Part shown: positions 1 through 64,000 of the stretch, in pieces
Layout: each line of letters starts with the position of its first letter
Numbering within the stretch: the first letter of the stretch is position 1
Virus record (IMG/VR): IMGVR_UViG_3300020595_000009
Span: 1-64,000 of that record
Direction: 5' to 3' (one strand)
From: a virus
DNA: 64,000 nt
Position numbers and translations under genes: made by a program
Notes under the pieces: generated by a model
What the model was told of the DNA's origin: nothing
Seen by the model: the letters and a program-made list of their open reading frames with translations, nothing else
Databases searched by the model: none

Positions 1-493
1 CTATTGGCTTATACTCTTTCTTTTCATTGAGTGCTTCTTGACCACAAAGTTTCTTGACTAGGTTGTCTTCCACTAAAACACGGCTTTTGGTATTATCCAC
101 ACCTTGTAGAATACTGTGTATAGTGCCTAGATCTCTATAATTTGGAACAAAGTTGTTGTATACGCTTGTGCCTAGTTGCTTGTTTATAGCGTCAATAAGC
201 TTTGTTTGTGCGTTGAATGTTTGCTTTCGATCGGCCATCGCATACGAAAACTTACTTTCTTGGATTAGACGGTCGGCCAAGTGAGGCTCGGACATGTCTT
301 TTGTCTCTAAGAGCGTTCGGTAAAGATAAAGCTCTTTATAGAGCAAGGTGTCTTTCTTGAAGTGTTCTTTTACGATCTTGGTTATCTTGGCTGCTTTTTC
401 TTTATCATCTACAAGAGCCGCTTTTGTAAGCTCTCTAACTAATGCTTCATAAAGAAAAGCGGTATTTCTTTTCTTATTGTACTTGGTCATCAT
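1..493 (-). CDS. Unidentified phage protein, 3' part cut by the window edge
   Basis: An open frame runs from tandem ATG codons at 493 and 490 to the left edge with no stop, giving 164 visible residues. A GGAGAG ribosome site lies about six bases before the first ATG. It overlaps the last 20 bases of the portal gene, so the two are translationally coupled. The visible part is charged and looks helical, beginning MMTKYNKKRNTAFLYEALV. No catalytic motif is recognised. In T4 the genes after the portal encode the prohead protease and scaffold, so a head-assembly role is possible, but this is inference from position only. Confidence 0.75.
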   Translation of the reverse strand, partial: MMTKYNKKRNTAFLYEALVRELTKAALVDDKEKAAKITKIVKEHFKKDTLLYKELYLYRTLLETKDMSEPHLADRLIQESKFSYAMADRKQTFNAQTKLIDAINKQLGTSVYNNFVPNYRDLGTIHSILQGVDNTKSRVLVEDNLVKKLCGQEALNEKKEYKPI

Positions 494-2435
494 CTTTTCT
501 CTCCAGTGATTCTAAAAGATTGTCGATTTCTTTGGAATGTTCCTCAAAATCGCCCTCTACTGTATAACTAGTTTCTTTTTTCTCAACCATCCCCTCTAAG
601 GTTGGTTCTATATTCTCAAAAAGGTCCGAGGGTTTTGGAAGACCTAGTTTTGATCTTCTTGTGTTACCTGTTGCGAACTCTGGAACAGCCGTTGATTTCA
701 TTGCCATTCGGTTCTTCTTGATTCTTCCATCTTTCTTAGGCTTGTACATTTTGCCTTTTGACTTTGGAGTTGTTGTAACCAAGCGCCCGGCCTCATCTTT
801 GGTTATGTAAGGTTTATCGTCCCTTTTGCCCGGTGCGACTTTTAGAATGTCCTCTTCTGGTTCAGCAGCGTCAATATCCGGTGTTTCCTCTCCACCTAAA
901 TCAGGTGTTTCGGAGTCCGCTCCAAAAGCGCCTATGTCGCCGCCGCCAAGTGAGGTTTCTTCCTCATCGGAGGCTGCTGCAGCGTCAAGGTCAGAAGCGA
1001 ACTTTCGGTCAAAGTACATTTCACGCTGGTTGCGAAGGAATTCTTCTTGTGAGATGTTGAAAATGTGCTCGGCAATGTACCTCTTAGAGAAAAAGCCTTC
1101 AGTTGCGGATGAGGCAACCTCAAACTGTGTTTTCATTGTCTCTAGATCCTGAAGTTCGGCAATCCTAGACGGGTTATTGAGTTTGAGGTTGAAACCTGTA
1201 AGATCAGACTTTCTAAAGCCTAAAGTATAAAGGTGAACCATTCCAATCTTTGTAAGCTCGGAAATCAAGGCCTTTTGGAGGCGTTGGATGGTTCTGGCGA
1301 AACGAATGTCTTTCTGTGAGAGAGATGTTCGGTCTTCTGCGTTCTCACCGGCGACTAGATAAGCTTGTGGGATCTTGATGGCGGAAAATAGCTTTTCACG
1401 AAGGTATTTCACGTCTTCGATTTGTGAAGTGAACTGACCTCCTGCTAATGTCTCGATCTTTGTCCCTTGTTGGCCGCCTCGAACTGGAATGTAATAATCT
1501 TCCTCTACAGACATTGGGTTATAGCGAAGATCTGCTCTTCCGCTGTCTGCATCAACGATTTGGTTTCGTTTGAGGGTAGTCATAACCTCTTGCATGTATG
1601 TGCTTACGTCCTGTGGGGCTACAGCGCCAACATCAACATAAAACACTCGGCGTTCGGGCGCTCTTACGATACGATAGGACATCATTGCGTCTTCTACGAG
1701 CGTTAGTTGCCTCCAGATACGGCGAGACCCCTCAAGAACAGAGGTTCCATAGGGGTTGTACTTATTATTTCCTAAAATACGGAAGTGAGCTATCTGCCAG
1801 TCCTCAAAAGTCAAGCCACCGGAGTTCCACTGAAACTGTAGATAGTTTGGGTTGTTTTCATCTTGTCCTTCTAGCCTTTCTAGTTCGCTGAGGGGCATAG
1901 AAACAACATTTTGGATGCCTAGTTTTTCATCAACGTCCAAATAAAGGAAAAAGTCTCCATACTTACAAAGAGTTCTTGCCCATCCGTAAAGGTTGAGGTC
2001 TACATTGAGAACATCGTAAAACAAGATCTGTAATGCCGTCTTGATTTCTTGGTTTGGACAGTCAATCGTAAGCATTTTACGAATGTCTGTTGAGGTAGTC
2101 ATCTCATCGGCATAAATATCAAGCGCAGAGTTTAGTTCTGGCATGTACTCCATCTGATCGAAGTCAATATATCGATCGTTCCGGTTCTGATTGAGCATAA
2201 AGTCGCCGTAAAACGAGTAGTTCTTCTCGTAATCGGCTTTTTTGAACTCTTTTCCTGATGCGGAGGTCCAATTAAACTTATCAAGTTCCTTTCGGCGGTA
2301 TTTTCTTGCCTGCTCGTGTCGATAGTTGACGATTGGGCCTGAGAAAAGCCGTGTAAGCGCCTTGTAAAGCGGGTTGTCCGGGTTTCTTGTGTTCTCTGAA
2401 CTTCTTTTAGGTATGATTGTTTTTTTATATGCCAT
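474..2435 (-). CDS. Portal protein (T4 gp20-like)
   Basis: This 653-residue protein is probably the dodecameric portal through which DNA enters and leaves the capsid and to which the neck attaches. Its length and general layout suit T4-type portals (T4 gp20 is about 520 residues). It has a basic N-terminal region, a central mixed alpha/beta body (roughly residues 80-450) and a long acidic, low-complexity tail from about residue 480 rich in D, E and G. The tail adds about 130 residues to the T4 form. The gene follows the large terminase by three bases, the usual packaging pair. A short AAGGG ribosome site precedes the ATG. The call rests on recognition of the family pattern plus context. Confidence 0.88.
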   Translation of the reverse strand: MAYKKTIIPKRSSENTRNPDNPLYKALTRLFSGPIVNYRHEQARKYRRKELDKFNWTSASGKEFKKADYEKNYSFYGDFMLNQNRNDRYIDFDQMEYMPELNSALDIYADEMTTSTDIRKMLTIDCPNQEIKTALQILFYDVLNVDLNLYGWARTLCKYGDFFLYLDVDEKLGIQNVVSMPLSELERLEGQDENNPNYLQFQWNSGGLTFEDWQIAHFRILGNNKYNPYGTSVLEGSRRIWRQLTLVEDAMMSYRIVRAPERRVFYVDVGAVAPQDVSTYMQEVMTTLKRNQIVDADSGRADLRYNPMSVEEDYYIPVRGGQQGTKIETLAGGQFTSQIEDVKYLREKLFSAIKIPQAYLVAGENAEDRTSLSQKDIRFARTIQRLQKALISELTKIGMVHLYTLGFRKSDLTGFNLKLNNPSRIAELQDLETMKTQFEVASSATEGFFSKRYIAEHIFNISQEEFLRNQREMYFDRKFASDLDAAAASDEEETSLGGGDIGAFGADSETPDLGGEETPDIDAAEPEEDILKVAPGKRDDKPYITKDEAGRLVTTTPKSKGKMYKPKKDGRIKKNRMAMKSTAVPEFATGNTRRSKLGLPKPSDLFENIEPTLEGMVEKKETSYTVEGDFEEHSKEIDNLLESLERKDDDQVQ

Positions 2436-2438
2436 TTT

Positions 2439-4010
2439 TTAGCCCTTGTATAGCCAAGAATATTGTTGCTGTTGTTTTTTTGCTTCGCTTGCCTGTCCTG
2501 ATTTCATAACTGGTAAGTGGCCAATCATTCCAGGGATAGTTGTATTTAGTTCTCTTTTATCTGTAAAGAATGCGTTCATCATTTTTTCTGATTTTTCTCG
2601 GTCATAAGCGCTTTCTTCGTATACGGCGTCTCTAATCCAGCAAGCGATCGCAAAAGACATTACCAAGTCATCGTGCTTTGATCTCATTGCTTGAGGTCGG
2701 CCATTTTTCCAGATGAAAGTTTTAAATTCTCCAAATAATCTTTTAGACCTTGTTATAACTAGTTGGTTGCGAATCATTTCTTCCATTTTGGCGATGATTA
2801 ATGGCCTTGTCTTAGAAGAAGTGGTAAAGCCGGGTGTTGCGCCGGTAATGTTTTCTGCTATTAAAGGATCAATAAACTCATCTCCCTTAGAATAGTATAA
2901 GTTATTATACCTTAGATCTTTCAACTTGTCAATAAGCATAAACCCAATATTATTACTTTCTACAACAACCAAACACGTGCCGTATCTTGTTGCGGCCTGA
3001 TGTACCATGTTGGCGTACATATCTATGGCGACTTTTCCTTGGTATTCCGCAACTATTTCATTTGTGGTAATGTTCCAAACGTGAAAAGCAGAATAGTCTT
3101 CACCGTCACCCCTAGCAACGTCAACAGCCATAAAGTATTTTGATGCGGGATCGTATTCTTGCCAAATCCAAAGGTTTCTATCAAAGCCGTCTCTGTATAG
3201 GGGTTCTTGGGCTTGCTCAAATACCCATTCTAAGTATTCGGCATCAATAACAGTCTCGCCTGAAGATAGGAAGGAACATTCTAGCTCCTGTGCTATCTCC
3301 TTTTTGGTCATGTTTCTTGTTTCTTTTTTAAACCATTCTTCATCACGATCAGGGTGAAGGTGCCAAGGCAAGCTAGTTGGATGGAAATCGTTTAGACCAG
3401 CATCAGCGTCGGAATACATACGGTAAAACCAGTTACCAATCCCGTTTGGTGTTGACAAGGCAATACAACGACCGCCGGTTGATAGTGTTGGATACAAACC
3501 TTTCCAAAGATCGTCCAAGCCATCAACGTGAGCAGCCTCATCTACCACTAGGAGTGATAGTGCTTCTGAACGGCCGGCATCTCCTGACGTTGAAGAAGCC
3601 TTTATCTGTGAGCCGTTTGTTAACTCAAATGAGTTTCTGTTGTCTATTGATATATCAGCTATTTGCAACCAAGGTGGTAAGTTCTTTATCATGAACTTAA
3701 CTTTCTTAACCAGGTTGCCGGCTGTTGAGAGTTTGGTCGCAACAACAAGAATGTTCTTTTCCCTGTGGAAGAGAATAAGCCACGCAGAGTATGCTGCGGT
3801 TATTGTTGAGATGCCAAGCTGACGTCCTTTTAAGATTATGTTGAAGCGGTAAGCGTTATAATCCTGAAGAAGGTCTTTCTGGAAGGGGTAGGTCCTAAAT
3901 GGTATAGGGCCTTGTTCGGGGTGAGAGATGCGAACATAGTTCTCAATAAAGTAATTGGGATCTTTGCCGCACCTAACAATCTCTTTTATTACCTGCTCTT
4001 TATTAAGCAC
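2439..4010 (-). CDS. Large terminase subunit (packaging ATPase and nuclease, T4 gp17-like)
   Basis: This 523-residue protein cuts concatemeric DNA and pumps it into the prohead. The ATPase half shows a P-loop-like KGRQLGIST at residues 61-69 and a Walker B LLVVDEAA at 153-160. The nuclease half has the RNase H-fold acidic set: D297 in FMAVDVARGD, E351 in VVVESNN and D447/D448 in KHDDLV. The canonical P-loop lysine before S/T is isoleucine here, while K61 at the start of the motif may take over, as in the deviant P-loops known in some terminases. The start codon is GTG. No small terminase was recognised nearby; the 163-residue gene just upstream is one candidate by position only. Confidence 0.95.
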   Translation of the reverse strand: MLNKEQVIKEIVRCGKDPNYFIENYVRISHPEQGPIPFRTYPFQKDLLQDYNAYRFNIILKGRQLGISTITAAYSAWLILFHREKNILVVATKLSTAGNLVKKVKFMIKNLPPWLQIADISIDNRNSFELTNGSQIKASSTSGDAGRSEALSLLVVDEAAHVDGLDDLWKGLYPTLSTGGRCIALSTPNGIGNWFYRMYSDADAGLNDFHPTSLPWHLHPDRDEEWFKKETRNMTKKEIAQELECSFLSSGETVIDAEYLEWVFEQAQEPLYRDGFDRNLWIWQEYDPASKYFMAVDVARGDGEDYSAFHVWNITTNEIVAEYQGKVAIDMYANMVHQAATRYGTCLVVVESNNIGFMLIDKLKDLRYNNLYYSKGDEFIDPLIAENITGATPGFTTSSKTRPLIIAKMEEMIRNQLVITRSKRLFGEFKTFIWKNGRPQAMRSKHDDLVMSFAIACWIRDAVYEESAYDREKSEKMMNAFFTDKRELNTTIPGMIGHLPVMKSGQASEAKKQQQQYSWLYKG

Positions 4011-4015
4011 ACTAG

Positions 4016-4507
4016 TTATAGATTCCTAGCGCCCTTAGCGAAGCGTCGGTAAGTCTCCATCAACTTGTCTTGTGCTGGAATGGGAGGGTTCTCATCTATT
4101 CCTTTCATTCCGTTAATTTTGTACTTCTTGATCGCATTCGCAAAAACTCGCACATTTGACGTTGACTGAACAAGTACATCAACTTCGCCGTCTGCGCCAA
4201 GACTAACACGCTTTCCAAGTATCTGGCTAGCTCGATTGGTTAGGTATTTGGCGATGTCGGCCATAACTCTTTCCATTTCTTCCTCAAACCCGCCACCATA
4301 AACTTCTTTAAGCTTGATGTCTGTTTGATAAGTGATTGTAAGAATGTCGCCGGCAGTCCGAACAGTGAATCCGTCCATGTGGCGGCTATCTTTGATGGGA
4401 TCACCTTCTTCACGGCGAAGACCAATCTTGAGTGGGTCGCCGTTGGCGTCGGTGCCGCCATCATAAGCTAGGGCGGCGGCTTGTGCTAGTGCTTGGACTG
4501 GTGTCAT
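4016..4507 (-). CDS. Unidentified 163-residue phage protein upstream of terminase
   Basis: The gene lies five bases upstream of the large terminase. It begins MTPVQALAQAAALAYDGG and has a mixed alpha/beta composition, with a helical middle (about residues 65-100) and a basic C-terminal end. It has no signal peptide, membrane segment or catalytic motif I can name. Position just before the terminase suggests packaging, small-terminase or head-completion work, but nothing in the sequence proves this. Codon use looks like its neighbours. Confidence 0.8.
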   Translation of the reverse strand: MTPVQALAQAAALAYDGGTDANGDPLKIGLRREEGDPIKDSRHMDGFTVRTAGDILTITYQTDIKLKEVYGGGFEEEMERVMADIAKYLTNRASQILGKRVSLGADGEVDVLVQSTSNVRVFANAIKKYKINGMKGIDENPPIPAQDKLMETYRRFAKGARNL

Positions 4508-4510
4508 TTG

Positions 4511-5071
4511 TTATTCTCCCGGAGTGTGCTTGTATTGAGCAATCTTATTTGCTAGCTGCTCAATGAAATCATCGTCAGCAAGAAGAGGCTCTTGGATCTT
4601 GGCTATCATGCCACTGTCCATTGTTTTTATTACATCAACTACTGCACGTGCAATGTTTTTCTCTGTGGCGATGCGATTATCATTTGCCCAGCCCATAACA
4701 CGCTCAAAGTCTTTCTCAGATGCGCTCTCAATCTCTTTTTCTGTGGCAATGTCATTATCATTTGCCCACTTCATAACACGCTCAAAGTCTTTCTGGGATG
4801 ATTTTGTGTCCATCTTGGCAGCGTCGGATGAGGCATCTGCAATCGCAGCGCTATAAGCTTTCTTTTGGCCTTTGTTGAGACCGGCAGCTGAATCCATTGC
4901 GTCAATCTCGCCAGCACGAACATCTAGATCATCCGCTCCACTTGGACCTCTTCGGGGTCTTCGGGTTGAGGCTTTCTTACCACGGCCAAAAAGACCTCCA
5001 AGGGTTGCCTCGTCTAGGTCGGCTATTTCTTCCTTGATTATCTCAACTAGTTTTTCTTTTGTGATTCTCAT
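4511..5071 (-). CDS. Phage protein with 26-residue tandem repeat and MRITKEKL-type N-terminus
   Basis: The best start is the ATG at 5071, preceded by GGAGA, giving 186 residues; the frame is open further upstream but would overlap the previous gene more. The N-terminus MRITKEKLVEIIKEEI resembles a short helical leader seen on many otherwise unrelated proteins of marine T4-like phages. A basic stretch with GRGKKASTRRPRRG follows. Residues about 94-145 carry two copies of a 26-residue unit (KDFERVM.WANDN.IATEK). The C-terminus is acidic and helical. Function is unknown; the repeats could be a small helical binding module. Confidence 0.75.
   Translation of the reverse strand: MRITKEKLVEIIKEEIADLDEATLGGLFGRGKKASTRRPRRGPSGADDLDVRAGEIDAMDSAAGLNKGQKKAYSAAIADASSDAAKMDTKSSQKDFERVMKWANDNDIATEKEIESASEKDFERVMGWANDNRIATEKNIARAVVDVIKTMDSGMIAKIQEPLLADDDFIEQLANKIAQYKHTPGE
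4637..4792 (-). repeat. Two tandem 78-bp units coding a 26-residue repeat
   Basis: A block beginning with codons for KDFERVM recurs exactly 78 bases later in frame; the 23-base block on the plus strand starts at 4694 and 4772. The units share the core KDFERVM-WANDN-IATEK with a few substitutions, so this is a fairly recent in-frame duplication inside the 186-residue protein. Confidence 0.85.
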
Positions 5072-5450
5072 CTGGTCTCCATCCTTCTTTCCACCTTTCT
5101 TCTCTTCCTTCAATCCACTGAATGTAACATTTGAAACAAGAATCCCATTTGGTTTTACAAGTTTCGTCTCTCAGGGTCTTGATCTGTGAAGAGCAAGTGG
5201 GACATTTAGTTTTACTTTCTTTACTAAGTAGTCTCTTCGTAATAAAAAATCCTTTTTGTTCTTCTAAAGTCTCGGAGTCATTAGATTGGATTTTTTGAGC
5301 CAACTCTTTTCGCTGCTCTTTATAATCTTTTTCTTTTTCCTCGTCCCATCCGCTTTGAGGTGTCTTGATTGTCTCTTCACCCCATCGCTCTTTGATTGCT
5401 TTTTCTAGTTTTGCTATTTCGTTTAGTTTTTTTTCATCAAGTGGGAGCAT
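5043..5450 (-). CDS. Small zinc-ribbon-like protein
   Basis: The frame opens at a TTG at 5471, but the ATG at 5450 is a better start because AAAGG sits about eight bases before it; this gives 135 residues and a 14-base overlap with the Nudix gene. The N-terminal two thirds is a charged, coiled-coil-like helix rich in K and E. Residues about 82-107 hold CPTC and a later CFKC pair, a likely four-cysteine zinc ribbon. It may bind nucleic acid or protein, but I cannot assign a function. Confidence 0.7.
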   Translation of the reverse strand: MLPLDEKKLNEIAKLEKAIKERWGEETIKTPQSGWDEEKEKDYKEQRKELAQKIQSNDSETLEEQKGFFITKRLLSKESKTKCPTCSSQIKTLRDETCKTKWDSCFKCYIQWIEGREERWKEGWRPDENHKRKTS

Positions 5451-5871
5451 TGTATACCTTTTGTTTAGCAATAAATACGATTTCTTTTAAGTTTGGTGTT
5501 GTTTCCATACTATCTAGATCTTTTATAGAACACCATTTATAATCTGTGTGCTCTTTTCCGTCTAAATGGATCTTACCTGAAAACTTGTTTGTTGTAAAGA
5601 AATAAACTCTATTCTTTTTTATAACGTTAGTATCAATAAGATCTTTTGGGTCTATTATCAGGTTTGATTCTTCTTTTACTTCTCGGCAAGCTCCATCTTT
5701 TATGTCTTCGCCAACGTGAATGTGGCCGCCAACTGAGCACCACGCTCCCGGCATCCAAGGATCGTTGGGACCTCTTTTCAGCGAAAGGAAATGATCTTTG
5801 TCCTTGAAAATAATAACGTGACCTGAGAACTTAGAGTCTTTTTTCATTTTATTTATTTTGATCTTGATCAT
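5437..5871 (-). CDS. Nudix hydrolase
   Basis: This 144-residue protein carries a clear Nudix box at residues 49-71: G, five residues, E, seven residues, then REVKEES, with asparagine at the usual second glycine. The box binds divalent metal for hydrolysis of a nucleoside diphosphate linked to another group. The PGAWCSVGGH lead-in and the REVKEE helix are typical. The start overlaps the stop of the nucleotidyltransferase gene as ATGA, so both are coupled. The substrate cannot be read from sequence; clean-up of damaged nucleotides or nucleotide sugars are both possible. Confidence 0.9.
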   Translation of the reverse strand: MIKIKINKMKKDSKFSGHVIIFKDKDHFLSLKRGPNDPWMPGAWCSVGGHIHVGEDIKDGACREVKEESNLIIDPKDLIDTNVIKKNRVYFFTTNKFSGKIHLDGKEHTDYKWCSIKDLDSMETTPNLKEIVFIAKQKVYNAPT

Positions 5872-6701
5872 TGGGACAAGGACATCATTAGGTCATAGGA
5901 GTCAGATCTATACTGAGCTAATTGATCAATGTATCCTTGTTTGCGAAGAATCTTGAAAGCAATGTTTTCTGGTGAGTAAGCGCCCTCTCGTTGAAGGCCG
6001 GCTTTTCTCATTCTTTTGAGTTTTGCGAAGATGCGGATGGCTTGTCGTTTTGCCTCAACAAACTTTTCTTGGCTCATCAACTCTCGGACCAAACCTATTT
6101 GATGCATAATCAAGTGCGCTTTCTTCATCGCAGAATCATAATCAAAGTCTCGGTCTTCTTTTCTTGGCTTTTTGATCCACTGATCTTTGGCTATTGAGTA
6201 TACAGGGCGGTCTTCATCGTCGTATACTTCATTGACGTCCTCAATGTAGATCTCAACTTCGTGGCCAAAGATGGTTATGTTATGTTGCTCATTCCACACC
6301 AATCTACGAGAATTAAAAAGATCACGAACCAAGTCAATGTCTTGATTAACTTTGGAAAAATCGACCACAATGTGTAAGTCAACATCAGAATCAGGATGAT
6401 AGTTGTACCCGGCCAGTGAACCAGTGAAGTAAATGTCTTCCACAGCGTCTGGGTCAATGTTGTGATCTCGAAGGAATGCATTTGCTATTCTTTTTAGTTT
6501 AAGTTTGACTTCTAGTTTTAGGTGGCCGTCTTCATTCCAAACCTTGGATGATAAGCCGTCGTGTTGTTTGAAGGTTTCTTTGGACAAGACTGCCTTTCTT
6601 ATTTCTTCTTTTTGTAGAGAGCGTTTATTTTTCTGTTCTTGCTGCAAAGCGCTTCTTTCTTTTTCTGCAGACTCAAATATTTTCCAAAACTGCTGAAACA
6701 T
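5868..6701 (-). CDS. Nucleotidyltransferase-fold protein
   Basis: In this 277-residue protein residues 94-108 show the polymerase-beta/MNT-type nucleotidyltransferase signature: GS followed by a DVD pair (GSLAGYNYHPDSDVDLH). A third acidic site may lie in EVEIYIEDV at about 150-158. The N-terminal 50 residues form a charged helix and the C-terminal 100 residues a helical, basic domain. Such enzymes move a nucleoside monophosphate to RNA, protein or a small molecule; the target here is unknown. It is coupled to the following Nudix gene. Confidence 0.82.
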   Translation of the reverse strand: MFQQFWKIFESAEKERSALQQEQKNKRSLQKEEIRKAVLSKETFKQHDGLSSKVWNEDGHLKLEVKLKLKRIANAFLRDHNIDPDAVEDIYFTGSLAGYNYHPDSDVDLHIVVDFSKVNQDIDLVRDLFNSRRLVWNEQHNITIFGHEVEIYIEDVNEVYDDEDRPVYSIAKDQWIKKPRKEDRDFDYDSAMKKAHLIMHQIGLVRELMSQEKFVEAKRQAIRIFAKLKRMRKAGLQREGAYSPENIAFKILRKQGYIDQLAQYRSDSYDLMMSLSQ

Positions 6702-6704
6702 TTA

Positions 6705-6890
6705 CTATCCTCTCTTTGCCTTGTTTATTTCTATGGCGGCAAGTTGTTTTTTGGCTGCTTTCTTGGTTTTGTGTGTTCCAAGACGATCGCCGCCTTTTTT
6801 TGGATAAACAACATACTCATCATCAACTTTTTTTATTGTTTCATCAACAAGTTTTTTAGTTATTTCTTCTATAATGTCTTTGATACTCAT
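6705..6890 (-). CDS. Small basic protein with KKGGDRLGTHKTKKAA tail
   Basis: A 61-residue protein overlapping the upstream gene by ATGA. The N-terminal half is an amphipathic helix, then YVVYPKKGGDRLGTHKTKKAA followed by a short helix ending AIEINKAKRG. This C-terminal pattern (strand, glycine turn, basic KTKKKA helix) recurs at the ends of unrelated small phage proteins and may be a compact nucleic-acid or protein binding motif. That family statement is from memory of phage annotations; the function is unknown. Confidence 0.75.
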   Translation of the reverse strand: MSIKDIIEEITKKLVDETIKKVDDEYVVYPKKGGDRLGTHKTKKAAKKQLAAIEINKAKRG

Positions 6891-7732
6891 CTTCTTCTCC
6901 TGAAAGGCCGATACGTAATAGTCAAGCCGCCAATAACAGATTGGTTTGTTATATCATAAGTAGTATTCACACTATAATCAAGTGTTCTTGTCTCTAAGTG
7001 AAGGGCTGGGCCAACTGCAAAAGTGCCTAAGCCGGCGTCTACAGCAATGCCCACTCCAAACCTTTCATACCAACGCTCTCTTAGACGTCTGCTATTCACG
7101 ATAAGCTCGCCTATCTCTATTTCCAACCGGTTTGTTTGTTCGGCTGCTATAGCGCTCCATCCCCCATCTGGTCCTTGATTTAGCGCTAAGTCTAATACAA
7201 AAGGACTAAGTTGAGATAAGGATAGTTCTGCGTGCGGAGGGTTGCTTTCCGTAAAACCCAAAACTCTATAACCTGAGTTTTCTAAGTCAAAGTCGACTCT
7301 TAGGTTTGGTATACCCTCAGTTTCTTCTGTTATTGTTGTGTTTGTTGTTTCTTCATCACAACGATACTCTATAACAGTTGTAGTCGCAGTAGAGTCTTCA
7401 TCATTGCTGGTAAACTCAATCTTTTCTCTTAGTGTAGCATTTACTTGAGTTAGAAAAACTAACTTTCCTTCTAATTCCTTGGCTGCGTCGTCAAGTCTGG
7501 TATTTTCCCCTAGAAGGTTGGCTATTTGTCTTTCTTTAAAGGATAGATCTTGTGCTAATCTAAACTCTACACCTTCCAAGATCTCGATTGATCCTTGGGC
7601 GGCAGCAAGGTTATTTTGTAGTTCGTTGATAAGGCTCTGGTTTTGCTTCTTGTTGAAGATTGAGCCAGCGGCCACCCCAAAGACGATCAAAAGAAGGGCA
7701 ACTAAAAATATATCCTTAATGCCAAAGTCCAT
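6887..7732 (-). CDS. Membrane-anchored coiled-coil protein, possible spanin
   Basis: This 281-residue protein starts with a single membrane segment at residues about 8-26 (IFLVALLLIVFGVAAGSIF). A long coiled coil follows at about 30-110, rich in L, E, Q and N. The C-terminal half (about 145-281) alternates short strands with glycines and ends with a basic RRRR. One membrane anchor plus periplasmic coiled coil is the layout of inner-membrane spanins, and it sits directly after a holin-like gene, which supports a lysis role. No lipobox is visible, so a second spanin is not identified here. Alternative: a phage membrane scaffold of another kind. Confidence 0.6.
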   Translation of the reverse strand: MDFGIKDIFLVALLLIVFGVAAGSIFNKKQNQSLINELQNNLAAAQGSIEILEGVEFRLAQDLSFKERQIANLLGENTRLDDAAKELEGKLVFLTQVNATLREKIEFTSNDEDSTATTTVIEYRCDEETTNTTITEETEGIPNLRVDFDLENSGYRVLGFTESNPPHAELSLSQLSPFVLDLALNQGPDGGWSAIAAEQTNRLEIEIGELIVNSRRLRERWYERFGVGIAVDAGLGTFAVGPALHLETRTLDYSVNTTYDITNQSVIGGLTITYRPFRRRR

Positions 7733-7735
7733 TTA

Positions 7736-7954
7736 TTATGAGCGAAGTTTTGCTACCGCATCAACAGCAGCTTGTGAGCCGATAAAGATGGCAGTGATCG
7801 TAACCCAGTCTGCAGATGTAAGATCGGCAAAAGCTAAAAGCCCGGTTGCTGTGATCCAAGCAAGAAACTTTCTGCTTATAGCTTTTTCTACAACTCTGTC
7901 TAGAAATCCCTTTTCAGTATCAACTGTTATACAGCTACAATTTTTACATGCCAT
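7736..7954 (-). CDS. Small two-helix membrane protein, holin-like
   Basis: This 72-residue protein has two likely membrane helices (about residues 28-44 and 48-65, ITAIFIGSQAAVDAVA at the end) separated by a short polar turn. That matches small holin-type proteins that open the inner membrane at lysis. The N-terminus is odd for a holin: MACKNCSC has three cysteines in seven residues and could bind a metal or be oxidised. AAAGGAG lies eight bases before the ATG. Its neighbour is a possible spanin; no endolysin is found next to it. The call rests on topology and context. Confidence 0.55.
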   Translation of the reverse strand: MACKNCSCITVDTEKGFLDRVVEKAISRKFLAWITATGLLAFADLTSADWVTITAIFIGSQAAVDAVAKLRS

Positions 7955-7970
7955 TACTATTTCTCCTTTG

Positions 7971-7985
7971 TTACTATAAATAGTT
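7971..7985 (-). promoter_or_regulatory. 15-base near-palindromic element, copy 1
   Basis: On the minus strand this reads AACTATTTATAGTAA, with inverted arms ACTAT and ATAGT around TT. It ends 16 bases before the ATG at 7954 and is followed by an AAAGGAG ribosome site. An identical 15-mer at the same distance lies before the gene starting at 15720. It could be an operator, a translation-control site or part of a late promoter; its closeness to the ribosome site makes an ordinary -10 box less likely. Confidence 0.45.
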
Positions 7986-10900
7986 AGACATTTACAAAAG
8001 CGTATCCCTCCTTCTTCTGGATTATTACTTCATCATCAACAATGTCTTTAAGAGAATCTAGGTGAGAAATAAGGAATACTGTTTCAAAGTTTTCACGATA
8101 CATTTGAAGGATCTTGATAAAGCCATCCATGTTCTCGGCGTCGAGTGCTGTTGCCGGTTCGTCCAGCACGGCAAAGTTTGGAATGGGCAAAGAAGAAACA
8201 TTTAGAAGCCCTAAGCGAATAGCTGTTGCGGCAATAGTCTTTTCTGCTCCTGATCCTAGTTCGATTGGCCTTGCGTCAAACTTTGAGTGCTTGATAAAGA
8301 TGTTTAGTTTGTTTCCGTCTTCCTCAAAGAATACTTGGAAATCAACAACATCAGAAAGTACCTTCTCGATCTCTTCATTGATAACTGGTAGCATTTTCTT
8401 TGTTACATCATAAGGGATCCCGTTTGGATGAACACAACGCATAAAATAAACAAATGTAGAATATTCTTCTCTTGCTTTTTTGAGCTTTGCTTTTGTTTGG
8501 TTCGCTAAGTCAATCCTTGCTTTTGCTCCTGCTTCATCTCCAAGAAGTTCTAAAAGGTCATCGTTGCAACTATCACAGTCACTTTGAGTGTTCTTGATTG
8601 TTCTAGATGTAACAGTTAGTTGCTCTTTGAGTTTTAAGATCTTTTTGATCTCTGCTTCGTTCTTCTCGTATGTTTCCTTCTTGGCCAAAAGGGCGGTCAA
8701 GGACATTTGAGCCATTTTTAGCTCCATTTCCTTGTTCTTGAGGCGGTTTTCGGTGTCTTCTTTGGCTGCTACAATGTTATCATACTTGCTTAGAAGATCG
8801 TTGGCCTCATCAATGTTGAGTTTCTTGATTTCATTTTCACGCTCCTCTACATTGCCTTCCAAACCTTTGATTGCTTGCTCGACAACATCAAAAGAGCCGA
8901 CTGCTTCGTGGGCATCTTTGATAAAGCGGCAAGTGGGAAACTGATCGCCGCAAGGAACAGAAGAAAGTAGCCTTTGTTTGTCCTCTATGTCGGCCTTCTC
9001 CCGCTTTCTTTCTTTTAGCACTACTGTGAGGTCTGTAAGTTGTTTGAGTGTCTCAGAATGGACCTCCTTGCGCCCTAAGACCCTTTCTAGATCAAAGTCC
9101 TGGATGAAAATCTCACACTGCTCAATGCGAACTGAGATTTCTTTTATTTCACCCTCTAAGGTTGTTTTTTTAGATTCTAAGTTTTTGATCTCGCTCAAAA
9201 CACTTTCAATGTTAATGTCGATCTCTTTCTGGGAATCTACTTGGTGCTGGATCTTGCTCTTTTCTTGTTTGAGGCCATCTAAAATAACGTTTAGTTCATT
9301 ACAGTGAAGTTTTACAGACAAGATCTTTTCTTTGAGCGTCTCAAGTTCTGCTTGCTCTTCCTCAATCTGAGCATCATAGTCAACACCTTCTAGCCCCTTT
9401 ACCAAGGCACGCTTATCTTGTGAGATTTCTTTTGCTTTCTTAAACTTTTTATCTAAGATCTCAAGGTCAAGGAACTTTGCGAGGATTTCTTTGCGCTTTG
9501 TTGTACCTTCATTGATAAAGTTTAGTGAGTTCATCTGGGAAATCATTGACGTTAGTAGAAAGTCGTCTAGTGTTCCAAGATAGCGGCGAATGTTTGCGTC
9601 GGTTCCGTTTCTTGTCTGCCCGTTTAGGCATTCGGTTTCACCGGTGGCCGGATCAAATACAGAAAAAGTTAGATCTGTCTTTGCCTCAATGCTTGCCTTT
9701 CCGTGTAAGCGTTTGATATACTTCTTTCCCTCACGTTTGATAGTAAAAACCTTGTCTCCAATAGAAAACTGAACCTCTCCTGTGGCGTGTTCTTTGTTTT
9801 GGTTAATCAAATCAACGTTCTTGCGCACCGACTTTGAGCTGGAATTGAAAATAGCGTATAGAATACTATCAATAATAGAAGACTTTCCTGAATAGTTCTT
9901 ACCAAAGATACCAATAATACCATTTAGTTTCGCAAAGTCAATTGAGTTGTCTTCTCCATAGTTAAAAAGGTTATCAAACTTAAATTTGTCTAGATTCCAA
10001 TGAATGTTTCGCTTTGTTTCCTCGTCTTCGTTGATAAGAGTCGAGATCTGCTTATTTAGGGCGAAAACTTGTGCTAGTTGCTCTTTATCTAACTCATAAT
10101 CCGCAAGATACTCTTCCATTAATCTTTCTTGGACCTTGGCGTCACGCATGTTCATTCTTTCTGCGTGTGCGGAGGTGGCTGACCCACGAGCGCCCGAAAA
10201 CCGGTTGAGAAAAGCAACCGATTCAGGCTTGAACTTGGTTCTTACCACATCGGCAGCCTTTTTCAGGGTTGAGATCGGGTGATTGTGCTCTGAAATAAGA
10301 CGAACTCGGGCACCTGATGGGATATTAGTGCCTCTTGGTAGTCTTCCGGTCTTTGTAAGCTTGATTGTGATGAAAGGCTTGGGGTTGGAGACAGGAATGT
10401 GCTTACAAGTAAAACTTTCTTTGTCTTTAATGTCCCAAACAAGAAAACCTTTGTCGTTTGACTCTCCAAAGTTCTGCTGAATTGTAGATCCTGGGTATCG
10501 GAAGCGTCCGTGGTCGTCCAATAGTTGGTTTGTCTTGTGAATGTCCCCAAAAAAGCCATAATCAAAGTTCTCAAACGTTTCTAGGTTCACTTCACCCTCT
10601 AGAACCCATCCAATATCTGTTTCAGACCCTCGAACAGCGCCGTGGTGTAGGGCAATGTTAATAAAGTCCTGATCGGGCTCAAGATTCCAGCTGGCTTGGT
10701 CATCAAAAACGCACATAGCGTGTAAAACAAACTTTTCTGAGAGGTTTACTTGCTCATAGCCCTTGAAAAGATGTAGATCCGGGTGTTTTAGATTCTGAAC
10801 AATGGGGGTTAGGGCATCTTGGCGTGCTGAGTTCTTTAGATTTCCATCGTGATTGCCCAAAAGAACATAAGTTGGCGCAATATCAGCCAAACTTGATAGA

Positions 10901-11088
10901 AAGTCTGATGCTAACTCAACAAATTCGGGTGAAATCTGGGTCTTTGTGTGTGCGATGTCCCCTGTGTGAATAATAAAGTCGACATTTTCTTCTTTTAAAG
11001 TTTTATAAAGTTGTGAAAATACTTGTCGATACTCTTTTTGGTATTTATAATTTCGGATGTGTGTGTCTGAGATTTGTGCAAAACGCAT
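7984..11088 (-). CDS. Fused recombination nuclease: gp47/SbcD and gp46/SbcC in one chain
   Basis: This 1034-residue protein joins the two subunits of the Mre11-Rad50-type end-processing complex. Residues 1-340 are the Mre11/gp47 phosphoesterase: D8-x-H10, GDIAH at 43-47, GNHD at 78-81 and a later LHHG and GDIH. From about 345 it is the Rad50/gp46 ATPase: Walker A GKNYSGKS at about 391, two coiled-coil arms, a hook with cysteines spaced CGDQFPTC near 713-720, the signature LGSGAEK near 945 and Walker B FAVLDEPATALD near 972. T4 encodes these as two genes of about 339 and 560 residues. It would resect DNA ends for recombination-dependent replication. It follows the primase with a one-base overlap. 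Confidence 0.96.
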   Translation of the reverse strand: MRFAQISDTHIRNYKYQKEYRQVFSQLYKTLKEENVDFIIHTGDIAHTKTQISPEFVELASDFLSSLADIAPTYVLLGNHDGNLKNSARQDALTPIVQNLKHPDLHLFKGYEQVNLSEKFVLHAMCVFDDQASWNLEPDQDFINIALHHGAVRGSETDIGWVLEGEVNLETFENFDYGFFGDIHKTNQLLDDHGRFRYPGSTIQQNFGESNDKGFLVWDIKDKESFTCKHIPVSNPKPFITIKLTKTGRLPRGTNIPSGARVRLISEHNHPISTLKKAADVVRTKFKPESVAFLNRFSGARGSATSAHAERMNMRDAKVQERLMEEYLADYELDKEQLAQVFALNKQISTLINEDEETKRNIHWNLDKFKFDNLFNYGEDNSIDFAKLNGIIGIFGKNYSGKSSIIDSILYAIFNSSSKSVRKNVDLINQNKEHATGEVQFSIGDKVFTIKREGKKYIKRLHGKASIEAKTDLTFSVFDPATGETECLNGQTRNGTDANIRRYLGTLDDFLLTSMISQMNSLNFINEGTTKRKEILAKFLDLEILDKKFKKAKEISQDKRALVKGLEGVDYDAQIEEEQAELETLKEKILSVKLHCNELNVILDGLKQEKSKIQHQVDSQKEIDINIESVLSEIKNLESKKTTLEGEIKEISVRIEQCEIFIQDFDLERVLGRKEVHSETLKQLTDLTVVLKERKREKADIEDKQRLLSSVPCGDQFPTCRFIKDAHEAVGSFDVVEQAIKGLEGNVEERENEIKKLNIDEANDLLSKYDNIVAAKEDTENRLKNKEMELKMAQMSLTALLAKKETYEKNEAEIKKILKLKEQLTVTSRTIKNTQSDCDSCNDDLLELLGDEAGAKARIDLANQTKAKLKKAREEYSTFVYFMRCVHPNGIPYDVTKKMLPVINEEIEKVLSDVVDFQVFFEEDGNKLNIFIKHSKFDARPIELGSGAEKTIAATAIRLGLLNVSSLPIPNFAVLDEPATALDAENMDGFIKILQMYRENFETVFLISHLDSLKDIVDDEVIIQKKEGYAFVNV

Positions 11089-12044
11089 TAAATCGCCTCC
11101 AATAAGTTTCTTGCTGTTAATTCGAATAAATCCTGTTGTAGGATAGGTGCTGCTTTTTTCTTTCGCAGTGAAAATTCGTTTTTGGGCATTTCTCCCAAGT
11201 CATTAAAGCCGGATAAGTCAACCTTAAAGACTTCTACCTCGAAATCAAGTAGAAGTTTCATAATCTTTAGTTCTTTTTCGTATGCATCTGGATCTAAGGC
11301 CAGATACACCGTGCTATCGTTCTCAATAAGTTTGCGAAGCAGCAACGAGTTCTCGGTCATTGTAGAACCAAGGAGAGGGACTGAGTTAGGGCCGGAGACA
11401 ATAGCGTCAAAAACACCTTCTGTAATCACAATGTCTTGGTCCCAATCGATAAAGAGTTCGTTAAATACAATGTTGCGGCTGGCTTTTGGGTTTTTATAAG
11501 CCGGCCATACGCTTTTATCGAAGGCCCTGGTAATAAAATAGTTTGGCGAGCCACTATCCCCAAAGGATGGAACAACCAAACGGTCTTTATAGATGCCCTT
11601 CTCACAAAAGCCAACCTTCCAATAAGCAAGATCAAAATCAGTCAAACCTCTGGAGCGTAGATAGTTGAGTGGTCGTCGCAAAGTTAGAGGTATTTCTCTT
11701 TTATGAAGCGCTTGGTATTCTTTTGGAAGCTGAACCACCTGCTGTTCTTCTTCATCTGAGATCTCAAATAAAAGCTTTTCGTCAAATTCAGAAAAGTCAA
11801 TCTTTCTTGAGAACCGATCCCACTCTTTTAGAAGCGACCAGTTACCAAATTTCTTGACCAAACGACGAATGTTTCGCCCTGATGCGTCGCATACCCAACA
11901 CTTATATACATTTTTTTCAACATTTAGTGAAAGCTTTGGTTTGTGGTGGTTACAAAAAGGGCAGTGAAATAAAAATTCACCGCCCGACCTGTAAGAATGT
12001 CCTAACGCTTGTTTTATAATGTTTAGTTTTTCTCGTCCGTGCAT
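11088..12044 (-). CDS. DNA primase (CHC2 zinc finger and TOPRIM)
   Basis: This 318-residue protein makes RNA primers for lagging-strand synthesis. A zinc-binding domain is at residues 26-55 with CPFC (C28, C31), histidines 33-34 and CWVC (C49, C52). The central LNYLRSRGLTD and KDRLVVPSF blocks are typical of the DnaG-type core. The TOPRIM domain has EGVFDA at about 208 and DPDAY at about 248, the metal-binding acid set. It is shorter than DnaG and lacks a helicase-binding domain recognisable by eye, like T4 gp61. No replicative helicase is in the window. The gene overlaps the resolvase gene by 22 bases. Confidence 0.92.
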   Translation of the reverse strand: MHGREKLNIIKQALGHSYRSGGEFLFHCPFCNHHKPKLSLNVEKNVYKCWVCDASGRNIRRLVKKFGNWSLLKEWDRFSRKIDFSEFDEKLLFEISDEEEQQVVQLPKEYQALHKREIPLTLRRPLNYLRSRGLTDFDLAYWKVGFCEKGIYKDRLVVPSFGDSGSPNYFITRAFDKSVWPAYKNPKASRNIVFNELFIDWDQDIVITEGVFDAIVSGPNSVPLLGSTMTENSLLLRKLIENDSTVYLALDPDAYEKELKIMKLLLDFEVEVFKVDLSGFNDLGEMPKNEFSLRKKKAAPILQQDLFELTARNLLEAI

Positions 12045-12541
12045 AGTTGTAGTCCCGCCCTGGCAATGATAAGTGAATCAGCCCGATCGAAAGTGTCGGG
12101 CTTGGGATTGCCATGTCTTGTATACTCTACCACGAATGAGGGCTCCGTGTCAAGCAAATGTTGCAGGACTTGTTTCTTTGCCGGTGTTCCCTTTTTTATT
12201 TTGATGCCGGCAAGTTTTCGAGCCGAGGTTGCGGCAATGTATCCTGGCTCTAGGGACCATTCCTTATAAGCAAGCCAAGAGACAACGCCATTAAAGCGAG
12301 AGAGAGTAGAAAGAGTTGCAGCTGAGCTAAATCCCGACCGAAAAGATTGTAAAGATTGCTCAATAAAAATCTTATCTGGTTCTTGAGAAAGACTTTTAAA
12401 ATACTCAGCAACTTTTTCACTCTTTAAAAAGAAGTTCTTATACTTACGAAGATCTATAGAATCATTTAAAATAATGTTATTATTATAATCTAATAACGTT
12501 ATACCTGTTATACTTGTACTTATATCTAAACCTAAAATCAT
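12023..12541 (-). CDS. RuvC-like Holliday junction resolvase
   Basis: This 172-residue RNase H-fold nuclease has the RuvC acidic set: D6 in LGLDIST, E61 in IFIEQS, and D152/D155 in FDRADSLIIA. It would cut branched DNA made during recombination-dependent replication so that it can be packaged, the job of the unrelated gp49 in T4. The middle segment (SAATLSTLSRFNGVV and the later KIKKGTPAKKQVLQ) follows the order seen in RuvC and poxvirus A22-type enzymes. No ribosome site is visible before the ATG, and a promoter-like sequence ends at that ATG. It heads a three-gene set with primase and the fused nuclease. Confidence 0.88.
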   Translation of the reverse strand: MILGLDISTSITGITLLDYNNNIILNDSIDLRKYKNFFLKSEKVAEYFKSLSQEPDKIFIEQSLQSFRSGFSSAATLSTLSRFNGVVSWLAYKEWSLEPGYIAATSARKLAGIKIKKGTPAKKQVLQHLLDTEPSFVVEYTRHGNPKPDTFDRADSLIIARAGLQLCTDEKN

Positions 12542-12547
12542 ATAATG

Positions 12548-12576
12548 ATCTTATCACGTATTTTATTAGATGTCAA
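12548..12576 (-). promoter_or_regulatory. Possible sigma70-type promoter before the resolvase gene
   Basis: On the minus strand TTGACA (12576-12571) is followed after exactly 17 bases by TAAGAT (12553-12548). The start point would fall near the ATG at 12541, giving a leaderless message, which fits the lack of a ribosome site. Caution: TTGACA lies in the last codons (L-D-I) of the upstream gene, so the match may be chance. Confidence 0.3.
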
Positions 12577-13726
12577 GCTTTAGTTTGAAAGTTATATCTC
12601 TAGATTCAGTTTTCTTTACAGGTCTGGCTAAAGAAGCAATTGCAATAAGGTTTTTATCTTCATCGTATAAGCCTATTTTAGATATATAAGTTGTTTTCTC
12701 AAATGGGGCTGTTGGATCTTGATAAGATGCCGATGCTATATTTTTTATTATTCTTTCCGGCTCTTTAAAACTGCTAACAGATCCAGTAAACTCTATAGGC
12801 TTGTGACTATCTTTTGTATAAAATGTTGGATTCTCAGATTGGTTTAACTCTCCACGAGGCGCTGTGCAAAACATTAGTTTTGTATTGACTTCGCTGGTGG
12901 ATTCAAAATGAAGATGGAAAGAGGAGGACGGCAGTGCAGTACTAGCGTATGATACATTCCCCTGGATCCCGGCTGCATAATAATACCACCTAAAACTTTC
13001 TTCGCTTCCGTCCTGGTCATAGTTATCAATGTTGTCGGTTGTGACATTCCAAGAACCAGTAAGCAAGATAGCGCCCATGTCTCTTAATATCACGCCAGCA
13101 ACTGAACCGGTGTTTGTGTCTATTGGTAGAGTTTGGACTAACTCTCCCTTAGCGTTTGCTTCTAAGCGCCCTGTGAGCGTTCCAGTGACATAGAAGTCTA
13201 GTTTCAGAGTATCCGCCTTCATTCCTGAACCAAAGAAGATGGAAGGGACATCAATAAGCGCTATATCCTGTGTGTCCTTATCCCCAAGCGATGAAGAATA
13301 CGCAAAATGGTTAGAATAAAGCCTGCGTCTGTTTAGAGTATTTTTTAAAGCCTTTATCTGCCCTCGTTCGTCGGATCCCGTATAGAAGTTTCTTGTGATA
13401 CTGGCAGAAAGAGGGTAGGTTCCGGATAGTTCGTCTCCGTAGCTATCTACCCAGAAAGAAGCCGTGCTAATGGTTTTAAAGTTATCTAAAGATCCCGCTT
13501 TTGTAATCGCAGGATAGATCAAGTTGGTGTCAGCACGATCAACATTCATTTCGTAAAGAGAAACAAAACCTGATGGAACGCTGTTGATAGTAGTTCCTAA
13601 TGATGCTGAGCTGTTTGATTCTCCGTTATAGTATACAGTTCTATCGTTTATAAAAAAGGAACACGACGGGTTGACCACCCGGAGTTGGTCAACCACGTCG
13701 TTTTGCTTAAACTGATAGAACTTCAT
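12566..13726 (-). CDS. Virion structural protein, paralogue of the next gene upstream
   Basis: This 386-residue protein and the 341-residue protein upstream share a C-terminal pattern: a block with E-N-x-S-x-NPT, then a block YISKIGLYDEDKNLIA, an A-x-P-x-KK step and a final strand ending in LKLDI or VRLDY. The rest is S/T/G/N-rich beta-type sequence without membrane segments. The shared C-terminal domain is familiar from structural proteins of marine myoviruses. Exact place in the particle (neck, tail or fibre) is not known. A strong hairpin lies in codons 9-22. It is the last gene of the tail block before the recombination genes. Confidence 0.75.
   Translation of the reverse strand: MKFYQFKQNDVVDQLRVVNPSCSFFINDRTVYYNGESNSSASLGTTINSVPSGFVSLYEMNVDRADTNLIYPAITKAGSLDNFKTISTASFWVDSYGDELSGTYPLSASITRNFYTGSDERGQIKALKNTLNRRRLYSNHFAYSSSLGDKDTQDIALIDVPSIFFGSGMKADTLKLDFYVTGTLTGRLEANAKGELVQTLPIDTNTGSVAGVILRDMGAILLTGSWNVTTDNIDNYDQDGSEESFRWYYYAAGIQGNVSYASTALPSSSFHLHFESTSEVNTKLMFCTAPRGELNQSENPTFYTKDSHKPIEFTGSVSSFKEPERIIKNIASASYQDPTAPFEKTTYISKIGLYDEDKNLIAIASLARPVKKTESRDITFKLKLDI
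13663..13701 (-). terminator. Terminator-like hairpin inside the start of a virion gene
   Basis: On the minus strand ACGACG-T-GGTTGACCA pairs with TGGTCAACC-CGTCGT around an eight-base loop, a 15-pair stem with one bulged T. Five bases later a run of six T follows. The shape is that of an intrinsic terminator or attenuator, but it lies in codons 9-22 of the 386-residue gene. It would lower read-through towards the rest of this gene and the resolvase-primase-nuclease set unless translation keeps it open. Confidence 0.4.
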
Positions 13727-13727
13727 T

Positions 13728-14753
13728 TTAGTAGTCTAGTCTGACTCGTAATGTAAGCTCGTTTGTTGGGTCTTTTTTAAGCGGCTCTGAGACTTTCGCA
13801 GTGGCCAAAAGTACGTTATCTGATGAGTATAAGCCGATTGAAGTAACATAAGACGCAGGGGTATCCGTTCTGCTGTTTTTCATAACAACTTGCGAGCCAG
13901 ATAGATATGTTGGGTTTGATGAATAGTTAAACTCACTAGACCCTGCTCGACAGAAATAGATACTTGAGTTGAGTTCCGTTGTGTTGTTAAACTGAACGTT
14001 CTTAAGTCTGTGTCTAAAGCCATCAGTTGAGCCGGTTATTGATGAGCCGCTTAAAACTGCATCAACGGTTTCACCGGCAGCATTAAAGCCGGCGGGCTGG
14101 GCAAGGAGCTTAAAGATGCTAGCTGTCAATACAGAGATTCCAGCTTGATAATAAACGTGGCCAATTGGATCACCCGTACCGGCTGAGTTGGTGTATAATA
14201 AGCCATACTCTCCAGCAGGCGAGTTAACTTTATAGTTATTCTGAGCGCCGGCATCATAAACAGTGCTAGCTCCTAACAAACTAGTGTAAGCGCCACTCAA
14301 AAAAGCAGTCATTTCAAATGAGCCTTTTTTAATTTCATCCTTGACGAGCAAGCGTGAGAAGGGGAAAAAGAAGCATTCTTTCATTTTCGTGCCGCCGCCT
14401 GATATGTTGCCGTCTTGATCAAACTCCTGAATTGATCCAGTAGTATCCGGCTGAACTAAGACTTTTGCAAATTGATTATAGATGTTTATTTTCTTAGCGT
14501 TCTGAGTACTAGCAGCGCCAGATAATGATGAATTCGCAGAGTAGCCAACGGTTATATCAAAAATATGATTCGCTGAAGAGCTTAGGTAGGGATAATCATA
14601 AACAGATTGGAACATACCATGAGAATAGTTTTTAATGTTGTTGTCAGAATAAGTTCCGGATACAATAGTACCAGTAATCGGAATAACCTCATGTAGGTTT
14701 GTCGTTGTTACTGCCTGATCGTCCGGACCGAATGTTTTAAATGTTGATGCCAT
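13728..14753 (-). CDS. Virion structural protein, paralogue of the downstream gene
   Basis: This 341-residue beta-rich protein is low in cysteine and rich in S, T, G and N. Its C-terminal 90 residues match the 386-residue neighbour: E-F-N-Y-S-x-NPTY, then YVTSIGLYSSDNVLLATA, EPLKK and a final VRLDY. The pair probably arose by tandem duplication followed by divergence. The stop is one base before the next start region, so they are probably translated together. A role as subunit of the neck, tail terminus or fibre is inferred from context only. Confidence 0.77.
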   Translation of the reverse strand: MASTFKTFGPDDQAVTTTNLHEVIPITGTIVSGTYSDNNIKNYSHGMFQSVYDYPYLSSSANHIFDITVGYSANSSLSGAASTQNAKKINIYNQFAKVLVQPDTTGSIQEFDQDGNISGGGTKMKECFFFPFSRLLVKDEIKKGSFEMTAFLSGAYTSLLGASTVYDAGAQNNYKVNSPAGEYGLLYTNSAGTGDPIGHVYYQAGISVLTASIFKLLAQPAGFNAAGETVDAVLSGSSITGSTDGFRHRLKNVQFNNTTELNSSIYFCRAGSSEFNYSSNPTYLSGSQVVMKNSRTDTPASYVTSIGLYSSDNVLLATAKVSEPLKKDPTNELTLRVRLDY

Positions 14754-14772
14754 TTTTTCTCTCTTTTATTTA

Positions 14773-15720
14773 TTATGAAGTAACTCTAAAGAATCTAATT
14801 GGTACCTGGACCATGTAGCCGGTCGATGCGCCATAAACGGTAACAAAAGAGTCAATAAATTTAACGTTCTTCGTTCCGTCGATCCCATTAATAGTCTGGC
14901 TATTTAGAGAAGAACCAAATAAATCAAAATAGTAATCTGATTCTGCTAGATCAATTTTTGGCCTCACACGGAACTGAAGCAAATTACCTCTTGGGCCGCT
15001 GATAACCTGGCCAGCAGAGGTAGTTGTGTTTCTTATAGCCTCAATAAAGTTCCTGTCTGTTGTTGCACTCGCCATATAAGTTGCAATATCGTCATCGTCA
15101 ACGTTGCTTGGGGTCTTTTCTGACGGGGTGGAGCTTCCCATGCCAGAAATCAATGTGCCTAAGCGGTTATCCATTTCAATTATAAATGTATCTTCTCTAA
15201 GATCTGATGATAGGCCGGCGCCAGGACTGATAGCAGTAGTGTCCAGGCCTTGGTCCAACCTGATAAAGGCTCCAAAAGTCTCAGGAAGCTCACCATCGGC
15301 TGGTGAACGGATAACACCGACATTTGAGGCGGATGCAGTAAACAGATCATCTGTTGCTTTATCGACAGGGACTAGGAACGTGTCCTGGCCAAAGTTGGTT
15401 AAGACCGTGCCTCTGTCATCGGTAGTATTAAGCTTGATGACTGGTAGGTAAAGCAAGTTTGGATTGTTGATTGTTATAATCTTTGACTTCATTGACGAGC
15501 CATTGTTCGTGAATGCTTCAAAGATAGGAGTTTGAAGAATTTCCAGATCGGCATCGGCTGTTACTGCGGTTTTGTCATAGAGGCCATAATCGATCTCATC
15601 GTCGCCTAAAGCAAACTTTGTGATTCTAAATGTTCCTTTTCCTTCTGCTAGGCGTCGTCGCCCTTCGTCTGTTAGGACTGCATCGAGTATGATGTCGCCT
15701 GAATTGTCTAAAAATGCCAT
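14773..15720 (-). CDS. Virion structural protein with MAFLDNSGDIILDAVLT N-terminus
   Basis: This 315-residue protein opens with a conserved pattern: DNSGDIILDAVLTDEGR, then an AEGKGTF step and ITKFALGDDEIDYG. The same kind of opening (growing-strand, LT..G...LA.G, then F.DD.I.YD) is seen in the 344-residue protein at 21.7-22.7 kb, so the two are related in their N-terminal 60 residues. The remainder is beta-rich. It is the first gene after the longest intergenic gap in the virion block and has its own promoter-like sequence and AAAAGGAG ribosome site, which suggests strong independent expression. Confidence 0.78.
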   Translation of the reverse strand: MAFLDNSGDIILDAVLTDEGRRRLAEGKGTFRITKFALGDDEIDYGLYDKTAVTADADLEILQTPIFEAFTNNGSSMKSKIITINNPNLLYLPVIKLNTTDDRGTVLTNFGQDTFLVPVDKATDDLFTASASNVGVIRSPADGELPETFGAFIRLDQGLDTTAISPGAGLSSDLREDTFIIEMDNRLGTLISGMGSSTPSEKTPSNVDDDDIATYMASATTDRNFIEAIRNTTTSAGQVISGPRGNLLQFRVRPKIDLAESDYYFDLFGSSLNSQTINGIDGTKNVKFIDSFVTVYGASTGYMVQVPIRFFRVTS

Positions 15721-15786
15721 GCATAAACTCCTTTTCTTACTATAAATAGTTGTTAAATTAAATTATACCATTGTGTTGGTTTTTTG
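15721..15786 (-). promoter_or_regulatory. Promoter and control region before the 315-residue virion gene
   Basis: This 66-base gap is the longest in the window. On the minus strand it carries TGGTATAAT at 15770-15762, a perfect extended -10 for sigma70, with no good -35. It is followed by the 15-base near-palindrome at 15751-15737 and an AAAAGGAG ribosome site. If transcription starts about seven bases after the -10, near 15755, the palindrome lies in the first 20 transcribed bases, a place suited to an operator or leader signal. Confidence 0.5.
15737..15751 (-). promoter_or_regulatory. 15-base near-palindromic element, copy 2
   Basis: This is identical over 15 bases to the element at 7971-7985 (AACTATTTATAGTAA on the minus strand). 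It lies the same 16 bases before the start codon, here at 15720. The sequence between element and ATG differs in the two copies except for the AGGAG ribosome site, so the element itself is conserved. Confidence 0.5.
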
Positions 15787-18700
15787 CTATTCATCCTCGG
15801 TCCCTGAGTACGTTCCGGGGAGGTTATCACCCTCTTCAAACCGGGCTCGGGCGTCTGTAAGGCGACCGATGGTACCTAAGTCTTCAGGGGTGAATGCAGG
15901 AAATCCAGGCAGACTAGGGGGTGTAAACTCATCCTCGCCCCTTCTGCTGACGTCGCCTTCATTTCTTCTAGCTAAAGCATCTTGTATGTCTTGCTCTGTG
16001 ACAGTATCCGGCACCATAGTTCTTCTTTCTTCTGTTGCAATGTTAAAATCGTTTAGAGTATATTTAAATTCAACAAAGATTGACTTGCCTGTTTTTTTAG
16101 ACTTTAACTCAAGCATATATCTTTGATCGATAATATTGTTTCTAGTTTTGAGACCGTCTCTACCGAGTTCTACTGATGAAATTTGAGCTGATGTTTTTTC
16201 ATTAAATTGCCCAGGAATAAAAGAAATTTCTTGAGTGTTAGGTCTGATTTTTATAAACCTTCTTACACTTTTCGAAGAGCCGCCTTTCTTAGTTTTTAAA
16301 AATAGACCATCACTCTTAAGGGAGCCAAACATTTCTTTAAGAGATAATGTAGTAAGTAAAGGTTGGAGTGCACCATCGTTATCAATTATGGTAAATTTAA
16401 ATACTTCAGTTGGGTTAGAAATGTTTCCGTGAAAGTCCAAGGTCCGAAAAAGATAGTAGTAATCTGTGTTAGGGATTATACTGTCCATAAAGGAAGTACC
16501 ATCTGTGCTTAGGTCTTCAGAGGTTACACTTCTTATAACCCTTTTTCCTGCAACAAAGTCTTTAATTGTTTCTGGTTTTCGATCTAACCTGAATACTTCA
16601 AAGGCTGCTGGAGTTTCGTCTGAGTGGAATCTTATCTTTCCGCCTAACGCCACTCCTTGAGACTGCATTATTTTTCGAAATAAAGTTCTATCTCCTTCCT
16701 CGATTATCACAGGCATTGCGTGTTCTGTTGAATTCATCGAAGAAACTCTGATTTTAACTCGATCATTAAAGCCTTTCATTGGATAAAAATCGACATTTGG
16801 CCTAACTGGCGGTGCGTCTGTTAGAACGGAGTTTTCGGAAGTCAAAGGAACTTCTATTATTTTTGGCTGTTGCCTAGTTCTTATTTTTGCTCCTAGGAAA
16901 AAATCGTTTAAGCCGTTATTGATGGGGGGTCTTTTGCTTCTTCTGTCGACTTGAACGTTGTATTCAAACCCAAACGACTCGGCCAACTGGTATCTATAGC
17001 TGTTTTGAATGACAAACATTAGTGCAGATAAAGTATAATTATACTCTTGGTTTGGCTTAACTTGTGTGTCAAAAAACTCTGTAATCCCTTCTGGTCCGTT
17101 GCTAATAAAAAATTGTTGTATTGCCCCTGTCGAGATGTTTTCTTTGATTACTCGGTAGGCAAGAACTTCATGGTAATTACCCCTTTCTGATAAGAACATT
17201 TCTTTTAAGCTTGGGATCGCATCTTCTGATAAGCTTCTAATAGTGTCCTGAAAATCAAGAAAGAATTGCCTATCACGGGCGCCGTCCGAGCCGTTTTCAA
17301 GATAGCCCCCTAGGTTGACGCCACTTAAATAAGGGGTTGTAAACTTTTGACTGATTTCGCCTAGCTGAAATACTGTTGTTCCCTGAGTGGGGTATGAGGT
17401 TGAGGCGTCACGAGGGTCCAGGAAGGGTGCAAACGGATTGAAAACAAATGGTTGTGATGAGTTATTGAAAACTTCTTTAAAATCAAACTCTCTTACTGAC
17501 CTTGTAGAGGTTATTGGTGTCGGGCGTTCTGATGAATTGGTAGTGATAGAGAGAGACTTGGCATTTGACGTTATTATACCATCGGCCGGAGTTACCACTC
17601 CGTCCATTAGATTAAGTATTATGTCTGTTTTTAAGCTGTATTCATCTAGGATCCTCAATAAAGAATTTCTAGTAACCTCTCGGTAGTCGACACCTGCAAT
17701 ATCTAGATACCGATAGGGATCTGCTCTATCTGTGATTTCTATTCTATTATTAAACGGGAAAAGTGATTGAAAATTATTTTCTTTTAAAATTGCGGGATCA
17801 ATTAAGATTAGCCTTCTTTTTTGTTGATCTTCTTCTTCGCCATAAGCAGTGTCAAACTGTTCACCTGTAAGGTTCTTGACTGAAACACCGAACTTGTTGT
17901 AAAGCTCTGTCGTTGGGGAGGTCTTATAGGACATCCTATCATTAGTATAGGGCTCCAATTTAAATTCACCAAAAAACAACTCGTCTTTTAGAGCAGCTAT
18001 GTGTAATCGCAGGCTGCGCAGAAAGCGGTTGAGGGACTCGGCCTCGGATCCGGTGACCGGGCGCCTCGTCATAAAGACGTCTAATAGGTTCTCAAAATTC
18101 TTTATCACACTAAAGAGATAACTTGATGGCATTAAGCTTTCTTCAAACCCTGTATAGAAACGATTTGCGGGTGCGAGTGGTCCAAATTCAAACTCTCTAG
18201 ACAAAAAGTTATAATTTCCATCTATGGCTATGTTTGATTCGGCCTGAATTGTGGTGTTAATGCTTAGGTCTGTATACGAAAGGCTCACCGGCGCAGGAGA
18301 GGAGGGAGGGTAGGTCATAGAGCGTGCCCTTCTCATAAATCTTATTGGACCGGACGTGGGGTCCTCTTCACCTTTTGGATCCATAAGCATCTGGATTGTT
18401 CTTTCACAAGCTTCCATTGTCAGTCTTTCTACAGCTCCTCCAGACCGCCGACCTCCGTGGCCGTCACTCGCCAGCGCCGCCTCTTCGGAGGTATACAGAG
18501 GCCCGCCAAGTTCGCCAGTATCCAAAAACTCATTGAAAACTTCAGGGCTAAGGAAAATCTTGACCCAATCTATCCCTCGAAAATAGTATCTAATGTCTTG
18601 AAAAGATTCATAAAATAAAGATCGTTCATCTGGGCCAAAGGAAGGCATGCTGACCGGTCGTACAACCTGGTTGTCGATAAACTCAATCTTCCAAAAAGGT

Positions 18701-18987
18701 ATGCGGTATTCGACCTGAAATTCTTCTTCAAATTTTATACTGTTATTAACATCATCAATTGTTACTCGGGAGTCGTCCTCAAGTATGTTGGCTATGTTAC
18801 CGATCTTAGCTCCTCCAACATCGAACGGCGTTGTTTTATACCTAGCTAGGCCGGTTAGATAACGGAAAACATCTGACGCTTCGAAGCCTATCTCTCCGGT
18901 AACTGGACCACGAGGAAGACCGCCCGATTTTTTAAGGCTTAAATCAAAAACAGTTGCTGCGTTATAAAGTTGTTGTGAAATAGTCAT
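15787..18987 (-). CDS. Large virion structural protein, 1066 residues
   Basis: A 1066-residue protein with no recognised enzyme motif, lying in the tail/baseplate block. It starts MTISQQLYNAATVFDLSL. The sequence alternates beta-rich and helical stretches. One stretch near residue 790 (DYYYLFRTLDFHGNISNPTEVFKFTI) has the strand pattern of an FnIII-like beta sandwich, such as often found in phage tail and adhesion proteins. The last 70 residues are polar and glycine- and proline-rich, suggesting a flexible tail. It starts five bases after the stop of the 905-residue gene. Likely a baseplate or tail-peripheral component. Confidence 0.72.
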   Translation of the reverse strand: MTISQQLYNAATVFDLSLKKSGGLPRGPVTGEIGFEASDVFRYLTGLARYKTTPFDVGGAKIGNIANILEDDSRVTIDDVNNSIKFEEEFQVEYRIPFWKIEFIDNQVVRPVSMPSFGPDERSLFYESFQDIRYYFRGIDWVKIFLSPEVFNEFLDTGELGGPLYTSEEAALASDGHGGRRSGGAVERLTMEACERTIQMLMDPKGEEDPTSGPIRFMRRARSMTYPPSSPAPVSLSYTDLSINTTIQAESNIAIDGNYNFLSREFEFGPLAPANRFYTGFEESLMPSSYLFSVIKNFENLLDVFMTRRPVTGSEAESLNRFLRSLRLHIAALKDELFFGEFKLEPYTNDRMSYKTSPTTELYNKFGVSVKNLTGEQFDTAYGEEEDQQKRRLILIDPAILKENNFQSLFPFNNRIEITDRADPYRYLDIAGVDYREVTRNSLLRILDEYSLKTDIILNLMDGVVTPADGIITSNAKSLSITTNSSERPTPITSTRSVREFDFKEVFNNSSQPFVFNPFAPFLDPRDASTSYPTQGTTVFQLGEISQKFTTPYLSGVNLGGYLENGSDGARDRQFFLDFQDTIRSLSEDAIPSLKEMFLSERGNYHEVLAYRVIKENISTGAIQQFFISNGPEGITEFFDTQVKPNQEYNYTLSALMFVIQNSYRYQLAESFGFEYNVQVDRRSKRPPINNGLNDFFLGAKIRTRQQPKIIEVPLTSENSVLTDAPPVRPNVDFYPMKGFNDRVKIRVSSMNSTEHAMPVIIEEGDRTLFRKIMQSQGVALGGKIRFHSDETPAAFEVFRLDRKPETIKDFVAGKRVIRSVTSEDLSTDGTSFMDSIIPNTDYYYLFRTLDFHGNISNPTEVFKFTIIDNDGALQPLLTTLSLKEMFGSLKSDGLFLKTKKGGSSKSVRRFIKIRPNTQEISFIPGQFNEKTSAQISSVELGRDGLKTRNNIIDQRYMLELKSKKTGKSIFVEFKYTLNDFNIATEERRTMVPDTVTEQDIQDALARRNEGDVSRRGEDEFTPPSLPGFPAFTPEDLGTIGRLTDARARFEEGDNLPGTYSGTEDE

Positions 18988-18992
18988 AATTT

Positions 18993-21710
18993 TTATCCTG
19001 CAGATGGTTCATCAGGTGTGATAACAGTTCCAGCTTCATCACTGTCTATAAAAAAGTGTTCCGTTTCTGACTTTAAATTTAATAAATTTCTATTATTTAA
19101 GTACCACATAGTGTTTTTATTTCCTATGTTATAATTAGACATCTTACAAAATAATAAACCACTTGATTCAAGATCCTCATCTGTAGGCTTTATACCGAAA
19201 ACAGGACTTCTAAGATCGGGTTGGCCGTTCTCCAAGCTTTTAAAGCCTGTTAGGACTTGTATTTCTTTAATGTTTGCAAAATTAAACCTAATCAATGAAG
19301 AATTAAGAGGGTTTTGCAAAGTTGTCCGATCGCCACCCCAAAAGAAGGTGATTCTTCCGTCAGCTTCTGTTGCTTGGAGTGTTTCGTATAGTGAATACAA
19401 AGGGTAGGGCAGTTGAATTTCTGTAATTAGGGTGCCGCCAGGGCCGCTTGTTTGGGTGCCCTTCATTGATCTTATAGATTCTAAAAGTTGCACAGGATTT
19501 CTTAAACCAGCATCTATCAGTGCAGCATTGTAATTAGTCGGGTGCTCTATTAGATTTTCAACATAATCTAAAAATAAGGTTAGAACGCTTAGCCTACTTT
19601 CAATAGTAGCGTTTAGTTCGTCTAGATCTTCAAAGTTTTCATCCAAGTTGTAGATTGCTTCTACGATTTCGTTATTTTCGTCTTCTGATGGTCGTAAAAC
19701 GCCACTTGATACTGCGCTTTCTAGGATAGAATCAGTTGTTTCTCTTCTAAAGTCATCAGATTTGTCGATAATAGAAGGGAATGGAATAAAGGAGATAAGG
19801 TTGTATACTTCGTTTATCGCATTGTATAAGCTAGACTTGAGTGCCGGGCTTTCTGGCGATGTTTCTTCGAGGCGCTCAATGTTAATGTCTAGCAGTTTGT
19901 TTTTGATGATGTTTAACGCTGCCAGATAGCTAGACTTTGCACCCTGGGCTTCTGATAACTCCGAAGAAAGGACTGATCTTGTGTTATCAAAGACAACTTC
20001 ATTCCTCTTCTTTATTGAGCGGATAGTAAGATAACTCGTTGTTGGGTCAATCTTAAGACCAAGCCGGCTTTCTGTTGACTCTAACCCAGGAGACCTAGTG
20101 GGGGTATCTGCTGTGAAATACTTACGAACATTCTCGTTCATCAAAAGCCCATAAGCGCCTTGGGTTATCGTCGGGAAGTTAGTTGTTGGCCCACCACTCA
20201 TGTATGAATACCTTAAAGAATAGTCTTCTGGTTTAAACTCGTATCCAAAGGAGTGCTTAACTTTTATCAAAGTTTTCTCAGGGTTTGTTGAGCTTCCACT
20301 CTTTCCGTTACCGCTAAAGGCGCCCGATAACTGGAATCCAACTCCAAGGAAAGTTTGCTGAAGTTCTTTCACTAGACTATCAAAGAACCTAAAGAATAAC
20401 TCAAAAGAGTATTCATTTGTATTCGCATTTTCACCCAAAGAGATTAGTTTTCTTAACTGTATTATGGTCTCGTTGATAGTGGCGCTCAAGCTGGCCGAAT
20501 CAAATTTTGCAGTTGCTTGGATTATTTCTTCTATAACCTTCATAAAGTAATCTATGCGATCCGGATAATCTTGAGCTTCACTGCTATTGAACTCATTTTG
20601 AAGATCTTCTTGTATTGTCGGTATACCATTGAGATAAAAAGTCTGGGCATCACGATTATAAAATGCTAGCTTTATAAAGGTGTCGTCCATAAAGGATCTA
20701 AAGCGCTCAATTTCTGTTATGTTATTTATTAACTGATCAACAACCGGATAAATACCATTGAGAAAAATAATGTTTGTATTAAAGTTGTATTTTAGGTTCT
20801 TTGAGTATTCTCTTATCTCGTCGGCGCCGGTAAAAGCAATAACGCTGGTTGGAAGGTTTAAGATTGTGCGATCAGCTATTTGTGAAGTTTCTATGGTGTT
20901 ATTTAAAACCTCCGGCGCTCTGGTTTCAACATTGCTTTCTTTGATAAATAATTGATTTTTTATGACTGTTGAATCTAGTGCCTTTTGTTGCTCTTTTTCA
21001 GACAATAAAGAAAACAAATTAGAGTTGTTTTTTAGGACTTTTCTTAGATCAAGAAAGTATAAAAAGTTAAACCTATCATCTTTTATGCTTGGAAACAGCT
21101 GAGAAAACGCTGCCGGTTCAAGTTCATCGTCTGCGGGGTTGACCTCCTGCGCTTGGCTTAATAGGCTTGTAGGGCCGCTCAGAGCAGTTTGTATCACTAA
21201 AACTTCAGGATTTTCCGCAATGTACACAGCGCCTTCTTCTTTAATGGCGAAGAAAGTTGAACTCAAAAGAAGCTCGTTTCCAACCAGTTGATCAAGAGTG
21301 AGGTTGCTTAAACTGGTGCAAAAAGCAAAAATGTTTCTTTTTGCAAAGTCCTCTACGGAATGCTGAACGTCAAAGGTCCCAAGCCTATAAATGCTCGTGT
21401 TTCCGGATGGGCCGGACGACGTTCTTATAAATGTAGATCTTGAAAAAGAAAAATCAATGTCGACATAATTTGCTTGGATGTTCTTAAGGAAAGTGTCTCT
21501 TTTGAGAAGGCTTTGATTTTCCTTGTATGCGTTATAGTCTAAATCAGAGTCAAGGGACGCTGTCGTGAGCCGAAAGCTAAGCGTTACTCCTGCAACAACT
21601 TGGTTAATTGGCACTTCAAGGCTTAGATCTATTTTTGTTCCCGTTTCAGAAACATACAACTTATCAAAAATAATTCTTTTGCCGGTGAGTCCGGTTGTTG
21701 TTATAACCAT
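18993..21710 (-). CDS. Large virion structural protein, 905 residues
   Basis: The start is the ATG at 21710, which shares one base with the stop of the upstream gene (TAATG) and has GGAGA about ten bases before it; a TTG two codons upstream is less likely. The protein of about 905 residues begins MVITTTGLTGKRIIFDKLYV, has long helical parts (about residues 590-700) and many N, S and T. It has no signal peptide or enzyme motif I recognise. Together with the 1066- and 3009-residue proteins it forms a block of very large proteins that are probably baseplate or tail-tip parts. Confidence 0.72.
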   Translation of the reverse strand: MVITTTGLTGKRIIFDKLYVSETGTKIDLSLEVPINQVVAGVTLSFRLTTASLDSDLDYNAYKENQSLLKRDTFLKNIQANYVDIDFSFSRSTFIRTSSGPSGNTSIYRLGTFDVQHSVEDFAKRNIFAFCTSLSNLTLDQLVGNELLLSSTFFAIKEEGAVYIAENPEVLVIQTALSGPTSLLSQAQEVNPADDELEPAAFSQLFPSIKDDRFNFLYFLDLRKVLKNNSNLFSLLSEKEQQKALDSTVIKNQLFIKESNVETRAPEVLNNTIETSQIADRTILNLPTSVIAFTGADEIREYSKNLKYNFNTNIIFLNGIYPVVDQLINNITEIERFRSFMDDTFIKLAFYNRDAQTFYLNGIPTIQEDLQNEFNSSEAQDYPDRIDYFMKVIEEIIQATAKFDSASLSATINETIIQLRKLISLGENANTNEYSFELFFRFFDSLVKELQQTFLGVGFQLSGAFSGNGKSGSSTNPEKTLIKVKHSFGYEFKPEDYSLRYSYMSGGPTTNFPTITQGAYGLLMNENVRKYFTADTPTRSPGLESTESRLGLKIDPTTSYLTIRSIKKRNEVVFDNTRSVLSSELSEAQGAKSSYLAALNIIKNKLLDINIERLEETSPESPALKSSLYNAINEVYNLISFIPFPSIIDKSDDFRRETTDSILESAVSSGVLRPSEDENNEIVEAIYNLDENFEDLDELNATIESRLSVLTLFLDYVENLIEHPTNYNAALIDAGLRNPVQLLESIRSMKGTQTSGPGGTLITEIQLPYPLYSLYETLQATEADGRITFFWGGDRTTLQNPLNSSLIRFNFANIKEIQVLTGFKSLENGQPDLRSPVFGIKPTDEDLESSGLLFCKMSNYNIGNKNTMWYLNNRNLLNLKSETEHFFIDSDEAGTVITPDEPSAG

Positions 21711-22744
21711 TAGCAAGGATCTCCAGCGTCGTCTCTTCTTCTAGAGAAATCCGCATCTCGTCTTATGTCAAACGTATTCTGAATCAAAGGATCATCTAAT
21801 ATCGGGTATCCAAGTGAATCTCTTGGCACCTTACTAGTAAGTAGTGCCGGGTCTATTTCTTCGTCTATCTGTATGTCAAGATGAAACTCAACATCATCTT
21901 CTGTTAAAATAGAATCTTGTGATGAAATTTCCACTTCATCCATCAAGAACCCTTCTTCATTGACTTGTTTTTGCTTGGCTTTAAAGTTTAGTTTTTTATA
22001 CTCTTCTTTGTCGTCTTCTTTTGTTTCGATCTTGTAAACGCTTATCTCAAAGTTGTCATAAGCCTCAACAGAGTTTAGTTCGTCGACCGCCAAGAGCAAC
22101 TCGTCAACCTCAAGGAAAACGTATTTGTTGTCTTGGAGAATTGGAGAAACAACAGCTGGTTCTATTCTGACTGGGTCAATCAGTTCTGGCGGGATTGTCA
22201 TCGACGGGTCTGGTAAACTTCTTATCTCAGGGGTTAGGTCCAAGTCTTGTGTAACTAGCCTTGTCTGGGGTTTGTTTAAACGTTCGTCCGTGCTGCCTTT
22301 AAAAACGTATACGGAAGAAGCAGTATGGACATTTGTTAATGTGCCATCTAAAAAGCTAACACTGATTTGGGATCCGGTTACTTCGCCTATTTTTGACGTT
22401 CCTAGGCCGTATTTGAGTAAGTTAGTATTTTCATACAAGCGAATGTTATCAAAAAGAACTTGGTTGGTGTCAAAAAGCTCTTGGTCGCCTGGGGTATTGT
22501 TAAGTTTGATGTCAGCGCCAACAATAGAATAAGTTGTTTTTAGGTATGGTGTTTCTTTTCTTACTCGATCGTCCGCTTCGCCATTTGAGTTTTCTGTCAA
22601 GGCAGCATAAGAACCATCATAAATAACGCCATCATCAAAAAAAGCATAAAAGGAAGGCCTGAGCTTTCCTGCTGCTAATTTCTTTTTTCCAAATGAAGTT
22701 AGTTCTATGTTTATTACTTCTTGTTTTGAATCGAATAATGACAT
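21710..22744 (-). CDS. Virion structural protein related at its start to the 315-residue protein
   Basis: This 344-residue protein opens MSLFDSKQEVINIELTSFGKKKLAAGK and continues with YAFFDDGVIYDGSY. The LT.fGKK.LA.G and F.DD.I.YD steps match the N-terminal pattern of the 315-residue protein at 14.8-15.7 kb. Such openings are familiar from structural genes of marine myoviruses. The C-terminal half is acidic, ending DADFSRRRDDAGDPC. It follows the 3009-residue gene after a 42-base gap. Confidence 0.75.
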   Translation of the reverse strand: MSLFDSKQEVINIELTSFGKKKLAAGKLRPSFYAFFDDGVIYDGSYAALTENSNGEADDRVRKETPYLKTTYSIVGADIKLNNTPGDQELFDTNQVLFDNIRLYENTNLLKYGLGTSKIGEVTGSQISVSFLDGTLTNVHTASSVYVFKGSTDERLNKPQTRLVTQDLDLTPEIRSLPDPSMTIPPELIDPVRIEPAVVSPILQDNKYVFLEVDELLLAVDELNSVEAYDNFEISVYKIETKEDDKEEYKKLNFKAKQKQVNEEGFLMDEVEISSQDSILTEDDVEFHLDIQIDEEIDPALLTSKVPRDSLGYPILDDPLIQNTFDIRRDADFSRRRDDAGDPC

Positions 22745-22786
22745 TTTAGTTACCCTTGTAATTCTTTATCTGGATCTTAAGCCTTT

Positions 22787-25700
22787 TCATGACGATCCAC
22801 TAACGTCGGTAGTGTTGGTTATCTCTAAAGCAGTATTTATTTTGGCTAGTTCCACGAAAGAGAAGAAGTCATAAGGCCAGTTATAACTATAAGTCGGGTC
22901 GACGAATGCGCCTTGTACGTTAACTCTCTCTCTGAGGCCTTTCGCCAATGAGGAGTTTCTTACCTGTTCGTAGTAGTCGTAAGCAGCTCTTTGCTTGACT
23001 TTGAACACCATCCAGCGTGTGTCGGTCGGGAGGCCTTCAGGGAACCAAGAACCTGCTTCGCCATAAGCTACATTTACAATGCTTTCTTCTTTGTCAAATC
23101 CAGAAGTTAGATCTTTTTTGCCGCTTGTTGATGTTGGTGGCAAGTTCTGCCAAATGTCCGCAAGGTCTTGTCTGTTGAGTTTCATATTGAAGTCAAAAAC
23201 AAACATTGCGAATGGTAACACTCCTTCGGGATTGTCTGGTTGTAATAAATTGTAAAAGAAATCATACTTAGGTGGTAGGACAAATTCGTGCCCCTTCCTG
23301 GCCAAGTTGATATACTCATCTCTTATTGTTGGTCGTTCTCCGCCGTGTTTAACAAAGGAGATGGCCGATTGTAATTCTGCAGGATTTATTGGGAATAATC
23401 TTTTTTCTCCTTCAACAACTGTATACGGAATAGCAACGATGGCTTCTTTCACAGTCCTTGAGTCGGCAATTTCACCTAGTTTTACCGGCTGGTTGGTAAA
23501 GCCGAGTGCTTCCGCTAGAGAACCAGTTGTGTCTGTTAGGATTGGTTCTGTGATCTGCATCTTGATACCCTGATCCATTCTACCTGATCCAGTTGGGATT
23601 TGGCCATACTGATGCCACATTCCAACATAGTAGTTGTCAGCTTTTGAGGATCCATTATAAAACCCAGTGCCGTTGGTCGATGCCATATCAATTCCGCTAA
23701 AGTTTGTGCTTGAGGAGAAAGACGGAAATTTACCGGGCGCTATAGCTGTCAGTGTAACCACATTACTAACACGGGCTGCAGTAAAGTTTGATTTTATAGA
23801 AGAGTTATTAACTAAAATTGCATCTAATATGTTTTGAGCCTGTGTGCCTGTTCCGGAGGTTCTTTGTATTTCGTAATCTCCAGGTGTTCCGCTGACAAAT
23901 GTATATTCGACGTCGCTAAAACCATCGCTTATTGTTAATTTTTTGCCGGCTGTAACTGGAGCGCCATTAACTGTTATAACGTGAGTAGCCTGAGTGTTAC
24001 TAGCAACAGAAATCGATGCTGTTCTGTGGCTGAAATCCAATACGGGGGATTCCCATTTTGGTTGAATTGAGATTGCATACTCGGGTGCTGATGGTACAGC
24101 ACGAGAAGAGTCTCCAACTTTAACTTTTCTGTTTAGTTGTATAGAGTCTGTAATTTTTGTTCGACCATCCAAAGCAAGAGACACGCCGGGTGAAGTACTG
24201 AGGTCTTCATAAATCGTGAATGACTCTGTTAGATTGCCTAAAATAAAGTCAACGCTGTGGTTATCGGATGTTGGGTTAAACACAAGTTCGATACCCTCTT
24301 CCTCTGTGGTCGATCCAATGTCGTAAGGAGGGAGGAAGGGCAGGTGCGAGGCCCTGGTACCGTTAAGAGAAAGGCTGTCGTCCATCGCTGGGCCGTATGA
24401 TTTGCTTCCGCTGTATATATCCATGTCTTCTTCAAAAACACGAACTTTCATTCTGTATTCTTTTCTAGGATCAAAACTAAAGTCGTTCTCACCAGCTGAA
24501 ACCAAGGAAGAAACAGACCGGTTTTTTAAGAAAAGGTTCATTGTTTCTGCTAAGAAGTTATTAATAGCAAATGAGTAAAGCGGAGATCCACCACGACTAG
24601 AATCGTAACTAGCTGTAGAGATTATAATAGCAGTTGGATCGGGCTCCGAGTCAACCATTGTAGTGATGTAAGCCAAAGGGTCTGTTATTGACTCAAAAGG
24701 AAGCCTATAATTAAACGATCCAGAGATTCTAGGCCCTTCATCATCATATACGGAGGTTCCTGAAGAGTTGGACAAATAAGTGCCGGTTACATTTAATTCC
24801 GGGTCAAAACTTGATGTAAAGACAGGATATCCAACTGAAATTCCTGATTTAATGCTGTTGCAAAGTATTCCTGGGCTATAGAATGGCGCCATAGCGGTTC
24901 TAAAGCTGCCGCCATTGTTAAGATTAGAAGCGCCAGTATCGTAAGGGTTGCCCTCGCCGCTAATAGTTATAACATCACTAAATGATTGACTGAATAGAGT
25001 GCCTAGTTGCACAACACGTTGAGCCGGGTAGAAGCCTTCGTAGGGAAGGAATTTTTTAATCGCTTCGCAAGAAAGTCTTAGGGTTCCTTGGTTTTCGATA
25101 CCAGCCGAATCGTGCTTGTCTTTTATGATATTAAAATATTTTAAGAAATCTGAGTTTGTATAATCCGCATAGAAATTGTTTTCAGTATCATCCGCCACGA
25201 AGCCGCCAGTAATTGAAAGCATTGGTGAAAGAATTGTTGACTCCCCTTCTTCGCCGGCTAGGATCTGATCTATTGTTTCGCTTATTCTAAATTCCGGAAT
25301 GACGGAATATTCTTTTCCAGCAGATTTTGCTTCTTGGATATACGCATCATAGTTCTCATAGTAGAAAGGCTCTTTGCCGGCCTCTTCTGCTGCTGACCAA
25401 GGTGTTCCGCCCACTGTTTGATGTGGGACAAAGTAATCAACATTATTACCAGGAGCAGCACTAGCTGAGAAGATTAAACTACCGGTAAAGCTTGTGAAAT
25501 CTCTAGCATACTGAACTCCTGGCCTAATTTGTGAGTCCATATAGAGCTTTTTCCAATGGTTGTTTACGAACGGCTGGCTGCCTAGAGTTTGACCAGTGGG
25601 CATGCCAACAATTAAATAACTAAGTTGGGTATTGTTGTTTAACTCACCGGCGCTAAATAAGTTTTTCCTGCTGTATAAGTCAATTTCTGCGTAGGAGCCA

Positions 25701-28700
25701 CTATAATCAAATAAATCTTTTGGCTGATTATCAACATCACTAACGCCATCAAGAACCCAAATTGACTGAGAAAGAACGTTGTTTCCTAACGAGTTCAATA
25801 AAGGATCTGATGCTCTATCTCTTGTTGACCTTCCAGTACTCCACCAGTTAATTGTAAATTGCGTTCTTTGTCGGGTTTCTTTTAAATATGTTCTTTCAGT
25901 CTTTGGCCAAATGTTTTGCTTATAGGTAATACTTTTTAATTGTGCTAGAGTTCCTATGGTATAAGAATCGGAAATATAGTTAAAGTTTGTTTTTTTCTTT
26001 CTTCGGATCTCACGAACATTGGTCAGCGCATTAAGTTGCGGATCTGATAGTGGAAGATACTCAAGCTCGTTTCCAAATGAGTATTGGAAACTGGATGTAG
26101 TGGCGCCAATTAGCAACTGTTGTTTTACAGGATAATGTTCTACTATCGGCGCCATTGAGATGTTCCTTACCAACTCTATCGGTATTGATACACCTCCCGC
26201 CAAACGACGAGAATCAAGATAGCTAAATGATAAAGTATTATTCTCTCTTAGTGATCTTGCTTGTCTTGTGTCTCCGCCTCTTATTTGGCTAAATGAGTTG
26301 TTCCCAAAGATAGAGTTGTTTATTGCGTGTGTATAGACGTGGAAGTTGTCTATACCAACATTTGGAGCAGTAAGTTCGTTTGTGATTTCTGTGGTTCCCT
26401 GATCGACCATCGAGGCATAAAGAGAAGAGGTCAATACTGCACTAGTTGGTGTTGAAGAACCACTAAATAAACCAGTGAATGCTCTGTTGTCTGTTGTGGT
26501 TCTTTCTATGGAGCTGATCAACTCAGCAAACGGAACTGCTTGTGAGGTCGATCCACTTGGGACTGTTGCGTTTCTAGAGTATGAGAAAGATCCACTAGAT
26601 CCGTTTAGAGCACTAGCAACCCAAGAGTAACTGGCTGGAGTTCTTGGGATCTGGTGTGAAACAAAAAAGTTGTCATAGTTAATCCCTGTTGATTGGCTTA
26701 TTGGGTTATCATAGATCTTGTGATAAGAGCCAGTTGTGTTGTAGTCAAGTTCTCTTACAGCTCCAAAGACAGAGTCGACACCATATTTGCCTCTTCGTCT
26801 GGAAAGAAGTATTCTCAATCCATCATTTTGTGTGTGGATGTTTGTATAAACGTTAACTCTTGGACCTGTTGAGCCAGTAAAATCATTGTTTCCTGATCCA
26901 CTTGAGTAAATAACGCTTGTGTTTCGGAAAGGATAGGCATTATAAGGTGAGAGTTCTTCACCAGTAGGCTCTAAATAGCCACGAGATTGGATCTCAGGGC
27001 CTCCAGGAGCAGAGAAGCGGTTTACTATAACCGATTCTACAACGCCTCTTGTGGGCAGCGTGGCGTTCAAATAGGGTGAAGTTGTTCCTCTGTTTAAACT
27101 CCAAACTTCAGCCTCTGTCAAAACTTCTGTGGAGTTATGGCGATACCAGAGATTGTTCTCGGTTCTTCCGTTAACCATTACAATTTCATAGTTCTTCTTG
27201 AAGTTACCAGGGCTTTCAAACGGCCTGTTTTTTATGTTAACAGATCTTTTTGCTAGCTCTTCACGATATAAAGAACCACGAGGAGTATCAAAGTCGGCCG
27301 TTCCATCGATGGTGTAAGATGTTTTTGTAATTTTTAAGTTCTTGACGCCAGCTACTGCCGCAACCCCACCGGCAAACCCGGCAACTGTAATACGGCCGCC
27401 GCCGGTTGTGCTTATCGTGTTGTTGCGCTCTGCCTCGCCCGAATTGAACAACAAGGTTATGTTAGCTCCCGAACCACCAACGGTTAGAAGACTAGTAAGG
27501 TCTGGGTGTGCACTTATTTTACTTCTTGCGGTGGTAGCCGTTGAGCCGGCTCCTCCACCAATCTGTATTTGTGTAGTAGAGCCGCCACTTGCGCTAGACT
27601 TGAAAATAAAGACAACGGAATCGGTAGAAGTATACGGGATTGTTATTGTATCATTGTTGTTTGGGTTTGAGTTTAAATTTATTGTGCCGCTGGCCTGGAC
27701 TGCTGTTACTGTGCCAATTGGTACTGTTTTTACATAAAAACCTTCCGGGCGTGTTCCAAATGCGTCTGAGCCTTTGTTTAAAGGGACATGTCGGTATTTT
27801 CTACCACCGACCCATTGTTGGGTAACCGGAGACTGCATCGGGGCATTGCGGAACTTTGAGTAGACATCGTCGTGATGGTTGTTGATACCAATGCCTGCTT
27901 TGAAGTTATTTGATAAGTCGGCTTGGTAACCCGTATCAACAGAGGATTCCCACATTGTGTATGGCGCCAACAAAGATCCTTTACCAAGAGAATAGGAACC
28001 ATCGGGATCGCTAGCGTTCTCAACCTTGAAGTCCATTTTAGTTTTCTTGTTCGGATCTATAACATCATTATCATCTTTTAAAGCAGCAACATCATCAGCG
28101 TACGAAATAAGATAATCTTCAGACTCTCCATCTACAATCTCTCCGAACTCTTTTACTGATGCGTCCCAATAAGTTGCTTCTCTTGTATCTTTTTCATTCT
28201 TAAGATCATCAGTAACTAAAGTTTGGGGGGTTGTATAAGAACGGCCAGCAGCTGACTGTTTAACCAGCCTTATTTGTTCTCGATCAGCATCAACATCAGC
28301 ATCACCAGAAGACACAACAGGGTTAGTGCGTTTAACTTTGTCCTTCCACCAGGCAGTATGGCTGCTTTGGTCTTCGGGTGATGGGCTTACACTTTGAACC
28401 GGAGCCAGGGTATACTCTGTCGGAATTCGCTCGGAGACGCCGCCCATTTGTGAGATGGTCATTGACGACGCCGTTGAGCCGGCGCCAGCTATCGGATCTC
28501 GGTCCATCGTTTCTAGAGTCGGGAACTTGGTTTGGTATTTGTTTCTTTCAAGAACGTGCGATTCTATAACGTTAAATACATCTTCATTATAGTCCGCAGC
28601 TGCAGGTATGAACTGCCCGACAAGCGCCTGGACTGCGCTGTCAATCCATTTATAGAAGTGTAGGAAGTCCTCAACATCAACGTCGTTTGCAACGTTCTTA

Positions 28701-31700
28701 AAGAACCTCTCTCTTAGGAATCTTAGGTTTTTGTATTCTTTTTTATAACGATCTGACGGCTGAGCAAAGTTTGATGCTAGTTCCTTGACAGAGCCAAACA
28801 TTTTTAGCATTTCTTCATTGATGCCTGCTTGCGCACTTTTCTCTACTGTGCTTACAAATGAAACAAAACGTGAGTTTAGGCCGTATTTTTCATCTTCTGT
28901 TGTCTTGATCTGAATCAAATTGTCAGAGTTGTAGCCATCAAACTCTACAGGTGAGTAAGAGTCAATAAATAAGGTCTGAACAACATCTGTCGATGATACC
29001 GGAAACTCGTATGATGTGGCTGGATGGTGATACCCGGCTATTTTATTGACGAACGTTCCTCTTGATCTTCTCTCGGCCGAACCAGAGGTTGAGTCTAGCA
29101 CCTCAATCAATCCGGACGCATCTGTTGTGGTGATTTTGTCAAACTGCCAATTAAGAGCAAGATAGTCAGTTGGCGCTAGATCTCCTTGTCTTACGGAACT
29201 AGTTAAAGAATAGGAATTGTTTAACCTTGTCGAAGACCCATAGTTTAGGAAGTCTTGGGCATGGCTTTTTTGTTCGTCGGCTGTTAGGTTTCTAAGCCAA
29301 AATCTCAAACCAGCATTTTTAACGTCTGAGCTATTTACCGTTCCAGCAGTAAAGTTTGTTCGCTCTGCGCCTATGTAGGCCTTTTGGTTGGTCTGTAGGA
29401 ATGAAAGTGCTGTTGCTCGACTTACTGATGAAGAAACAACAAAAGACTCATTTAGGTTGTTTCCTATATAAGAGTATCCGCTAAAGACTAGGTCATAATC
29501 AGGAACTGACGAGGAAGGAAATAAAATGTTTTGCGGCTCCAACTGGACCGAGAAGTACCAGTCGCTGTTGTTGTATACATTGTAGAAATTAGAAGATGTC
29601 AGAGCGGTGACACCCACTACAGAAGAGCTTAGCTCAAAGTATACTTTTTCGGCAAGAAAGTTATTTTTAACCGTTCTTACGAAAGCACTGGCAGCTGATG
29701 TGGACTCCCAAGTGTTGTATGGCGCTGACGTTTCATCAATGTCGTGAAAACCAAAAAGAGAAGAAACTAAAAAGTTTGGTATAAGATCAGTGTCTGTATT
29801 TTCATCTATTTTTGGGAATCGAACAAAAGATTCTACACATAATGCATTTTTATCTGATGAAGAACTTATGTATCCTAGTTCGTTTGAGGTTGAGCCGGTT
29901 TGGTAAACAACGGCATCTCTAAAGTTTTTCTTGGAAAAGTCAATAAACCTTATACTTTGATTGCTGTAAGATTTTTCGTCTTCTAATACTAGTTTCTCAC
30001 TGGTTATGTAGGTCTTGGCAGAAACTAGCTCTTCACCGACTCCCATAGTGTGGAGAACGTTTCGTATTGCTTCTCTTGTGCCTTTCTGCTTTACTAGATC
30101 CGCTAAGTTGTTATAAATGTTTTGATAAATAAGGTTCTTTAGATCGAACAGATCTGATTCTAAAGCATCTCCTGCTGTCTTTTGAGAAAGATCTTCTAAT
30201 ACTGTTCTCTCGACAAAGAAGTCGGGTGCTATCATTCCTCTTTCGGTCAAGAGGCGTTCCGCAAAAGGATTTGGCTTATCGTCTAGTGCGTCAGTTTGTG
30301 AAGAGTATTCTATGTCCTTTAGTTCTCTAAGAGACTGAACTTGTAGTTGGGCCGTGTCAAAATAACTTGCGGCTGCTTGTGCTAGTTGGAGCAGCTTCTC
30401 TCCACTTTCTAAGTCTTCATCGATAATCCAATCAGGGAATGAATAGTAAATGTTTGATGAGTTATTTAGATCGTGGCGCTTTCCTTTCTCTAGGGAATCA
30501 TTATAATAAGTGGTATAAAGAGCGTTTGTGGTTCTTAGGATTGGATCTTTAAACTCTTTCTCGGCGGCAGAGGCTGAAACAATCGCTGAGCCTATGTTGC
30601 GTGAGTTGGAGGTATAGCCGATCCAAGTGCCATTAGAGATACGTCCTGAATAGTCTAGGACAGTTGCATCCGTTGTGGCATCTCCCGTTATTCCTTCGTT
30701 AAACTTAAAGTAAACACCAAGATCTGTGTTTGCGTCGTCTGTATTAGTGCCACCATAGACGTTTGTATACCAGTTTCTTTCTATGTCTCGCTCAGTTCTA
30801 GTAGTTTTCCAGTATCTAAACTCGTCAATTGAACCTGAAAGCTTGCCAGAGCCGGTTGTTGCGGTAGAGCCAGAAGGGTTTGTTATAAGTGCGCCAACAA
30901 AAGCGTTTAGTGTACCAGAAACATTCCCAAAGTCTGTTCCATAGGCCGCAGAGGAGTCTAATTCGCCGTTTTTATAAAGCTTTATGGTGCTTTTTGATGT
31001 CGCAAAAGCAAAGTGGGTCCACCCTTGGTTGTCAAAAGAATCAGTAGTTGTATAGTCCCCTAGTAAGACCTCTTGCCTGTTGGATCCAGAGTGCACAATG
31101 GCTCTGAAGGCCTTATGAGAAGCGAAACTGCCGGCGCTTGAGGTGTTTATTTCGATTCTAAACCGGCCATAGTTTTCATTGGCTACACCAGATGTGCCGC
31201 TTACCTCGTTGTTCCAGAGATCAAAGACAACCTCTCGGATTTGGTGATCGACAATACTTTTTTTGAGCCAGAACTCAACCGTGGCACCTTTTGTGTCTAG
31301 GTTTAGCGCTAAATTTGAGTTTCTTTGTTTAGACGGGTCATAAATGTTGCCGCCGGCGTATGTGTTGCCAGGGCCTGCGTTTGGGCCGCCCTTGATAGAG
31401 ATGTATTCTAAGCTTTCATCTAAACGATAATTGTCGGGCGATACTGATACTTTTGTACCCCAACCATTTGCGGCGAAGATACCATAGCCATTAGACCTGG
31501 GGTATTCATTCTCAAAGACATATAAGTCAAAGTAGGTTGAGTCATTATACCATTCGGTCAACTCTTTTTTAGAACCATCATAAGGATAGTTGTTGATAAC
31601 TCTTGACGTAGCATCTTTATAATACTGTTCAGCAAGACCGTAAAAAGCAAAGTTTTCCGGCTTAGAAAAGTCAACGTTGGGGATAAACCTTGTTCTTTGC

Positions 31701-31816
31701 TTTTCTAACTCATCAAGATACTCAAACGACTCAAAGTCTATCCCTTCCTTGTTTTCTAGGTCGGTTAATGAGTTATTCGAAAAAGAATTGTTTTCAAAAT
31801 ACTTTTTTATTGTCAT
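22787..31816 (-). CDS. Giant virion protein, 3009 residues, with a LamG-like lectin domain
   Basis: The largest gene in the window. Residues about 160-385 form a concanavalin/LamG-type domain (ATVEFWLKKS, a SIDEFRYWKTTRTERDI block and a VYFKFNEG block). Two regions, about 1370-1490 and 2605-2710, look like divergent copies of one beta-rich module with IT or LTI near the start, a V-F-I-F or Y-T-F-V strand and a later TLLF or VTLTA strand. Much of the rest is S, T, N and Y rich. Position after gp25-, gp6- and the 473-residue genes parallels T4 gp7-gp10, so a baseplate wedge periphery or receptor-binding role is inferred. The gene starts one base inside its upstream neighbour's stop. Confidence 0.82.
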   Translation of the reverse strand: MTIKKYFENNSFSNNSLTDLENKEGIDFESFEYLDELEKQRTRFIPNVDFSKPENFAFYGLAEQYYKDATSRVINNYPYDGSKKELTEWYNDSTYFDLYVFENEYPRSNGYGIFAANGWGTKVSVSPDNYRLDESLEYISIKGGPNAGPGNTYAGGNIYDPSKQRNSNLALNLDTKGATVEFWLKKSIVDHQIREVVFDLWNNEVSGTSGVANENYGRFRIEINTSSAGSFASHKAFRAIVHSGSNRQEVLLGDYTTTDSFDNQGWTHFAFATSKSTIKLYKNGELDSSAAYGTDFGNVSGTLNAFVGALITNPSGSTATTGSGKLSGSIDEFRYWKTTRTERDIERNWYTNVYGGTNTDDANTDLGVYFKFNEGITGDATTDATVLDYSGRISNGTWIGYTSNSRNIGSAIVSASAAEKEFKDPILRTTNALYTTYYNDSLEKGKRHDLNNSSNIYYSFPDWIIDEDLESGEKLLQLAQAAASYFDTAQLQVQSLRELKDIEYSSQTDALDDKPNPFAERLLTERGMIAPDFFVERTVLEDLSQKTAGDALESDLFDLKNLIYQNIYNNLADLVKQKGTREAIRNVLHTMGVGEELVSAKTYITSEKLVLEDEKSYSNQSIRFIDFSKKNFRDAVVYQTGSTSNELGYISSSSDKNALCVESFVRFPKIDENTDTDLIPNFLVSSLFGFHDIDETSAPYNTWESTSAASAFVRTVKNNFLAEKVYFELSSSVVGVTALTSSNFYNVYNNSDWYFSVQLEPQNILFPSSSVPDYDLVFSGYSYIGNNLNESFVVSSSVSRATALSFLQTNQKAYIGAERTNFTAGTVNSSDVKNAGLRFWLRNLTADEQKSHAQDFLNYGSSTRLNNSYSLTSSVRQGDLAPTDYLALNWQFDKITTTDASGLIEVLDSTSGSAERRSRGTFVNKIAGYHHPATSYEFPVSSTDVVQTLFIDSYSPVEFDGYNSDNLIQIKTTEDEKYGLNSRFVSFVSTVEKSAQAGINEEMLKMFGSVKELASNFAQPSDRYKKEYKNLRFLRERFFKNVANDVDVEDFLHFYKWIDSAVQALVGQFIPAAADYNEDVFNVIESHVLERNKYQTKFPTLETMDRDPIAGAGSTASSMTISQMGGVSERIPTEYTLAPVQSVSPSPEDQSSHTAWWKDKVKRTNPVVSSGDADVDADREQIRLVKQSAAGRSYTTPQTLVTDDLKNEKDTREATYWDASVKEFGEIVDGESEDYLISYADDVAALKDDNDVIDPNKKTKMDFKVENASDPDGSYSLGKGSLLAPYTMWESSVDTGYQADLSNNFKAGIGINNHHDDVYSKFRNAPMQSPVTQQWVGGRKYRHVPLNKGSDAFGTRPEGFYVKTVPIGTVTAVQASGTINLNSNPNNNDTITIPYTSTDSVVFIFKSSASGGSTTQIQIGGGAGSTATTARSKISAHPDLTSLLTVGGSGANITLLFNSGEAERNNTISTTGGGRITVAGFAGGVAAVAGVKNLKITKTSYTIDGTADFDTPRGSLYREELAKRSVNIKNRPFESPGNFKKNYEIVMVNGRTENNLWYRHNSTEVLTEAEVWSLNRGTTSPYLNATLPTRGVVESVIVNRFSAPGGPEIQSRGYLEPTGEELSPYNAYPFRNTSVIYSSGSGNNDFTGSTGPRVNVYTNIHTQNDGLRILLSRRRGKYGVDSVFGAVRELDYNTTGSYHKIYDNPISQSTGINYDNFFVSHQIPRTPASYSWVASALNGSSGSFSYSRNATVPSGSTSQAVPFAELISSIERTTTDNRAFTGLFSGSSTPTSAVLTSSLYASMVDQGTTEITNELTAPNVGIDNFHVYTHAINNSIFGNNSFSQIRGGDTRQARSLRENNTLSFSYLDSRRLAGGVSIPIELVRNISMAPIVEHYPVKQQLLIGATTSSFQYSFGNELEYLPLSDPQLNALTNVREIRRKKKTNFNYISDSYTIGTLAQLKSITYKQNIWPKTERTYLKETRQRTQFTINWWSTGRSTRDRASDPLLNSLGNNVLSQSIWVLDGVSDVDNQPKDLFDYSGSYAEIDLYSRKNLFSAGELNNNTQLSYLIVGMPTGQTLGSQPFVNNHWKKLYMDSQIRPGVQYARDFTSFTGSLIFSASAAPGNNVDYFVPHQTVGGTPWSAAEEAGKEPFYYENYDAYIQEAKSAGKEYSVIPEFRISETIDQILAGEEGESTILSPMLSITGGFVADDTENNFYADYTNSDFLKYFNIIKDKHDSAGIENQGTLRLSCEAIKKFLPYEGFYPAQRVVQLGTLFSQSFSDVITISGEGNPYDTGASNLNNGGSFRTAMAPFYSPGILCNSIKSGISVGYPVFTSSFDPELNVTGTYLSNSSGTSVYDDEGPRISGSFNYRLPFESITDPLAYITTMVDSEPDPTAIIISTASYDSSRGGSPLYSFAINNFLAETMNLFLKNRSVSSLVSAGENDFSFDPRKEYRMKVRVFEEDMDIYSGSKSYGPAMDDSLSLNGTRASHLPFLPPYDIGSTTEEEGIELVFNPTSDNHSVDFILGNLTESFTIYEDLSTSPGVSLALDGRTKITDSIQLNRKVKVGDSSRAVPSAPEYAISIQPKWESPVLDFSHRTASISVASNTQATHVITVNGAPVTAGKKLTISDGFSDVEYTFVSGTPGDYEIQRTSGTGTQAQNILDAILVNNSSIKSNFTAARVSNVVTLTAIAPGKFPSFSSSTNFSGIDMASTNGTGFYNGSSKADNYYVGMWHQYGQIPTGSGRMDQGIKMQITEPILTDTTGSLAEALGFTNQPVKLGEIADSRTVKEAIVAIPYTVVEGEKRLFPINPAELQSAISFVKHGGERPTIRDEYINLARKGHEFVLPPKYDFFYNLLQPDNPEGVLPFAMFVFDFNMKLNRQDLADIWQNLPPTSTSGKKDLTSGFDKEESIVNVAYGEAGSWFPEGLPTDTRWMVFKVKQRAAYDYYEQVRNSSLAKGLRERVNVQGAFVDPTYSYNWPYDFFSFVELAKINTALEITNTTDVSGSS

Positions 31817-33237
31817 TATTCGTCTACTCTAAACTTAAAGCCAGTTGGGTATTCATTATAAATAGTTCCTTCTTTAATAATGAACTTGAATTCATAGAGG
31901 TACCCCGCTTCTAAGCTAGAGAAGTCAAAATCGAAATAAGAGCCTTGCTTATCGTAAGACAAAAGAGTGTGTTCTACTGAGCCTGTGCCATACTGAACAA
32001 CATCAGCATTATCAACCTTTCTTACTACTTTATAGTAGATGTTGTCGACAAAATAGTTTTCTATTGCTGTGCTCGCCACCGTATAAACAGTTGGGGACCA
32101 GTTGCGTTTTCTAGTAAAGAGCCTTACCCTTGTGTCTATTCCTGTTCGACTATAAATGTCTTGTAAGTTTGTAATAGAAAGAATTAAAGGTTCTATTTTA
32201 TTATCTTCTTGCGCATTATAAGTTTTTAGCTCTATTGTGCCTGTGTGGAAACAAGTTGAGTAATCTGCGTTAAACCATCGATCATACACTGTTGACGAAG
32301 TTGTGTTCAGATCAAATGAGCAAGAATAAAGACCAGTATCAGCATAGCCGCCAGTCACTGGATAACTAACAGATACTGCTGAGTTTAGTTCTGTGCCGCC
32401 TGACTCAGCATCAAAAATTTTTACATAAATCGGGCCGGTTCCTATTGCTGGAATGTTTTTTGCGATACCACGAAAGTTGTTATAAAGATAAACAGTATGA
32501 AGATTTTCTGTTGATAACATTGAGGATGAAACATAAAAGTCTCCTCTTTGATCCTTCACAGAAGAGTCCCAACGAGCTTCTATTGTTGGGCGTTTAAAGA
32601 AAAACTCTGATGATCGAGCAAAGAACTTTTTCGTGTAATAAGAGTCAGAGTCTGTTTCCAAAGAGCCTGAGAGTCTTACAATAACTCCATAATTTGCTAC
32701 GGTGCTATCAATCCAATCCTCTACAAGGTCTGAAATATCAGCTGATAAATCCTCAGTTCCTTCTGTTAGGCGATAAGTTTTATTGTAAGTGGCTGAATCA
32801 AGAAAGTCACCACCTGCTGTTGTCCAGGCGGCAGTGGTGGAAGCGGAAACCCAGCTTGACTCGCCCAGATCTTTGTATTCGTCCATATCCATTCCACGAC
32901 CTTCGTCCCACTCCCGAGAGACTGTTTGAACTATTAGATCGACGTTTCTCGGTGTTGTGAATGGGGTCTTAGCATTGAATAAGTTGAGATAAAATGAAAC
33001 GGATCCAGAGGCAGGAATCTGACCGTTGGTCCTTGCTGTGTTTATTTCTGCGGTGTCAAACTCAAATAAGGCACGGCTTTGTTCTACTGACGAGGTTGTT
33101 ATGTTGCCATAGAGCTTAAAGATCTCAACAGAGTCTGCTAGACCCATGTTAGAACCGGTTGCCCTTGTTGTGCCACCAAACTTTGAGGCGTTTGTTATTG
33201 TATTGTCTTTATTTGCAAAAAACTTTTTATAAGCCAT
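31816..33237 (-). CDS. Virion protein with DNRLRE-like N-terminal domain
   Basis: This 473-residue protein has, in residues about 5-215, the layout of the DNRLRE (disaggregatase-related) beta domain: an opening with FANKDNTITNA and TGSNMG, then an RALFEFD strand, an SVSFYLNLF strand, a SREWDEG motif and a LVEDWIDSTVANYGVIV block. The C-terminal half is another beta-rich region. Such domains bind carbohydrate or other surfaces and occur in secreted and virion proteins. It lies between the gp6-like and the 3009-residue genes, so it is probably a baseplate or adhesion component. Family call is moderately sure; role is inference. Confidence 0.72.
   Translation of the reverse strand: MAYKKFFANKDNTITNASKFGGTTRATGSNMGLADSVEIFKLYGNITTSSVEQSRALFEFDTAEINTARTNGQIPASGSVSFYLNLFNAKTPFTTPRNVDLIVQTVSREWDEGRGMDMDEYKDLGESSWVSASTTAAWTTAGGDFLDSATYNKTYRLTEGTEDLSADISDLVEDWIDSTVANYGVIVRLSGSLETDSDSYYTKKFFARSSEFFFKRPTIEARWDSSVKDQRGDFYVSSSMLSTENLHTVYLYNNFRGIAKNIPAIGTGPIYVKIFDAESGGTELNSAVSVSYPVTGGYADTGLYSCSFDLNTTSSTVYDRWFNADYSTCFHTGTIELKTYNAQEDNKIEPLILSITNLQDIYSRTGIDTRVRLFTRKRNWSPTVYTVASTAIENYFVDNIYYKVVRKVDNADVVQYGTGSVEHTLLSYDKQGSYFDFDFSSLEAGYLYEFKFIIKEGTIYNEYPTGFKFRVDE
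31854..31867 (-). promoter_or_regulatory. Partial copy of the near-palindromic element
   Basis: On the minus strand AACTATTTATAATG lies inside the end of the 473-residue gene, 37 bases before the start of the 3009-residue gene. It matches the first 11 bases of the two 15-mers but is codon-constrained (T-I-Y-N), so the resemblance may be chance. Confidence 0.25.
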
Positions 33238-35051
33238 TATCTTACCTCTCCGTTGATATCTTGATTTGGAAACTTAACTTCCCAAATAACATTTTTTGGT
33301 ATAAAGATCTTCCTACCATCAGATGAATAGTTTGCGTTTAGATTGTATACAGTTGAGGAATAATCTGCTCCTGTTTTTCTTTCCAAGAAAAGTTTTATAA
33401 CATCAGCAATACCTTCTGTTTCGTTAATAACATTCGCAAGCTTTGTTACTTGAACCGACTCGCCTATTTCATTTGGGTTTTGCCGTAGGTATCTAGTGAG
33501 GTCCCTTTTAACTCGTGCCAAGACAGAAGCTTTGTCATACCCTTCTTCAGCTACGGCAACAAAGTCTACTTTAACATTTACGATTTTTGCAGAAAAGATG
33601 TCAACTGAATCGTTTATTAGTTTGTATCTAGCCAACCACGCTTTAGTGTTGTTGAACATTGAATCGGTAGGTGTAGATAACTTTCCGGAATCATCCTCTG
33701 ACAAAATAAATAAGTTTATATTATTTTTCAAACTTGCAGAATCTTTATAAGCCGCAACTCGTTTGACCCCTCCGAGACCAGAAGGCATTGCTGATAGCAG
33801 GGCTTTATAGTCGGCTGTTGTTACCGCTCTGTTTTGTGCGAATAAGGAGTTAGAAGCAAGAACTTTTATGTCACTAGTTGTTAGCGGAGATAGGTCACCG
33901 GTGATAGGCTCCTCGTTGGTGACTTCTAGACTGTTTATTACTTGTGATTTTAAACTATCGCTAGTCGCATCGTCAGTAAACTTAAAATAAGGTCTTGCAA
34001 TTGCGTTTAGAGTGCCGGCGGCAATGTTGACATTAGCATTGGTGTTCTCTCTATACACCACGTTAAGAACTGTATTTGCTGGAGAGATTCCAAACTTGCC
34101 ACTCTTAAGAAGAACGTTTGGATCGAAGGAAGTGTCTGAAATGTATTCTTTGCCGAATAAATCTAATGTTTTCTTGCTTGGTATAATTGTTTTTTCTTGG
34201 CTCTCGACATTTTCTTCTGATCCATATCCAAACCTAAGATAAACAGATCCTTGTTCTCGAAGCAATTCAAATCTTCTTGGGGTTGCTTTTGGTTGTAGGA
34301 GGTATTTTACATACGCTTTATCTGGACCATTGTTAGGTACTTGTCTATAGATTGTATCCTGCGCCAAGTTCGGAACTTCAAAATATTCGTTGTTGTTTGA
34401 GTCTGTGACAGAAAGTATCTCAATAATGTTGTTGTTGTTTAATCTAATTTTCTGAAAAGGCTTGAAGTTGCCAACAGTTCTTTGCAGAACTGAATTCTTT
34501 CCAGAAACAACACGGCCGAATGCTTTTATCGCAAACCTGGTTGGCCGACCGGTTTCGTCGTCCCTCTCAGCTACAACGACTTCGTTATTGAGATTAGAAA
34601 AGTCAACAGCTGTTGAGAGAGTAAATGCTATTCCGGATGACGATCTAAGCGATGTCCCTCTAGATAAAACAGGAGCATAACTATAGTTTGGCGCTGCGCC
34701 GCCTTCTAGGTCGCTGGAGGTTATTGCCGGGACTAAAATGTAAAACGAGCAAATACCAGTTGATGTTTTGTTTGGCTGATATCGATAACCCATTTGCCTA
34801 GCGATCTTTATTATGTTCTCAAACTCGCCGGCGGTGTCTAAAAAAGACTCGTTAACAGAATAGTCTAAGTAAAAAGAAAGAATGTCACCAACATAAGCAG
34901 TGGTGTCAAGAACCATTGAGCCAAAGCCGGCTTCTTGGAAGTCTTGGAAAGTATCCGGATAATATCTTTTAATGAAAGATACTAAATCCTGCTTAATTGT
35001 ATCAAATTCTCTTGATGTGTAGCGTATCGCTGGTTTTGTGACCTTTGACAT
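33237..35051 (-). CDS. Baseplate wedge protein (gp6 / baseplate J-like)
   Basis: This 604-residue protein has the pattern of phage baseplate J/gp6 proteins: the N-terminal block with DTIKQDLVSFIKRYYPDTFQD, then a GSMVLDTTAYVGDILSFYLD helix pair, and a later TADYKALLSAMPSGLGGVKRV step. The long C-terminal section ends with a conserved WEVKFPNQDINGEVR tail. In T4 gp6 forms the iris ring that joins wedges around the hub. It directly follows the gp25-like gene, the standard order. AGGAG lies before the ATG. This assignment is among the surest of the virion block. Confidence 0.9.
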   Translation of the reverse strand: MSKVTKPAIRYTSREFDTIKQDLVSFIKRYYPDTFQDFQEAGFGSMVLDTTAYVGDILSFYLDYSVNESFLDTAGEFENIIKIARQMGYRYQPNKTSTGICSFYILVPAITSSDLEGGAAPNYSYAPVLSRGTSLRSSSGIAFTLSTAVDFSNLNNEVVVAERDDETGRPTRFAIKAFGRVVSGKNSVLQRTVGNFKPFQKIRLNNNNIIEILSVTDSNNNEYFEVPNLAQDTIYRQVPNNGPDKAYVKYLLQPKATPRRFELLREQGSVYLRFGYGSEENVESQEKTIIPSKKTLDLFGKEYISDTSFDPNVLLKSGKFGISPANTVLNVVYRENTNANVNIAAGTLNAIARPYFKFTDDATSDSLKSQVINSLEVTNEEPITGDLSPLTTSDIKVLASNSLFAQNRAVTTADYKALLSAMPSGLGGVKRVAAYKDSASLKNNINLFILSEDDSGKLSTPTDSMFNNTKAWLARYKLINDSVDIFSAKIVNVKVDFVAVAEEGYDKASVLARVKRDLTRYLRQNPNEIGESVQVTKLANVINETEGIADVIKLFLERKTGADYSSTVYNLNANYSSDGRKIFIPKNVIWEVKFPNQDINGEVR

Positions 35052-35070
35052 TTGGTTTCTCCTCTAGGGC

Positions 35071-35604
35071 CTATAAGCTTTGTTCGGTGTTTGTAGAATA
35101 GTTAAAGAATGCACTAACGTTTAATGGGTTGATGAGGTAAGACACGCTTACACCCAAAAGGTTATCATTCTGTTGTTCGCCAAAACTCACTTGTCTGATT
35201 GTTATATAGGAAAGGTATTTCTTAGTTTGTGAATAAATACGGCCTTCCAATTTTGCCTCCAGCCCACGTTGCCTCAATTCAAACAAATACTTTTTTACGC
35301 CAACTCCAAATAAAGGATCCATAATCTTTTCACCTGGTGATGTTAACATTAGATTTTTAAAATTTTGTACAACTAGGTTTCTATAACCACGAATCATCTG
35401 ATATCCGTCTGCAGATGCATTTGTTGTGTTCTTGTCTAGAGGCAGATTAACCGATAAGAAAGGAGATCTTGTTAAGATCTGATCGTCCGACGGAATTACA
35501 AGCGAGTTGTCTACTAACCGGTCAGCATCAGTGGCTGTATCGAAAACCTGATCGTTTTCAAAGATATCAAAATCAATATTTGTTGTTTGTTTTTTATTAG
35601 ACAT
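35071..35604 (-). CDS. Baseplate wedge protein (gp25-like)
   Basis: This 177-residue protein contains the gp25/IraD-type domain in residues about 55-170: a strand with RGYRNLVVQNFKNLMLTSPGEKIMDPLFGVGV and a following ELRQRG helix, then YISYITIR-like strands. The domain is named for T4 gp25, a small wedge core protein that binds gp6 and starts sheath assembly. It lies just before the gp6-like gene and overlaps the end of the 1866-residue gene by eight bases. It carries about 45 extra N-terminal residues compared with T4 gp25. The presence of gp25 and gp6 together implies a contractile tail. Confidence 0.9.
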   Translation of the reverse strand: MSNKKQTTNIDFDIFENDQVFDTATDADRLVDNSLVIPSDDQILTRSPFLSVNLPLDKNTTNASADGYQMIRGYRNLVVQNFKNLMLTSPGEKIMDPLFGVGVKKYLFELRQRGLEAKLEGRIYSQTKKYLSYITIRQVSFGEQQNDNLLGVSVSYLINPLNVSAFFNYSTNTEQSL

Positions 35605-38600
35605 TCTTTAAGAGCCTCTTGCTTACCATTGCGCAAATCATATTTTGTATTTTTACAGGTTTGAAGATTATGTCCCTAACCTCACCCGAAGAACTACCTA
35701 GCTGGTCTTGAACTCCCTCTACAGAATAACTAGTTGCTTGATTTATAATGTTTGGAACTGGTAGCATACAAGATAAGAAAATGTTAATAGAAGCATCACC
35801 TTTGAAATTATTAGCTAATTCCGTGACGTTATCGGCTATCATTAGTTTTGAAATAAAATTACCTTCGGTGAGTAAATCTTGATTGTCTTCAATCATGCTA
35901 TAGTCAGGAACTGGATATTCGAACGAACAAAGTTCAGTCATTATAAAAGTAGCACCATATGATTCTTCATTGTGTCTAGCAAACATAACGCTTATCTTTT
36001 GATCTTTGTACAGGCCTAGAGTATCAGCTTCTCCATCGGTACCAAGCTCAGAGTACTCCCTACGAATCTCCAGAAAAGGATCACTCCTTAAGCGACGGGT
36101 GGGGTTGAAAATTGGCAAACGCTTTGTTGCGTAGGAAACAAACACTCTATACTTTATTTTAATATTAAAATTTTTAAATATAAAATCGTTTAGATCGTCG
36201 GCAAGTTCATACCCCGCTGGAAGATTAGGCTGCCTTTCCGCATAGTCATACAGTTTATGCATCAAAGGTTTGCTACCTTCGTTGTCCCCAAAAACATCAT
36301 CATAACTCAAAAGAACAGGTTCTCCATCTATGAGAGAGTTGAGGACCGCACCCTGTAAGAGTCCCTTGCCGGCGCCATCGGCGGTAACCGAAGTACTTGA
36401 CGAATTTGTGCCGCTGCGTTGTTCTTCTGAAGTAATGCTAGCAAGATCTACTCCATTAAGGGCGTCGCCCAGAGTGTGTGGGGACTTGAGAGTGACAACA
36501 AAAGACACATTTGACGTCAAGAAAGTCTGCTCTGAGCCATCGGGCGCTAGTGAGTATTTAAGCATTTTTGTCAAAGATTGAAAGGTCTGCCTCGGCTCTT
36601 CGACGAGGGGGACCAAGCCGCCAATGGTGTCCGGCTCGCCCATCGCCAAGTCATATACCGTCTCGCTAAGATGGCCCACTAAAAGATTTGGTGTTTTAAA
36701 GTTGTATATAATTGAATTATCTGTGCTACCTTCAATAACGTTCGAATATTGTAAGTTGTCATCTCTTAAGACAGATCGATTTGTAATAAAAGATTTAGAT
36801 ACAGAAGAAATAGCCTCTTCTAATAATAGATACATTAAATCTTGAGGCGTGGCACGGCGGCCCAGTGTATTGTTAAGAGAAGTTAGCTGGTTGGTTGTTT
36901 TTGCTATTTCATATACATAATATGAGATAGCATTCCAGCCACGAATTTTATTATTAAGATAATTAACCTCAAAATCAAAAAATAACATATTGATTTTTTT
37001 CTTTATTTCTAGCGTTTTTGCCAAGAGCGATCGATTGTAAGTAGCCGTTGAGAGATTGTTAGTTGAAAAAATTCTTCCTCCTGCATCTAAGACCGCAAAT
37101 CTTAAATGGGCGTCTTCAAGAAGAATGCAAGTAAAGATTGCTTTTATGTTTTCTTGTATGCTAACAACTTCATCATCTGTTTTTGTTAATAAAAGTTGGG
37201 AATATTCTGGAAGTTCCTTGATAAATCTTTTATAAGTTTTTTCTTGTTTAAAAGATCCGTTCAGATAATTTTCCATTATGCCTTCTAACTGCGAAGATGG
37301 TAGAAGATTTGAATTATCAGCAACCGGAAGCTCTCGCTCATCGCCCTCTGCAGCTGCTGGCGGAAGCTCTTCGCTTTCTGTCATTAGCTCGTCGACAACG
37401 GCGGGCTCTAAGTCAATGCCGGCATTTTCTAATCGATTTCTCAAAGAAGCGATAGTTATGTCTTTGCCCATCGCCTCTATTTGCCTAGATAAAGCATTAA
37501 AGTCGACTTCATCGTGAAATCGAACTTTCTCCAGGGCCTGCCTAACAAACTGACCTTCTTTTATCCTTTGGGTATTCAGGGCGCCAAATGATGTGCTGTA
37601 CAAATCCTCATCGGTAAGTAGGCCATTGAGGGGGTTGTTCAAAACGGGAATCGACAGCGCCTCTGTGAGCGGGGTGTATACTTGTTCTTCATAGAATTTT
37701 AACCCTATGTCAAAACTTTCTGACCAATCAACTATTTTAGGCAAATCTGCATATCCCGCTGCCATCTCTCTTGCGGCTTCTGGCATTTCATCTAAGTAAA
37801 ATAAGTCATTATTAAAAGCTGCTGTTAAGAAGCCACCACCAGCGCCTTGCGGAAGCGGAACGTCAATCGGGCCGTTCTCTGGATCAACACCCGACCTCAG
37901 AGGAGAACTTAGTTTATCAATTTTGTCCTCATAGTTTTTTGATCTTTTCATAAGGGACTTGCCATACGCTGTTATGCAAGCATCCAAGCTGCCTAATCTA
38001 GCCTTTATGCCATCTTCATGAAGCTCTCCTAGGGCCTCCTGGTCTCTGTTTAGGGCGAATTTTGGTGTGTTCTTGATTACCGGTAGTTCATTGGTTTGTC
38101 CGGCAGCTGCTAACTGTGGGATCAATAGTGAGGGGTGAGCTTGGTTTGGAAGTTGATCCTCTATCTCCCTTGTAAGGCTTTCTGGATCTGTAAGATATTT
38201 AAAGATCTTTGCGGCATCGTCCTTATCTGCTTCTCTTTGTTGTTGTAAAATCTTTTCTAGCTCTTCTCTCAATGCTGGATTTGGTTCTGTGCACAGTTGA
38301 TCAATCAAGTCAGAAATACTAGGATCTGAACATAAGTCTAAGTTGTTTACAAAGCCGTTTGCGCTCAGGCCCGGTAGTTGGGGTGAGAAGCCATCTAGTG
38401 TGTCAAGCAAGTCGCCTATGCCAATGATACTACCCATTGCTGAGCCAGCATCTGAAAGGATACTTGGGTTTAGCCTTATTTCTGATGCTAAATCGGAATT
38501 GATTGCTCTGAAATAGACGTCTGCTCTTTGGAAGGTGCCCTCACTGGCATCGCCATCAAGCAGGCGTGCTAGATCGGGTCCAGGTAAAATGCCTTTTCCG

Positions 38601-41197
38601 CAAGCATCTTTAAAAAAGTTGAGCAAGTCACGATTGTTTCTTTGGTTGCCTATTCTCGGTGTTAGGACGCTACAGGCAGCGACAGAAGGCAGGTCGACAC
38701 CATCTAGACCAGCACAAATAGCACCGGCAAGAGTTTGGCCAAAATCACGCAGGGCGTTTGCAAACTCGCAGGGCTCAAAATCAAAAATAAAGTCAGGTAT
38801 CAGTGATAATAAGAACTGAACCAGTGCATTTATCAACCTTAACAAGAGAGCATACAGAATTGATAAAACTGAGCCTAAAATGAAACCAAAAATGTCAGGC
38901 ATTGATATTTCTGGTAATCTAATGTTTAAAGGAAATAACTTAAAGTCTGGTAAATTTAGATCTGGTAGGTTACAGAAGTCTAAATTTTTCACGTCCCAAG
39001 CATTTAGCCACTCAGACCACTCATCAAAGTATTCCAAGATGGGCGCACCTAGTTCGTCAACTAAGAACATTATAAACTCTGTATAGACCTCAGCATTGTT
39101 TTGACGATCGCAGTTTGACAAACCAATAATTAAATCGATTAGTTCGTTTTTCATTTCGGGTGTAAAATCGGTGCCCCTTGCTATGTTGACTAGTCTTGTT
39201 CTCTTTTCTTTTTTTGTAGAATTCAGTTCAAGTCCGGCTTGGGGTTCACGTGAATTACCAGCGCCGGGCTCTTCTTCAGCTTCAATGTCTTCGAGATTAG
39301 CTGTCTCATCTAGATCGGTGCCAAGAAATTGCCTTGCGAGGAAAGACCCTTCTGACTCTGGCATCTCAACGGTTGATAGATCTCCGATGCCTTCAAGTGT
39401 TTCTAATACACTCTGTAACTCGTCGATATATATATCATCTTTATTTTCTTCCTCTTGTTCGGCTTCGATATCGGCTGATAGGCCGGCTAAACCAGCTGGC
39501 CCATTCAACCTTTCTTTTGCTATCTCGATCCTAGCTTCTAACTCATCTCGACGGTTACGGATTTCTGCTATTTCTTCTGCTGTTCCTTCTTGTATTATTT
39601 GTCGCTCTTCTTCCACTAGACCTGCACGCTCATCAAGCAAGGTGTTCAGTCTTCGTAGTCTTCTTTCCTCTATGGAGAATCCACCACCTACCGAGTTGGC
39701 CAAGTCGATACTCGCAAAAAATAAAGCAGCTCTTTGCAGGGCAGCGGGTGGAAGCCCTGACATTAAAGTGTTTATAGTTCTTGGATCATTGAAAAACTTA
39801 GAAATGCGTTCAGCCATTATTTTCTTGACAAAACTATCATCTAAGATTTCGTCGATACCATATCTTGAGGCTGTGCTCGCTAATGCAATTGCTAAAATTT
39901 GCTGCCATTCTATAGAGTTTGCAAACTGGCCAAACTTTGAGAGTTTTTTTGAGTCCTGATCGCTACTAATAAAATTGCCAGCCTTCTGAAGTTGTTCGAA
40001 GAAGTCTGTCACCTCGTCCTTTATTGAACTTCCCCCAACAAGAAACTCTTTTCTCAGAGTTTGCTTCATAGCGTCCCTAATATCACTATTTTCTAGGAAT
40101 CCGCTTTCGTCTATAAGGTCCTCGGCGGTTTTGAAGGGGTTGTCCTTCAGTAGAGATCTGGCTTCTTTCGTGGGCACGTCTGATAAACTTTGTCTAATCC
40201 TTGCTGTAATGTCAGCAGCGGATACGTTTTGGCGGGAGTTAGCAGCAGCCAAACAATCATTTTGTACGATTTCTACATTGGGCGCTATAAAGTTTCTTCT
40301 TACCAGGTTGTCAAACTTTATGTTCAGCCCTCTGAATGTTGTCGCAAATAGGTCTGGATAAATTGATTCAAAGTTATAAAGATAAAAGTTTGCCCGAGCG
40401 TCATTGAGGGCTTTGTATTTCCTAGTCTCAAACTCTTCAGCTGATTGACGAAAAACTAATTGTATTTCGTTACTTACTTTTTCGTTTACATACTCGATCT
40501 TGGATATGGTCTGAAAGTTGTCTGCAAAGTGTATGGTTATGCTTTCACCATCTTTGTTTGGCTTGTTTGGGATAACAGTGTCTAGGAAGCTTGCAAGCTT
40601 GGTTAGCTGCTTCTTTTTAGTTGAGAACTTTCTAAAGTTGATTCCTTTTACTATGCTACGGCTTGTTGGCCTTTGTAACGCTAGGAAGTTGATCTTCATA
40701 AACGTTTGTATGAACCTAACTTTCTTTTTAAAGTCTCTATAGTTGCAGATCTTTATTCTTGCAATTGTCGGTAAATCTTCGCTGGGGTATAAAATAGGGT
40801 CTTCACCAGCAGAGCCTGTGCCGGCAGGGGGCTTCAGTAAGTCTAGTGGTATGAAGAAAACCTTTTTAAATACAACATCTTCACATTCTTCTTCGCCTAG
40901 GTTTATAAATTCAACCCTTTCTAGTGTGATCCTATCCCCCTCTGACGTTATTGCAGTTCCGTCAACTGTATTGTTTGTAAAGAAGGCCGCACCCTTTCCA
41001 AGGTTTGCATAATATAAGGAGAAAATGTTAATAGCTTCTGTTTTTAGGTTGGTCCTCAAAGAAGGTAGGTCAATTCCGCCTGAGTTCTTTATGCTGAATC
41101 TAGTTTCTACATAGATTGCTGCAACTGAGGATAAGCCTCCAGGGTTGGACGTCTCTATTTCGCTAACTTTATTTAGTATTAGTTCTTCAAAAATCAT
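35597..41197 (-). CDS. Giant virion protein, 1866 residues, with hydrophobic centre and coiled coil
   Basis: A 1866-residue protein beginning MIFEELILNKVSEIET. Residues about 510-580 are a charged coiled coil (RRLNTLLDERAGLVEE and on). Residues about 755-805 are very hydrophobic (DIFGFILGSVLSILYALLL, LVQFLLSLIPDFIF), long enough for one or two membrane passes. The rest is mixed and acidic in places. Coiled coil plus a buried hydrophobic stretch is seen in tape-measure and hub proteins that cross the membrane at infection, so such a role is possible, but the many other folded-looking parts argue against a simple tape measure. It is coupled with gp25-like and the 300-residue genes. Confidence 0.7.
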   Translation of the reverse strand: MIFEELILNKVSEIETSNPGGLSSVAAIYVETRFSIKNSGGIDLPSLRTNLKTEAINIFSLYYANLGKGAAFFTNNTVDGTAITSEGDRITLERVEFINLGEEECEDVVFKKVFFIPLDLLKPPAGTGSAGEDPILYPSEDLPTIARIKICNYRDFKKKVRFIQTFMKINFLALQRPTSRSIVKGINFRKFSTKKKQLTKLASFLDTVIPNKPNKDGESITIHFADNFQTISKIEYVNEKVSNEIQLVFRQSAEEFETRKYKALNDARANFYLYNFESIYPDLFATTFRGLNIKFDNLVRRNFIAPNVEIVQNDCLAAANSRQNVSAADITARIRQSLSDVPTKEARSLLKDNPFKTAEDLIDESGFLENSDIRDAMKQTLRKEFLVGGSSIKDEVTDFFEQLQKAGNFISSDQDSKKLSKFGQFANSIEWQQILAIALASTASRYGIDEILDDSFVKKIMAERISKFFNDPRTINTLMSGLPPAALQRAALFFASIDLANSVGGGFSIEERRLRRLNTLLDERAGLVEEERQIIQEGTAEEIAEIRNRRDELEARIEIAKERLNGPAGLAGLSADIEAEQEEENKDDIYIDELQSVLETLEGIGDLSTVEMPESEGSFLARQFLGTDLDETANLEDIEAEEEPGAGNSREPQAGLELNSTKKEKRTRLVNIARGTDFTPEMKNELIDLIIGLSNCDRQNNAEVYTEFIMFLVDELGAPILEYFDEWSEWLNAWDVKNLDFCNLPDLNLPDFKLFPLNIRLPEISMPDIFGFILGSVLSILYALLLRLINALVQFLLSLIPDFIFDFEPCEFANALRDFGQTLAGAICAGLDGVDLPSVAACSVLTPRIGNQRNNRDLLNFFKDACGKGILPGPDLARLLDGDASEGTFQRADVYFRAINSDLASEIRLNPSILSDAGSAMGSIIGIGDLLDTLDGFSPQLPGLSANGFVNNLDLCSDPSISDLIDQLCTEPNPALREELEKILQQQREADKDDAAKIFKYLTDPESLTREIEDQLPNQAHPSLLIPQLAAAGQTNELPVIKNTPKFALNRDQEALGELHEDGIKARLGSLDACITAYGKSLMKRSKNYEDKIDKLSSPLRSGVDPENGPIDVPLPQGAGGGFLTAAFNNDLFYLDEMPEAAREMAAGYADLPKIVDWSESFDIGLKFYEEQVYTPLTEALSIPVLNNPLNGLLTDEDLYSTSFGALNTQRIKEGQFVRQALEKVRFHDEVDFNALSRQIEAMGKDITIASLRNRLENAGIDLEPAVVDELMTESEELPPAAAEGDERELPVADNSNLLPSSQLEGIMENYLNGSFKQEKTYKRFIKELPEYSQLLLTKTDDEVVSIQENIKAIFTCILLEDAHLRFAVLDAGGRIFSTNNLSTATYNRSLLAKTLEIKKKINMLFFDFEVNYLNNKIRGWNAISYYVYEIAKTTNQLTSLNNTLGRRATPQDLMYLLLEEAISSVSKSFITNRSVLRDDNLQYSNVIEGSTDNSIIYNFKTPNLLVGHLSETVYDLAMGEPDTIGGLVPLVEEPRQTFQSLTKMLKYSLAPDGSEQTFLTSNVSFVVTLKSPHTLGDALNGVDLASITSEEQRSGTNSSSTSVTADGAGKGLLQGAVLNSLIDGEPVLLSYDDVFGDNEGSKPLMHKLYDYAERQPNLPAGYELADDLNDFIFKNFNIKIKYRVFVSYATKRLPIFNPTRRLRSDPFLEIRREYSELGTDGEADTLGLYKDQKISVMFARHNEESYGATFIMTELCSFEYPVPDYSMIEDNQDLLTEGNFISKLMIADNVTELANNFKGDASINIFLSCMLPVPNIINQATSYSVEGVQDQLGSSSGEVRDIIFKPVKIQNMICAMVSKRLLKNV

Positions 41198-42099
41198 TAG
41201 TTTACTCTATGATAACTAGAAAGTATGTCTTTATAGCCAATGCTAGTTAAATAGTTTACTGTGTCTGATGTCAAACTTATCTTTTGTGAGATACCTTTTA
41301 AGATAATCTTTGTGTCCTCTAGGGACTTGAGCACAGTGGGGACGGTTGCGACGGTGCCATTTCCTGGCCACGGCACTCCTAGAGCTAACAAGATGCCGGT
41401 TTCATAAGTAAGCATCGCCTTGGACATTTCCATTACAAGACCGTTTGTATCGCTGATCTGCTTTATAAGTTTGTTTAGAAACTCAACTAAGTTCTCTCCT
41501 TTTACCATAGGCTGTAGATCCGAGTCATCATTCCCACCTATCAGGTCCACTCCAAGAGACCGGTTGATTAGTTTTCCATTGGAGTTTCTGTTATTGACCT
41601 TTGTTACAAGCTTTATTCCAGCGTCGTCTGCTATTATTCTTATAGCGTCTGCTTTTAGAGCGACGGCAGAGCGAGCAATGGCGTTTGGAGAATTCTTGCT
41701 GGTGATTTTAAAGTTTTGATCTACGTCTGTCTTCTCGGCAATGTAAACTCTGGCAGCGTCTGTTATAAAGTTAGGATCGACAAAAACCTTTTCGTCTTTT
41801 GGCGCACCCGGCGCTCTGCGGCCGACAACTAAGTCAATAGAATGGGCGCCCGGTGCTCCAATGCCGCCGTAACCGGTTAGGCGGTCCTTTGGGCGGTCCC
41901 TTCCTAAAACAATAAAAGAGTTTGCGTTTGAGAATACTTTTTCACACTTGGCAGAAATAAACTCTGGTAAGGGCTCAAACTTTTCGGCGCATCCAATACC
42001 TGAGCCTGTACTGTTCTTTTCAAAAGTTTTTTCTTCTATCTGTTTGTTGGCTTCTTTGGATACAACATTGTTTTCATTTAGTTTTTCTATTCTTGGCAT
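41197..42099 (-). CDS. Virion-associated protein of 300 residues
   Basis: This protein begins MPRIEKLNENNVVSKEANKQI. Its middle holds a glycine-rich segment YGGIGAPGAHSIDLVVGR, followed by DPNFITDAARVYIAEKTDVD and RSAVALKADAIRIIADDAGIKLV, a set of beta strands suited to a beta-helix or needle-like part. The C-terminal 90 residues are helical. Its place directly before the 1866-residue gene and after the 506-residue gene suggests a baseplate or hub part. One-base TAATG overlaps on both sides show tight coupling. Function is otherwise unknown. Confidence 0.72.
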   Translation of the reverse strand: MPRIEKLNENNVVSKEANKQIEEKTFEKNSTGSGIGCAEKFEPLPEFISAKCEKVFSNANSFIVLGRDRPKDRLTGYGGIGAPGAHSIDLVVGRRAPGAPKDEKVFVDPNFITDAARVYIAEKTDVDQNFKITSKNSPNAIARSAVALKADAIRIIADDAGIKLVTKVNNRNSNGKLINRSLGVDLIGGNDDSDLQPMVKGENLVEFLNKLIKQISDTNGLVMEMSKAMLTYETGILLALGVPWPGNGTVATVPTVLKSLEDTKIILKGISQKISLTSDTVNYLTSIGYKDILSSYHRVN

Positions 42100-42389
42100 T
42101 ATTCTTCTTCTTTATCGTTTATAATGTCGTATAACTGATCTTTGTCTGATGACGAGAACTCAAAAGATGAAGTTTTTTGTTTTTGCATCAAAGCAGCAAC
42201 CTTTACTAACTGCTCATTGGATCGTTGTAGAGTTTCAACATATTTAGCAGCAACAGGGCCAACTTCTCTGTGACGTTCTTCGGCTGCGCCTAGGTATTTC
42301 ATTAGGTCTTGGAGAAGTTCTTTTGTTGTTGCCCTGTCTTCCTCAATGTTGTCTAGGGCGCTTGATAATGTTTCGTCTAGGTTTTTCAT
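42099..42389 (-). CDS. Small helical phage protein
   Basis: A 96-residue, mostly helical, charged protein (MKNLDETLSSALDNIEED at the start, KDQLYDIINDKEEE at the end) without cysteines or membrane segments. Its heptad-like spacing of L, V and A suggests a coiled coil. It is nested between two virion genes with one-base junctions, so it is probably an assembly helper or chaperone, but this is inference from position. Confidence 0.7.
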   Translation of the reverse strand: MKNLDETLSSALDNIEEDRATTKELLQDLMKYLGAAEERHREVGPVAAKYVETLQRSNEQLVKVAALMQKQKTSSFEFSSSDKDQLYDIINDKEEE

Positions 42390-43910
42390 TTAATATCCTT
42401 CGTGCGCTTTGACTTCTTGTCGGCCGAATTCGTCGAAGCCAGATGTTATCATTTGGCCTGATGCGCTCCTTTCTTTAAAGAAACCAGAGTAGCGCACCCG
42501 GTTGTGAGCTTCGTCGAGAGTAAAGTGGATGTCACCTCTGGCCACCTCTGCGCCAGTATCAGTGCGATAATAATCCCCGTCACGTTTTTCTACCCTGACT
42601 GCCTCGCTATGGTGTCTTCCGGCATTTCCAATATAATATACACGATCGCCGGTTGGGCCAGGAAAGTTGTGAAACGAGTAGCCGGCGGTAGGGTGCCCAT
42701 ATCGCCCTTTAATATATTTTAGCATACCTCTCGCTTCTTGCATTGGTATACCATAGCCTCCATAATTTAGTGGCATGTTAACATAACCAACAGAAGAAAG
42801 CAGCTGTCCTAGGCCTATAGCTGATGAGTTTATTCCGTCTGGTAGTCTAACACCCCGTTCGGGGTGAGACGCAGATCGCAGGTGCGAGGGGTTCTGGACC
42901 CAATTTATTCCGGCTACTATATTTTCTGGGTTCTTGCCTCCGTCGATGTCTTCCGTCCATGGTTGTGGCAGTCTAAAACTGGGATCACGTGAAAATTCAA
43001 ATTTGTAGTTTAGTCGACCAACAACACCACCAGACTCACGTGAAACCAACCCGCCGCCATCTATATCTCTTCTAGAGCCGACTAGGCCAGGGAGGCGCCC
43101 CCATTGCTCAGGCATACCTTCTTCTCTTCTGGCGGCTTCGACAAATAACTCCGTTAACTGTGTGGAGCCAGGTGGATAGACAACTCCAGGGCTAAACACC
43201 TCCCAATCTGCTGGTGTGCCTAGGCGCCCTTCTATGTCTGACGCAGTGGCTAGTCTGGGTGTGAAAAAGCCTCCCGGGCTGCCTAGCGCACTTCCGAAAA
43301 CTCTAAATAACCCATCGGCCAACGGATTGGTTCCAAAATGAGATGCCGCTCCACCGCCTCGTACAACACCTTCAGAAAAGTTGTTTCTTACGACAACTTT
43401 TCTAACTACGGCGCCGTTCCATGAGTTTTGTTCTGGTTTATATACCTCAACAATGTCACCACGACCAAAAGACTCTATTGTTTCACTAACCGGCTTTTCT
43501 GATATTGCATTACCTTGAAGCCCCATCATATCAACATGTTGCTCGGGTGAGTTTGCGTAATTAGAAGGATCTGGCGCAAACTGATCAGATTCATCTCTCA
43601 GGGAAAAAATAAAATATTCAGGCATTTCCTCTGGCATTTTTGCCGAACTGGCATACAAACCGGGGTATAGATGGCGGGCTGGGCGGCCGGCTGTCACGCC
43701 AAGTACTTTTGCCCTGAACAGGTTCCCGAAACTTGATAAAGTGTCGGTACTATAAGAATTTTGCAGGGTGCTTTGAACCATTTGATAAAAAGGTTCTAAT
43801 ATTCCGGTTCTTACATCCAAAACCTTTTCAGAGTTTGAATAGTTATTTGGACTTATATTATTATAAGACCCAAATCTTTCTGGTCTTTGTCGACGTGGTG
43901 TATTTGCCAT
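42390..43910 (-). CDS. Virion protein of 506 residues, possible baseplate hub part
   Basis: A 506-residue protein with an N-terminal helical part (about 30-65), then strands around residues 70-175 ending in a short beta-type block FGRGDIVEVYKPEQNSWNGAVVRKV, which resembles the small barrel of phage hub and spike proteins. The middle is G, P, R and S rich. The C-terminal 120 residues contain YGGYGIPMQEARGML, a GYSFHNFPGP step and GDIHFTLDEAHNRV; the H and D spacing could be a metal site, but no lytic family is clear. It is the first gene after the sigma factor and the first of the baseplate block. Role inferred from position. Confidence 0.68.
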   Translation of the reverse strand: MANTPRRQRPERFGSYNNISPNNYSNSEKVLDVRTGILEPFYQMVQSTLQNSYSTDTLSSFGNLFRAKVLGVTAGRPARHLYPGLYASSAKMPEEMPEYFIFSLRDESDQFAPDPSNYANSPEQHVDMMGLQGNAISEKPVSETIESFGRGDIVEVYKPEQNSWNGAVVRKVVVRNNFSEGVVRGGGAASHFGTNPLADGLFRVFGSALGSPGGFFTPRLATASDIEGRLGTPADWEVFSPGVVYPPGSTQLTELFVEAARREEGMPEQWGRLPGLVGSRRDIDGGGLVSRESGGVVGRLNYKFEFSRDPSFRLPQPWTEDIDGGKNPENIVAGINWVQNPSHLRSASHPERGVRLPDGINSSAIGLGQLLSSVGYVNMPLNYGGYGIPMQEARGMLKYIKGRYGHPTAGYSFHNFPGPTGDRVYYIGNAGRHHSEAVRVEKRDGDYYRTDTGAEVARGDIHFTLDEAHNRVRYSGFFKERSASGQMITSGFDEFGRQEVKAHEGY

Positions 43911-43928
43911 ACAAAACTACCTCTTAAG

Positions 43929-43939
43929 ATAAATAGTTC
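43929..43939 (-). promoter_or_regulatory. Partial copy of the near-palindromic element before the 506-residue gene
   Basis: On the minus strand AACTATTTATC lies in the 33-base gap between the sigma factor gene and the 506-residue gene, 18 bases before the ATG and followed by AAGAGG. It matches the first ten bases of the two 15-mers and sits at nearly the same distance from its start codon. Confidence 0.35.
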
Positions 43940-43943
43940 CGCC

Positions 43944-44648
43944 TTAGATTTCTCCGTTGTCCCACTCGGCTCTTAGATTTCGATATTTTTTTCTTACTTT
44001 TGTTAGAGAAGAAGTTATTTGCTTTGTGCTAAAGCCGGTAATCTCCCGCAGGTAAACATACACAGCTTTTTTGTTAAAAATGTCAATCTGCTCTACTGAC
44101 TCAAATAAAACTTCGACTGCTTCTAAGATTTTTCTATCTTGAGCGCTGGATGTTTCTTCCTTCCACCATACTATTTCTTCGTGGAGCACCTCAATGAACT
44201 CTGCTTTTGTGCGATCTTGGATGTAAGTGTTTCGAACGATAAGCTTTTCATCCATCATTGTATCAGAAACATCCAAGGCAACTTCTTTTTGAAGCTTCTT
44301 TTTTCTTTTCTTGGTCTCGGCAATAAACCAGTTCTTTGTGATCACTGAAAAGTAAGTAAAGGCTTTATAACCCTTTTCAACATCAAACTTTTCTAAGATT
44401 GTAACCAAAAAGACTTTACAATCTTCTTTTAGAATATCGCAATTTGGAAGTGAGTTAAACTTATAGGTATAAACAATCTTATCAACTAACTCGTCAAAAG
44501 CAGGTTGGATTAGTGTGCCGTATAGCTCTTCTCTTCTAGCTTTTGATTCTGATTTACAGTATTCAAGGATTGCGTCCTCGTGTACCTGCGTAAAATACAT
44601 GTTTTTTTTCTTTGGATACTTGCTCTTCCTTCTCTTCTTCACTGTCAT
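43944..44648 (-). CDS. Late transcription sigma factor (T4 gp55-like)
   Basis: This 234-residue protein resembles the T4 gp55 class of small sigma factors that direct host RNA polymerase to late promoters. Region-2-like sequence is at about residues 80-115 (ILEKFDVEKGYKAFTYFSVITKNWFIAE, given here as landmarks only in part), ending in a basic KKRKKK patch. The C-terminal part has a helix-turn-helix-like TGFSTKQITSSLTKVRKKYRN. The ATG at 44648 is chosen because AGGAG lies seven bases before it; this adds a basic MTVKKRRKSKYPKKK tail and an 86-base overlap with the upstream gene. It sits right before the baseplate genes it probably activates. Confidence 0.82.
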   Translation of the reverse strand: MTVKKRRKSKYPKKKNMYFTQVHEDAILEYCKSESKARREELYGTLIQPAFDELVDKIVYTYKFNSLPNCDILKEDCKVFLVTILEKFDVEKGYKAFTYFSVITKNWFIAETKKRKKKLQKEVALDVSDTMMDEKLIVRNTYIQDRTKAEFIEVLHEEIVWWKEETSSAQDRKILEAVEVLFESVEQIDIFNKKAVYVYLREITGFSTKQITSSLTKVRKKYRNLRAEWDNGEI

Positions 44649-44949
44649 CTATTTGCTCCTCTAGGGCATCTGTAAGCTCTTCTTCCTCTAACCTGCTAAA
44701 CAGGGTTGTAAAGTCTCCAACTCTCTCTGAGACGGCCTTTGAGTGCTCTAACAAGGCACGTAAGGTTTCATCTCCATAAAAGGATTCAAGCTGGTATACT
44801 TGTTCGACGTGGCGATGATAAATGTTGAGGTCTGTAATCACTTCCTCGACTTCTAATGAAAGGTCTGAAAGGTCGGTTACAAGGCGGCGGCCATACCAAG
44901 TTAGAATTACATTAAGTAATACCGAAACTGTTATAATACCATAAATCAT
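44563..44949 (-). CDS. Membrane-anchored coiled-coil phage protein
   Basis: The start is the ATG at 44949, which overlaps the upstream stop as ATGA; a TTG one codon upstream is less likely. The 128-residue product has one membrane segment at about 1-18 (MIYGIITVSVLLNVILTWYG) shown here only as a landmark, then a helical region with LESFYGDETLRALLEHSK, which is a motif I recall from T4-like marine phages, and a very acidic tail with EEEEL and DSEEEKEE. Function unknown. Its last 86 bases encode the sigma factor's start in another frame. Confidence 0.72.
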   Translation of the reverse strand: MIYGIITVSVLLNVILTWYGRRLVTDLSDLSLEVEEVITDLNIYHRHVEQVYQLESFYGDETLRALLEHSKAVSERVGDFTTLFSRLEEEELTDALEEQIDDSEEEKEEQVSKEKKHVFYAGTRGRNP

Positions 44950-45215
44950 CAATCCAACATCCTATTTGCTAAATTATTTTTTTCGTCTTGAAGAATTTTT
45001 CTGTTTTCTTCAATGTAATCTTTTGTTAGTTCGCCGGTCTTTTTTGAAGTTTCTTCGGCGGTTCTTCGGATACTAACAGTAGATAATTGTTTTGTTATTT
45101 CGCCTTTATCGGCGCAATCATACACTTCTGAGCAAGTGGTTGGGGTTTCGTCGGACCCAACCATTGCCTTGAAGGATGAACCACATTTTTTACATTCGTA
45201 AGCGTAAATGGGCAT
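44949..45215 (-). CDS. FmdB-type zinc ribbon protein
   Basis: This 88-residue protein begins MPIYAYECKKCGSSF, the usual opening of the FmdB-type zinc ribbon family, with C8 and C11 as the first pair and C28/C34 (CSEVYDC) as the second. The C-terminal half is a charged helix (TKDYIEENRKILQDEKN). Members are common in T4-like phages as small putative regulators that bind nucleic acid or RNA polymerase. Its place among transcription genes next to the sigma factor fits such a role, but this is inference. Confidence 0.85.
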   Translation of the reverse strand: MPIYAYECKKCGSSFKAMVGSDETPTTCSEVYDCADKGEITKQLSTVSIRRTAEETSKKTGELTKDYIEENRKILQDEKNNLANRMLD

Positions 45216-45631
45216 TATTCTTCTTTGTTATAGTAATCAGAAGATGAACGGATCTTCATTCCAAGTCCATCAACTATTTCTGCTCCAATCTCTTTACAAG
45301 TTGTAGCTTCTGGAATCTCATCTACAAAGCGATCTCCGCCTTTTGCGAAGATGTCGGGGCTAACGGCTTGTAAAGACCTACATACCGTAGGGTCCTCATC
45401 GATAGAAAGGAACACCTCGTCGACACACTTGAGAGAGGAGACGATCTTAAGTCTATCTCCCTCGGTCATAAACGGGGTGCCCTTCTTGAGTACTGCCTGA
45501 TTATCATTATTAACAATAACAATCAACTTATCTCCAAGCTTGGCGGCCATCTCTAAATACTCAATGTGACCAACGTGAATCGGATCAAAATAACCGCTGG
45601 CCACGACTGTTCTATTCTCTTTCAAGATCAC
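45215..45631 (-). CDS. Cytidylyltransferase-like nucleotidyltransferase
   Basis: This 138-residue protein has the class HIGH-type nucleotidyltransferase fold: SGYFDPIHVGHIEYL with the HVGH catalytic motif near residue 20, and a later AKGGDR. It resembles glycerol-3-phosphate and HldE-type nucleotidyltransferases, which activate a phosphorylated sugar or alcohol with CTP or ATP. The start is a GTG at 45631 with AGAGG upstream; a TTG two codons in is also possible. A second relative is at 47.4-47.8 kb in the sugar island. Its substrate is unknown. Confidence 0.85.
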   Translation of the reverse strand: MILKENRTVVASGYFDPIHVGHIEYLEMAAKLGDKLIVIVNNDNQAVLKKGTPFMTEGDRLKIVSSLKCVDEVFLSIDEDPTVCRSLQAVSPDIFAKGGDRFVDEIPEATTCKEIGAEIVDGLGMKIRSSSDYYNKEE

Positions 45632-45815
45632 CTTCTACTGCCTCTTCTAGCTCTGAAAGGTCTCCGGATACGACAGGCGGATTGGTTACCACAAGCCCAT
45701 CATCGGACATCTCAAAAACCATATCGTTAAGAAGCGGCATAATATCTGCTTGCTCCCAAAGACATTTTTGTAGAACCATTAACAGGGCTCCGGCTGCTTG
45801 ATTTGATAGTTTCAT
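45612..45815 (-). CDS. Small conserved phage protein (MKLSNQAAGALLMVLQ)
   Basis: This 67-residue protein begins with a helical MKLSNQAAGALLMVLQKCL and continues with an acidic segment containing VVTNPPVV. A similar small protein is familiar to me from T4-like cyanophages, where it is of unknown function. AAAGGAG lies eight bases before the ATG. It separates the sugar island from the late-transcription genes. Confidence 0.75.
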   Translation of the reverse strand: MKLSNQAAGALLMVLQKCLWEQADIMPLLNDMVFEMSDDGLVVTNPPVVSGDLSELEEAVEGDLERE

Positions 45816-45830
45816 TAGTTTTCTCCTTTA

Positions 45831-46781
45831 TTACCATCTAAAGTTAATATTAAAAAAATTAACTATATTTTTTATTTCTTCATCGAACTGTTTTTGCGGA
45901 CTCCACCCCAGCTGCCTTAGTTTGTTATCATTTAAGGAATATCTAACATCTTGCCCTTCTCTGGTGTGTTCTAGATCAACATAAGATTCTATAGGCAATT
46001 CCTTGCCAAAGTAAGCGTTTATTATTTTTTGAACTGTTGTTTTGTTTTTTTGTTCTAAATTACCTGAAATGTTATAAATTTCATTTACTTTGCCAGAATT
46101 AATAATTGCTAACACGGCTTCGGCAGTATCTTCAGCGTGAAGCCAATTTCTAACCGGCTCCCCTTTATTGTGAAGTTTTATTCTTTTTCCTAATTGCAAA
46201 GCTTTAACTGAAATTGGTATCAATTTTTCCGGGTATTGATTTATCCCATAGTTGTTTGTTGGTCTTACAATAACATAATTAATGTTATAAGTTCTCGCCC
46301 ATGCATTTATCAACATATCTGCAGCTGCTTTAGATGCCGAGTAAGGGTTACTAGGGTTCAATGTATCTGTCTCAAAATGTTCTCCTTCAACGATGTCTCC
46401 ATACACTTCATCGGTACTAAAATGTAGTAATATCGGCTGGTTGAAAACGTTTTTTTGTTTATTGCGAATTAAGTCTAAAAGATTTTTAACTCCATTAATA
46501 TTTGAATGAAGAAAATCATTACTGTCGACAATACTATTTCCTACATGTGATTCAGCAGCTAGATTGATAACATAATCACAATCTGGTAGGTGTTTCAAAG
46601 AAGCTATATCCTCTTTCAAAAAAGAGAAATTTTTGTGCTTTTTAAACTCATAAATTAAATTTTGGTTTGCGGCATATGAGCATTTATCAATGCCCAACAC
46701 TTTCCACCCTTCACTCAGGCACTTTCTAGTGACGTGCGATCCTATTAGGCCCAGGCATCCGGTTACAATAACTATCTTCAT
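45831..46781 (-). CDS. dTDP-glucose 4,6-dehydratase-like enzyme (RmlB type)
   Basis: This 316-residue short-chain dehydrogenase has the NAD-binding TGCLGLIGSH at 7-16, the catalytic STDEVYG at 122-128 (T123, D124, E125 for dehydration) and Y147xxxK151 in YSASK. The T-D-E triad separates 4,6-dehydratases from plain epimerases, so it probably converts a nucleotide-hexose to the 4-keto-6-deoxy form, the entry point for rhamnose and amino-deoxy sugars. It supplies precursor to the island's methyltransferase and aminotransferase-like enzymes. It is followed by a cupin gene one base upstream. No rmlA, C or D is recognised with certainty. Confidence 0.92.
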   Translation of the reverse strand: MKIVIVTGCLGLIGSHVTRKCLSEGWKVLGIDKCSYAANQNLIYEFKKHKNFSFLKEDIASLKHLPDCDYVINLAAESHVGNSIVDSNDFLHSNINGVKNLLDLIRNKQKNVFNQPILLHFSTDEVYGDIVEGEHFETDTLNPSNPYSASKAAADMLINAWARTYNINYVIVRPTNNYGINQYPEKLIPISVKALQLGKRIKLHNKGEPVRNWLHAEDTAEAVLAIINSGKVNEIYNISGNLEQKNKTTVQKIINAYFGKELPIESYVDLEHTREGQDVRYSLNDNKLRQLGWSPQKQFDEEIKNIVNFFNINFRW

Positions 46782-47144
46782 TTAATCACCTTTAATTATT
46801 CTGTAACTGTCATCATCAAAATGTTGAGTTGAGAACTCAAACAACTCAGTATCTTCTAATGCTATCATCTGGTGTCTTAGACCTCGATGCACATGAAAAT
46901 TATCTCCTCTCTCTAGCACAACTTCATCTGCCTTCTCAATGTCATCCTGATCAGAATATCTAACCAGGACCTTTCCGGACTGTATATAGAAGACTTCATC
47001 TTTCAGTTCGTGGTAATGCCAAGAGCATTTTTTTCCTTTCACAAAAAATAAAAGCTTTCCGCAATATTCTTCTTTGTTAACAATCCACTTTTCATAACCC
47101 CAACCTTTAGGGACAAAGTGCATTTCTAAAAAATTCTTCATCAT
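46782..47144 (-). CDS. Cupin-fold sugar isomerase/epimerase-like protein
   Basis: This 120-residue single-domain cupin has the metal-binding first motif HYHELKDEVFYIQSG (two histidines and E) and the second motif with HVHRGLRHQ. It resembles small cupins next to sugar genes, such as mannose-6-phosphate isomerase-like or 4-keto-sugar isomerases. Located directly before the RmlB-type gene, it may act on the same 4-keto sugar. The start at 47144 has AAAGGA ahead of it and overlaps the HAD gene by 38 bases. Confidence 0.82.
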   Translation of the reverse strand: MMKNFLEMHFVPKGWGYEKWIVNKEEYCGKLLFFVKGKKCSWHYHELKDEVFYIQSGKVLVRYSDQDDIEKADEVVLERGDNFHVHRGLRHQMIALEDTELFEFSTQHFDDDSYRIIKGD

Positions 47145-47442
47145 TTATTCCTTTATCATCAACATACACATCTCCGGATGGCTTACCTAGAAATAAGCTA
47201 TGGTATTTAACACCCCAATTCTCTAACTGCTCTTGTGTAAGGGTGAAAAACAGTTTATGGGCCTCGATTGCATTATTACAAGTTCGTCCCATTCCTCGTG
47301 CTGTTTGAAAAATTATAGTATTACCTTCTTCAAATAGTTTATTAATTTCATCTATTCTCTCTTGTAGTGGCTCTGAATTCTTATACACGCCATCAACGTT
47401 TGTACAAATGGTACCATCTATATCGAATACATATGTCTTCAT
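47107..47442 (-). CDS. HAD-superfamily phosphatase
   Basis: A 111-residue small HAD protein with the nucleophile motif VFDIDGTIC near residue 6-14 (D7 and D9), a threonine in FQTARG and a final acidic GDVYVDDKGI. It has no cap domain. Such enzymes in sugar clusters remove phosphate from sugar phosphates, for example the heptose bisphosphate step between the kinase and nucleotidyltransferase reactions of the ADP-heptose pathway. That match with the neighbouring kinase and nucleotidyltransferase genes is suggestive, but its short length leaves the substrate open. It overlaps the nucleotidyltransferase start by ATGA. Confidence 0.85.
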   Translation of the reverse strand: MKTYVFDIDGTICTNVDGVYKNSEPLQERIDEINKLFEEGNTIIFQTARGMGRTCNNAIEAHKLFFTLTQEQLENWGVKYHSLFLGKPSGDVYVDDKGINDEEFFRNALCP

Positions 47443-47837
47443 AGTCCGTTTAAGATCTTAGTTGTTGAATACTTACTTATTCTATCATAAAAAATTATTT
47501 TGTCAACTAAATTTTTACCTATAATTTTTTTATTTTTATAATCAGAACCAATAACAATTATCTTGGCATCGCAAAGTACTATTTGGTCTTCAAGCTCGGC
47601 GTCTGTACCAAAAACTTTTACTTCATCAATAAACCTAATTGCTTTCAACATCGCCACCCTGTCCTGCAGGTTGTTATATGGTCGCTCAGGGCCTTTGGAC
47701 CCTCTAACCCTATCATCGGTATCAACTCCGACAATGAGCCGCTCACCGAACGATTGAGCGAACTTGAAAAGTTCTAAATGACCTCGATGCAGGACATCAA
47801 AACATCCATTTGTCCAAACCGTCTTAATAGTTTCCAT
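47439..47837 (-). CDS. HldE C-terminal-type sugar nucleotidyltransferase
   Basis: This nucleotidyltransferase of about 132 residues has the HIGH-type motif NGCFDVLHRGH and a C-terminal ISKYSTTKIL signature, both as in the adenylyltransferase half of HldE/RfaE. HldE joins AMP to D-glycero-heptose 1-phosphate. The matching kinase half is a separate gene 1.2 kb upstream. The ATG at 47837 is chosen because this gives the expected start and only 14 bases overlap; an ATG at 47849 is also open. The HAD phosphatase next to it completes a plausible heptose-activation set. Confidence 0.87.
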   Translation of the reverse strand: METIKTVWTNGCFDVLHRGHLELFKFAQSFGERLIVGVDTDDRVRGSKGPERPYNNLQDRVAMLKAIRFIDEVKVFGTDAELEDQIVLCDAKIIVIGSDYKNKKIIGKNLVDKIIFYDRISKYSTTKILNGL

Positions 47838-48786
47838 ACCATGGCTCATCTATAAGTTTGTACATTTTAATCAACTGTCGGATACCATCGTCTAGATCAT
47901 ATTTGCATTCAAAACCCAGATCATAAAGCTTTTGGCTGCTAACAATATAGTCTCTCTTGTCCGGATCTTGAGTAAATTCAGCTTTTATGATTTCAACCGG
48001 TATATGCTGTTGAATTTTTTTAGCTAATTGTAATTTGTTCATATTAATAGAGTCATTTCCTATGTTAAATGTCTCATTTTTACATTTGTCCCAATTGTTG
48101 ATAACAAACTGAAAAACACGACATATGTCCCAAATATGCACATAATTTCTCATAAATTCACACTCATAAAGTACTAAAACCTTGTCTTTGAGCGCCTTTA
48201 GAACAAAATTATTAACTAGCAAATCCGTTCTAGCTCTGCTTGATGGTCCAAAAACAGTTGCCAACCTAAGTGTACAGCTGCCATCAGTATCTTGATAGAC
48301 TTTCTCTGCTTCAACTTTTGTTTTTCCATAGAGAGAAACCGGGTTTAGAGGGGACTCTTCAGTACATACAGATCCGCTCTTGCTAACACCATATCCAGAG
48401 TTGGTGCACGGGTAAATCAAGATCTGCTCTGGTCTTTTAACTTCTGCTATCCATTTATTAATCTCGAAGTTAATCTCAACGGCGTCACGCTCCCTCTTGT
48501 CACAAAGAGGAAATCCGACCAGGGCTGCAAGAGGAATGATGACGTTCGCCTCTGCTAGTAGATGTCGGAAGGGTTCTTTTTTGCGGACGTCCAGTTTTTT
48601 AAAATAAAAATTGGGGTCGCCAACATACCTCAATAAAGATGTTGGCTCATATTCTAGTGTGTCAACAACTTTAACTGTATGGCCTTCCTTGAGAAAGAAG
48701 CCAACCAGCTCGCTTCCTATGTATCCAGCACCCCCGGTTATAAGAATATTTAATTTTTTTGTAAAATCTGTTGTTATTGCTTTCAT
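47824..48786 (-). CDS. NAD-dependent sugar epimerase/dehydratase
   Basis: This extended short-chain dehydrogenase has ILITGGAGYIGSELV at the start (NAD site) and the catalytic Y-xxx-K in SLYGKTKVE at about residues 170-178. The start is the ATG at 48786, which overlaps the upstream stop as ATGA and has GGAG eleven bases before it, giving about 320 residues. The triad S/T-x-x-x-G-Y near CTNSGYG is present. Target sugar cannot be told: UDP-glucose 4-epimerase-type or a 4-keto-sugar reductase are possible. Confidence 0.9.
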   Translation of the reverse strand: MKAITTDFTKKLNILITGGAGYIGSELVGFFLKEGHTVKVVDTLEYEPTSLLRYVGDPNFYFKKLDVRKKEPFRHLLAEANVIIPLAALVGFPLCDKRERDAVEINFEINKWIAEVKRPEQILIYPCTNSGYGVSKSGSVCTEESPLNPVSLYGKTKVEAEKVYQDTDGSCTLRLATVFGPSSRARTDLLVNNFVLKALKDKVLVLYECEFMRNYVHIWDICRVFQFVINNWDKCKNETFNIGNDSINMNKLQLAKKIQQHIPVEIIKAEFTQDPDKRDYIVSSQKLYDLGFECKYDLDDGIRQLIKMYKLIDEPWYGNY

Positions 48787-49073
48787 CTTTCTATTTCTCC
48801 AAAGATCCACTGTTTAAACATAACTGCATCAGACATTTTCGCAAACAGGGGGTTTCTAAAGGCCGCAGGAGTGTTTTGCTCAAAAAAGTAATGTCCGGAC
48901 CAAGCAAAAGGATACACAACCAGTGGTGCTAAGAATAGTAATAAAAACTTAAATGTTATAATACAGTAAATTATGTAACTCATTGTTACAAGTTGGCCCA
49001 GCACGTGCAGTCTTCGACACCATAAGTTTTGATGTAAAGATAAATATTTATTATAGTACTCCTTAAAATTCAT
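48783..49073 (-). CDS. Mpo1-like (DUF962) membrane protein
   Basis: This 96-residue protein resembles the DUF962/Mpo1 family: a start with SLHQNLWCRRLHVLGQL, two membrane segments (about residues 30-60) and a YPFAWSGHYFFEQNTPAAF block followed by NPLFAKMSD. The family has conserved histidines; yeast Mpo1 is a dioxygenase in 2-hydroxy fatty acid breakdown. Family members are small membrane proteins in bacteria with unknown work. In a phage sugar island it is unexpected; it might modify a lipid carrier, but I see no proof. Confidence 0.8.
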   Translation of the reverse strand: MNFKEYYNKYLSLHQNLWCRRLHVLGQLVTMSYIIYCIITFKFLLLFLAPLVVYPFAWSGHYFFEQNTPAAFRNPLFAKMSDAVMFKQWIFGEIER

Positions 49074-49809
49074 TTATTGTATTAACTCCTTTTGTCTGAA
49101 CAACCCTTGTTGCACACTCGTTTGCAAACTGTATGGCACAAGCAATATCTTTATTTTTTATAAAATCAACGCCCAAGGCGGCCAAGAAGGTATCCCCAGC
49201 GCCACAGACGTCTTTAATTTCTACCTTCCCAACTGGGAAGTGTGTCTTGCCCAACCGGCAACCACCAGAACCAAGAGTCACGATTACTTTTTCCTGTGCC
49301 CATTTTGTTTTTTCAATGAATCCCTTCGAAGCTTCGTATTCGTGCTTGTTGATCTTGATGTATTTGCACCCCTTGCAATAATCTCCTATAATTTTTTTTG
49401 TATCAATAAAAACCAAATTATGATTATCACAAATAAATCTAATATCTTCTTCAAGCAGAAAACCTTTATTATAATCTGACACTATAATCAACTCAAAATC
49501 TGATAAGAAATCACGATCTAAATTTTGGATTCTTTCAATTTTTGCTTCTCCGGAGTCTACCCGAAGAAACATATGGTTTGTCTCTTCGTGCACGAATCTT
49601 TTTTTTTCAATTAAAATTTTATTTGTTTTTATTATTGCCGGAACCCCTAGGGAAGTTACGTTTTGATAAACGTTCCCAGCCATGCCTAAGTTTTGTTTTT
49701 CATGAGATGGTATAAAAACAGGCACAGGCGCATCTGGACAAAGGCGATGAGAACTCCCATATACATGTACATCTCTGCAGCTATCACCAACAACTAGAAT
49801 CCTACTCAT
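49063..49809 (-). CDS. PfkB-family sugar kinase (HldE N-terminal type)
   Basis: This 248-residue protein is a ribokinase-family carbohydrate kinase. It begins MSRILVVGDSCRDVHVYG and carries the signature DVCGAGDTFLAAL near residues 199-211, with the catalytic aspartate in GAGD. The central part NLGMAGNVYQNVTSLG is like the sugar-binding segment of HldE. In HldE it phosphorylates D-glycero-beta-D-manno-heptose 7-phosphate at C1. It is about 70 residues shorter than the kinase half of HldE, a possible compact version. With the HAD and nucleotidyltransferase genes it could make an activated heptose. Confidence 0.87.
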   Translation of the reverse strand: MSRILVVGDSCRDVHVYGSSHRLCPDAPVPVFIPSHEKQNLGMAGNVYQNVTSLGVPAIIKTNKILIEKKRFVHEETNHMFLRVDSGEAKIERIQNLDRDFLSDFELIIVSDYNKGFLLEEDIRFICDNHNLVFIDTKKIIGDYCKGCKYIKINKHEYEASKGFIEKTKWAQEKVIVTLGSGGCRLGKTHFPVGKVEIKDVCGAGDTFLAALGVDFIKNKDIACAIQFANECATRVVQTKGVNTINEF

Positions 49810-50224
49810 TTTTCATTCTCCGGGGCCATGATATATCCCAGTCCTTGAAGTCGGCTGCTAAACAATCAATCTTGTAATCTTTTCGGCCGCCGGCGACTTC
49901 TTGAATTTTGTTCTTTGCCACATTTCTTATCCCATTGAGACCATGAGTTAACTCTAAATTGTTTCCATCTTTGATACCTTTTCTATAGTTTGCTTCATTG
50001 TGCCAGATGTGCAGATTCATTTGAGACAAAACAACTATAGCACGAATGGTCTCGGCTGTGATGGGCTCGCTTGCTTCTAACAATAGTTGAATATCATGCA
50101 CGATATCTGATATCTCACCAGCATATTCTTTCTTGTGCTCGGTTATAAAAACTTCTTTTAATTGTGCAATTGATAATCTATCTATTAGTTCAGATAAAGT
50201 TGGTAAATATAATCTATTATTCAT
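49802..50224 (-). CDS. DUF4254-like protein
   Basis: This 140-residue protein resembles the DUF4254 family: LSELIDRLSIAQLKEVF, a helical middle and LSQMNLHIWHNEANYR-like segments. It is all helical with no membrane part. In bacteria such proteins often stand beside glycosyltransferase genes; function is unknown to me. Family assignment is from memory of the pattern and only moderately sure. It overlaps both neighbours by a few bases. Confidence 0.68.
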   Translation of the reverse strand: MNNRLYLPTLSELIDRLSIAQLKEVFITEHKKEYAGEISDIVHDIQLLLEASEPITAETIRAIVVLSQMNLHIWHNEANYRKGIKDGNNLELTHGLNGIRNVAKNKIQEVAGGRKDYKIDCLAADFKDWDISWPRRMKNE

Positions 50225-51134
50225 TTTGTTTTTTTGTTTCCTCTATAAAGTATTTTACACTATTTTTTATACCGGTGTCAAGAGAGAATTTAAATAAAAA
50301 ATCTTTGTTTAAAGCAGCTAGTGTTTTTTGTATATTTATTTTTTTCTCTTTTACTCCTACGTATTTTGTTAAATCATGGCCAATTAAAGTTTGATCAAAG
50401 TTAAAATTCTCAGCTACCATGCTAGCAAAATCATTAATTGAATTATCTTGGCCTGTGCCTATGTTATAAATCTCATTTTCTTTATCAAGTAGGTTTAACA
50501 TGATATCGACGGCGTCATCAACATAAACCAATTCCCTTCTTTGCTCGCCATCACCCCAGACAACAAACTCGTTATTGTAGTTTTTAGCATTATAACAATT
50601 ACGAATAAAATCAAAAATAAAATGATTATCATCTAGTTCAAAATTAGGCCCATACAGCGTTGAGGGGACAAAATACAGCCACTTCAATCCATATTGTTTC
50701 TCTATTGCATGCAGGCCTGCTAGGAGCATCCTCTTCGTCATGGCATAGGTGTAGAGAGACTTTTCTGGCTTTCCTAAGAGGTAATTTTCCTCAACCATCT
50801 CTAAGTCCGGACTGTACGAACAACTAGTCCCCATACAGATCATCTTTGCATGCGGCTGATTTGTTTTCCAATACTCAAGGATATTAGTGTTGATGGCTTG
50901 ATTCGCTAGCCATTGATCTCCCGGATGTTTTAAACAATAATCACCGGCTTTCGTTACTGCGGCTAAGTGGAAGATAAGATCAAACCGTATGTCATTGTAC
51001 CGGTATAGGTTCTCAATATTTTTAAGGTTTGCTATCTTTGAGTTAGAGATTGAGATATCCCATCCTAAGCGCTCGACCTTTTTGACTAAGTGTTTTCCGA
51101 GGAAACCAGTGGCGCCCGTTATTAAAACTTTCAC
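50217..51134 (-). CDS. GDP-fucose synthase-like NAD-dependent reductase
   Basis: This 305-residue extended short-chain dehydrogenase begins KVLITGATGFLGKHLV and has the catalytic Y-xxx-K in YTYAMTKR (about residues 138-142), the S in GTSCSYSP and an HLAAVTKAG segment; these fit 4-keto-sugar epimerase/reductases of the GDP-L-fucose synthase type. The start codon is GTG, overlapping the upstream stop as GTGA. It would act on a 4-keto-6-deoxy sugar made by a dehydratase such as the RmlB-type gene here, but the nucleotide carrier cannot be told. Confidence 0.87.
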   Translation of the reverse strand: MKVLITGATGFLGKHLVKKVERLGWDISISNSKIANLKNIENLYRYNDIRFDLIFHLAAVTKAGDYCLKHPGDQWLANQAINTNILEYWKTNQPHAKMICMGTSCSYSPDLEMVEENYLLGKPEKSLYTYAMTKRMLLAGLHAIEKQYGLKWLYFVPSTLYGPNFELDDNHFIFDFIRNCYNAKNYNNEFVVWGDGEQRRELVYVDDAVDIMLNLLDKENEIYNIGTGQDNSINDFASMVAENFNFDQTLIGHDLTKYVGVKEKKINIQKTLAALNKDFLFKFSLDTGIKNSVKYFIEETKKQNE

Positions 51135-52339
51135 TCTACAACTCTCAATGTGGGAAATGGAATAATAAATTTTACACCACGATCGATCAAGTCTTTGTTT
51201 TTCTCTATTATCTCTTTTTCAAAATTGTGAGACAAAAGAAGATAGTAATCTGGGTGTTCGACAGTCTTTTCATCGATAATAGGGATGTGGGAACCCGGTA
51301 AGTAATGGCCAATTTTAAGCTCGTTTATCTCGACAGACATGTCGATTAGAGAGTTATCAATGCCAAAGTAATTAAGTAGGGTGTTTCCTTTTGCCGGTGC
51401 ACCATAAGCGTAAATGGTTTTGCCGCTAGCTTTGAGCTTTTGTAGGAAATCTTTTAAATCACCTTTCTTGCTCTCAACCTTTTGCGCAAACTCTTTAAAG
51501 CTGTCTGTTGTGTATTTTTTATCATTTTCATGCAGCTCAAGATACCGATCGGTCTTTACATCATAGCTCCCGCCCCTATGTGTAACCTTTGCAATAATCG
51601 AACCACTGTGGATTTCAGAGTAGTAAGCATCGAAGATCTCTAAATCATATCGTTGCAAGAGGCTCTTAAGGCTAGCAAGAGTGTAGTAGCAGAGGTGTTC
51701 GTGGTAGATTGTGTCAAAATTCATCTTCTCAATCATTGTGCCGGCATACATAAACTGTACGATCAATACACCATCGTCTCTAAGTGATACCTTGATACCG
51801 TCAATAACGCTGTGCAGTTCCTCCAGGTGAAAGAACACGCCGGATGCATTGTAAAGCTTTACAGAGTTGTTTCCGAGATGTTGGTCTACACACTCCCTGT
51901 TGAAAAATTCATTAATAGTCCGGACGCCACTCATCTTAGAGTAGTCTGATACCCTACTAGAAGACTCAACGTTTAAAACATTTTCAATGCCGCACTCCTT
52001 GTATTGTAATAGTTGCGAGCCGTCATTCCCACCAATATCAACCACAAGATCGTCCGACTTCATATCAAATTGTTCGACGTTCTCACTTGCAACCTCATAA
52101 AAATGATTTCGCAGTGTCGATGTCACACCAGACAGGTAGCAATGATCTGCAAACATTTTTTCTTTCGGTACCGTATGGTCTAGCTGCAGCAAATTACATC
52201 CCTCGCAACACTTAAGCCTGAGTGGGAACGTCTCTTCTCTCCCAACTTCCTCTTCTTTTAGAAAATCATTACACCAAGGGTGCTCCCCGAGATCCAAAAT
52301 TAATTCTAGCTCTTTTGAGCCACAGCCTCTACATTTCAT
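51131..52339 (-). CDS. Sugar C-methyltransferase (zinc-binding N-terminus)
   Basis: This 402-residue protein fits the three-part family of deoxysugar C-methyltransferases. Residues 1-70 are the zinc domain (CRGCGS at 3-8 and later LKCCEGCNLLQ). The SAM-binding core follows with VVDIGGNDGSQLL near 105 and an FFHLEELHSVI block. The C-terminal domain contains YGAPAKGNTLLNYFG. Relatives transfer a methyl group to C3 or C5 of 4-keto-sugars in antibiotic or O-antigen sugars. It follows the NAD-dependent reductase gene with a four-base overlap, so the two may act in sequence on one branched deoxysugar. Confidence 0.9.
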   Translation of the reverse strand: MKCRGCGSKELELILDLGEHPWCNDFLKEEEVGREETFPLRLKCCEGCNLLQLDHTVPKEKMFADHCYLSGVTSTLRNHFYEVASENVEQFDMKSDDLVVDIGGNDGSQLLQYKECGIENVLNVESSSRVSDYSKMSGVRTINEFFNRECVDQHLGNNSVKLYNASGVFFHLEELHSVIDGIKVSLRDDGVLIVQFMYAGTMIEKMNFDTIYHEHLCYYTLASLKSLLQRYDLEIFDAYYSEIHSGSIIAKVTHRGGSYDVKTDRYLELHENDKKYTTDSFKEFAQKVESKKGDLKDFLQKLKASGKTIYAYGAPAKGNTLLNYFGIDNSLIDMSVEINELKIGHYLPGSHIPIIDEKTVEHPDYYLLLSHNFEKEIIEKNKDLIDRGVKFIIPFPTLRVVE

Positions 52340-53298
52340 TGTTTATTCCTTATTGTGCTTAAAAAGTTTGAAACTTGATAAGATTTAGATTTTTCATATG
52401 CATTATCAACAATGTGTTGATAGTCATTCCAATTATTAACTATGTCTTTTATTTTTTTGTTTAAGTCTTCTTGATCTTCGAAATAAACAAAGTCTTCACC
52501 AGGCTTGTAGTAAAGCTCGGCAATATTCCACGGATCTCTCATAACAAGATTCAAAGTTCTCGAAAAGGCGGCTTCGTGCATCCTGGTTTTAAATTGTGGC
52601 ATTATATTCCATCGATTTTCTCCAACCTCTTTGAAAGCTTCATTTTCATTCCATTTATCAAAGGACATTATGTTTGGAATGTGCTCCTGGTTAACGTGTA
52701 CTATGTTGTAGCATACAGATATTTTTGTTTTCGCAATAAGATTAACTTTTTCTTGGAACGCTAAATTTAAGTTTGTAGCATAGCCATTTTTTATACATGC
52801 GATAGTTAGGTTGTTTATGTGGCTTGTCATTGTGCAATAGCGATAAGCAAAATTTTTCATAACTTGCAAGCACTGCACGTGCTCGATCCCGTGGATACCA
52901 CCATGATATATCACATCGTATTGCTTTTCTTGCCTCTCTGGTATTAGCGAAGGGCTGTATGGATAGAAAAGGTTAGCGTACTCTCGATCTAATCCAAGTG
53001 AGTTCAACCACTGGTTTGTGTATGGGCAAATAGAATAGACCTCGTTAAAAAAGGACTCTCTGTCAAAAGTATGTACGCCATCGATGACCGAGGGTTGCGC
53101 AAATTCGCACGGTGCCCAGTTGTTGAAAAAAATTCGTCTCTTAAAGTCAGCATATCTATTATGTAAGATGGTATTTGTTGCAGAGTTATAACCATAAAAC
53201 AATACGTTTTCATTGGAGGGTTCAGAAAAATCTTTAAAACCCCAATGAAATGCATTCGTATCAGGAACTTCTGCTGTTAGGTCTTCGACTATTTGCAT
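52336..53298 (-). CDS. Glycosyltransferase-like protein (CgeB / GT1-type C-terminus)
   Basis: This 320-residue protein has a pattern like the C-terminal half of GT-B transferases (spore-maturation CgeB-like): RRIFFNNWAPCEFAQPS early on, a central IYHGGIHGIEHVQ step and a late AFSRTLNLVMRDPWN block then a short helix. No DXD motif. It lies between the methyltransferase and GT-A-like genes. It probably transfers a sugar; donor and acceptor are unknown. Confidence 0.68.
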   Translation of the reverse strand: MQIVEDLTAEVPDTNAFHWGFKDFSEPSNENVLFYGYNSATNTILHNRYADFKRRIFFNNWAPCEFAQPSVIDGVHTFDRESFFNEVYSICPYTNQWLNSLGLDREYANLFYPYSPSLIPERQEKQYDVIYHGGIHGIEHVQCLQVMKNFAYRYCTMTSHINNLTIACIKNGYATNLNLAFQEKVNLIAKTKISVCYNIVHVNQEHIPNIMSFDKWNENEAFKEVGENRWNIMPQFKTRMHEAAFSRTLNLVMRDPWNIAELYYKPGEDFVYFEDQEDLNKKIKDIVNNWNDYQHIVDNAYEKSKSYQVSNFLSTIRNKQ

Positions 53299-54050
53299 TA
53301 TACAAACCCTCTTTTGTTGATATCGATGTTATATTCTTTAATCATAGTGGCCATTTTATCCGGATATTCGGCTAGGTTCCACTTCCCCTTCACCAAAGCA
53401 GTCGATATATGTGGAAAAACTATTGAATCATAATGATAAAGGCCTCTCTTTTGTTCACCATAATAACAATAAGATCCCCTAATCCCCAACTCCTGACATG
53501 TCTTGGTCGCTTTGAATTCAAAAGAATTCTCCCAATCAACATTTGCAATGTGTGCATCGGGTCCTTTTTTATGGATTAGTTTCAACTTTTCCGTTCGCCA
53601 AAGCGCTGCTTGGTTGGTGTAGAAGTATGGAACTTCATTGTAAAGATGGTGTATATTATCGCATCTTTTATACTTTGGGTAATCAACATCAACTAGACCT
53701 CCTTTCATAAGCCTTATGAATGATAAGTTACTTTCTTTACTCAACAACGAAACAAAGTCGCTAATGAGATCGATGCGCACATTTTCGTAAAGTATGTAAT
53801 CTTCGGATATATATATACAATACTCCTCTTTAACAGACTCAATACACGAGCTAAATTGTTCCTGGTATTTTTTGGTCGAATCGTACTTTACTATGTCATA
53901 CCCTGCAGGCATGGCACCTAAATCATCGTCGACAAAGACGTACTTTTTATGAAAAAAACCTTCTGGTATATGACGATCAAGCCTGTCAAAGAAGGCTTTC
54001 CATACATCATTATTTTTACTTATTGTATTAATTACAAGCGCTATTTTCAT
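53298..54050 (-). CDS. Glycosyltransferase-like protein (GT-A-like)
   Basis: A 250-residue protein beginning MKIALVINTISKNNDVWKAF, with an early VFVDDDLGA and an ISEDYILYEN motif at about 99-108, the place where GT-A enzymes keep their DXD metal site. The later HLYNEVPYFYTNQAALWRTEKL block, a strand-helix set, supports the GT-A fold. It is coupled with the neighbouring glycosyltransferases. Activity is not proved by motifs alone. Confidence 0.62.
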   Translation of the reverse strand: MKIALVINTISKNNDVWKAFFDRLDRHIPEGFFHKKYVFVDDDLGAMPAGYDIVKYDSTKKYQEQFSSCIESVKEEYCIYISEDYILYENVRIDLISDFVSLLSKESNLSFIRLMKGGLVDVDYPKYKRCDNIHHLYNEVPYFYTNQAALWRTEKLKLIHKKGPDAHIANVDWENSFEFKATKTCQELGIRGSYCYYGEQKRGLYHYDSIVFPHISTALVKGKWNLAEYPDKMATMIKEYNIDINKRGFV

Positions 54051-54707
54051 TTATTTATTTTGATCAAAGCTGTATAAGGCTGATTTCATAGCATTCACCT
54101 TCTCACCGCAGCCACCTACACCTATTGCGTGATAAAAGCGGCAGTTAGACGTGCGCTGCCCGTAGTCACATGACAGCACTTTATAATCTAACGGCGGGGT
54201 ACCGCCGCCGGCGATGAGATAATCATTGAACTGAATCTGAGGGTATCCAGCTGGAGGGTTTTCAGTGATCAGTGTAGATATCAGATCCATGAATTCTGAA
54301 AACTTAACCAAAGCCTTTGAGGTACAGTTGATCCCAAGAAAACCCATATTTACACCGGCCGACATGCCGCTGTTGTCATCATACTGTGTGACTAAATCGT
54401 AGTCATCTAGAAACAACTCGATGTTTCGGATAGTGTCTTTCTTATACCTGTTAAACACAATGTCGGAGTCGATAAACAGGATCTTAGATCCCACGTTCTC
54501 CTCGATCAACTCGGGTAAACGCAGCCATCGTGACAGCATTAACTTCATATATTCAATCGTTCCAGTTTGGCCGGCGAGGCTCTTGGTTGAGTCGTCACCC
54601 CCTAGTAACCGGACTATCTCTAGGTCCTCAAGTTCTGCGCAGCTTTGTTCTAGCAGTTCTAAACATGATATCACAGAGTTGGTGTAAAAAACATAAGCTT
54701 TCATCAT
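54051..54707 (-). CDS. Nucleotide-diphospho-sugar transferase-like protein
   Basis: This 218-residue protein has the DXD-type motif ILFIDSDIVF near residues 75-84 and a following MSAGVNMGFLGIN block, like GT-A families that hold donor through DxD. It is short but has the catalytic half. The start is the first of two ATGs at 54707 and 54704, overlapping the stop of the radical-SAM gene. It probably adds a sugar to the same glycan as the neighbours. Confidence 0.72.
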   Translation of the reverse strand: MMKAYVFYTNSVISCLELLEQSCAELEDLEIVRLLGGDDSTKSLAGQTGTIEYMKLMLSRWLRLPELIEENVGSKILFIDSDIVFNRYKKDTIRNIELFLDDYDLVTQYDDNSGMSAGVNMGFLGINCTSKALVKFSEFMDLISTLITENPPAGYPQIQFNDYLIAGGGTPPLDYKVLSCDYGQRTSNCRFYHAIGVGGCGEKVNAMKSALYSFDQNK

Positions 54708-55684
54708 GAATCACCTTTGAGTTGATCAACTAGATTTGCATACCGTCTTCCTTCGCCTGGCCATCTAGTCTGCTTCCAATCCGGACATTGACCGCAAAAT
54801 TTATGACAGCCAAACTCATTACGGACATGAGCCTCTCTTAGAGATTTAAGAAAAGGGCCTTGCCAAGCTTCTTTGATCGTGGTCTTGCGAAAATCCGTAA
54901 ACGTTGATTTATACTTCCAGTCTGTAGGGCAGAAGGACAGGTATCCTTTGGGGTCGAGAGTCAGTCTTTCCCATGGGTAAAGGCAAGGGTACCTCTCTTC
55001 TTCTTTTTGTTCATGATGCATTCTTTTGGCGATGTTGTCGACAGCCCCGGCGGCTGAATGAAGACGCCTAATAATAACTTTATCTGCTCCATTTTCTGTC
55101 CAAAACTTCCGGAAGTTGTTGATCTCGTGGGTGTTTTGTGGTTGTTCTACGAAACTAACGACCACTTTTGTACCTAGTTGGTCCCGCCTTACCCAGTCAA
55201 TGAGTCTAAGGACGTTGGTTTTAGTTCTTGTCAGGTCACCATTGACTCTTACCTTCGAATAGGTCTCCGGCGTGTGGGCATCAATGCTAATATCAATCAT
55301 GTGAATTCCGGAGTCTAGAAGCTCACGTGTTTTTCTTTCTCTCATGATGGTGCCATTCGTCGTCAAACACACAAAAGTGTTTGAATTATCCACGGCGTAT
55401 TTTACCATCTTATAGCCTTCTGGGTGTATTAAGGGTTCTCCATTACTAGTGTAACGTATATATTTACAAGCGCCGGCTGCATCGTCTCGTACTTCGTGCA
55501 CCATTTTTTTATTTAGTGCTGGCTCTAAATATCTTTTTGCATAATACTCTGATTTTTTGAACACTGGATGGGGGCAATGGATACACGCCAAGTTGCAAAT
55601 CTCTGTAATGTCCATTATCAATTGAGATGGAAACTCAGCTGAGAGGCCATCTCGAAAAGCATAATTTTCTATGTTGTTTGTCAT
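54704..55684 (-). CDS. Radical SAM protein with SPASM-type C-terminus
   Basis: This 326-residue protein has the radical-SAM [4Fe-4S] motif C30-x3-C34-x2-C37 (ICNLACIHCPHP), the GE motif in TSNGEPLIH and further motifs along the partial barrel. The C-terminal 80 residues contain CLYPWERLTLD, LSFCPTDW and a cluster FGCHKFCGQCPDW, the cysteine-rich SPASM region for auxiliary iron-sulphur clusters. SPASM enzymes modify peptides or sugars with radical chemistry. In a sugar island a dehydrogenation, epimerisation or amine step on an activated sugar is possible. It is unusual for a phage. Substrate unknown. Confidence 0.9.
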   Translation of the reverse strand: MTNNIENYAFRDGLSAEFPSQLIMDITEICNLACIHCPHPVFKKSEYYAKRYLEPALNKKMVHEVRDDAAGACKYIRYTSNGEPLIHPEGYKMVKYAVDNSNTFVCLTTNGTIMRERKTRELLDSGIHMIDISIDAHTPETYSKVRVNGDLTRTKTNVLRLIDWVRRDQLGTKVVVSFVEQPQNTHEINNFRKFWTENGADKVIIRRLHSAAGAVDNIAKRMHHEQKEEERYPCLYPWERLTLDPKGYLSFCPTDWKYKSTFTDFRKTTIKEAWQGPFLKSLREAHVRNEFGCHKFCGQCPDWKQTRWPGEGRRYANLVDQLKGDS

Positions 55685-55697
55685 TTTTTAATTCAGT

Positions 55698-56381
55698 TTA
55701 TATAAAATTGATCGATTGTTTCCCACAGCTGAATAGCAAATCTATTATGCTCACCTTGTGCACAAAGTCACCATGCAGCTGCGGATATTCTGGATATTTG
55801 CTGTAATCCATCCATGTTAACTTGATCCCGGCCAATTCGAACTTATCTCGATCGATATAATCTTTAGCGGCAGGACCGGAGACATACTCAGATGCGCCGG
55901 CCTGAGTGCATATGTCGATTAGCCTATCAGTTTTGTCTTCAGCTGACAAATTATACTCTGCAGAAGAAACTATATTTGTATTAATATCCAAGTAGTCGCA
56001 TATACCGACTATAAAATGCCGATTAACTTCAGAGATGGTGTTATAATTAGATGTCGTATATAAATTCTCGATGTATGGAAGGACTTTCTTATAGTCTGGG
56101 GCTTTAGAATATGCTTCTTTGATTGACTTAAGATGACTGCTTCTCCAATCTCCATCATTAATAATTATTGCATCTTTTATCTTTTGATGATACCGCCCCT
56201 TGACGCCTACCGGCACAGTTAGCCACTTCAGGCCATGACATGTCTTAATCTTGTTCCTGTTTCGCCAATCACGTTTAGTGTATTGTACGTCGTCGTACAG
56301 CACAAAAGTGTCGACTGACTGGATCATGTCAAAATAACCTTTCCAGGATATATAATTTGATTGATTGATAGCTATCTTCAT
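55698..56381 (-). CDS. WbqC-family protein
   Basis: This 227-residue protein matches the WbqC family by its opening MKIAINQSNYISWKGYFDMI, DTFVLYDDVQYTKRDWRNRN, the WLTVPV block and the closing HGDFVHKVSIIDLLFSCG. WbqC-like genes occur in O-antigen and modified-amino-sugar clusters; some are linked to amino-sugar acylation with amino acids. Its biochemical work is not settled. It lies between the radical-SAM and DegT-like genes, which supports an amino-sugar route. Confidence 0.88.
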   Translation of the reverse strand: MKIAINQSNYISWKGYFDMIQSVDTFVLYDDVQYTKRDWRNRNKIKTCHGLKWLTVPVGVKGRYHQKIKDAIIINDGDWRSSHLKSIKEAYSKAPDYKKVLPYIENLYTTSNYNTISEVNRHFIVGICDYLDINTNIVSSAEYNLSAEDKTDRLIDICTQAGASEYVSGPAAKDYIDRDKFELAGIKLTWMDYSKYPEYPQLHGDFVHKVSIIDLLFSCGKQSINFI

Positions 56382-56382
56382 A

Positions 56383-56994
56383 CTAGACGGTTTTATGGTC
56401 CTTAAATAACTTAAACTCTCTGAGATCTTTATAACTAGGGAGCTCCGGGAGATCCTCCACGTGATCCGGATAGTTTTGCATAAGGGTAAGACCCCTTGCC
56501 GCTTGCTCTGGTGTCATATATGCATTCCATCCATTGATCTCAATGTTGTCATCGTGGTATGCTACTTCACCTCGGCCTTCATATCTCCCCTTCCGAAACC
56601 ACTCGGCCGCATCCTTATCGTCAGTTAGGATCATGCCACCTTTACCTATTTTTAAATGCTTCTTGATGTGGAACGATAAACACATATAGCTACCTGGCAT
56701 GTACATATTGCTAGTGAGCCTTTTTGCTGCATCATATATGGGGTAGGGTTCGAGTTGATATATCCCCTTCCAGTCATAATCTTTAAACTTAACCGTGCCT
56801 CCGGCATGCATAATAGATTGGGGCACTGAAAGATATGTACGGGCTGGGATGATAACGTCTTTTACTTCCAGATACTCACAGCAAAGCAGGATTGCGTCGG
56901 TGCAGTTATCAGTCGAAATTGCATACTTGGATCCGCAATAATCAGCCATGGTTTCTTCGAACATTTTCACTATTTTATATGGATTGTGTCTCAT
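56383..56994 (-). CDS. Compact DegT/DnrJ-type PLP protein
   Basis: A 203-residue relative of sugar aminotransferases (usually about 370-400 residues). It keeps FEETMADYCGSKYAISTDNCTDA, the VIIPARTYLS block, an aspartate in YDAAKR and the PLP-lysine block SFHIKKHLKIGKGG followed by MILTDD. A stretch of about 30 residues between the strand and DAA blocks is missing, as is the C-terminal small domain of about 150 residues. It may be a degraded gene, a compact non-catalytic or epimerase-type form. No frameshift is visible, and the gene has clean overlaps with neighbours, so it is probably expressed. Confidence 0.8.
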   Translation of the reverse strand: MRHNPYKIVKMFEETMADYCGSKYAISTDNCTDAILLCCEYLEVKDVIIPARTYLSVPQSIMHAGGTVKFKDYDWKGIYQLEPYPIYDAAKRLTSNMYMPGSYMCLSFHIKKHLKIGKGGMILTDDKDAAEWFRKGRYEGRGEVAYHDDNIEINGWNAYMTPEQAARGLTLMQNYPDHVEDLPELPSYKDLREFKLFKDHKTV

Positions 56995-56995
56995 G

Positions 56996-57382
56996 TCATC
57001 TCTCTAATATATAGTATTTTCTCTTGTATCCACAACTTTCAAACAATCTCAGGCTAGCCTCGTTGGCAATTTTTACTTTGGCTGCAGCTGTTGGGTGATG
57101 TTTGGCCATTTCGCTGACCATGTAGCTTCCAATCTTCATGCCTTGAAACTCCGGACTCACCGCCACTCTTATATCGCCTTCGATAACACCAATAAAGCCA
57201 ACCGGTGTCTCATCAGACAAACATATAAAATAACAATCAGAATGTTTCTTCATAAAACGTTCATGAGTTGTTTGCTCGATATGTTCTTGCTCGATAAAGG
57301 ACTCCTTGGTGCCAGGAGCATTCCTTAAATTTCTTATGAACTCCCAGAATGTGTAGTCGTTCTTTACCAATTTTAGCTCCAT
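56996..57382 (-). CDS. GNAT-family N-acetyltransferase
   Basis: A 128-residue GNAT protein. Acetyl-CoA binding motif A is VAVSPEFQGMKIGSYMV near residues 74-90, with the Q/R-x-x-G-x-G/A step as QGMKIG. The closing block NEASLRLFESCGYKR is motif B. It probably acetylates an amino sugar made by the neighbouring DegT-like protein; the order DegT-GNAT is usual in amino-deoxysugar clusters such as FdtB-FdtC and PglE-PglD type sets. Substrate is inferred from context. Confidence 0.88.
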   Translation of the reverse strand: MELKLVKNDYTFWEFIRNLRNAPGTKESFIEQEHIEQTTHERFMKKHSDCYFICLSDETPVGFIGVIEGDIRVAVSPEFQGMKIGSYMVSEMAKHHPTAAAKVKIANEASLRLFESCGYKRKYYILER

Positions 57383-58167
57383 ATATCCCTCTGGCTACTA
57401 TAGTGATTACTGTGCCCCAACCAATAGGAGGTTAGATAGCCTCTTGTATGGACCCAGCCCTCAAGATTTAAAAGCGGGTTTAAGCAACTTCCAATATCTA
57501 GAAAAGTATTCTGATTGTCTTCTTTAAAGCACTCATAGATAATAAAATTTGATAACGAGGCAGCTGAACATAATACTATGGCGTCTTTAATGCTGTTTTT
57601 AGATATGTATGTCTTTACCTTCTCAATAGTATCATAACTATCAATCATGCAATTTGAGCCAACTCTAAACTCTTTCGAAATCTCAAAAGGTAATCGATTA
57701 GTGTCTGCTAGCTCGTTAACTACATAAATGACTTCTCTTCTTTTGAACAAAGGAATTATTTCTTCTACAAATCTTTTATAATTTGCATTTATTAACAAGT
57801 TTGCAAAAGTTAAATTATCTCCAGGGGCGCCGTGTTCTTTCACCATCCAGGCGAAGTTATCCTTGCCGACATGGGAGTCTGTTGGTGTGCAGATTCCCTT
57901 GAAGTACCCTTCTTGATTGTGCTTGAAACATTTAAGTAAAAGTGCACGATATGATTGGTGCTTTTCTGGAATGAACTCTTTCTGCTCCTCTTTTGTATAG
58001 ATGTTGCTTCCTATAATATCACCTGTTTGATAAAATTTATCTGCTAAAACTAACTTTTTATTCTGCATGATAAACAATTCACCATCAGAAAATCTCGTAA
58101 ACGCAAAATTTTCTTTATTTTTTAATTTATTTAAAATTGTATTAAAAGCTTTAGTATAATCTTTCAT
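57373..58167 (-). CDS. GT-D fold glycosyltransferase-like protein
   Basis: This 264-residue protein has FTRFSDGELFIMQ at residues 23-35, matching the R-x-G/S-D-G-E motif of GT-D type transferases (DUF1792-like), in which the D-x-E pair binds metal and donor. A later IVLCSAASLSNFIIYE block and the end DIGSCLNPLL fit the same fold. GT-D enzymes add glucose or similar sugars to glycans. It stands between GNAT and WecB genes. Confidence 0.8.
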   Translation of the reverse strand: MKDYTKAFNTILNKLKNKENFAFTRFSDGELFIMQNKKLVLADKFYQTGDIIGSNIYTKEEQKEFIPEKHQSYRALLLKCFKHNQEGYFKGICTPTDSHVGKDNFAWMVKEHGAPGDNLTFANLLINANYKRFVEEIIPLFKRREVIYVVNELADTNRLPFEISKEFRVGSNCMIDSYDTIEKVKTYISKNSIKDAIVLCSAASLSNFIIYECFKEDNQNTFLDIGSCLNPLLNLEGWVHTRGYLTSYWLGHSNHYSSQRDIWS

Positions 58168-59155
58168 TTTTGTTCAATTTATTCAATATCATGACGACCC
58201 GTTTAGATGTTTGGCCGTCACCGAAAGGGCATTGTGTCGTTGACGGTACCGCTCTCAATTGCTTCTCAAAGGCTGTATGTAGGGTTTGTATCTGAACTAG
58301 CGTTGAATACTCACCTAGAGATTCAGGACGCTCTGTTGTGTCTCTGCATACTAAACAATGTTTTCCTAGGAAAGATGCCTCTTCTTGAATTCCGCCGGAG
58401 TCCGTTATAATCATTTTACACTGAGCTATTTCTGTTATAAACTGTTCGTATTGTAGTGGCTCTATCACCCTAACTTTTTTAAAGACGTCTCTATGTTGTG
58501 CGACATTCGGATTGGGGTGCAGTGGAATGAAAAAATCCAATTCATGATGGTGGTTTGCTATCTTTTCTATTTCTTTAAACCACAATCTAATGTTATCATG
58601 GTTTTCTCTTCTATGCAAGGTAATTATAATTTTATTTGTTTCCGATACCTTAAGATTAATCAAATTATCTAGTACACTATTGCCAACAACAAAAATATTA
58701 TCTTTAAAATTCTCAGTTATCAGATTTTGTCTTGTCAACTCTGTTGGACAAAGGTGAATATCTGCCATAGCCGAAATAGAGCGACGGTTAAATTCTTCTG
58801 GGTATGGATGACTCTTGTTGTAGGTTCTCAATCCTGCTTCTAGATGAATTATCTTCTTATTCCGATGAAAGGCAGCTAGCGCAACAGCAAAGGATGACGT
58901 CGTGTCTCCTTGTACCAGTACAGATGTAATCCGATGAAAGATCTGATTATTGTTTAGCACTGAAGCGACTATAGAGTCTAGTCTGTTATCGCCAGGTTTG
59001 ATATTGAGTGCTAGACAGTTCTGAACGTTTTTTATTAAATCTTCATGCTGACCTGTAAAAAGCACCCTGTATGGAACTTTACTATAATCAAAAGCGTCAA
59101 GTATCGGCTTGATCTTTATCCATTCTGGTCTAGTCCCAAAAGATACTAAAATCAT
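58151..59155 (-). CDS. UDP-GlcNAc 2-epimerase-like enzyme (WecB family)
   Basis: This 334-residue protein is a non-hydrolysing UDP-N-acetylglucosamine 2-epimerase relative: FGTRPEWIKIKP at residue 6, HLEAGLRTYN, YPEEFNRRSIS, ITLHRRENHDN and TDSGGIQEEASFLGK are the family blocks in order. It would form UDP-N-acetylmannosamine or a related 2-epimer. A few residues differ from bacterial WecB, and the protein is about 40 residues shorter, but the catalytic histidine/glutamate set is retained. It provides an amino-sugar donor for the glycosyltransferases next to it. Confidence 0.92.
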   Translation of the reverse strand: MILVSFGTRPEWIKIKPILDAFDYSKVPYRVLFTGQHEDLIKNVQNCLALNIKPGDNRLDSIVASVLNNNQIFHRITSVLVQGDTTSSFAVALAAFHRNKKIIHLEAGLRTYNKSHPYPEEFNRRSISAMADIHLCPTELTRQNLITENFKDNIFVVGNSVLDNLINLKVSETNKIIITLHRRENHDNIRLWFKEIEKIANHHHELDFFIPLHPNPNVAQHRDVFKKVRVIEPLQYEQFITEIAQCKMIITDSGGIQEEASFLGKHCLVCRDTTERPESLGEYSTLVQIQTLHTAFEKQLRAVPSTTQCPFGDGQTSKRVVMILNKLNKNERLY

Positions 59156-60771
59156 TAAACAACCTCGTTAACTGTTGCCCACCCATTTTTGAGCGCATTT
59201 TGCACACACAGATCCCTTTCATGAAAAAACTGTTGATGTGTTACTTCGTTGTTGTTTGACGTTGCTTTTGAATCGATTCCAAGCTCATTTCCTAGAATTG
59301 ATCCATGCAGACTCTGATCGGTGGGAGGATGGGCCGGACAAAATGTTTTAATGCCGCCATGGATTTTTGCCATTGAAGAAAACTGTATATCTTCACCATT
59401 CTCCCAAGTGAAGGGCTTTTCTTTCCAAAGGAAACTTAACCACTCTCTCTTGAAGAACCATGCATGGCCAACAAGATCAACTTCTGTTGGTTCGCTATTT
59501 CTTGTTGGCCAGCCACACCGATCGTGATTGGCGTACTCTGCGCTTTTAAGTATGATGCCAGCAGATCCCAATATTCCTTCTTCCCTCTCCATCGTCTCAA
59601 AGCAGTTTTTATGCCAATTACCACCTGGGATCGTGTCATCGTCATAGACTGCGATGAACTCAGTATCTGCCAGAAGGGCGGCGGCAAAACGACCATAAAA
59701 CTTCCAATTGTGGTTATTCAAAAACACTTTGTCGACATCTAAAGAGTCGAAATCAAAACCATGATTATCTTCATGATCATTGACCCAAAGCCAAACCTGG
59801 TTCGGCGGGCAGCTTTGCTCCCTTATTGCCTTGACTTGTAGTGCCAGATTAGCCGGGCGCCTGTAGCAATTCAAGATAACTGTTAGATCAGCTTCTTTGT
59901 TTTTCTTTTCTGAAGAAATGCTATCAACAATAGTTTGTACAATTTCATCTCTAGAGTTAGAAACAAAATCAATCAGATCTTCACCTTTCAGGCCTGCAAA
60001 CCAAGATTCGTGAGTGCACCCGTTTAGTTTGTTTGTTACAACTGAACAATTGAGCATTCTTGCTTCTAGTACCACACGACAAAAACTTTCGGGCGTTTGA
60101 GGAAAGAAGATAAACCTTTCTGCTCTCGAAAGATTGGCTATATAGTCACTATAATCTGTTTTCTTTAAACAAGTAAATTCAATACTTTTTTCTTTACAGT
60201 ACAATTCCGCCTGTTTATAGCCCTTTATGGGGTTTGGGTCTTTTAATACTAAGTTTGTATTTTTTTGATTAGTTAAGTTTTTTCTGATTATTTTTAGCTG
60301 TTCTTCATCCCACAAGGAGCAAGAAAGATTAATTGTATTTTGTAAGCTTAAATTTTTATTAATTATGTCTTCATGGAACTTAGACTGACAAAACAAATTT
60401 TTTGCATTTTGATAAAATAATTTGTTGATAATAAGATGAGCAGGTACTTTAAAATCATTATTATAAATTCCTGGATTTCTATTTGCGTCGTATTTATGAT
60501 CGTGTTCAACTATAGAATACGTGTTTTTATGCGCCTGAATGTGCTTTATCAGGTTTTTATCTAGAGCAGTAAAGTTTGAAAACAAGAAATAAAAATCATG
60601 TTTTAAGTAAAAATTATAATATGCTCTTGTAAAATCCTTACTGTTGAACTTTACAACTTTAAGAGCTCTTTTCTCTAATTCCCTGATTAAAACAGCATCA
60701 TAAATCTCAGCACCACCAAAAACCTGGTCGGCAAAGAAGTCAGAAACAAAGACTATACCTTTTTTATGCAT
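59155..60771 (-). CDS. Two-domain glycosyltransferase (GT-B-like plus GT2)
   Basis: A 538-residue fusion. The N-terminal part (about 1-285) has GT4-like features: FFADQVFGGAEIYDAVLI at the start and a late block AERFIFFPQTPESFCRVVLEARMLNCSVV in part. The C-terminal part (about 295-538) is GT2/GT-A: TVILNCYRRPANLALQV, then VYDDDTIPGGNWH near residue 375 holding the DDD metal site and a later GHAWFFKREWL. It may add two sugars in sequence to one acceptor. The fusion is intact; no frameshift is seen. Confidence 0.85.
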   Translation of the reverse strand: MHKKGIVFVSDFFADQVFGGAEIYDAVLIRELEKRALKVVKFNSKDFTRAYYNFYLKHDFYFLFSNFTALDKNLIKHIQAHKNTYSIVEHDHKYDANRNPGIYNNDFKVPAHLIINKLFYQNAKNLFCQSKFHEDIINKNLSLQNTINLSCSLWDEEQLKIIRKNLTNQKNTNLVLKDPNPIKGYKQAELYCKEKSIEFTCLKKTDYSDYIANLSRAERFIFFPQTPESFCRVVLEARMLNCSVVTNKLNGCTHESWFAGLKGEDLIDFVSNSRDEIVQTIVDSISSEKKNKEADLTVILNCYRRPANLALQVKAIREQSCPPNQVWLWVNDHEDNHGFDFDSLDVDKVFLNNHNWKFYGRFAAALLADTEFIAVYDDDTIPGGNWHKNCFETMEREEGILGSAGIILKSAEYANHDRCGWPTRNSEPTEVDLVGHAWFFKREWLSFLWKEKPFTWENGEDIQFSSMAKIHGGIKTFCPAHPPTDQSLHGSILGNELGIDSKATSNNNEVTHQQFFHERDLCVQNALKNGWATVNEVV

Positions 60772-62047
60772 ATTCCAGTATTTCTTCGTCGTTCAAGGTA
60801 GGCACTCCAAGAAAGCTTTCTTTGTAAAATATTTCTTCAAAGAATCTCTCAAAAGTTTTTTCTTCATCGGGCCAGTTTTCTTCAAGCCATTCTGCTAGCT
60901 GGTTTGCTTTCTTTTGCATTGCGCCGTGATTCTCCATCATCGAGCGCATCTTCATTTTAAATGAGCCCTCCTTTGGAAAACACCACATAGAATCAGGAAT
61001 AATAACTTTATCCCATACAACTTCTTTCTGGACATGGCGAAGTTCATAATCTACCTTAAGTGGAATGAACTTGTTTTTTCCCTTTACAGGCATCGTCAAG
61101 AAGTCGGTGTGCCCTGACCAAGCCGGTGCGATGATGGGAAGGCCTGCTTGTGCTGCCTCGAATAGCGGAAGCCCATAACCTTCACCGTGAGTTGTTGTGA
61201 TAAAGGCGTGAATGTCCTTGTGCCGATAAAGAAGCGCCATCTCCTCTTCTGTCATATAGCCATGAAGAAGATATACCTTACATTTCTTTTCTTTGTAATC
61301 TTCGTGATCTAGAAGAACCTTGATTCTCTCAATACAATGAACCCGATCAATCTCGCAGTTCTTTGCTAGGTTGGTCTTTAGAACTAGGCCAACATTTTCA
61401 CGATCAAAGTTTTCTTCGATAAACCACTTGACTAGGTTCTCTAGATTCTTTCGTGGCCCCCATTGGGCAACTGAAAGAAAGTTAAAATCTGTTTCAAAAG
61501 AGATTTGGTTTTCAATTGACTCTGGGCTGTCTTTAAAGTCCCAATCTTTTCTTGGATAAGGAATAACTTCAATAGGTGTTTCGTTTTTGTAGCCCTTGAC
61601 GATTTCTCCGGTTTGTTGGTTTTGTGCGTCATAAGAAGTTTCGTCAAAAGCATAACGAGCAAACTGAGACGGAACAATGATTTTATCCATCAAATTTGCC
61701 TTCTCAATCCATTCTCCCGCAATCTTTGTGGTTTCAATACCTGCGGTGACGCCAATGTTAATCGGGGCCATGCGCTCCCATTCAAGAGGTATTGTGACTT
61801 GTATTGAGACGTCTGGCTGAGGCATTTGCTTTTGTTGCATTAGCATAGCTGTCTTTTGGATGAGTGAGTCAAGCCATGCTCGCTCCTCATCATCTTCAAA
61901 GATCCAGTTTGTCGCACCCCAGCTGGTTGAAAGAAGGTAAAGATCTAGTTCTTCCTCTCTTGAGCGAAGCGAACGAAGAACCAAGCGTGTGTGTTCTCCA
62001 TAACCTGATTGCGATAGCGCTGGGCCTCTAACTAATACCTTTTTCAT
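60764..62047 (-). CDS. GT4-family glycosyltransferase (first of a pair)
   Basis: This 427-residue GT-B protein begins KKVLVRGPALSQSGYGEHTRL, with the glycine-rich acceptor loop, and has a TTTHGEGYGLPLFEAAQAG block near residue 285 with the E-x7-E motif of family GT4 and a following SGHTDFL. A donor-side SVAQWGPRKNLENLV block lies near residue 195. It and the next gene are arranged in tandem and share layout. They probably elongate a glycan; specificity is unknown. Confidence 0.9.
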   Translation of the reverse strand: MKKVLVRGPALSQSGYGEHTRLVLRSLRSREEELDLYLLSTSWGATNWIFEDDEERAWLDSLIQKTAMLMQQKQMPQPDVSIQVTIPLEWERMAPINIGVTAGIETTKIAGEWIEKANLMDKIIVPSQFARYAFDETSYDAQNQQTGEIVKGYKNETPIEVIPYPRKDWDFKDSPESIENQISFETDFNFLSVAQWGPRKNLENLVKWFIEENFDRENVGLVLKTNLAKNCEIDRVHCIERIKVLLDHEDYKEKKCKVYLLHGYMTEEEMALLYRHKDIHAFITTTHGEGYGLPLFEAAQAGLPIIAPAWSGHTDFLTMPVKGKNKFIPLKVDYELRHVQKEVVWDKVIIPDSMWCFPKEGSFKMKMRSMMENHGAMQKKANQLAEWLEENWPDEEKTFERFFEEIFYKESFLGVPTLNDEEILEYA

Positions 62048-63306
62048 ACTACCTCCTCAAATGTCCAAGTTGAATGATTTTTTCTGCTTTCCCAAGATCC
62101 ATAACGATTATGAATGTCTTCTAGGAGTGTTGGCCACTTATCACAAAAGTCTTTAAAGTTATAGTTCTTTTGTACGTGTTCTCGACCAGCTTCACCAAGT
62201 GCTTTTCGCTCTTCTTCGGGCATTTCCATAATCTTCGTGAGAGCCTCTATAAAGTCTTCCTTGTTGAGGCGGTCCTCGTAGATGTAAGGAATGTCTTGAG
62301 AGCCTATGATGGCCTTTGAGGGCGGTTCTAGGCCTATTCCAAACCAGTTCTCACCATCAGTTACTTGTTCTTGGAGCCCACCGGTCATATTTACAATGAT
62401 TGGGGTACCACAAGAAAGAGATTCAAGGGTTGCTAGGCCAAAACCTTCAGCATCTGAAATGTTGAGGGTACAATCGACCATGTTATAAATGTTCGCAAGA
62501 ATCTGCGGTGGATACTTTTGCTTTGAAAAGAATACTTGGCCATCTTCGTGCATGTCAAGTTTCTTTGCAATTGCTTCTAGATCTTGACCGTTTGGATCTT
62601 TTGGTTCTGTATGCATAATAAGAGTTGCCTTGTCCTTTCCAACTCTTTCCAAAAACTCTTTGAACCAAAATAGTAGGGTACCTGACTGCTTTCGTCGTGC
62701 GTTTCGGTTGTTCCAAAAGAATACAAACTTTTCGTGGGACTCTCCTAGTTGTTCTTTCCTAAGATCTGATGTAGCTTCTGTTGGCATTGGCTTGAAGATG
62801 TCGCCATCAACTGCGTGTGGAACATAATGAGATTCAACATCCGGCGCAACTTCTCGAACAATAGCATCTGTAACCTTTGAGATTGAACAGATAACATCAT
62901 TTGAGTTATAAAACTTTTCATTATAATGGGGAGCTGGAAAGTTGTCCCATACGTGATAATAAACCATCGGCATTTGAGAACGGATCTCGTCTTCCATTTC
63001 CCAAAGCCACCCAAAGAAACGTGGATCTGTCATAAACCACAAAAGGTCCGGTCGATGATTTCTCATAATCGACCGGACCACATCAGGTGTTCCAAACCCG
63101 TCAATCGGGTAAATAACCCAATCATCGCCCCATTCCTCTGTTTTGATGGGGTCGTATTTTGGGTGTTTTATAGCACCACCAAGTGAAATAACTTGGTACT
63201 TTCCTGTTTTTAGAAGGGATTCTATTACATACTTTGTTTGAGTGCCAACACCAGACGGGGAAAGAGGCATGTCTGATATTGTTAGAATCTTAATCTTGTC
63301 TGTCAT
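62044..63306 (-). CDS. GT4-family glycosyltransferase (second of a pair)
   Basis: The start is the ATG at 63306, one base after the stop of the nuclease gene and preceded by GAGG; a start at 63342 would overlap it by 35 bases. The product of about 420 residues begins MTDKIKILTISDMPLSPSGVG and has a VFFWNNRNARRKQSGTLL block and the E-x7-E motif in SDAEGFGLATLESLSCGTPI. It is the first gene of the sugar island in transcription order and follows a nuclease gene. Confidence 0.9.
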   Translation of the reverse strand: MTDKIKILTISDMPLSPSGVGTQTKYVIESLLKTGKYQVISLGGAIKHPKYDPIKTEEWGDDWVIYPIDGFGTPDVVRSIMRNHRPDLLWFMTDPRFFGWLWEMEDEIRSQMPMVYYHVWDNFPAPHYNEKFYNSNDVICSISKVTDAIVREVAPDVESHYVPHAVDGDIFKPMPTEATSDLRKEQLGESHEKFVFFWNNRNARRKQSGTLLFWFKEFLERVGKDKATLIMHTEPKDPNGQDLEAIAKKLDMHEDGQVFFSKQKYPPQILANIYNMVDCTLNISDAEGFGLATLESLSCGTPIIVNMTGGLQEQVTDGENWFGIGLEPPSKAIIGSQDIPYIYEDRLNKEDFIEALTKIMEMPEEERKALGEAGREHVQKNYNFKDFCDKWPTLLEDIHNRYGSWESRKNHSTWTFEEVV

Positions 63307-63307
63307 T

Positions 63308-64000
63308 TTACCTCGGGCAATGTTTTGTATGTTTGAATTCACAATAAGTGCAATTCATTCTATTCTTAAAGTATAACTGTTTGTGAATATTATAAACTGC
63401 TTTTTTCGTAAAGTCAAGAGCATTTTCAACTTTTTTTTGCCCTGAAGTGATTTTAAATATTTCTACCCTATTTTTCTTTGCTGTTCTTTTAAGAAGCGCA
63501 AAGTGACATTCAACGTCTTTTAGTGGGATGCCGTATTTCTTAGCATAAAAATACTTGTAAAGAACTAACTGGTAGTTCGTCATCTTGCTGCTTTTCTTTT
63601 CTGCTTTCCATCCCCAAGAACAAGTTTTGTAATCTAGAATGTGAATCTTACCATCTGAAGTCTTGATAATAAGATCGATAAAGCCTTTGAAAGAAAAGTT
63701 ATAATCAATGCCTAGATCTTCTTTACAGTCTTCATAAAGAGAGTATTCTACAGCAACTAACTCAAACTTGCCGAATTCGATGCGAAGAGCGGGTAAAATA
63801 AGCTCAACTAGGTCTTCACCTTGTGCTTTCATCTGCTCTACGAGCATTTCATCGTATTCTACACCATCCTTTTGGAGTTGGTTGATTTGTTTTGTAAAAT
63901 CTTTTTGGAAATAAGAAATAGGGTCTTCTACATTCTCCAAAAGCAACTGTTCCGCTGTGTTGTGCACAGCGGAACCAAAAGCGGTGTGGGCAGAGCCCTT
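63308..64000 (-). CDS. PD-(D/E)XK nuclease (RecB/Cas4-like), 5' end outside the window
   Basis: The frame is open to the right edge: 11 codons before the GTG at 63967 continue with AFGSAVHNTAEQ, the usual G-x-x-x-H helix of RecB/Cas4-type nucleases, so the true start lies beyond 64000. The metal site is FKGFIDLII (D) and HILDYKTCSW (D-x-K). The C-terminal MNCTYCEFKHTKHC has three cysteines, which with an upstream one could hold an iron-sulphur cluster as in AddB/Cas4. It probably trims or resects DNA in replication and recombination. It is not part of the sugar island by function. Confidence 0.88.
   Translation of the reverse strand, partial: KGSAHTAFGSAVHNTAEQLLLENVEDPISYFQKDFTKQINQLQKDGVEYDEMLVEQMKAQGEDLVELILPALRIEFGKFELVAVEYSLYEDCKEDLGIDYNFSFKGFIDLIIKTSDGKIHILDYKTCSWGWKAEKKSSKMTNYQLVLYKYFYAKKYGIPLKDVECHFALLKRTAKKNRVEIFKITSGQKKVENALDFTKKAVYNIHKQLYFKNRMNCTYCEFKHTKHCPR
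63949..63975. repeat. Perfect 11-bp inverted repeat with 5-base loop
   Basis: GTTCCGCTGTG and CACAGCGGAAC flank TTGTG with no mismatch. It lies inside the nuclease gene, in codons for SAVHNTAEQ. It is not followed by a T-run on either strand, so it is not an ordinary terminator. It could be an mRNA hairpin, a protein site or a codon coincidence. Confidence 0.6.

Follow-up and report, generated by a model that had tools for sequence, protein, structure and literature searches.

Do the radical SAM gene of this viral sugar island and its neighbours, a WbqC family gene and a short DegT-type gene, belong to one pathway, and what might that pathway make? The window, the whole 64,000-nucleotide stretch of virus record IMGVR_UViG_3300020595_000009 that was analysed, had been described in a sequence-only reading as carrying these three genes as a coupled set, followed by GNAT and GT-D genes, with chemistry outside the standard amino-sugar routes and possibly new in a phage. 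All five open reading frames lie on the minus strand at the stated positions and have no internal stops; the radical SAM, WbqC and DegT frames are intact and co-oriented, and GNAT and GT-D come next. The features of the island are listed below.

45215 to 63342, minus strand: entire sugar island, about 23 co-directional genes including the module (open reading frames and families)
45831 to 46781, minus strand: dTDP-glucose 4,6-dehydratase-like SDR, RmlB-like (TIGR01181; translation with TDEVYG and YxxxK motifs)
51131 to 52339, minus strand: sugar C-methyltransferase, Methyltransf_13/23/14 (PF08421 and PF08484)
54051 to 54707, minus strand: probable glycosyltransferase (place after the radical SAM gene; PF03407 match of the homologue in phage contig L034; no Pfam match of its own)
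54704 to 55684, minus strand: radical SAM protein, 326 aa, predicted twitch type, BtrN-like (Pfam, invariant cysteines, BtrN alignment)
55698 to 56381, minus strand: WbqC family protein, 227 aa (PF08889; AF2 model and PDB fold search)
56383 to 56994, minus strand: compact DegT/DnrJ/EryC1/StrS sugar aminotransferase (predicted), 203 aa (PF01041, 3bn1 alignment, phage conservation, AF2 fold match)
56996 to 57382, minus strand: GNAT acetyltransferase, 128 aa, weakly PseH/RimI-like (PF00583, NCBIfam, sibling-phage neighbours)
57373 to 58167, minus strand: GT-D-fold-like glycosyltransferase, 264 aa (PF22882 and NF040628, both under cut-off)
58151 to 59155, minus strand: non-hydrolysing UDP-GlcNAc 2-epimerase, WecB (TIGR00236, 242 bits against a cut-off of 210)

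The simplest account is that the three genes are mere neighbours in a variable island and share no common pathway. The gene content of sugar islands does differ strongly among phages: the radical SAM gene is absent from most phages that have the compact DegT, and many show no WbqC within the stretch read. Against this, the gene order recurs in a second, independent phage contig (L034), which reads WecB, GT-D, GNAT, DegT, WbqC, radical SAM, glycosyltransferase and whose radical SAM protein is 70% identical to that of the window. The set is present again, partly rearranged, on a third phage contig, and the probable glycosyltransferase gene comes after the radical SAM gene in all three phages that bear the latter. 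WbqC and the compact DegT occur together on 17 of 21 viral contigs, which supports a functional set within the island. The phage radical SAM proteins form one clade, while their WbqC partners belong, with moderate support, to separate lineages of the WbqC family; it looks as though WbqC had been swapped yet always kept.

We found the same linkage in bacteria. Relatives of the radical SAM protein that are 45–63% identical over nearly their full length occur at 28 loci in about 11 phyla, typically in the order DegT, radical SAM, methyltransferase, WbqC. A DegT gene was close by in 25 of the 28 clean loci and immediately adjacent in 19 (5.6 expected); WbqC was close by in 19 and within two genes in 16 (5.0 expected). 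Neither adjacency was reached in any of 20,000 permutations. Most loci without WbqC stop no more than two genes downstream. Three genomes of an even sample of 369 carry the radical SAM gene (one of them the centre genome), and WbqC lies within 3 kb in all three, versus 29 of 369 overall. WbqC loci from this sample have a DegT gene nearby in 17 of 20 cases, directly adjacent in eight (p ~0.002). The proposed coupling is thus borne out by intact reading frames, by the order in L034 and by bacterial linkage far above permutation. That the genes are unconnected neighbours is already disfavoured and, in our estimate, highly improbable; that they form a shared amino-sugar tailoring module is very likely. 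The suggested novelty of the set in phages did not hold: it is a widespread bacterial surface-glycan module and not a phage invention, and a bacterial operon of DegT, radical SAM, methyltransferase and WbqC genes would be its origin.

What kind of radical SAM enzyme is this? It matches PF04055 (E = 8.5e-16) and the SPASM family PF13186 (E = 6e-9), and had been called SPASM-type with extra iron-sulphur cysteines. The core CxxxCxxC motif (C30/C34/C37) is invariant in 31 of 31 family sequences, as are exactly four cysteines of the auxiliary domain (C234/C252/C297/C300); C293 and the remaining cysteines are not conserved across the family. A SPASM domain has seven cysteines. SPASM and twitch enzymes are defined by two versus one auxiliary cluster, and BtrN is a twitch enzyme that converts an aminocyclitol to its keto form (PMC9012708). 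BtrN is the top PDB sequence match of the window protein (7e-11) and, among the PDB alignments printed, the only one that reaches the auxiliary domain, where it runs gap-free with all four cysteines in register; the two proteins are distantly related, and the part of the alignment in the auxiliary domain scores only 15 bits by itself. Because exactly four auxiliary cysteines are invariant and align gap-free to BtrN, the cysteine pattern places the protein among twitch enzymes, with a single predicted [4Fe-4S] auxiliary cluster, and not among the seven-cysteine SPASM peptide maturases with two. The extra cysteines of the earlier description are these four, and its SPASM label was imprecise.

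Modification of a peptide or partner protein in the island by a SPASM-type maturase would fit the PF13186 match and weak NCBIfam matches to maturases such as TIGR04317. Every maturase model falls far under its cut-off (about 76 bits versus 380), as do all listed NCBIfam matches; the auxiliary cysteines number four, not seven; and the stable partners of the gene are DegT and WbqC. Among solved structures, the best relative across both domains is BtrN, a small-molecule dehydrogenase and not a member of a peptide-modifying family. We rejected a peptide maturase on the cysteine count and the scores and regard it as very improbable.

The resemblance to BtrN/BtrS of 2-deoxystreptamine/butirosin biosynthesis extends to the partner gene: there, too, a radical SAM enzyme with a single four-cysteine auxiliary cluster (predicted for the window protein) accompanies a DegT-family sugar aminotransferase. 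The window protein differs in being about 75 aa longer and only distantly similar overall, in belonging to surface-glycan or nucleotide-sugar clusters, usually close to WbqC, and in having a substrate that, as far as can be told, is apparently not an aminocyclitol. A BtrN-like dehydrogenase has, in our judgement, a little less than an even chance of being the right description. Four-cysteine auxiliary clusters may also belong to enzymes of different chemistry. We also considered that the enzyme might be a DesII-like radical deaminase/lyase, or a radical epimerase, with the 4-amino sugar that DegT produces as its substrate. Desosamine synthesis pairs DesI, a DegT protein, with DesII, a radical SAM enzyme, and the compact DegT has DesI among its matches. 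However, the four auxiliary cysteines invariant in the window family align with those of BtrN, in a domain that to our knowledge DesII lacks, and DesII is absent from the PDB sequence matches of the radical SAM protein. We consider this alternative unlikely.

The DegT protein matches PF01041 (E = 3e-23, 83 bits against a cut-off of 19.8) in two separate stretches, as might be expected if the protein is compact. Full-length enzymes of the family have a two-domain architecture of about 370 aa; aligned to perosamine synthase (3bn1), the compact form lacks about 42 core residues and most of the C-terminal region, consistently across phages. K112 aligns with the PLP-lysine position of 3bn1, and both it and D88, which we take from the family motif to be the pyridine-binding aspartate, are invariant in alignments of 22 and 11 rows. 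The AF2 model matches the fold of GDP-perosamine synthase (E = 2e-10, TMq 0.68). A truncated pseudogene was rejected, since more than 20 phages conserve both the length and the active-site residues. In full-length DegT enzymes the C-terminal region contributes to the active site; since most of it is missing here, activity is not assured. A search of 369 sampled bacterial genomes of one class found no compact DegT at 1e-12, and a 59%-identical copy on another phage record (G001) served as its positive control. The compact phage DegT looks undescribed; it is conserved in many marine phages and, if truly an aminotransferase, would be an unusually small one of its fold and simple to assay.

The WbqC protein is a full-length member of its family (PF08889, E = 2.1e-81, 273 bits against a cut-off of 21.3, nearly the whole protein covered), a family whose bacterial members lie mostly close to a DegT gene. 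Its AF2 model is confident (pLDDT 93.8) and had no significant PDB fold match (best E 0.025), so that genomic context must suggest its role, and we found no structural precedent for it. A Foldseek search of the model returned CTP:glycerol-3-P cytidylyltransferase (E = 0.13, probability 0.82). We do not claim a HUP-type nucleotidyl/adenylyl transferase; hhalign against the cytidylyltransferases of the window was negative (0.3%). Its neighbours tentatively suggest an N-acyl or similar transferase, a role we hold less likely than not. Qui4N is reportedly N-acylated in Shigella type 7, which offers a lead. Literature searches returned nothing functional joining WbqC with radical SAM enzymes or with phage, and nothing on point for phage sugar islands or for Qui4N with glycine.

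Is the route non-standard, as had been proposed? The best NCBIfam match of the RmlB-like protein is TIGR01181 (299 bits, under the 365-bit cut-off), and it is the likely source of the 4-keto sugar. The GNAT protein matches PF00583 (E = 4e-11), with NCBIfam scores of 27 bits for PseH and 29 bits for RimI; the GT-D-like protein falls slightly short of PF22882 (25.7 versus 27 bits). A 4,6-dehydratase, a DegT and an acetyltransferase (genes at 45831, 56383 and 56996) thus occur within one island, the combination expected of a bacillosamine or Qui4NAc/Fuc4NAc route. Sibling phages have an acetyltransferase, either PglD-type or GNAT, and a dTDP-glucose 4,6-dehydratase after the compact DegT; PglD-type hexapeptide enzymes replace the GNAT of the window in other phages, adjoining the compact DegT in Flavobacterium phage immuto and LR756511. 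The acylation step therefore follows textbook 4-amino-4,6-dideoxysugar logic, shared with the dTDP-4-amino-4,6-dideoxyhexose routes (RmlB, VioA/WecE, VioB/acetyltransferase) and bacillosamine PglF-PglE-PglD, whose DegT is about 380 aa versus 203 aa here. Those routes have neither the radical SAM enzyme nor WbqC, and this part alone departs from them. The DegT-acetyltransferase half looks standard, and the radical SAM-WbqC half looks undescribed.

The radical SAM family had no match in 50,697 phage records. Marine phage sugar/LPS islands of immuto and Synechococcus phage S-SCSM2R resemble the present one in placing a compact DegT with glycosyltransferases, but lack this radical SAM family, and a WbqC search gave no match; immuto has a PD-(D/E)XK nuclease, two glycosyltransferases and then sugar genes, as in relatives of the window phage, and in S-SCSM2R the compact DegT adjoins a different radical SAM gene. 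The set of Vibrio tubiashii stands with RmlA- and RmlB-like genes and its DegT exceeds WecE cut-offs (617 versus 435 and 603 versus 375 bits), which suggests dTDP-4-amino-4,6-dideoxygalactose as the product there. The RmlB-like best match in the window and RmlA/WecE in V. tubiashii are only indirect pointers to the carrier (UDP or dTDP) and to product stereochemistry.

As a whole, the set is best explained as part of a nucleotide-sugar pathway, carried by the phage, that makes an amino-dideoxyhexose, a reading to which we give an even chance. The RmlB-like dehydratase would produce dTDP-4-keto-6-deoxyglucose, the compact DegT with PLP would transaminate it to a 4-amino-4,6-dideoxyhexose, and the GNAT would acetylate the amine. 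The radical SAM enzyme would cleave SAM to a 5'-deoxyadenosyl radical and remove a hydrogen at a hydroxyl-bearing carbon of the amino sugar; its auxiliary cluster of four cysteines would accept the second electron, and the product would be a keto-amino sugar, as with BtrN. WbqC may then work on the amine or the oxidised product by N-acylation or a like group transfer, and the flanking glycosyltransferases would join the sugar to a glycan. Placement of the amino sugar on phage DNA as a hypermodification is suggested by the many glycosyltransferases around the module; glycosyltransferases encoded by viruses are able to add a variety of glycans to DNA as hypermodifications (Pyle et al. 2024, as cited in PMC12619734). 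This alternative is weakened by a search for PF00303 (thymidylate synthase/dCMP hydroxymethylase), found in none of 10 records (the phage and nine relatives, possibly incomplete) versus 9 of 14 controls, and we hold it improbable. Base-modification routes other than PF00303 exist.

The cassette of this marine phage and its relatives in bacterial surface-sugar clusters point to a shared, undescribed step toward unusual amino sugars. It is plausible, if somewhat short of even, that DegT, a twitch radical SAM enzyme and WbqC, joined in many bacteria by a TylF-like methyltransferase, constitute an undescribed, widely distributed radical route to a keto-, diamino- or otherwise oxidised surface-glycan amino sugar, captured by marine phages with a minimal DegT fold of about 200 aa. 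If so, the conserved operon would provide a concrete biochemical target for the role of the WbqC family and of radical SAM enzymes in surface-glycan clusters, and BtrN-type radical dehydrogenation would reach beyond the aminocyclitols of antibiotics to the cell-surface sugars of about 11 phyla.

The sugar island at ~45.2-63.3 kb comprises ~23 co-directional genes and belongs to a 168,882-base IMG/VR phage record that also carries genes reading as phage structural and replication genes. The open reading frames picked out by the sequence-only reading were all present:

54704-55684, minus strand, radical SAM protein (rSAM), 326 aa
55698-56381, minus strand, WbqC (PF08889)
56383-56994, minus strand, compact DegT (PF01041 sugar aminotransferase family), 203 aa
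followed by GNAT and GT-D genes, minus strand

Pfam searches of this module identified a radical SAM domain with a SPASM/twitch-like domain, WbqC (E=2e-81), DegT in two separate stretches, GNAT and a borderline GT-D.

Whether the coupling of rSAM, WbqC and DegT exceeds chance was settled by the bacterial relatives. An alignment of the phage rSAMs, used as query in a single genome scan, found 32 bacterial loci whose rSAM shows 45-63% identity across almost its whole length, in Pseudomonadota, Nitrospirota, Nitrospinota, Acidobacteriota, Verrucomicrobiota, Planctomycetota, Cyanobacteriota, Ignavibacteriota, Elusimicrobiota, Bdellovibrionota and Latescibacterota. Typically a full-length DegT comes first, followed by rSAM, a TylF/Methyltransf_24 methyltransferase and WbqC. 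Among the 28 loci with a clean rSAM reading frame, DegT was present in 25 and WbqC in 19; rSAM lay directly beside DegT in 19 of the 25 (5.6 expected) and within two genes of WbqC in 16 of the 19 (5.0 expected). None of 20,000 permutations reached the observed adjacencies, a control that shuffles genes within the same loci and thus tests adjacency rather than sugar-cluster membership as such. Where WbqC is missing, the locus mostly stops no more than two genes away from rSAM, L070 being a true exception. Among 369 genomes sampled evenly from one class, 3 carried this rSAM (one being the centre genome), each with WbqC within 3 kb. WbqC occurred in 29 of the 369, and 20 WbqC loci from this sample had DegT nearby in 17 cases and directly adjacent in 8. 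Together, these counts associate WbqC with DegT, and this rSAM with both genes.

The same linkage was seen in phages. Besides the window and its near-copy L002, rSAM was found on two distinct viral contigs, L034 (70% identical) and L003 (69%). L034 repeats the window's gene order: WecB, GT-D, GNAT, compact DegT, WbqC, rSAM, GT. L003 reads GT-D, GNAT, DegT, two GT-like genes, a C-methyltransferase, a second methyltransferase, WbqC, rSAM, GT, SDR, kinase and cupin; DegT is just upstream on the same contig. Read by eye, its flanks look like ribonucleotide reductase at one end and RecA/helicase/primase at the other, which would place this island at a different genomic position. Compact DegT shares the contig with WbqC at 17 of 21 viral WbqC loci, and at two others a full-length DegT lies no more than two genes away. 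Many phages carry compact DegT without rSAM. Its common neighbours there are GNAT and GT-D, or else a PglD-type acetyltransferase, and a relative of dTDP-glucose 4,6-dehydratase is often present as well. Synechococcus phage S-SCSM2R (L028:8998-12665) provides a second DegT-rSAM pairing in phages: directly after compact DegT comes a radical SAM gene that is shorter and distinct, with an annotated inosamine amidinotransferase slightly beyond. A weakly GH130-like protein adjoins WbqC, an LbH acetyltransferase and compact DegT in other phages (L007:3383-4264, L024:9050-9937, L049:9989-10876), and proteins that look similar come after WbqC-DegT in bacterium L100.

The rSAM had been labelled a SPASM enzyme. 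In 31 sequences of the family the invariant cysteines number exactly seven: C30, C34 and C37, plus C234, C252, C297 and C300. A twitch domain holds one auxiliary cluster and a full SPASM domain two (PMC9012708); by sequence, the four auxiliary cysteines correspond to one cluster, a predicted twitch domain and not a full SPASM domain. NCBIfam maturase models all scored far below cut-off. The top PDB match of the family profile was the twitch dehydrogenase BtrN (7e-11), whose auxiliary segment aligns without gaps and with all four cysteines, although that segment alone scores a weak 15 bits, so the resemblance is strong as a pattern but short of proof. In butirosin biosynthesis BtrN works with the DegT enzyme BtrS, so both systems pair an rSAM with a DegT-family enzyme. 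BtrN oxidizes 2-deoxy-scyllo-inosamine to its keto form (PMC9012708).

Alignment of compact DegT to perosamine synthase identified K112 as the PLP lysine and showed the loss of ~42 core residues and nearly all of the ~120-residue C-terminal part; D88, from the family motif, is presumably the pyridine-binding Asp. More than 20 phages keep these residues and deletions, Flavobacterium phage immuto and S-SCSM2R among them; a search of the 369 bacterial genomes for compact DegT found no match at 1e-12. Its AF2 model (pLDDT 83.7) matched sugar 4- and 3-aminotransferases, GDP-perosamine synthase among them (E=2e-10, TMq 0.68). WbqC was also predicted with confidence (pLDDT 93.8, pTM 0.91), and its model had no PDB fold match at E<0.001. 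Because WbqC is linked to DegT and, in phages, to acetyltransferases, it may act on the amino group of an amino sugar.

A locus in Vibrio tubiashii (L075) combines the WbqC-rSAM pair with genes resembling RmlB and RmlA and with a DegT that exceeds the WecE cut-offs, which suggests dTDP-4-amino-4,6-dideoxygalactose, or something closely related, as the substrate. The window's SDR (45831-46781) best matched dTDP-glucose 4,6-dehydratase (299 bits against a cut-off of 365). The three phage rSAMs form a single clade (support 100/97), sister to a gammaproteobacterial protein from a WbqC-rSAM-DegT locus. In the WbqC tree the window's copy falls, with moderate support, in another lineage than those of L003 and L034, suggesting that WbqC was replaced while its pairing with rSAM was kept, a further hint of functional dependence.

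Heptose-type genes in pieces at 47107-49809 suggest a second nucleotide sugar from the same island, and a small Mpo1-like (2-hydroxy-palmitic acid dioxygenase-like) protein amid the sugar genes (48783-49073) is kept in several sibling phages. Elsewhere, the record has tRNAs for Asn, Met, Arg, Lys and Thr, a tmRNA gene at ~69,698-70,006 (L109:6199-6507; predicted tag ANNNVEFDSVALAA*) and, at ~88-108 kb (L110 and L111), many short reading frames of 'YPNGxKxWYLNGKxHREDGPAVEWANG'-like repeats, several copies side by side.

Heptose-type pieces and other genes of the phage record
47107-47442, HAD phosphatase
47439-47849, RfaE domain II-like nucleotidyltransferase, below equivalog cut-off
49063-49809, RfaE domain I-like kinase, below equivalog cut-off
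68651-69262, TilS N-terminal domain
116865-118451 (L111), GroEL, subfamily models over cut-off
120638-121660 (L111), IMP dehydrogenase/GMP reductase-like protein, below equivalog cut-offs
126262-129705, DNA polymerase III alpha, bacterial-type
135655-136365, ThyX

The product may mask the host surface, decorate the virion or modify DNA; the last role is made less likely by a search for PF00303, which had no match in the phage record or nine relatives but did in 9 of 14 control genomes. We conclude that rSAM, WbqC and DegT form a genuine module for amino-sugar tailoring, with its genes functionally coupled. That an amino sugar is made and then acylated is a reasonable proposal, although this half of the route is standard. 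The apparent novelty lies in the minimal DegT of the phages and in the rSAM-WbqC half, which bacteria of ~11 phyla share.
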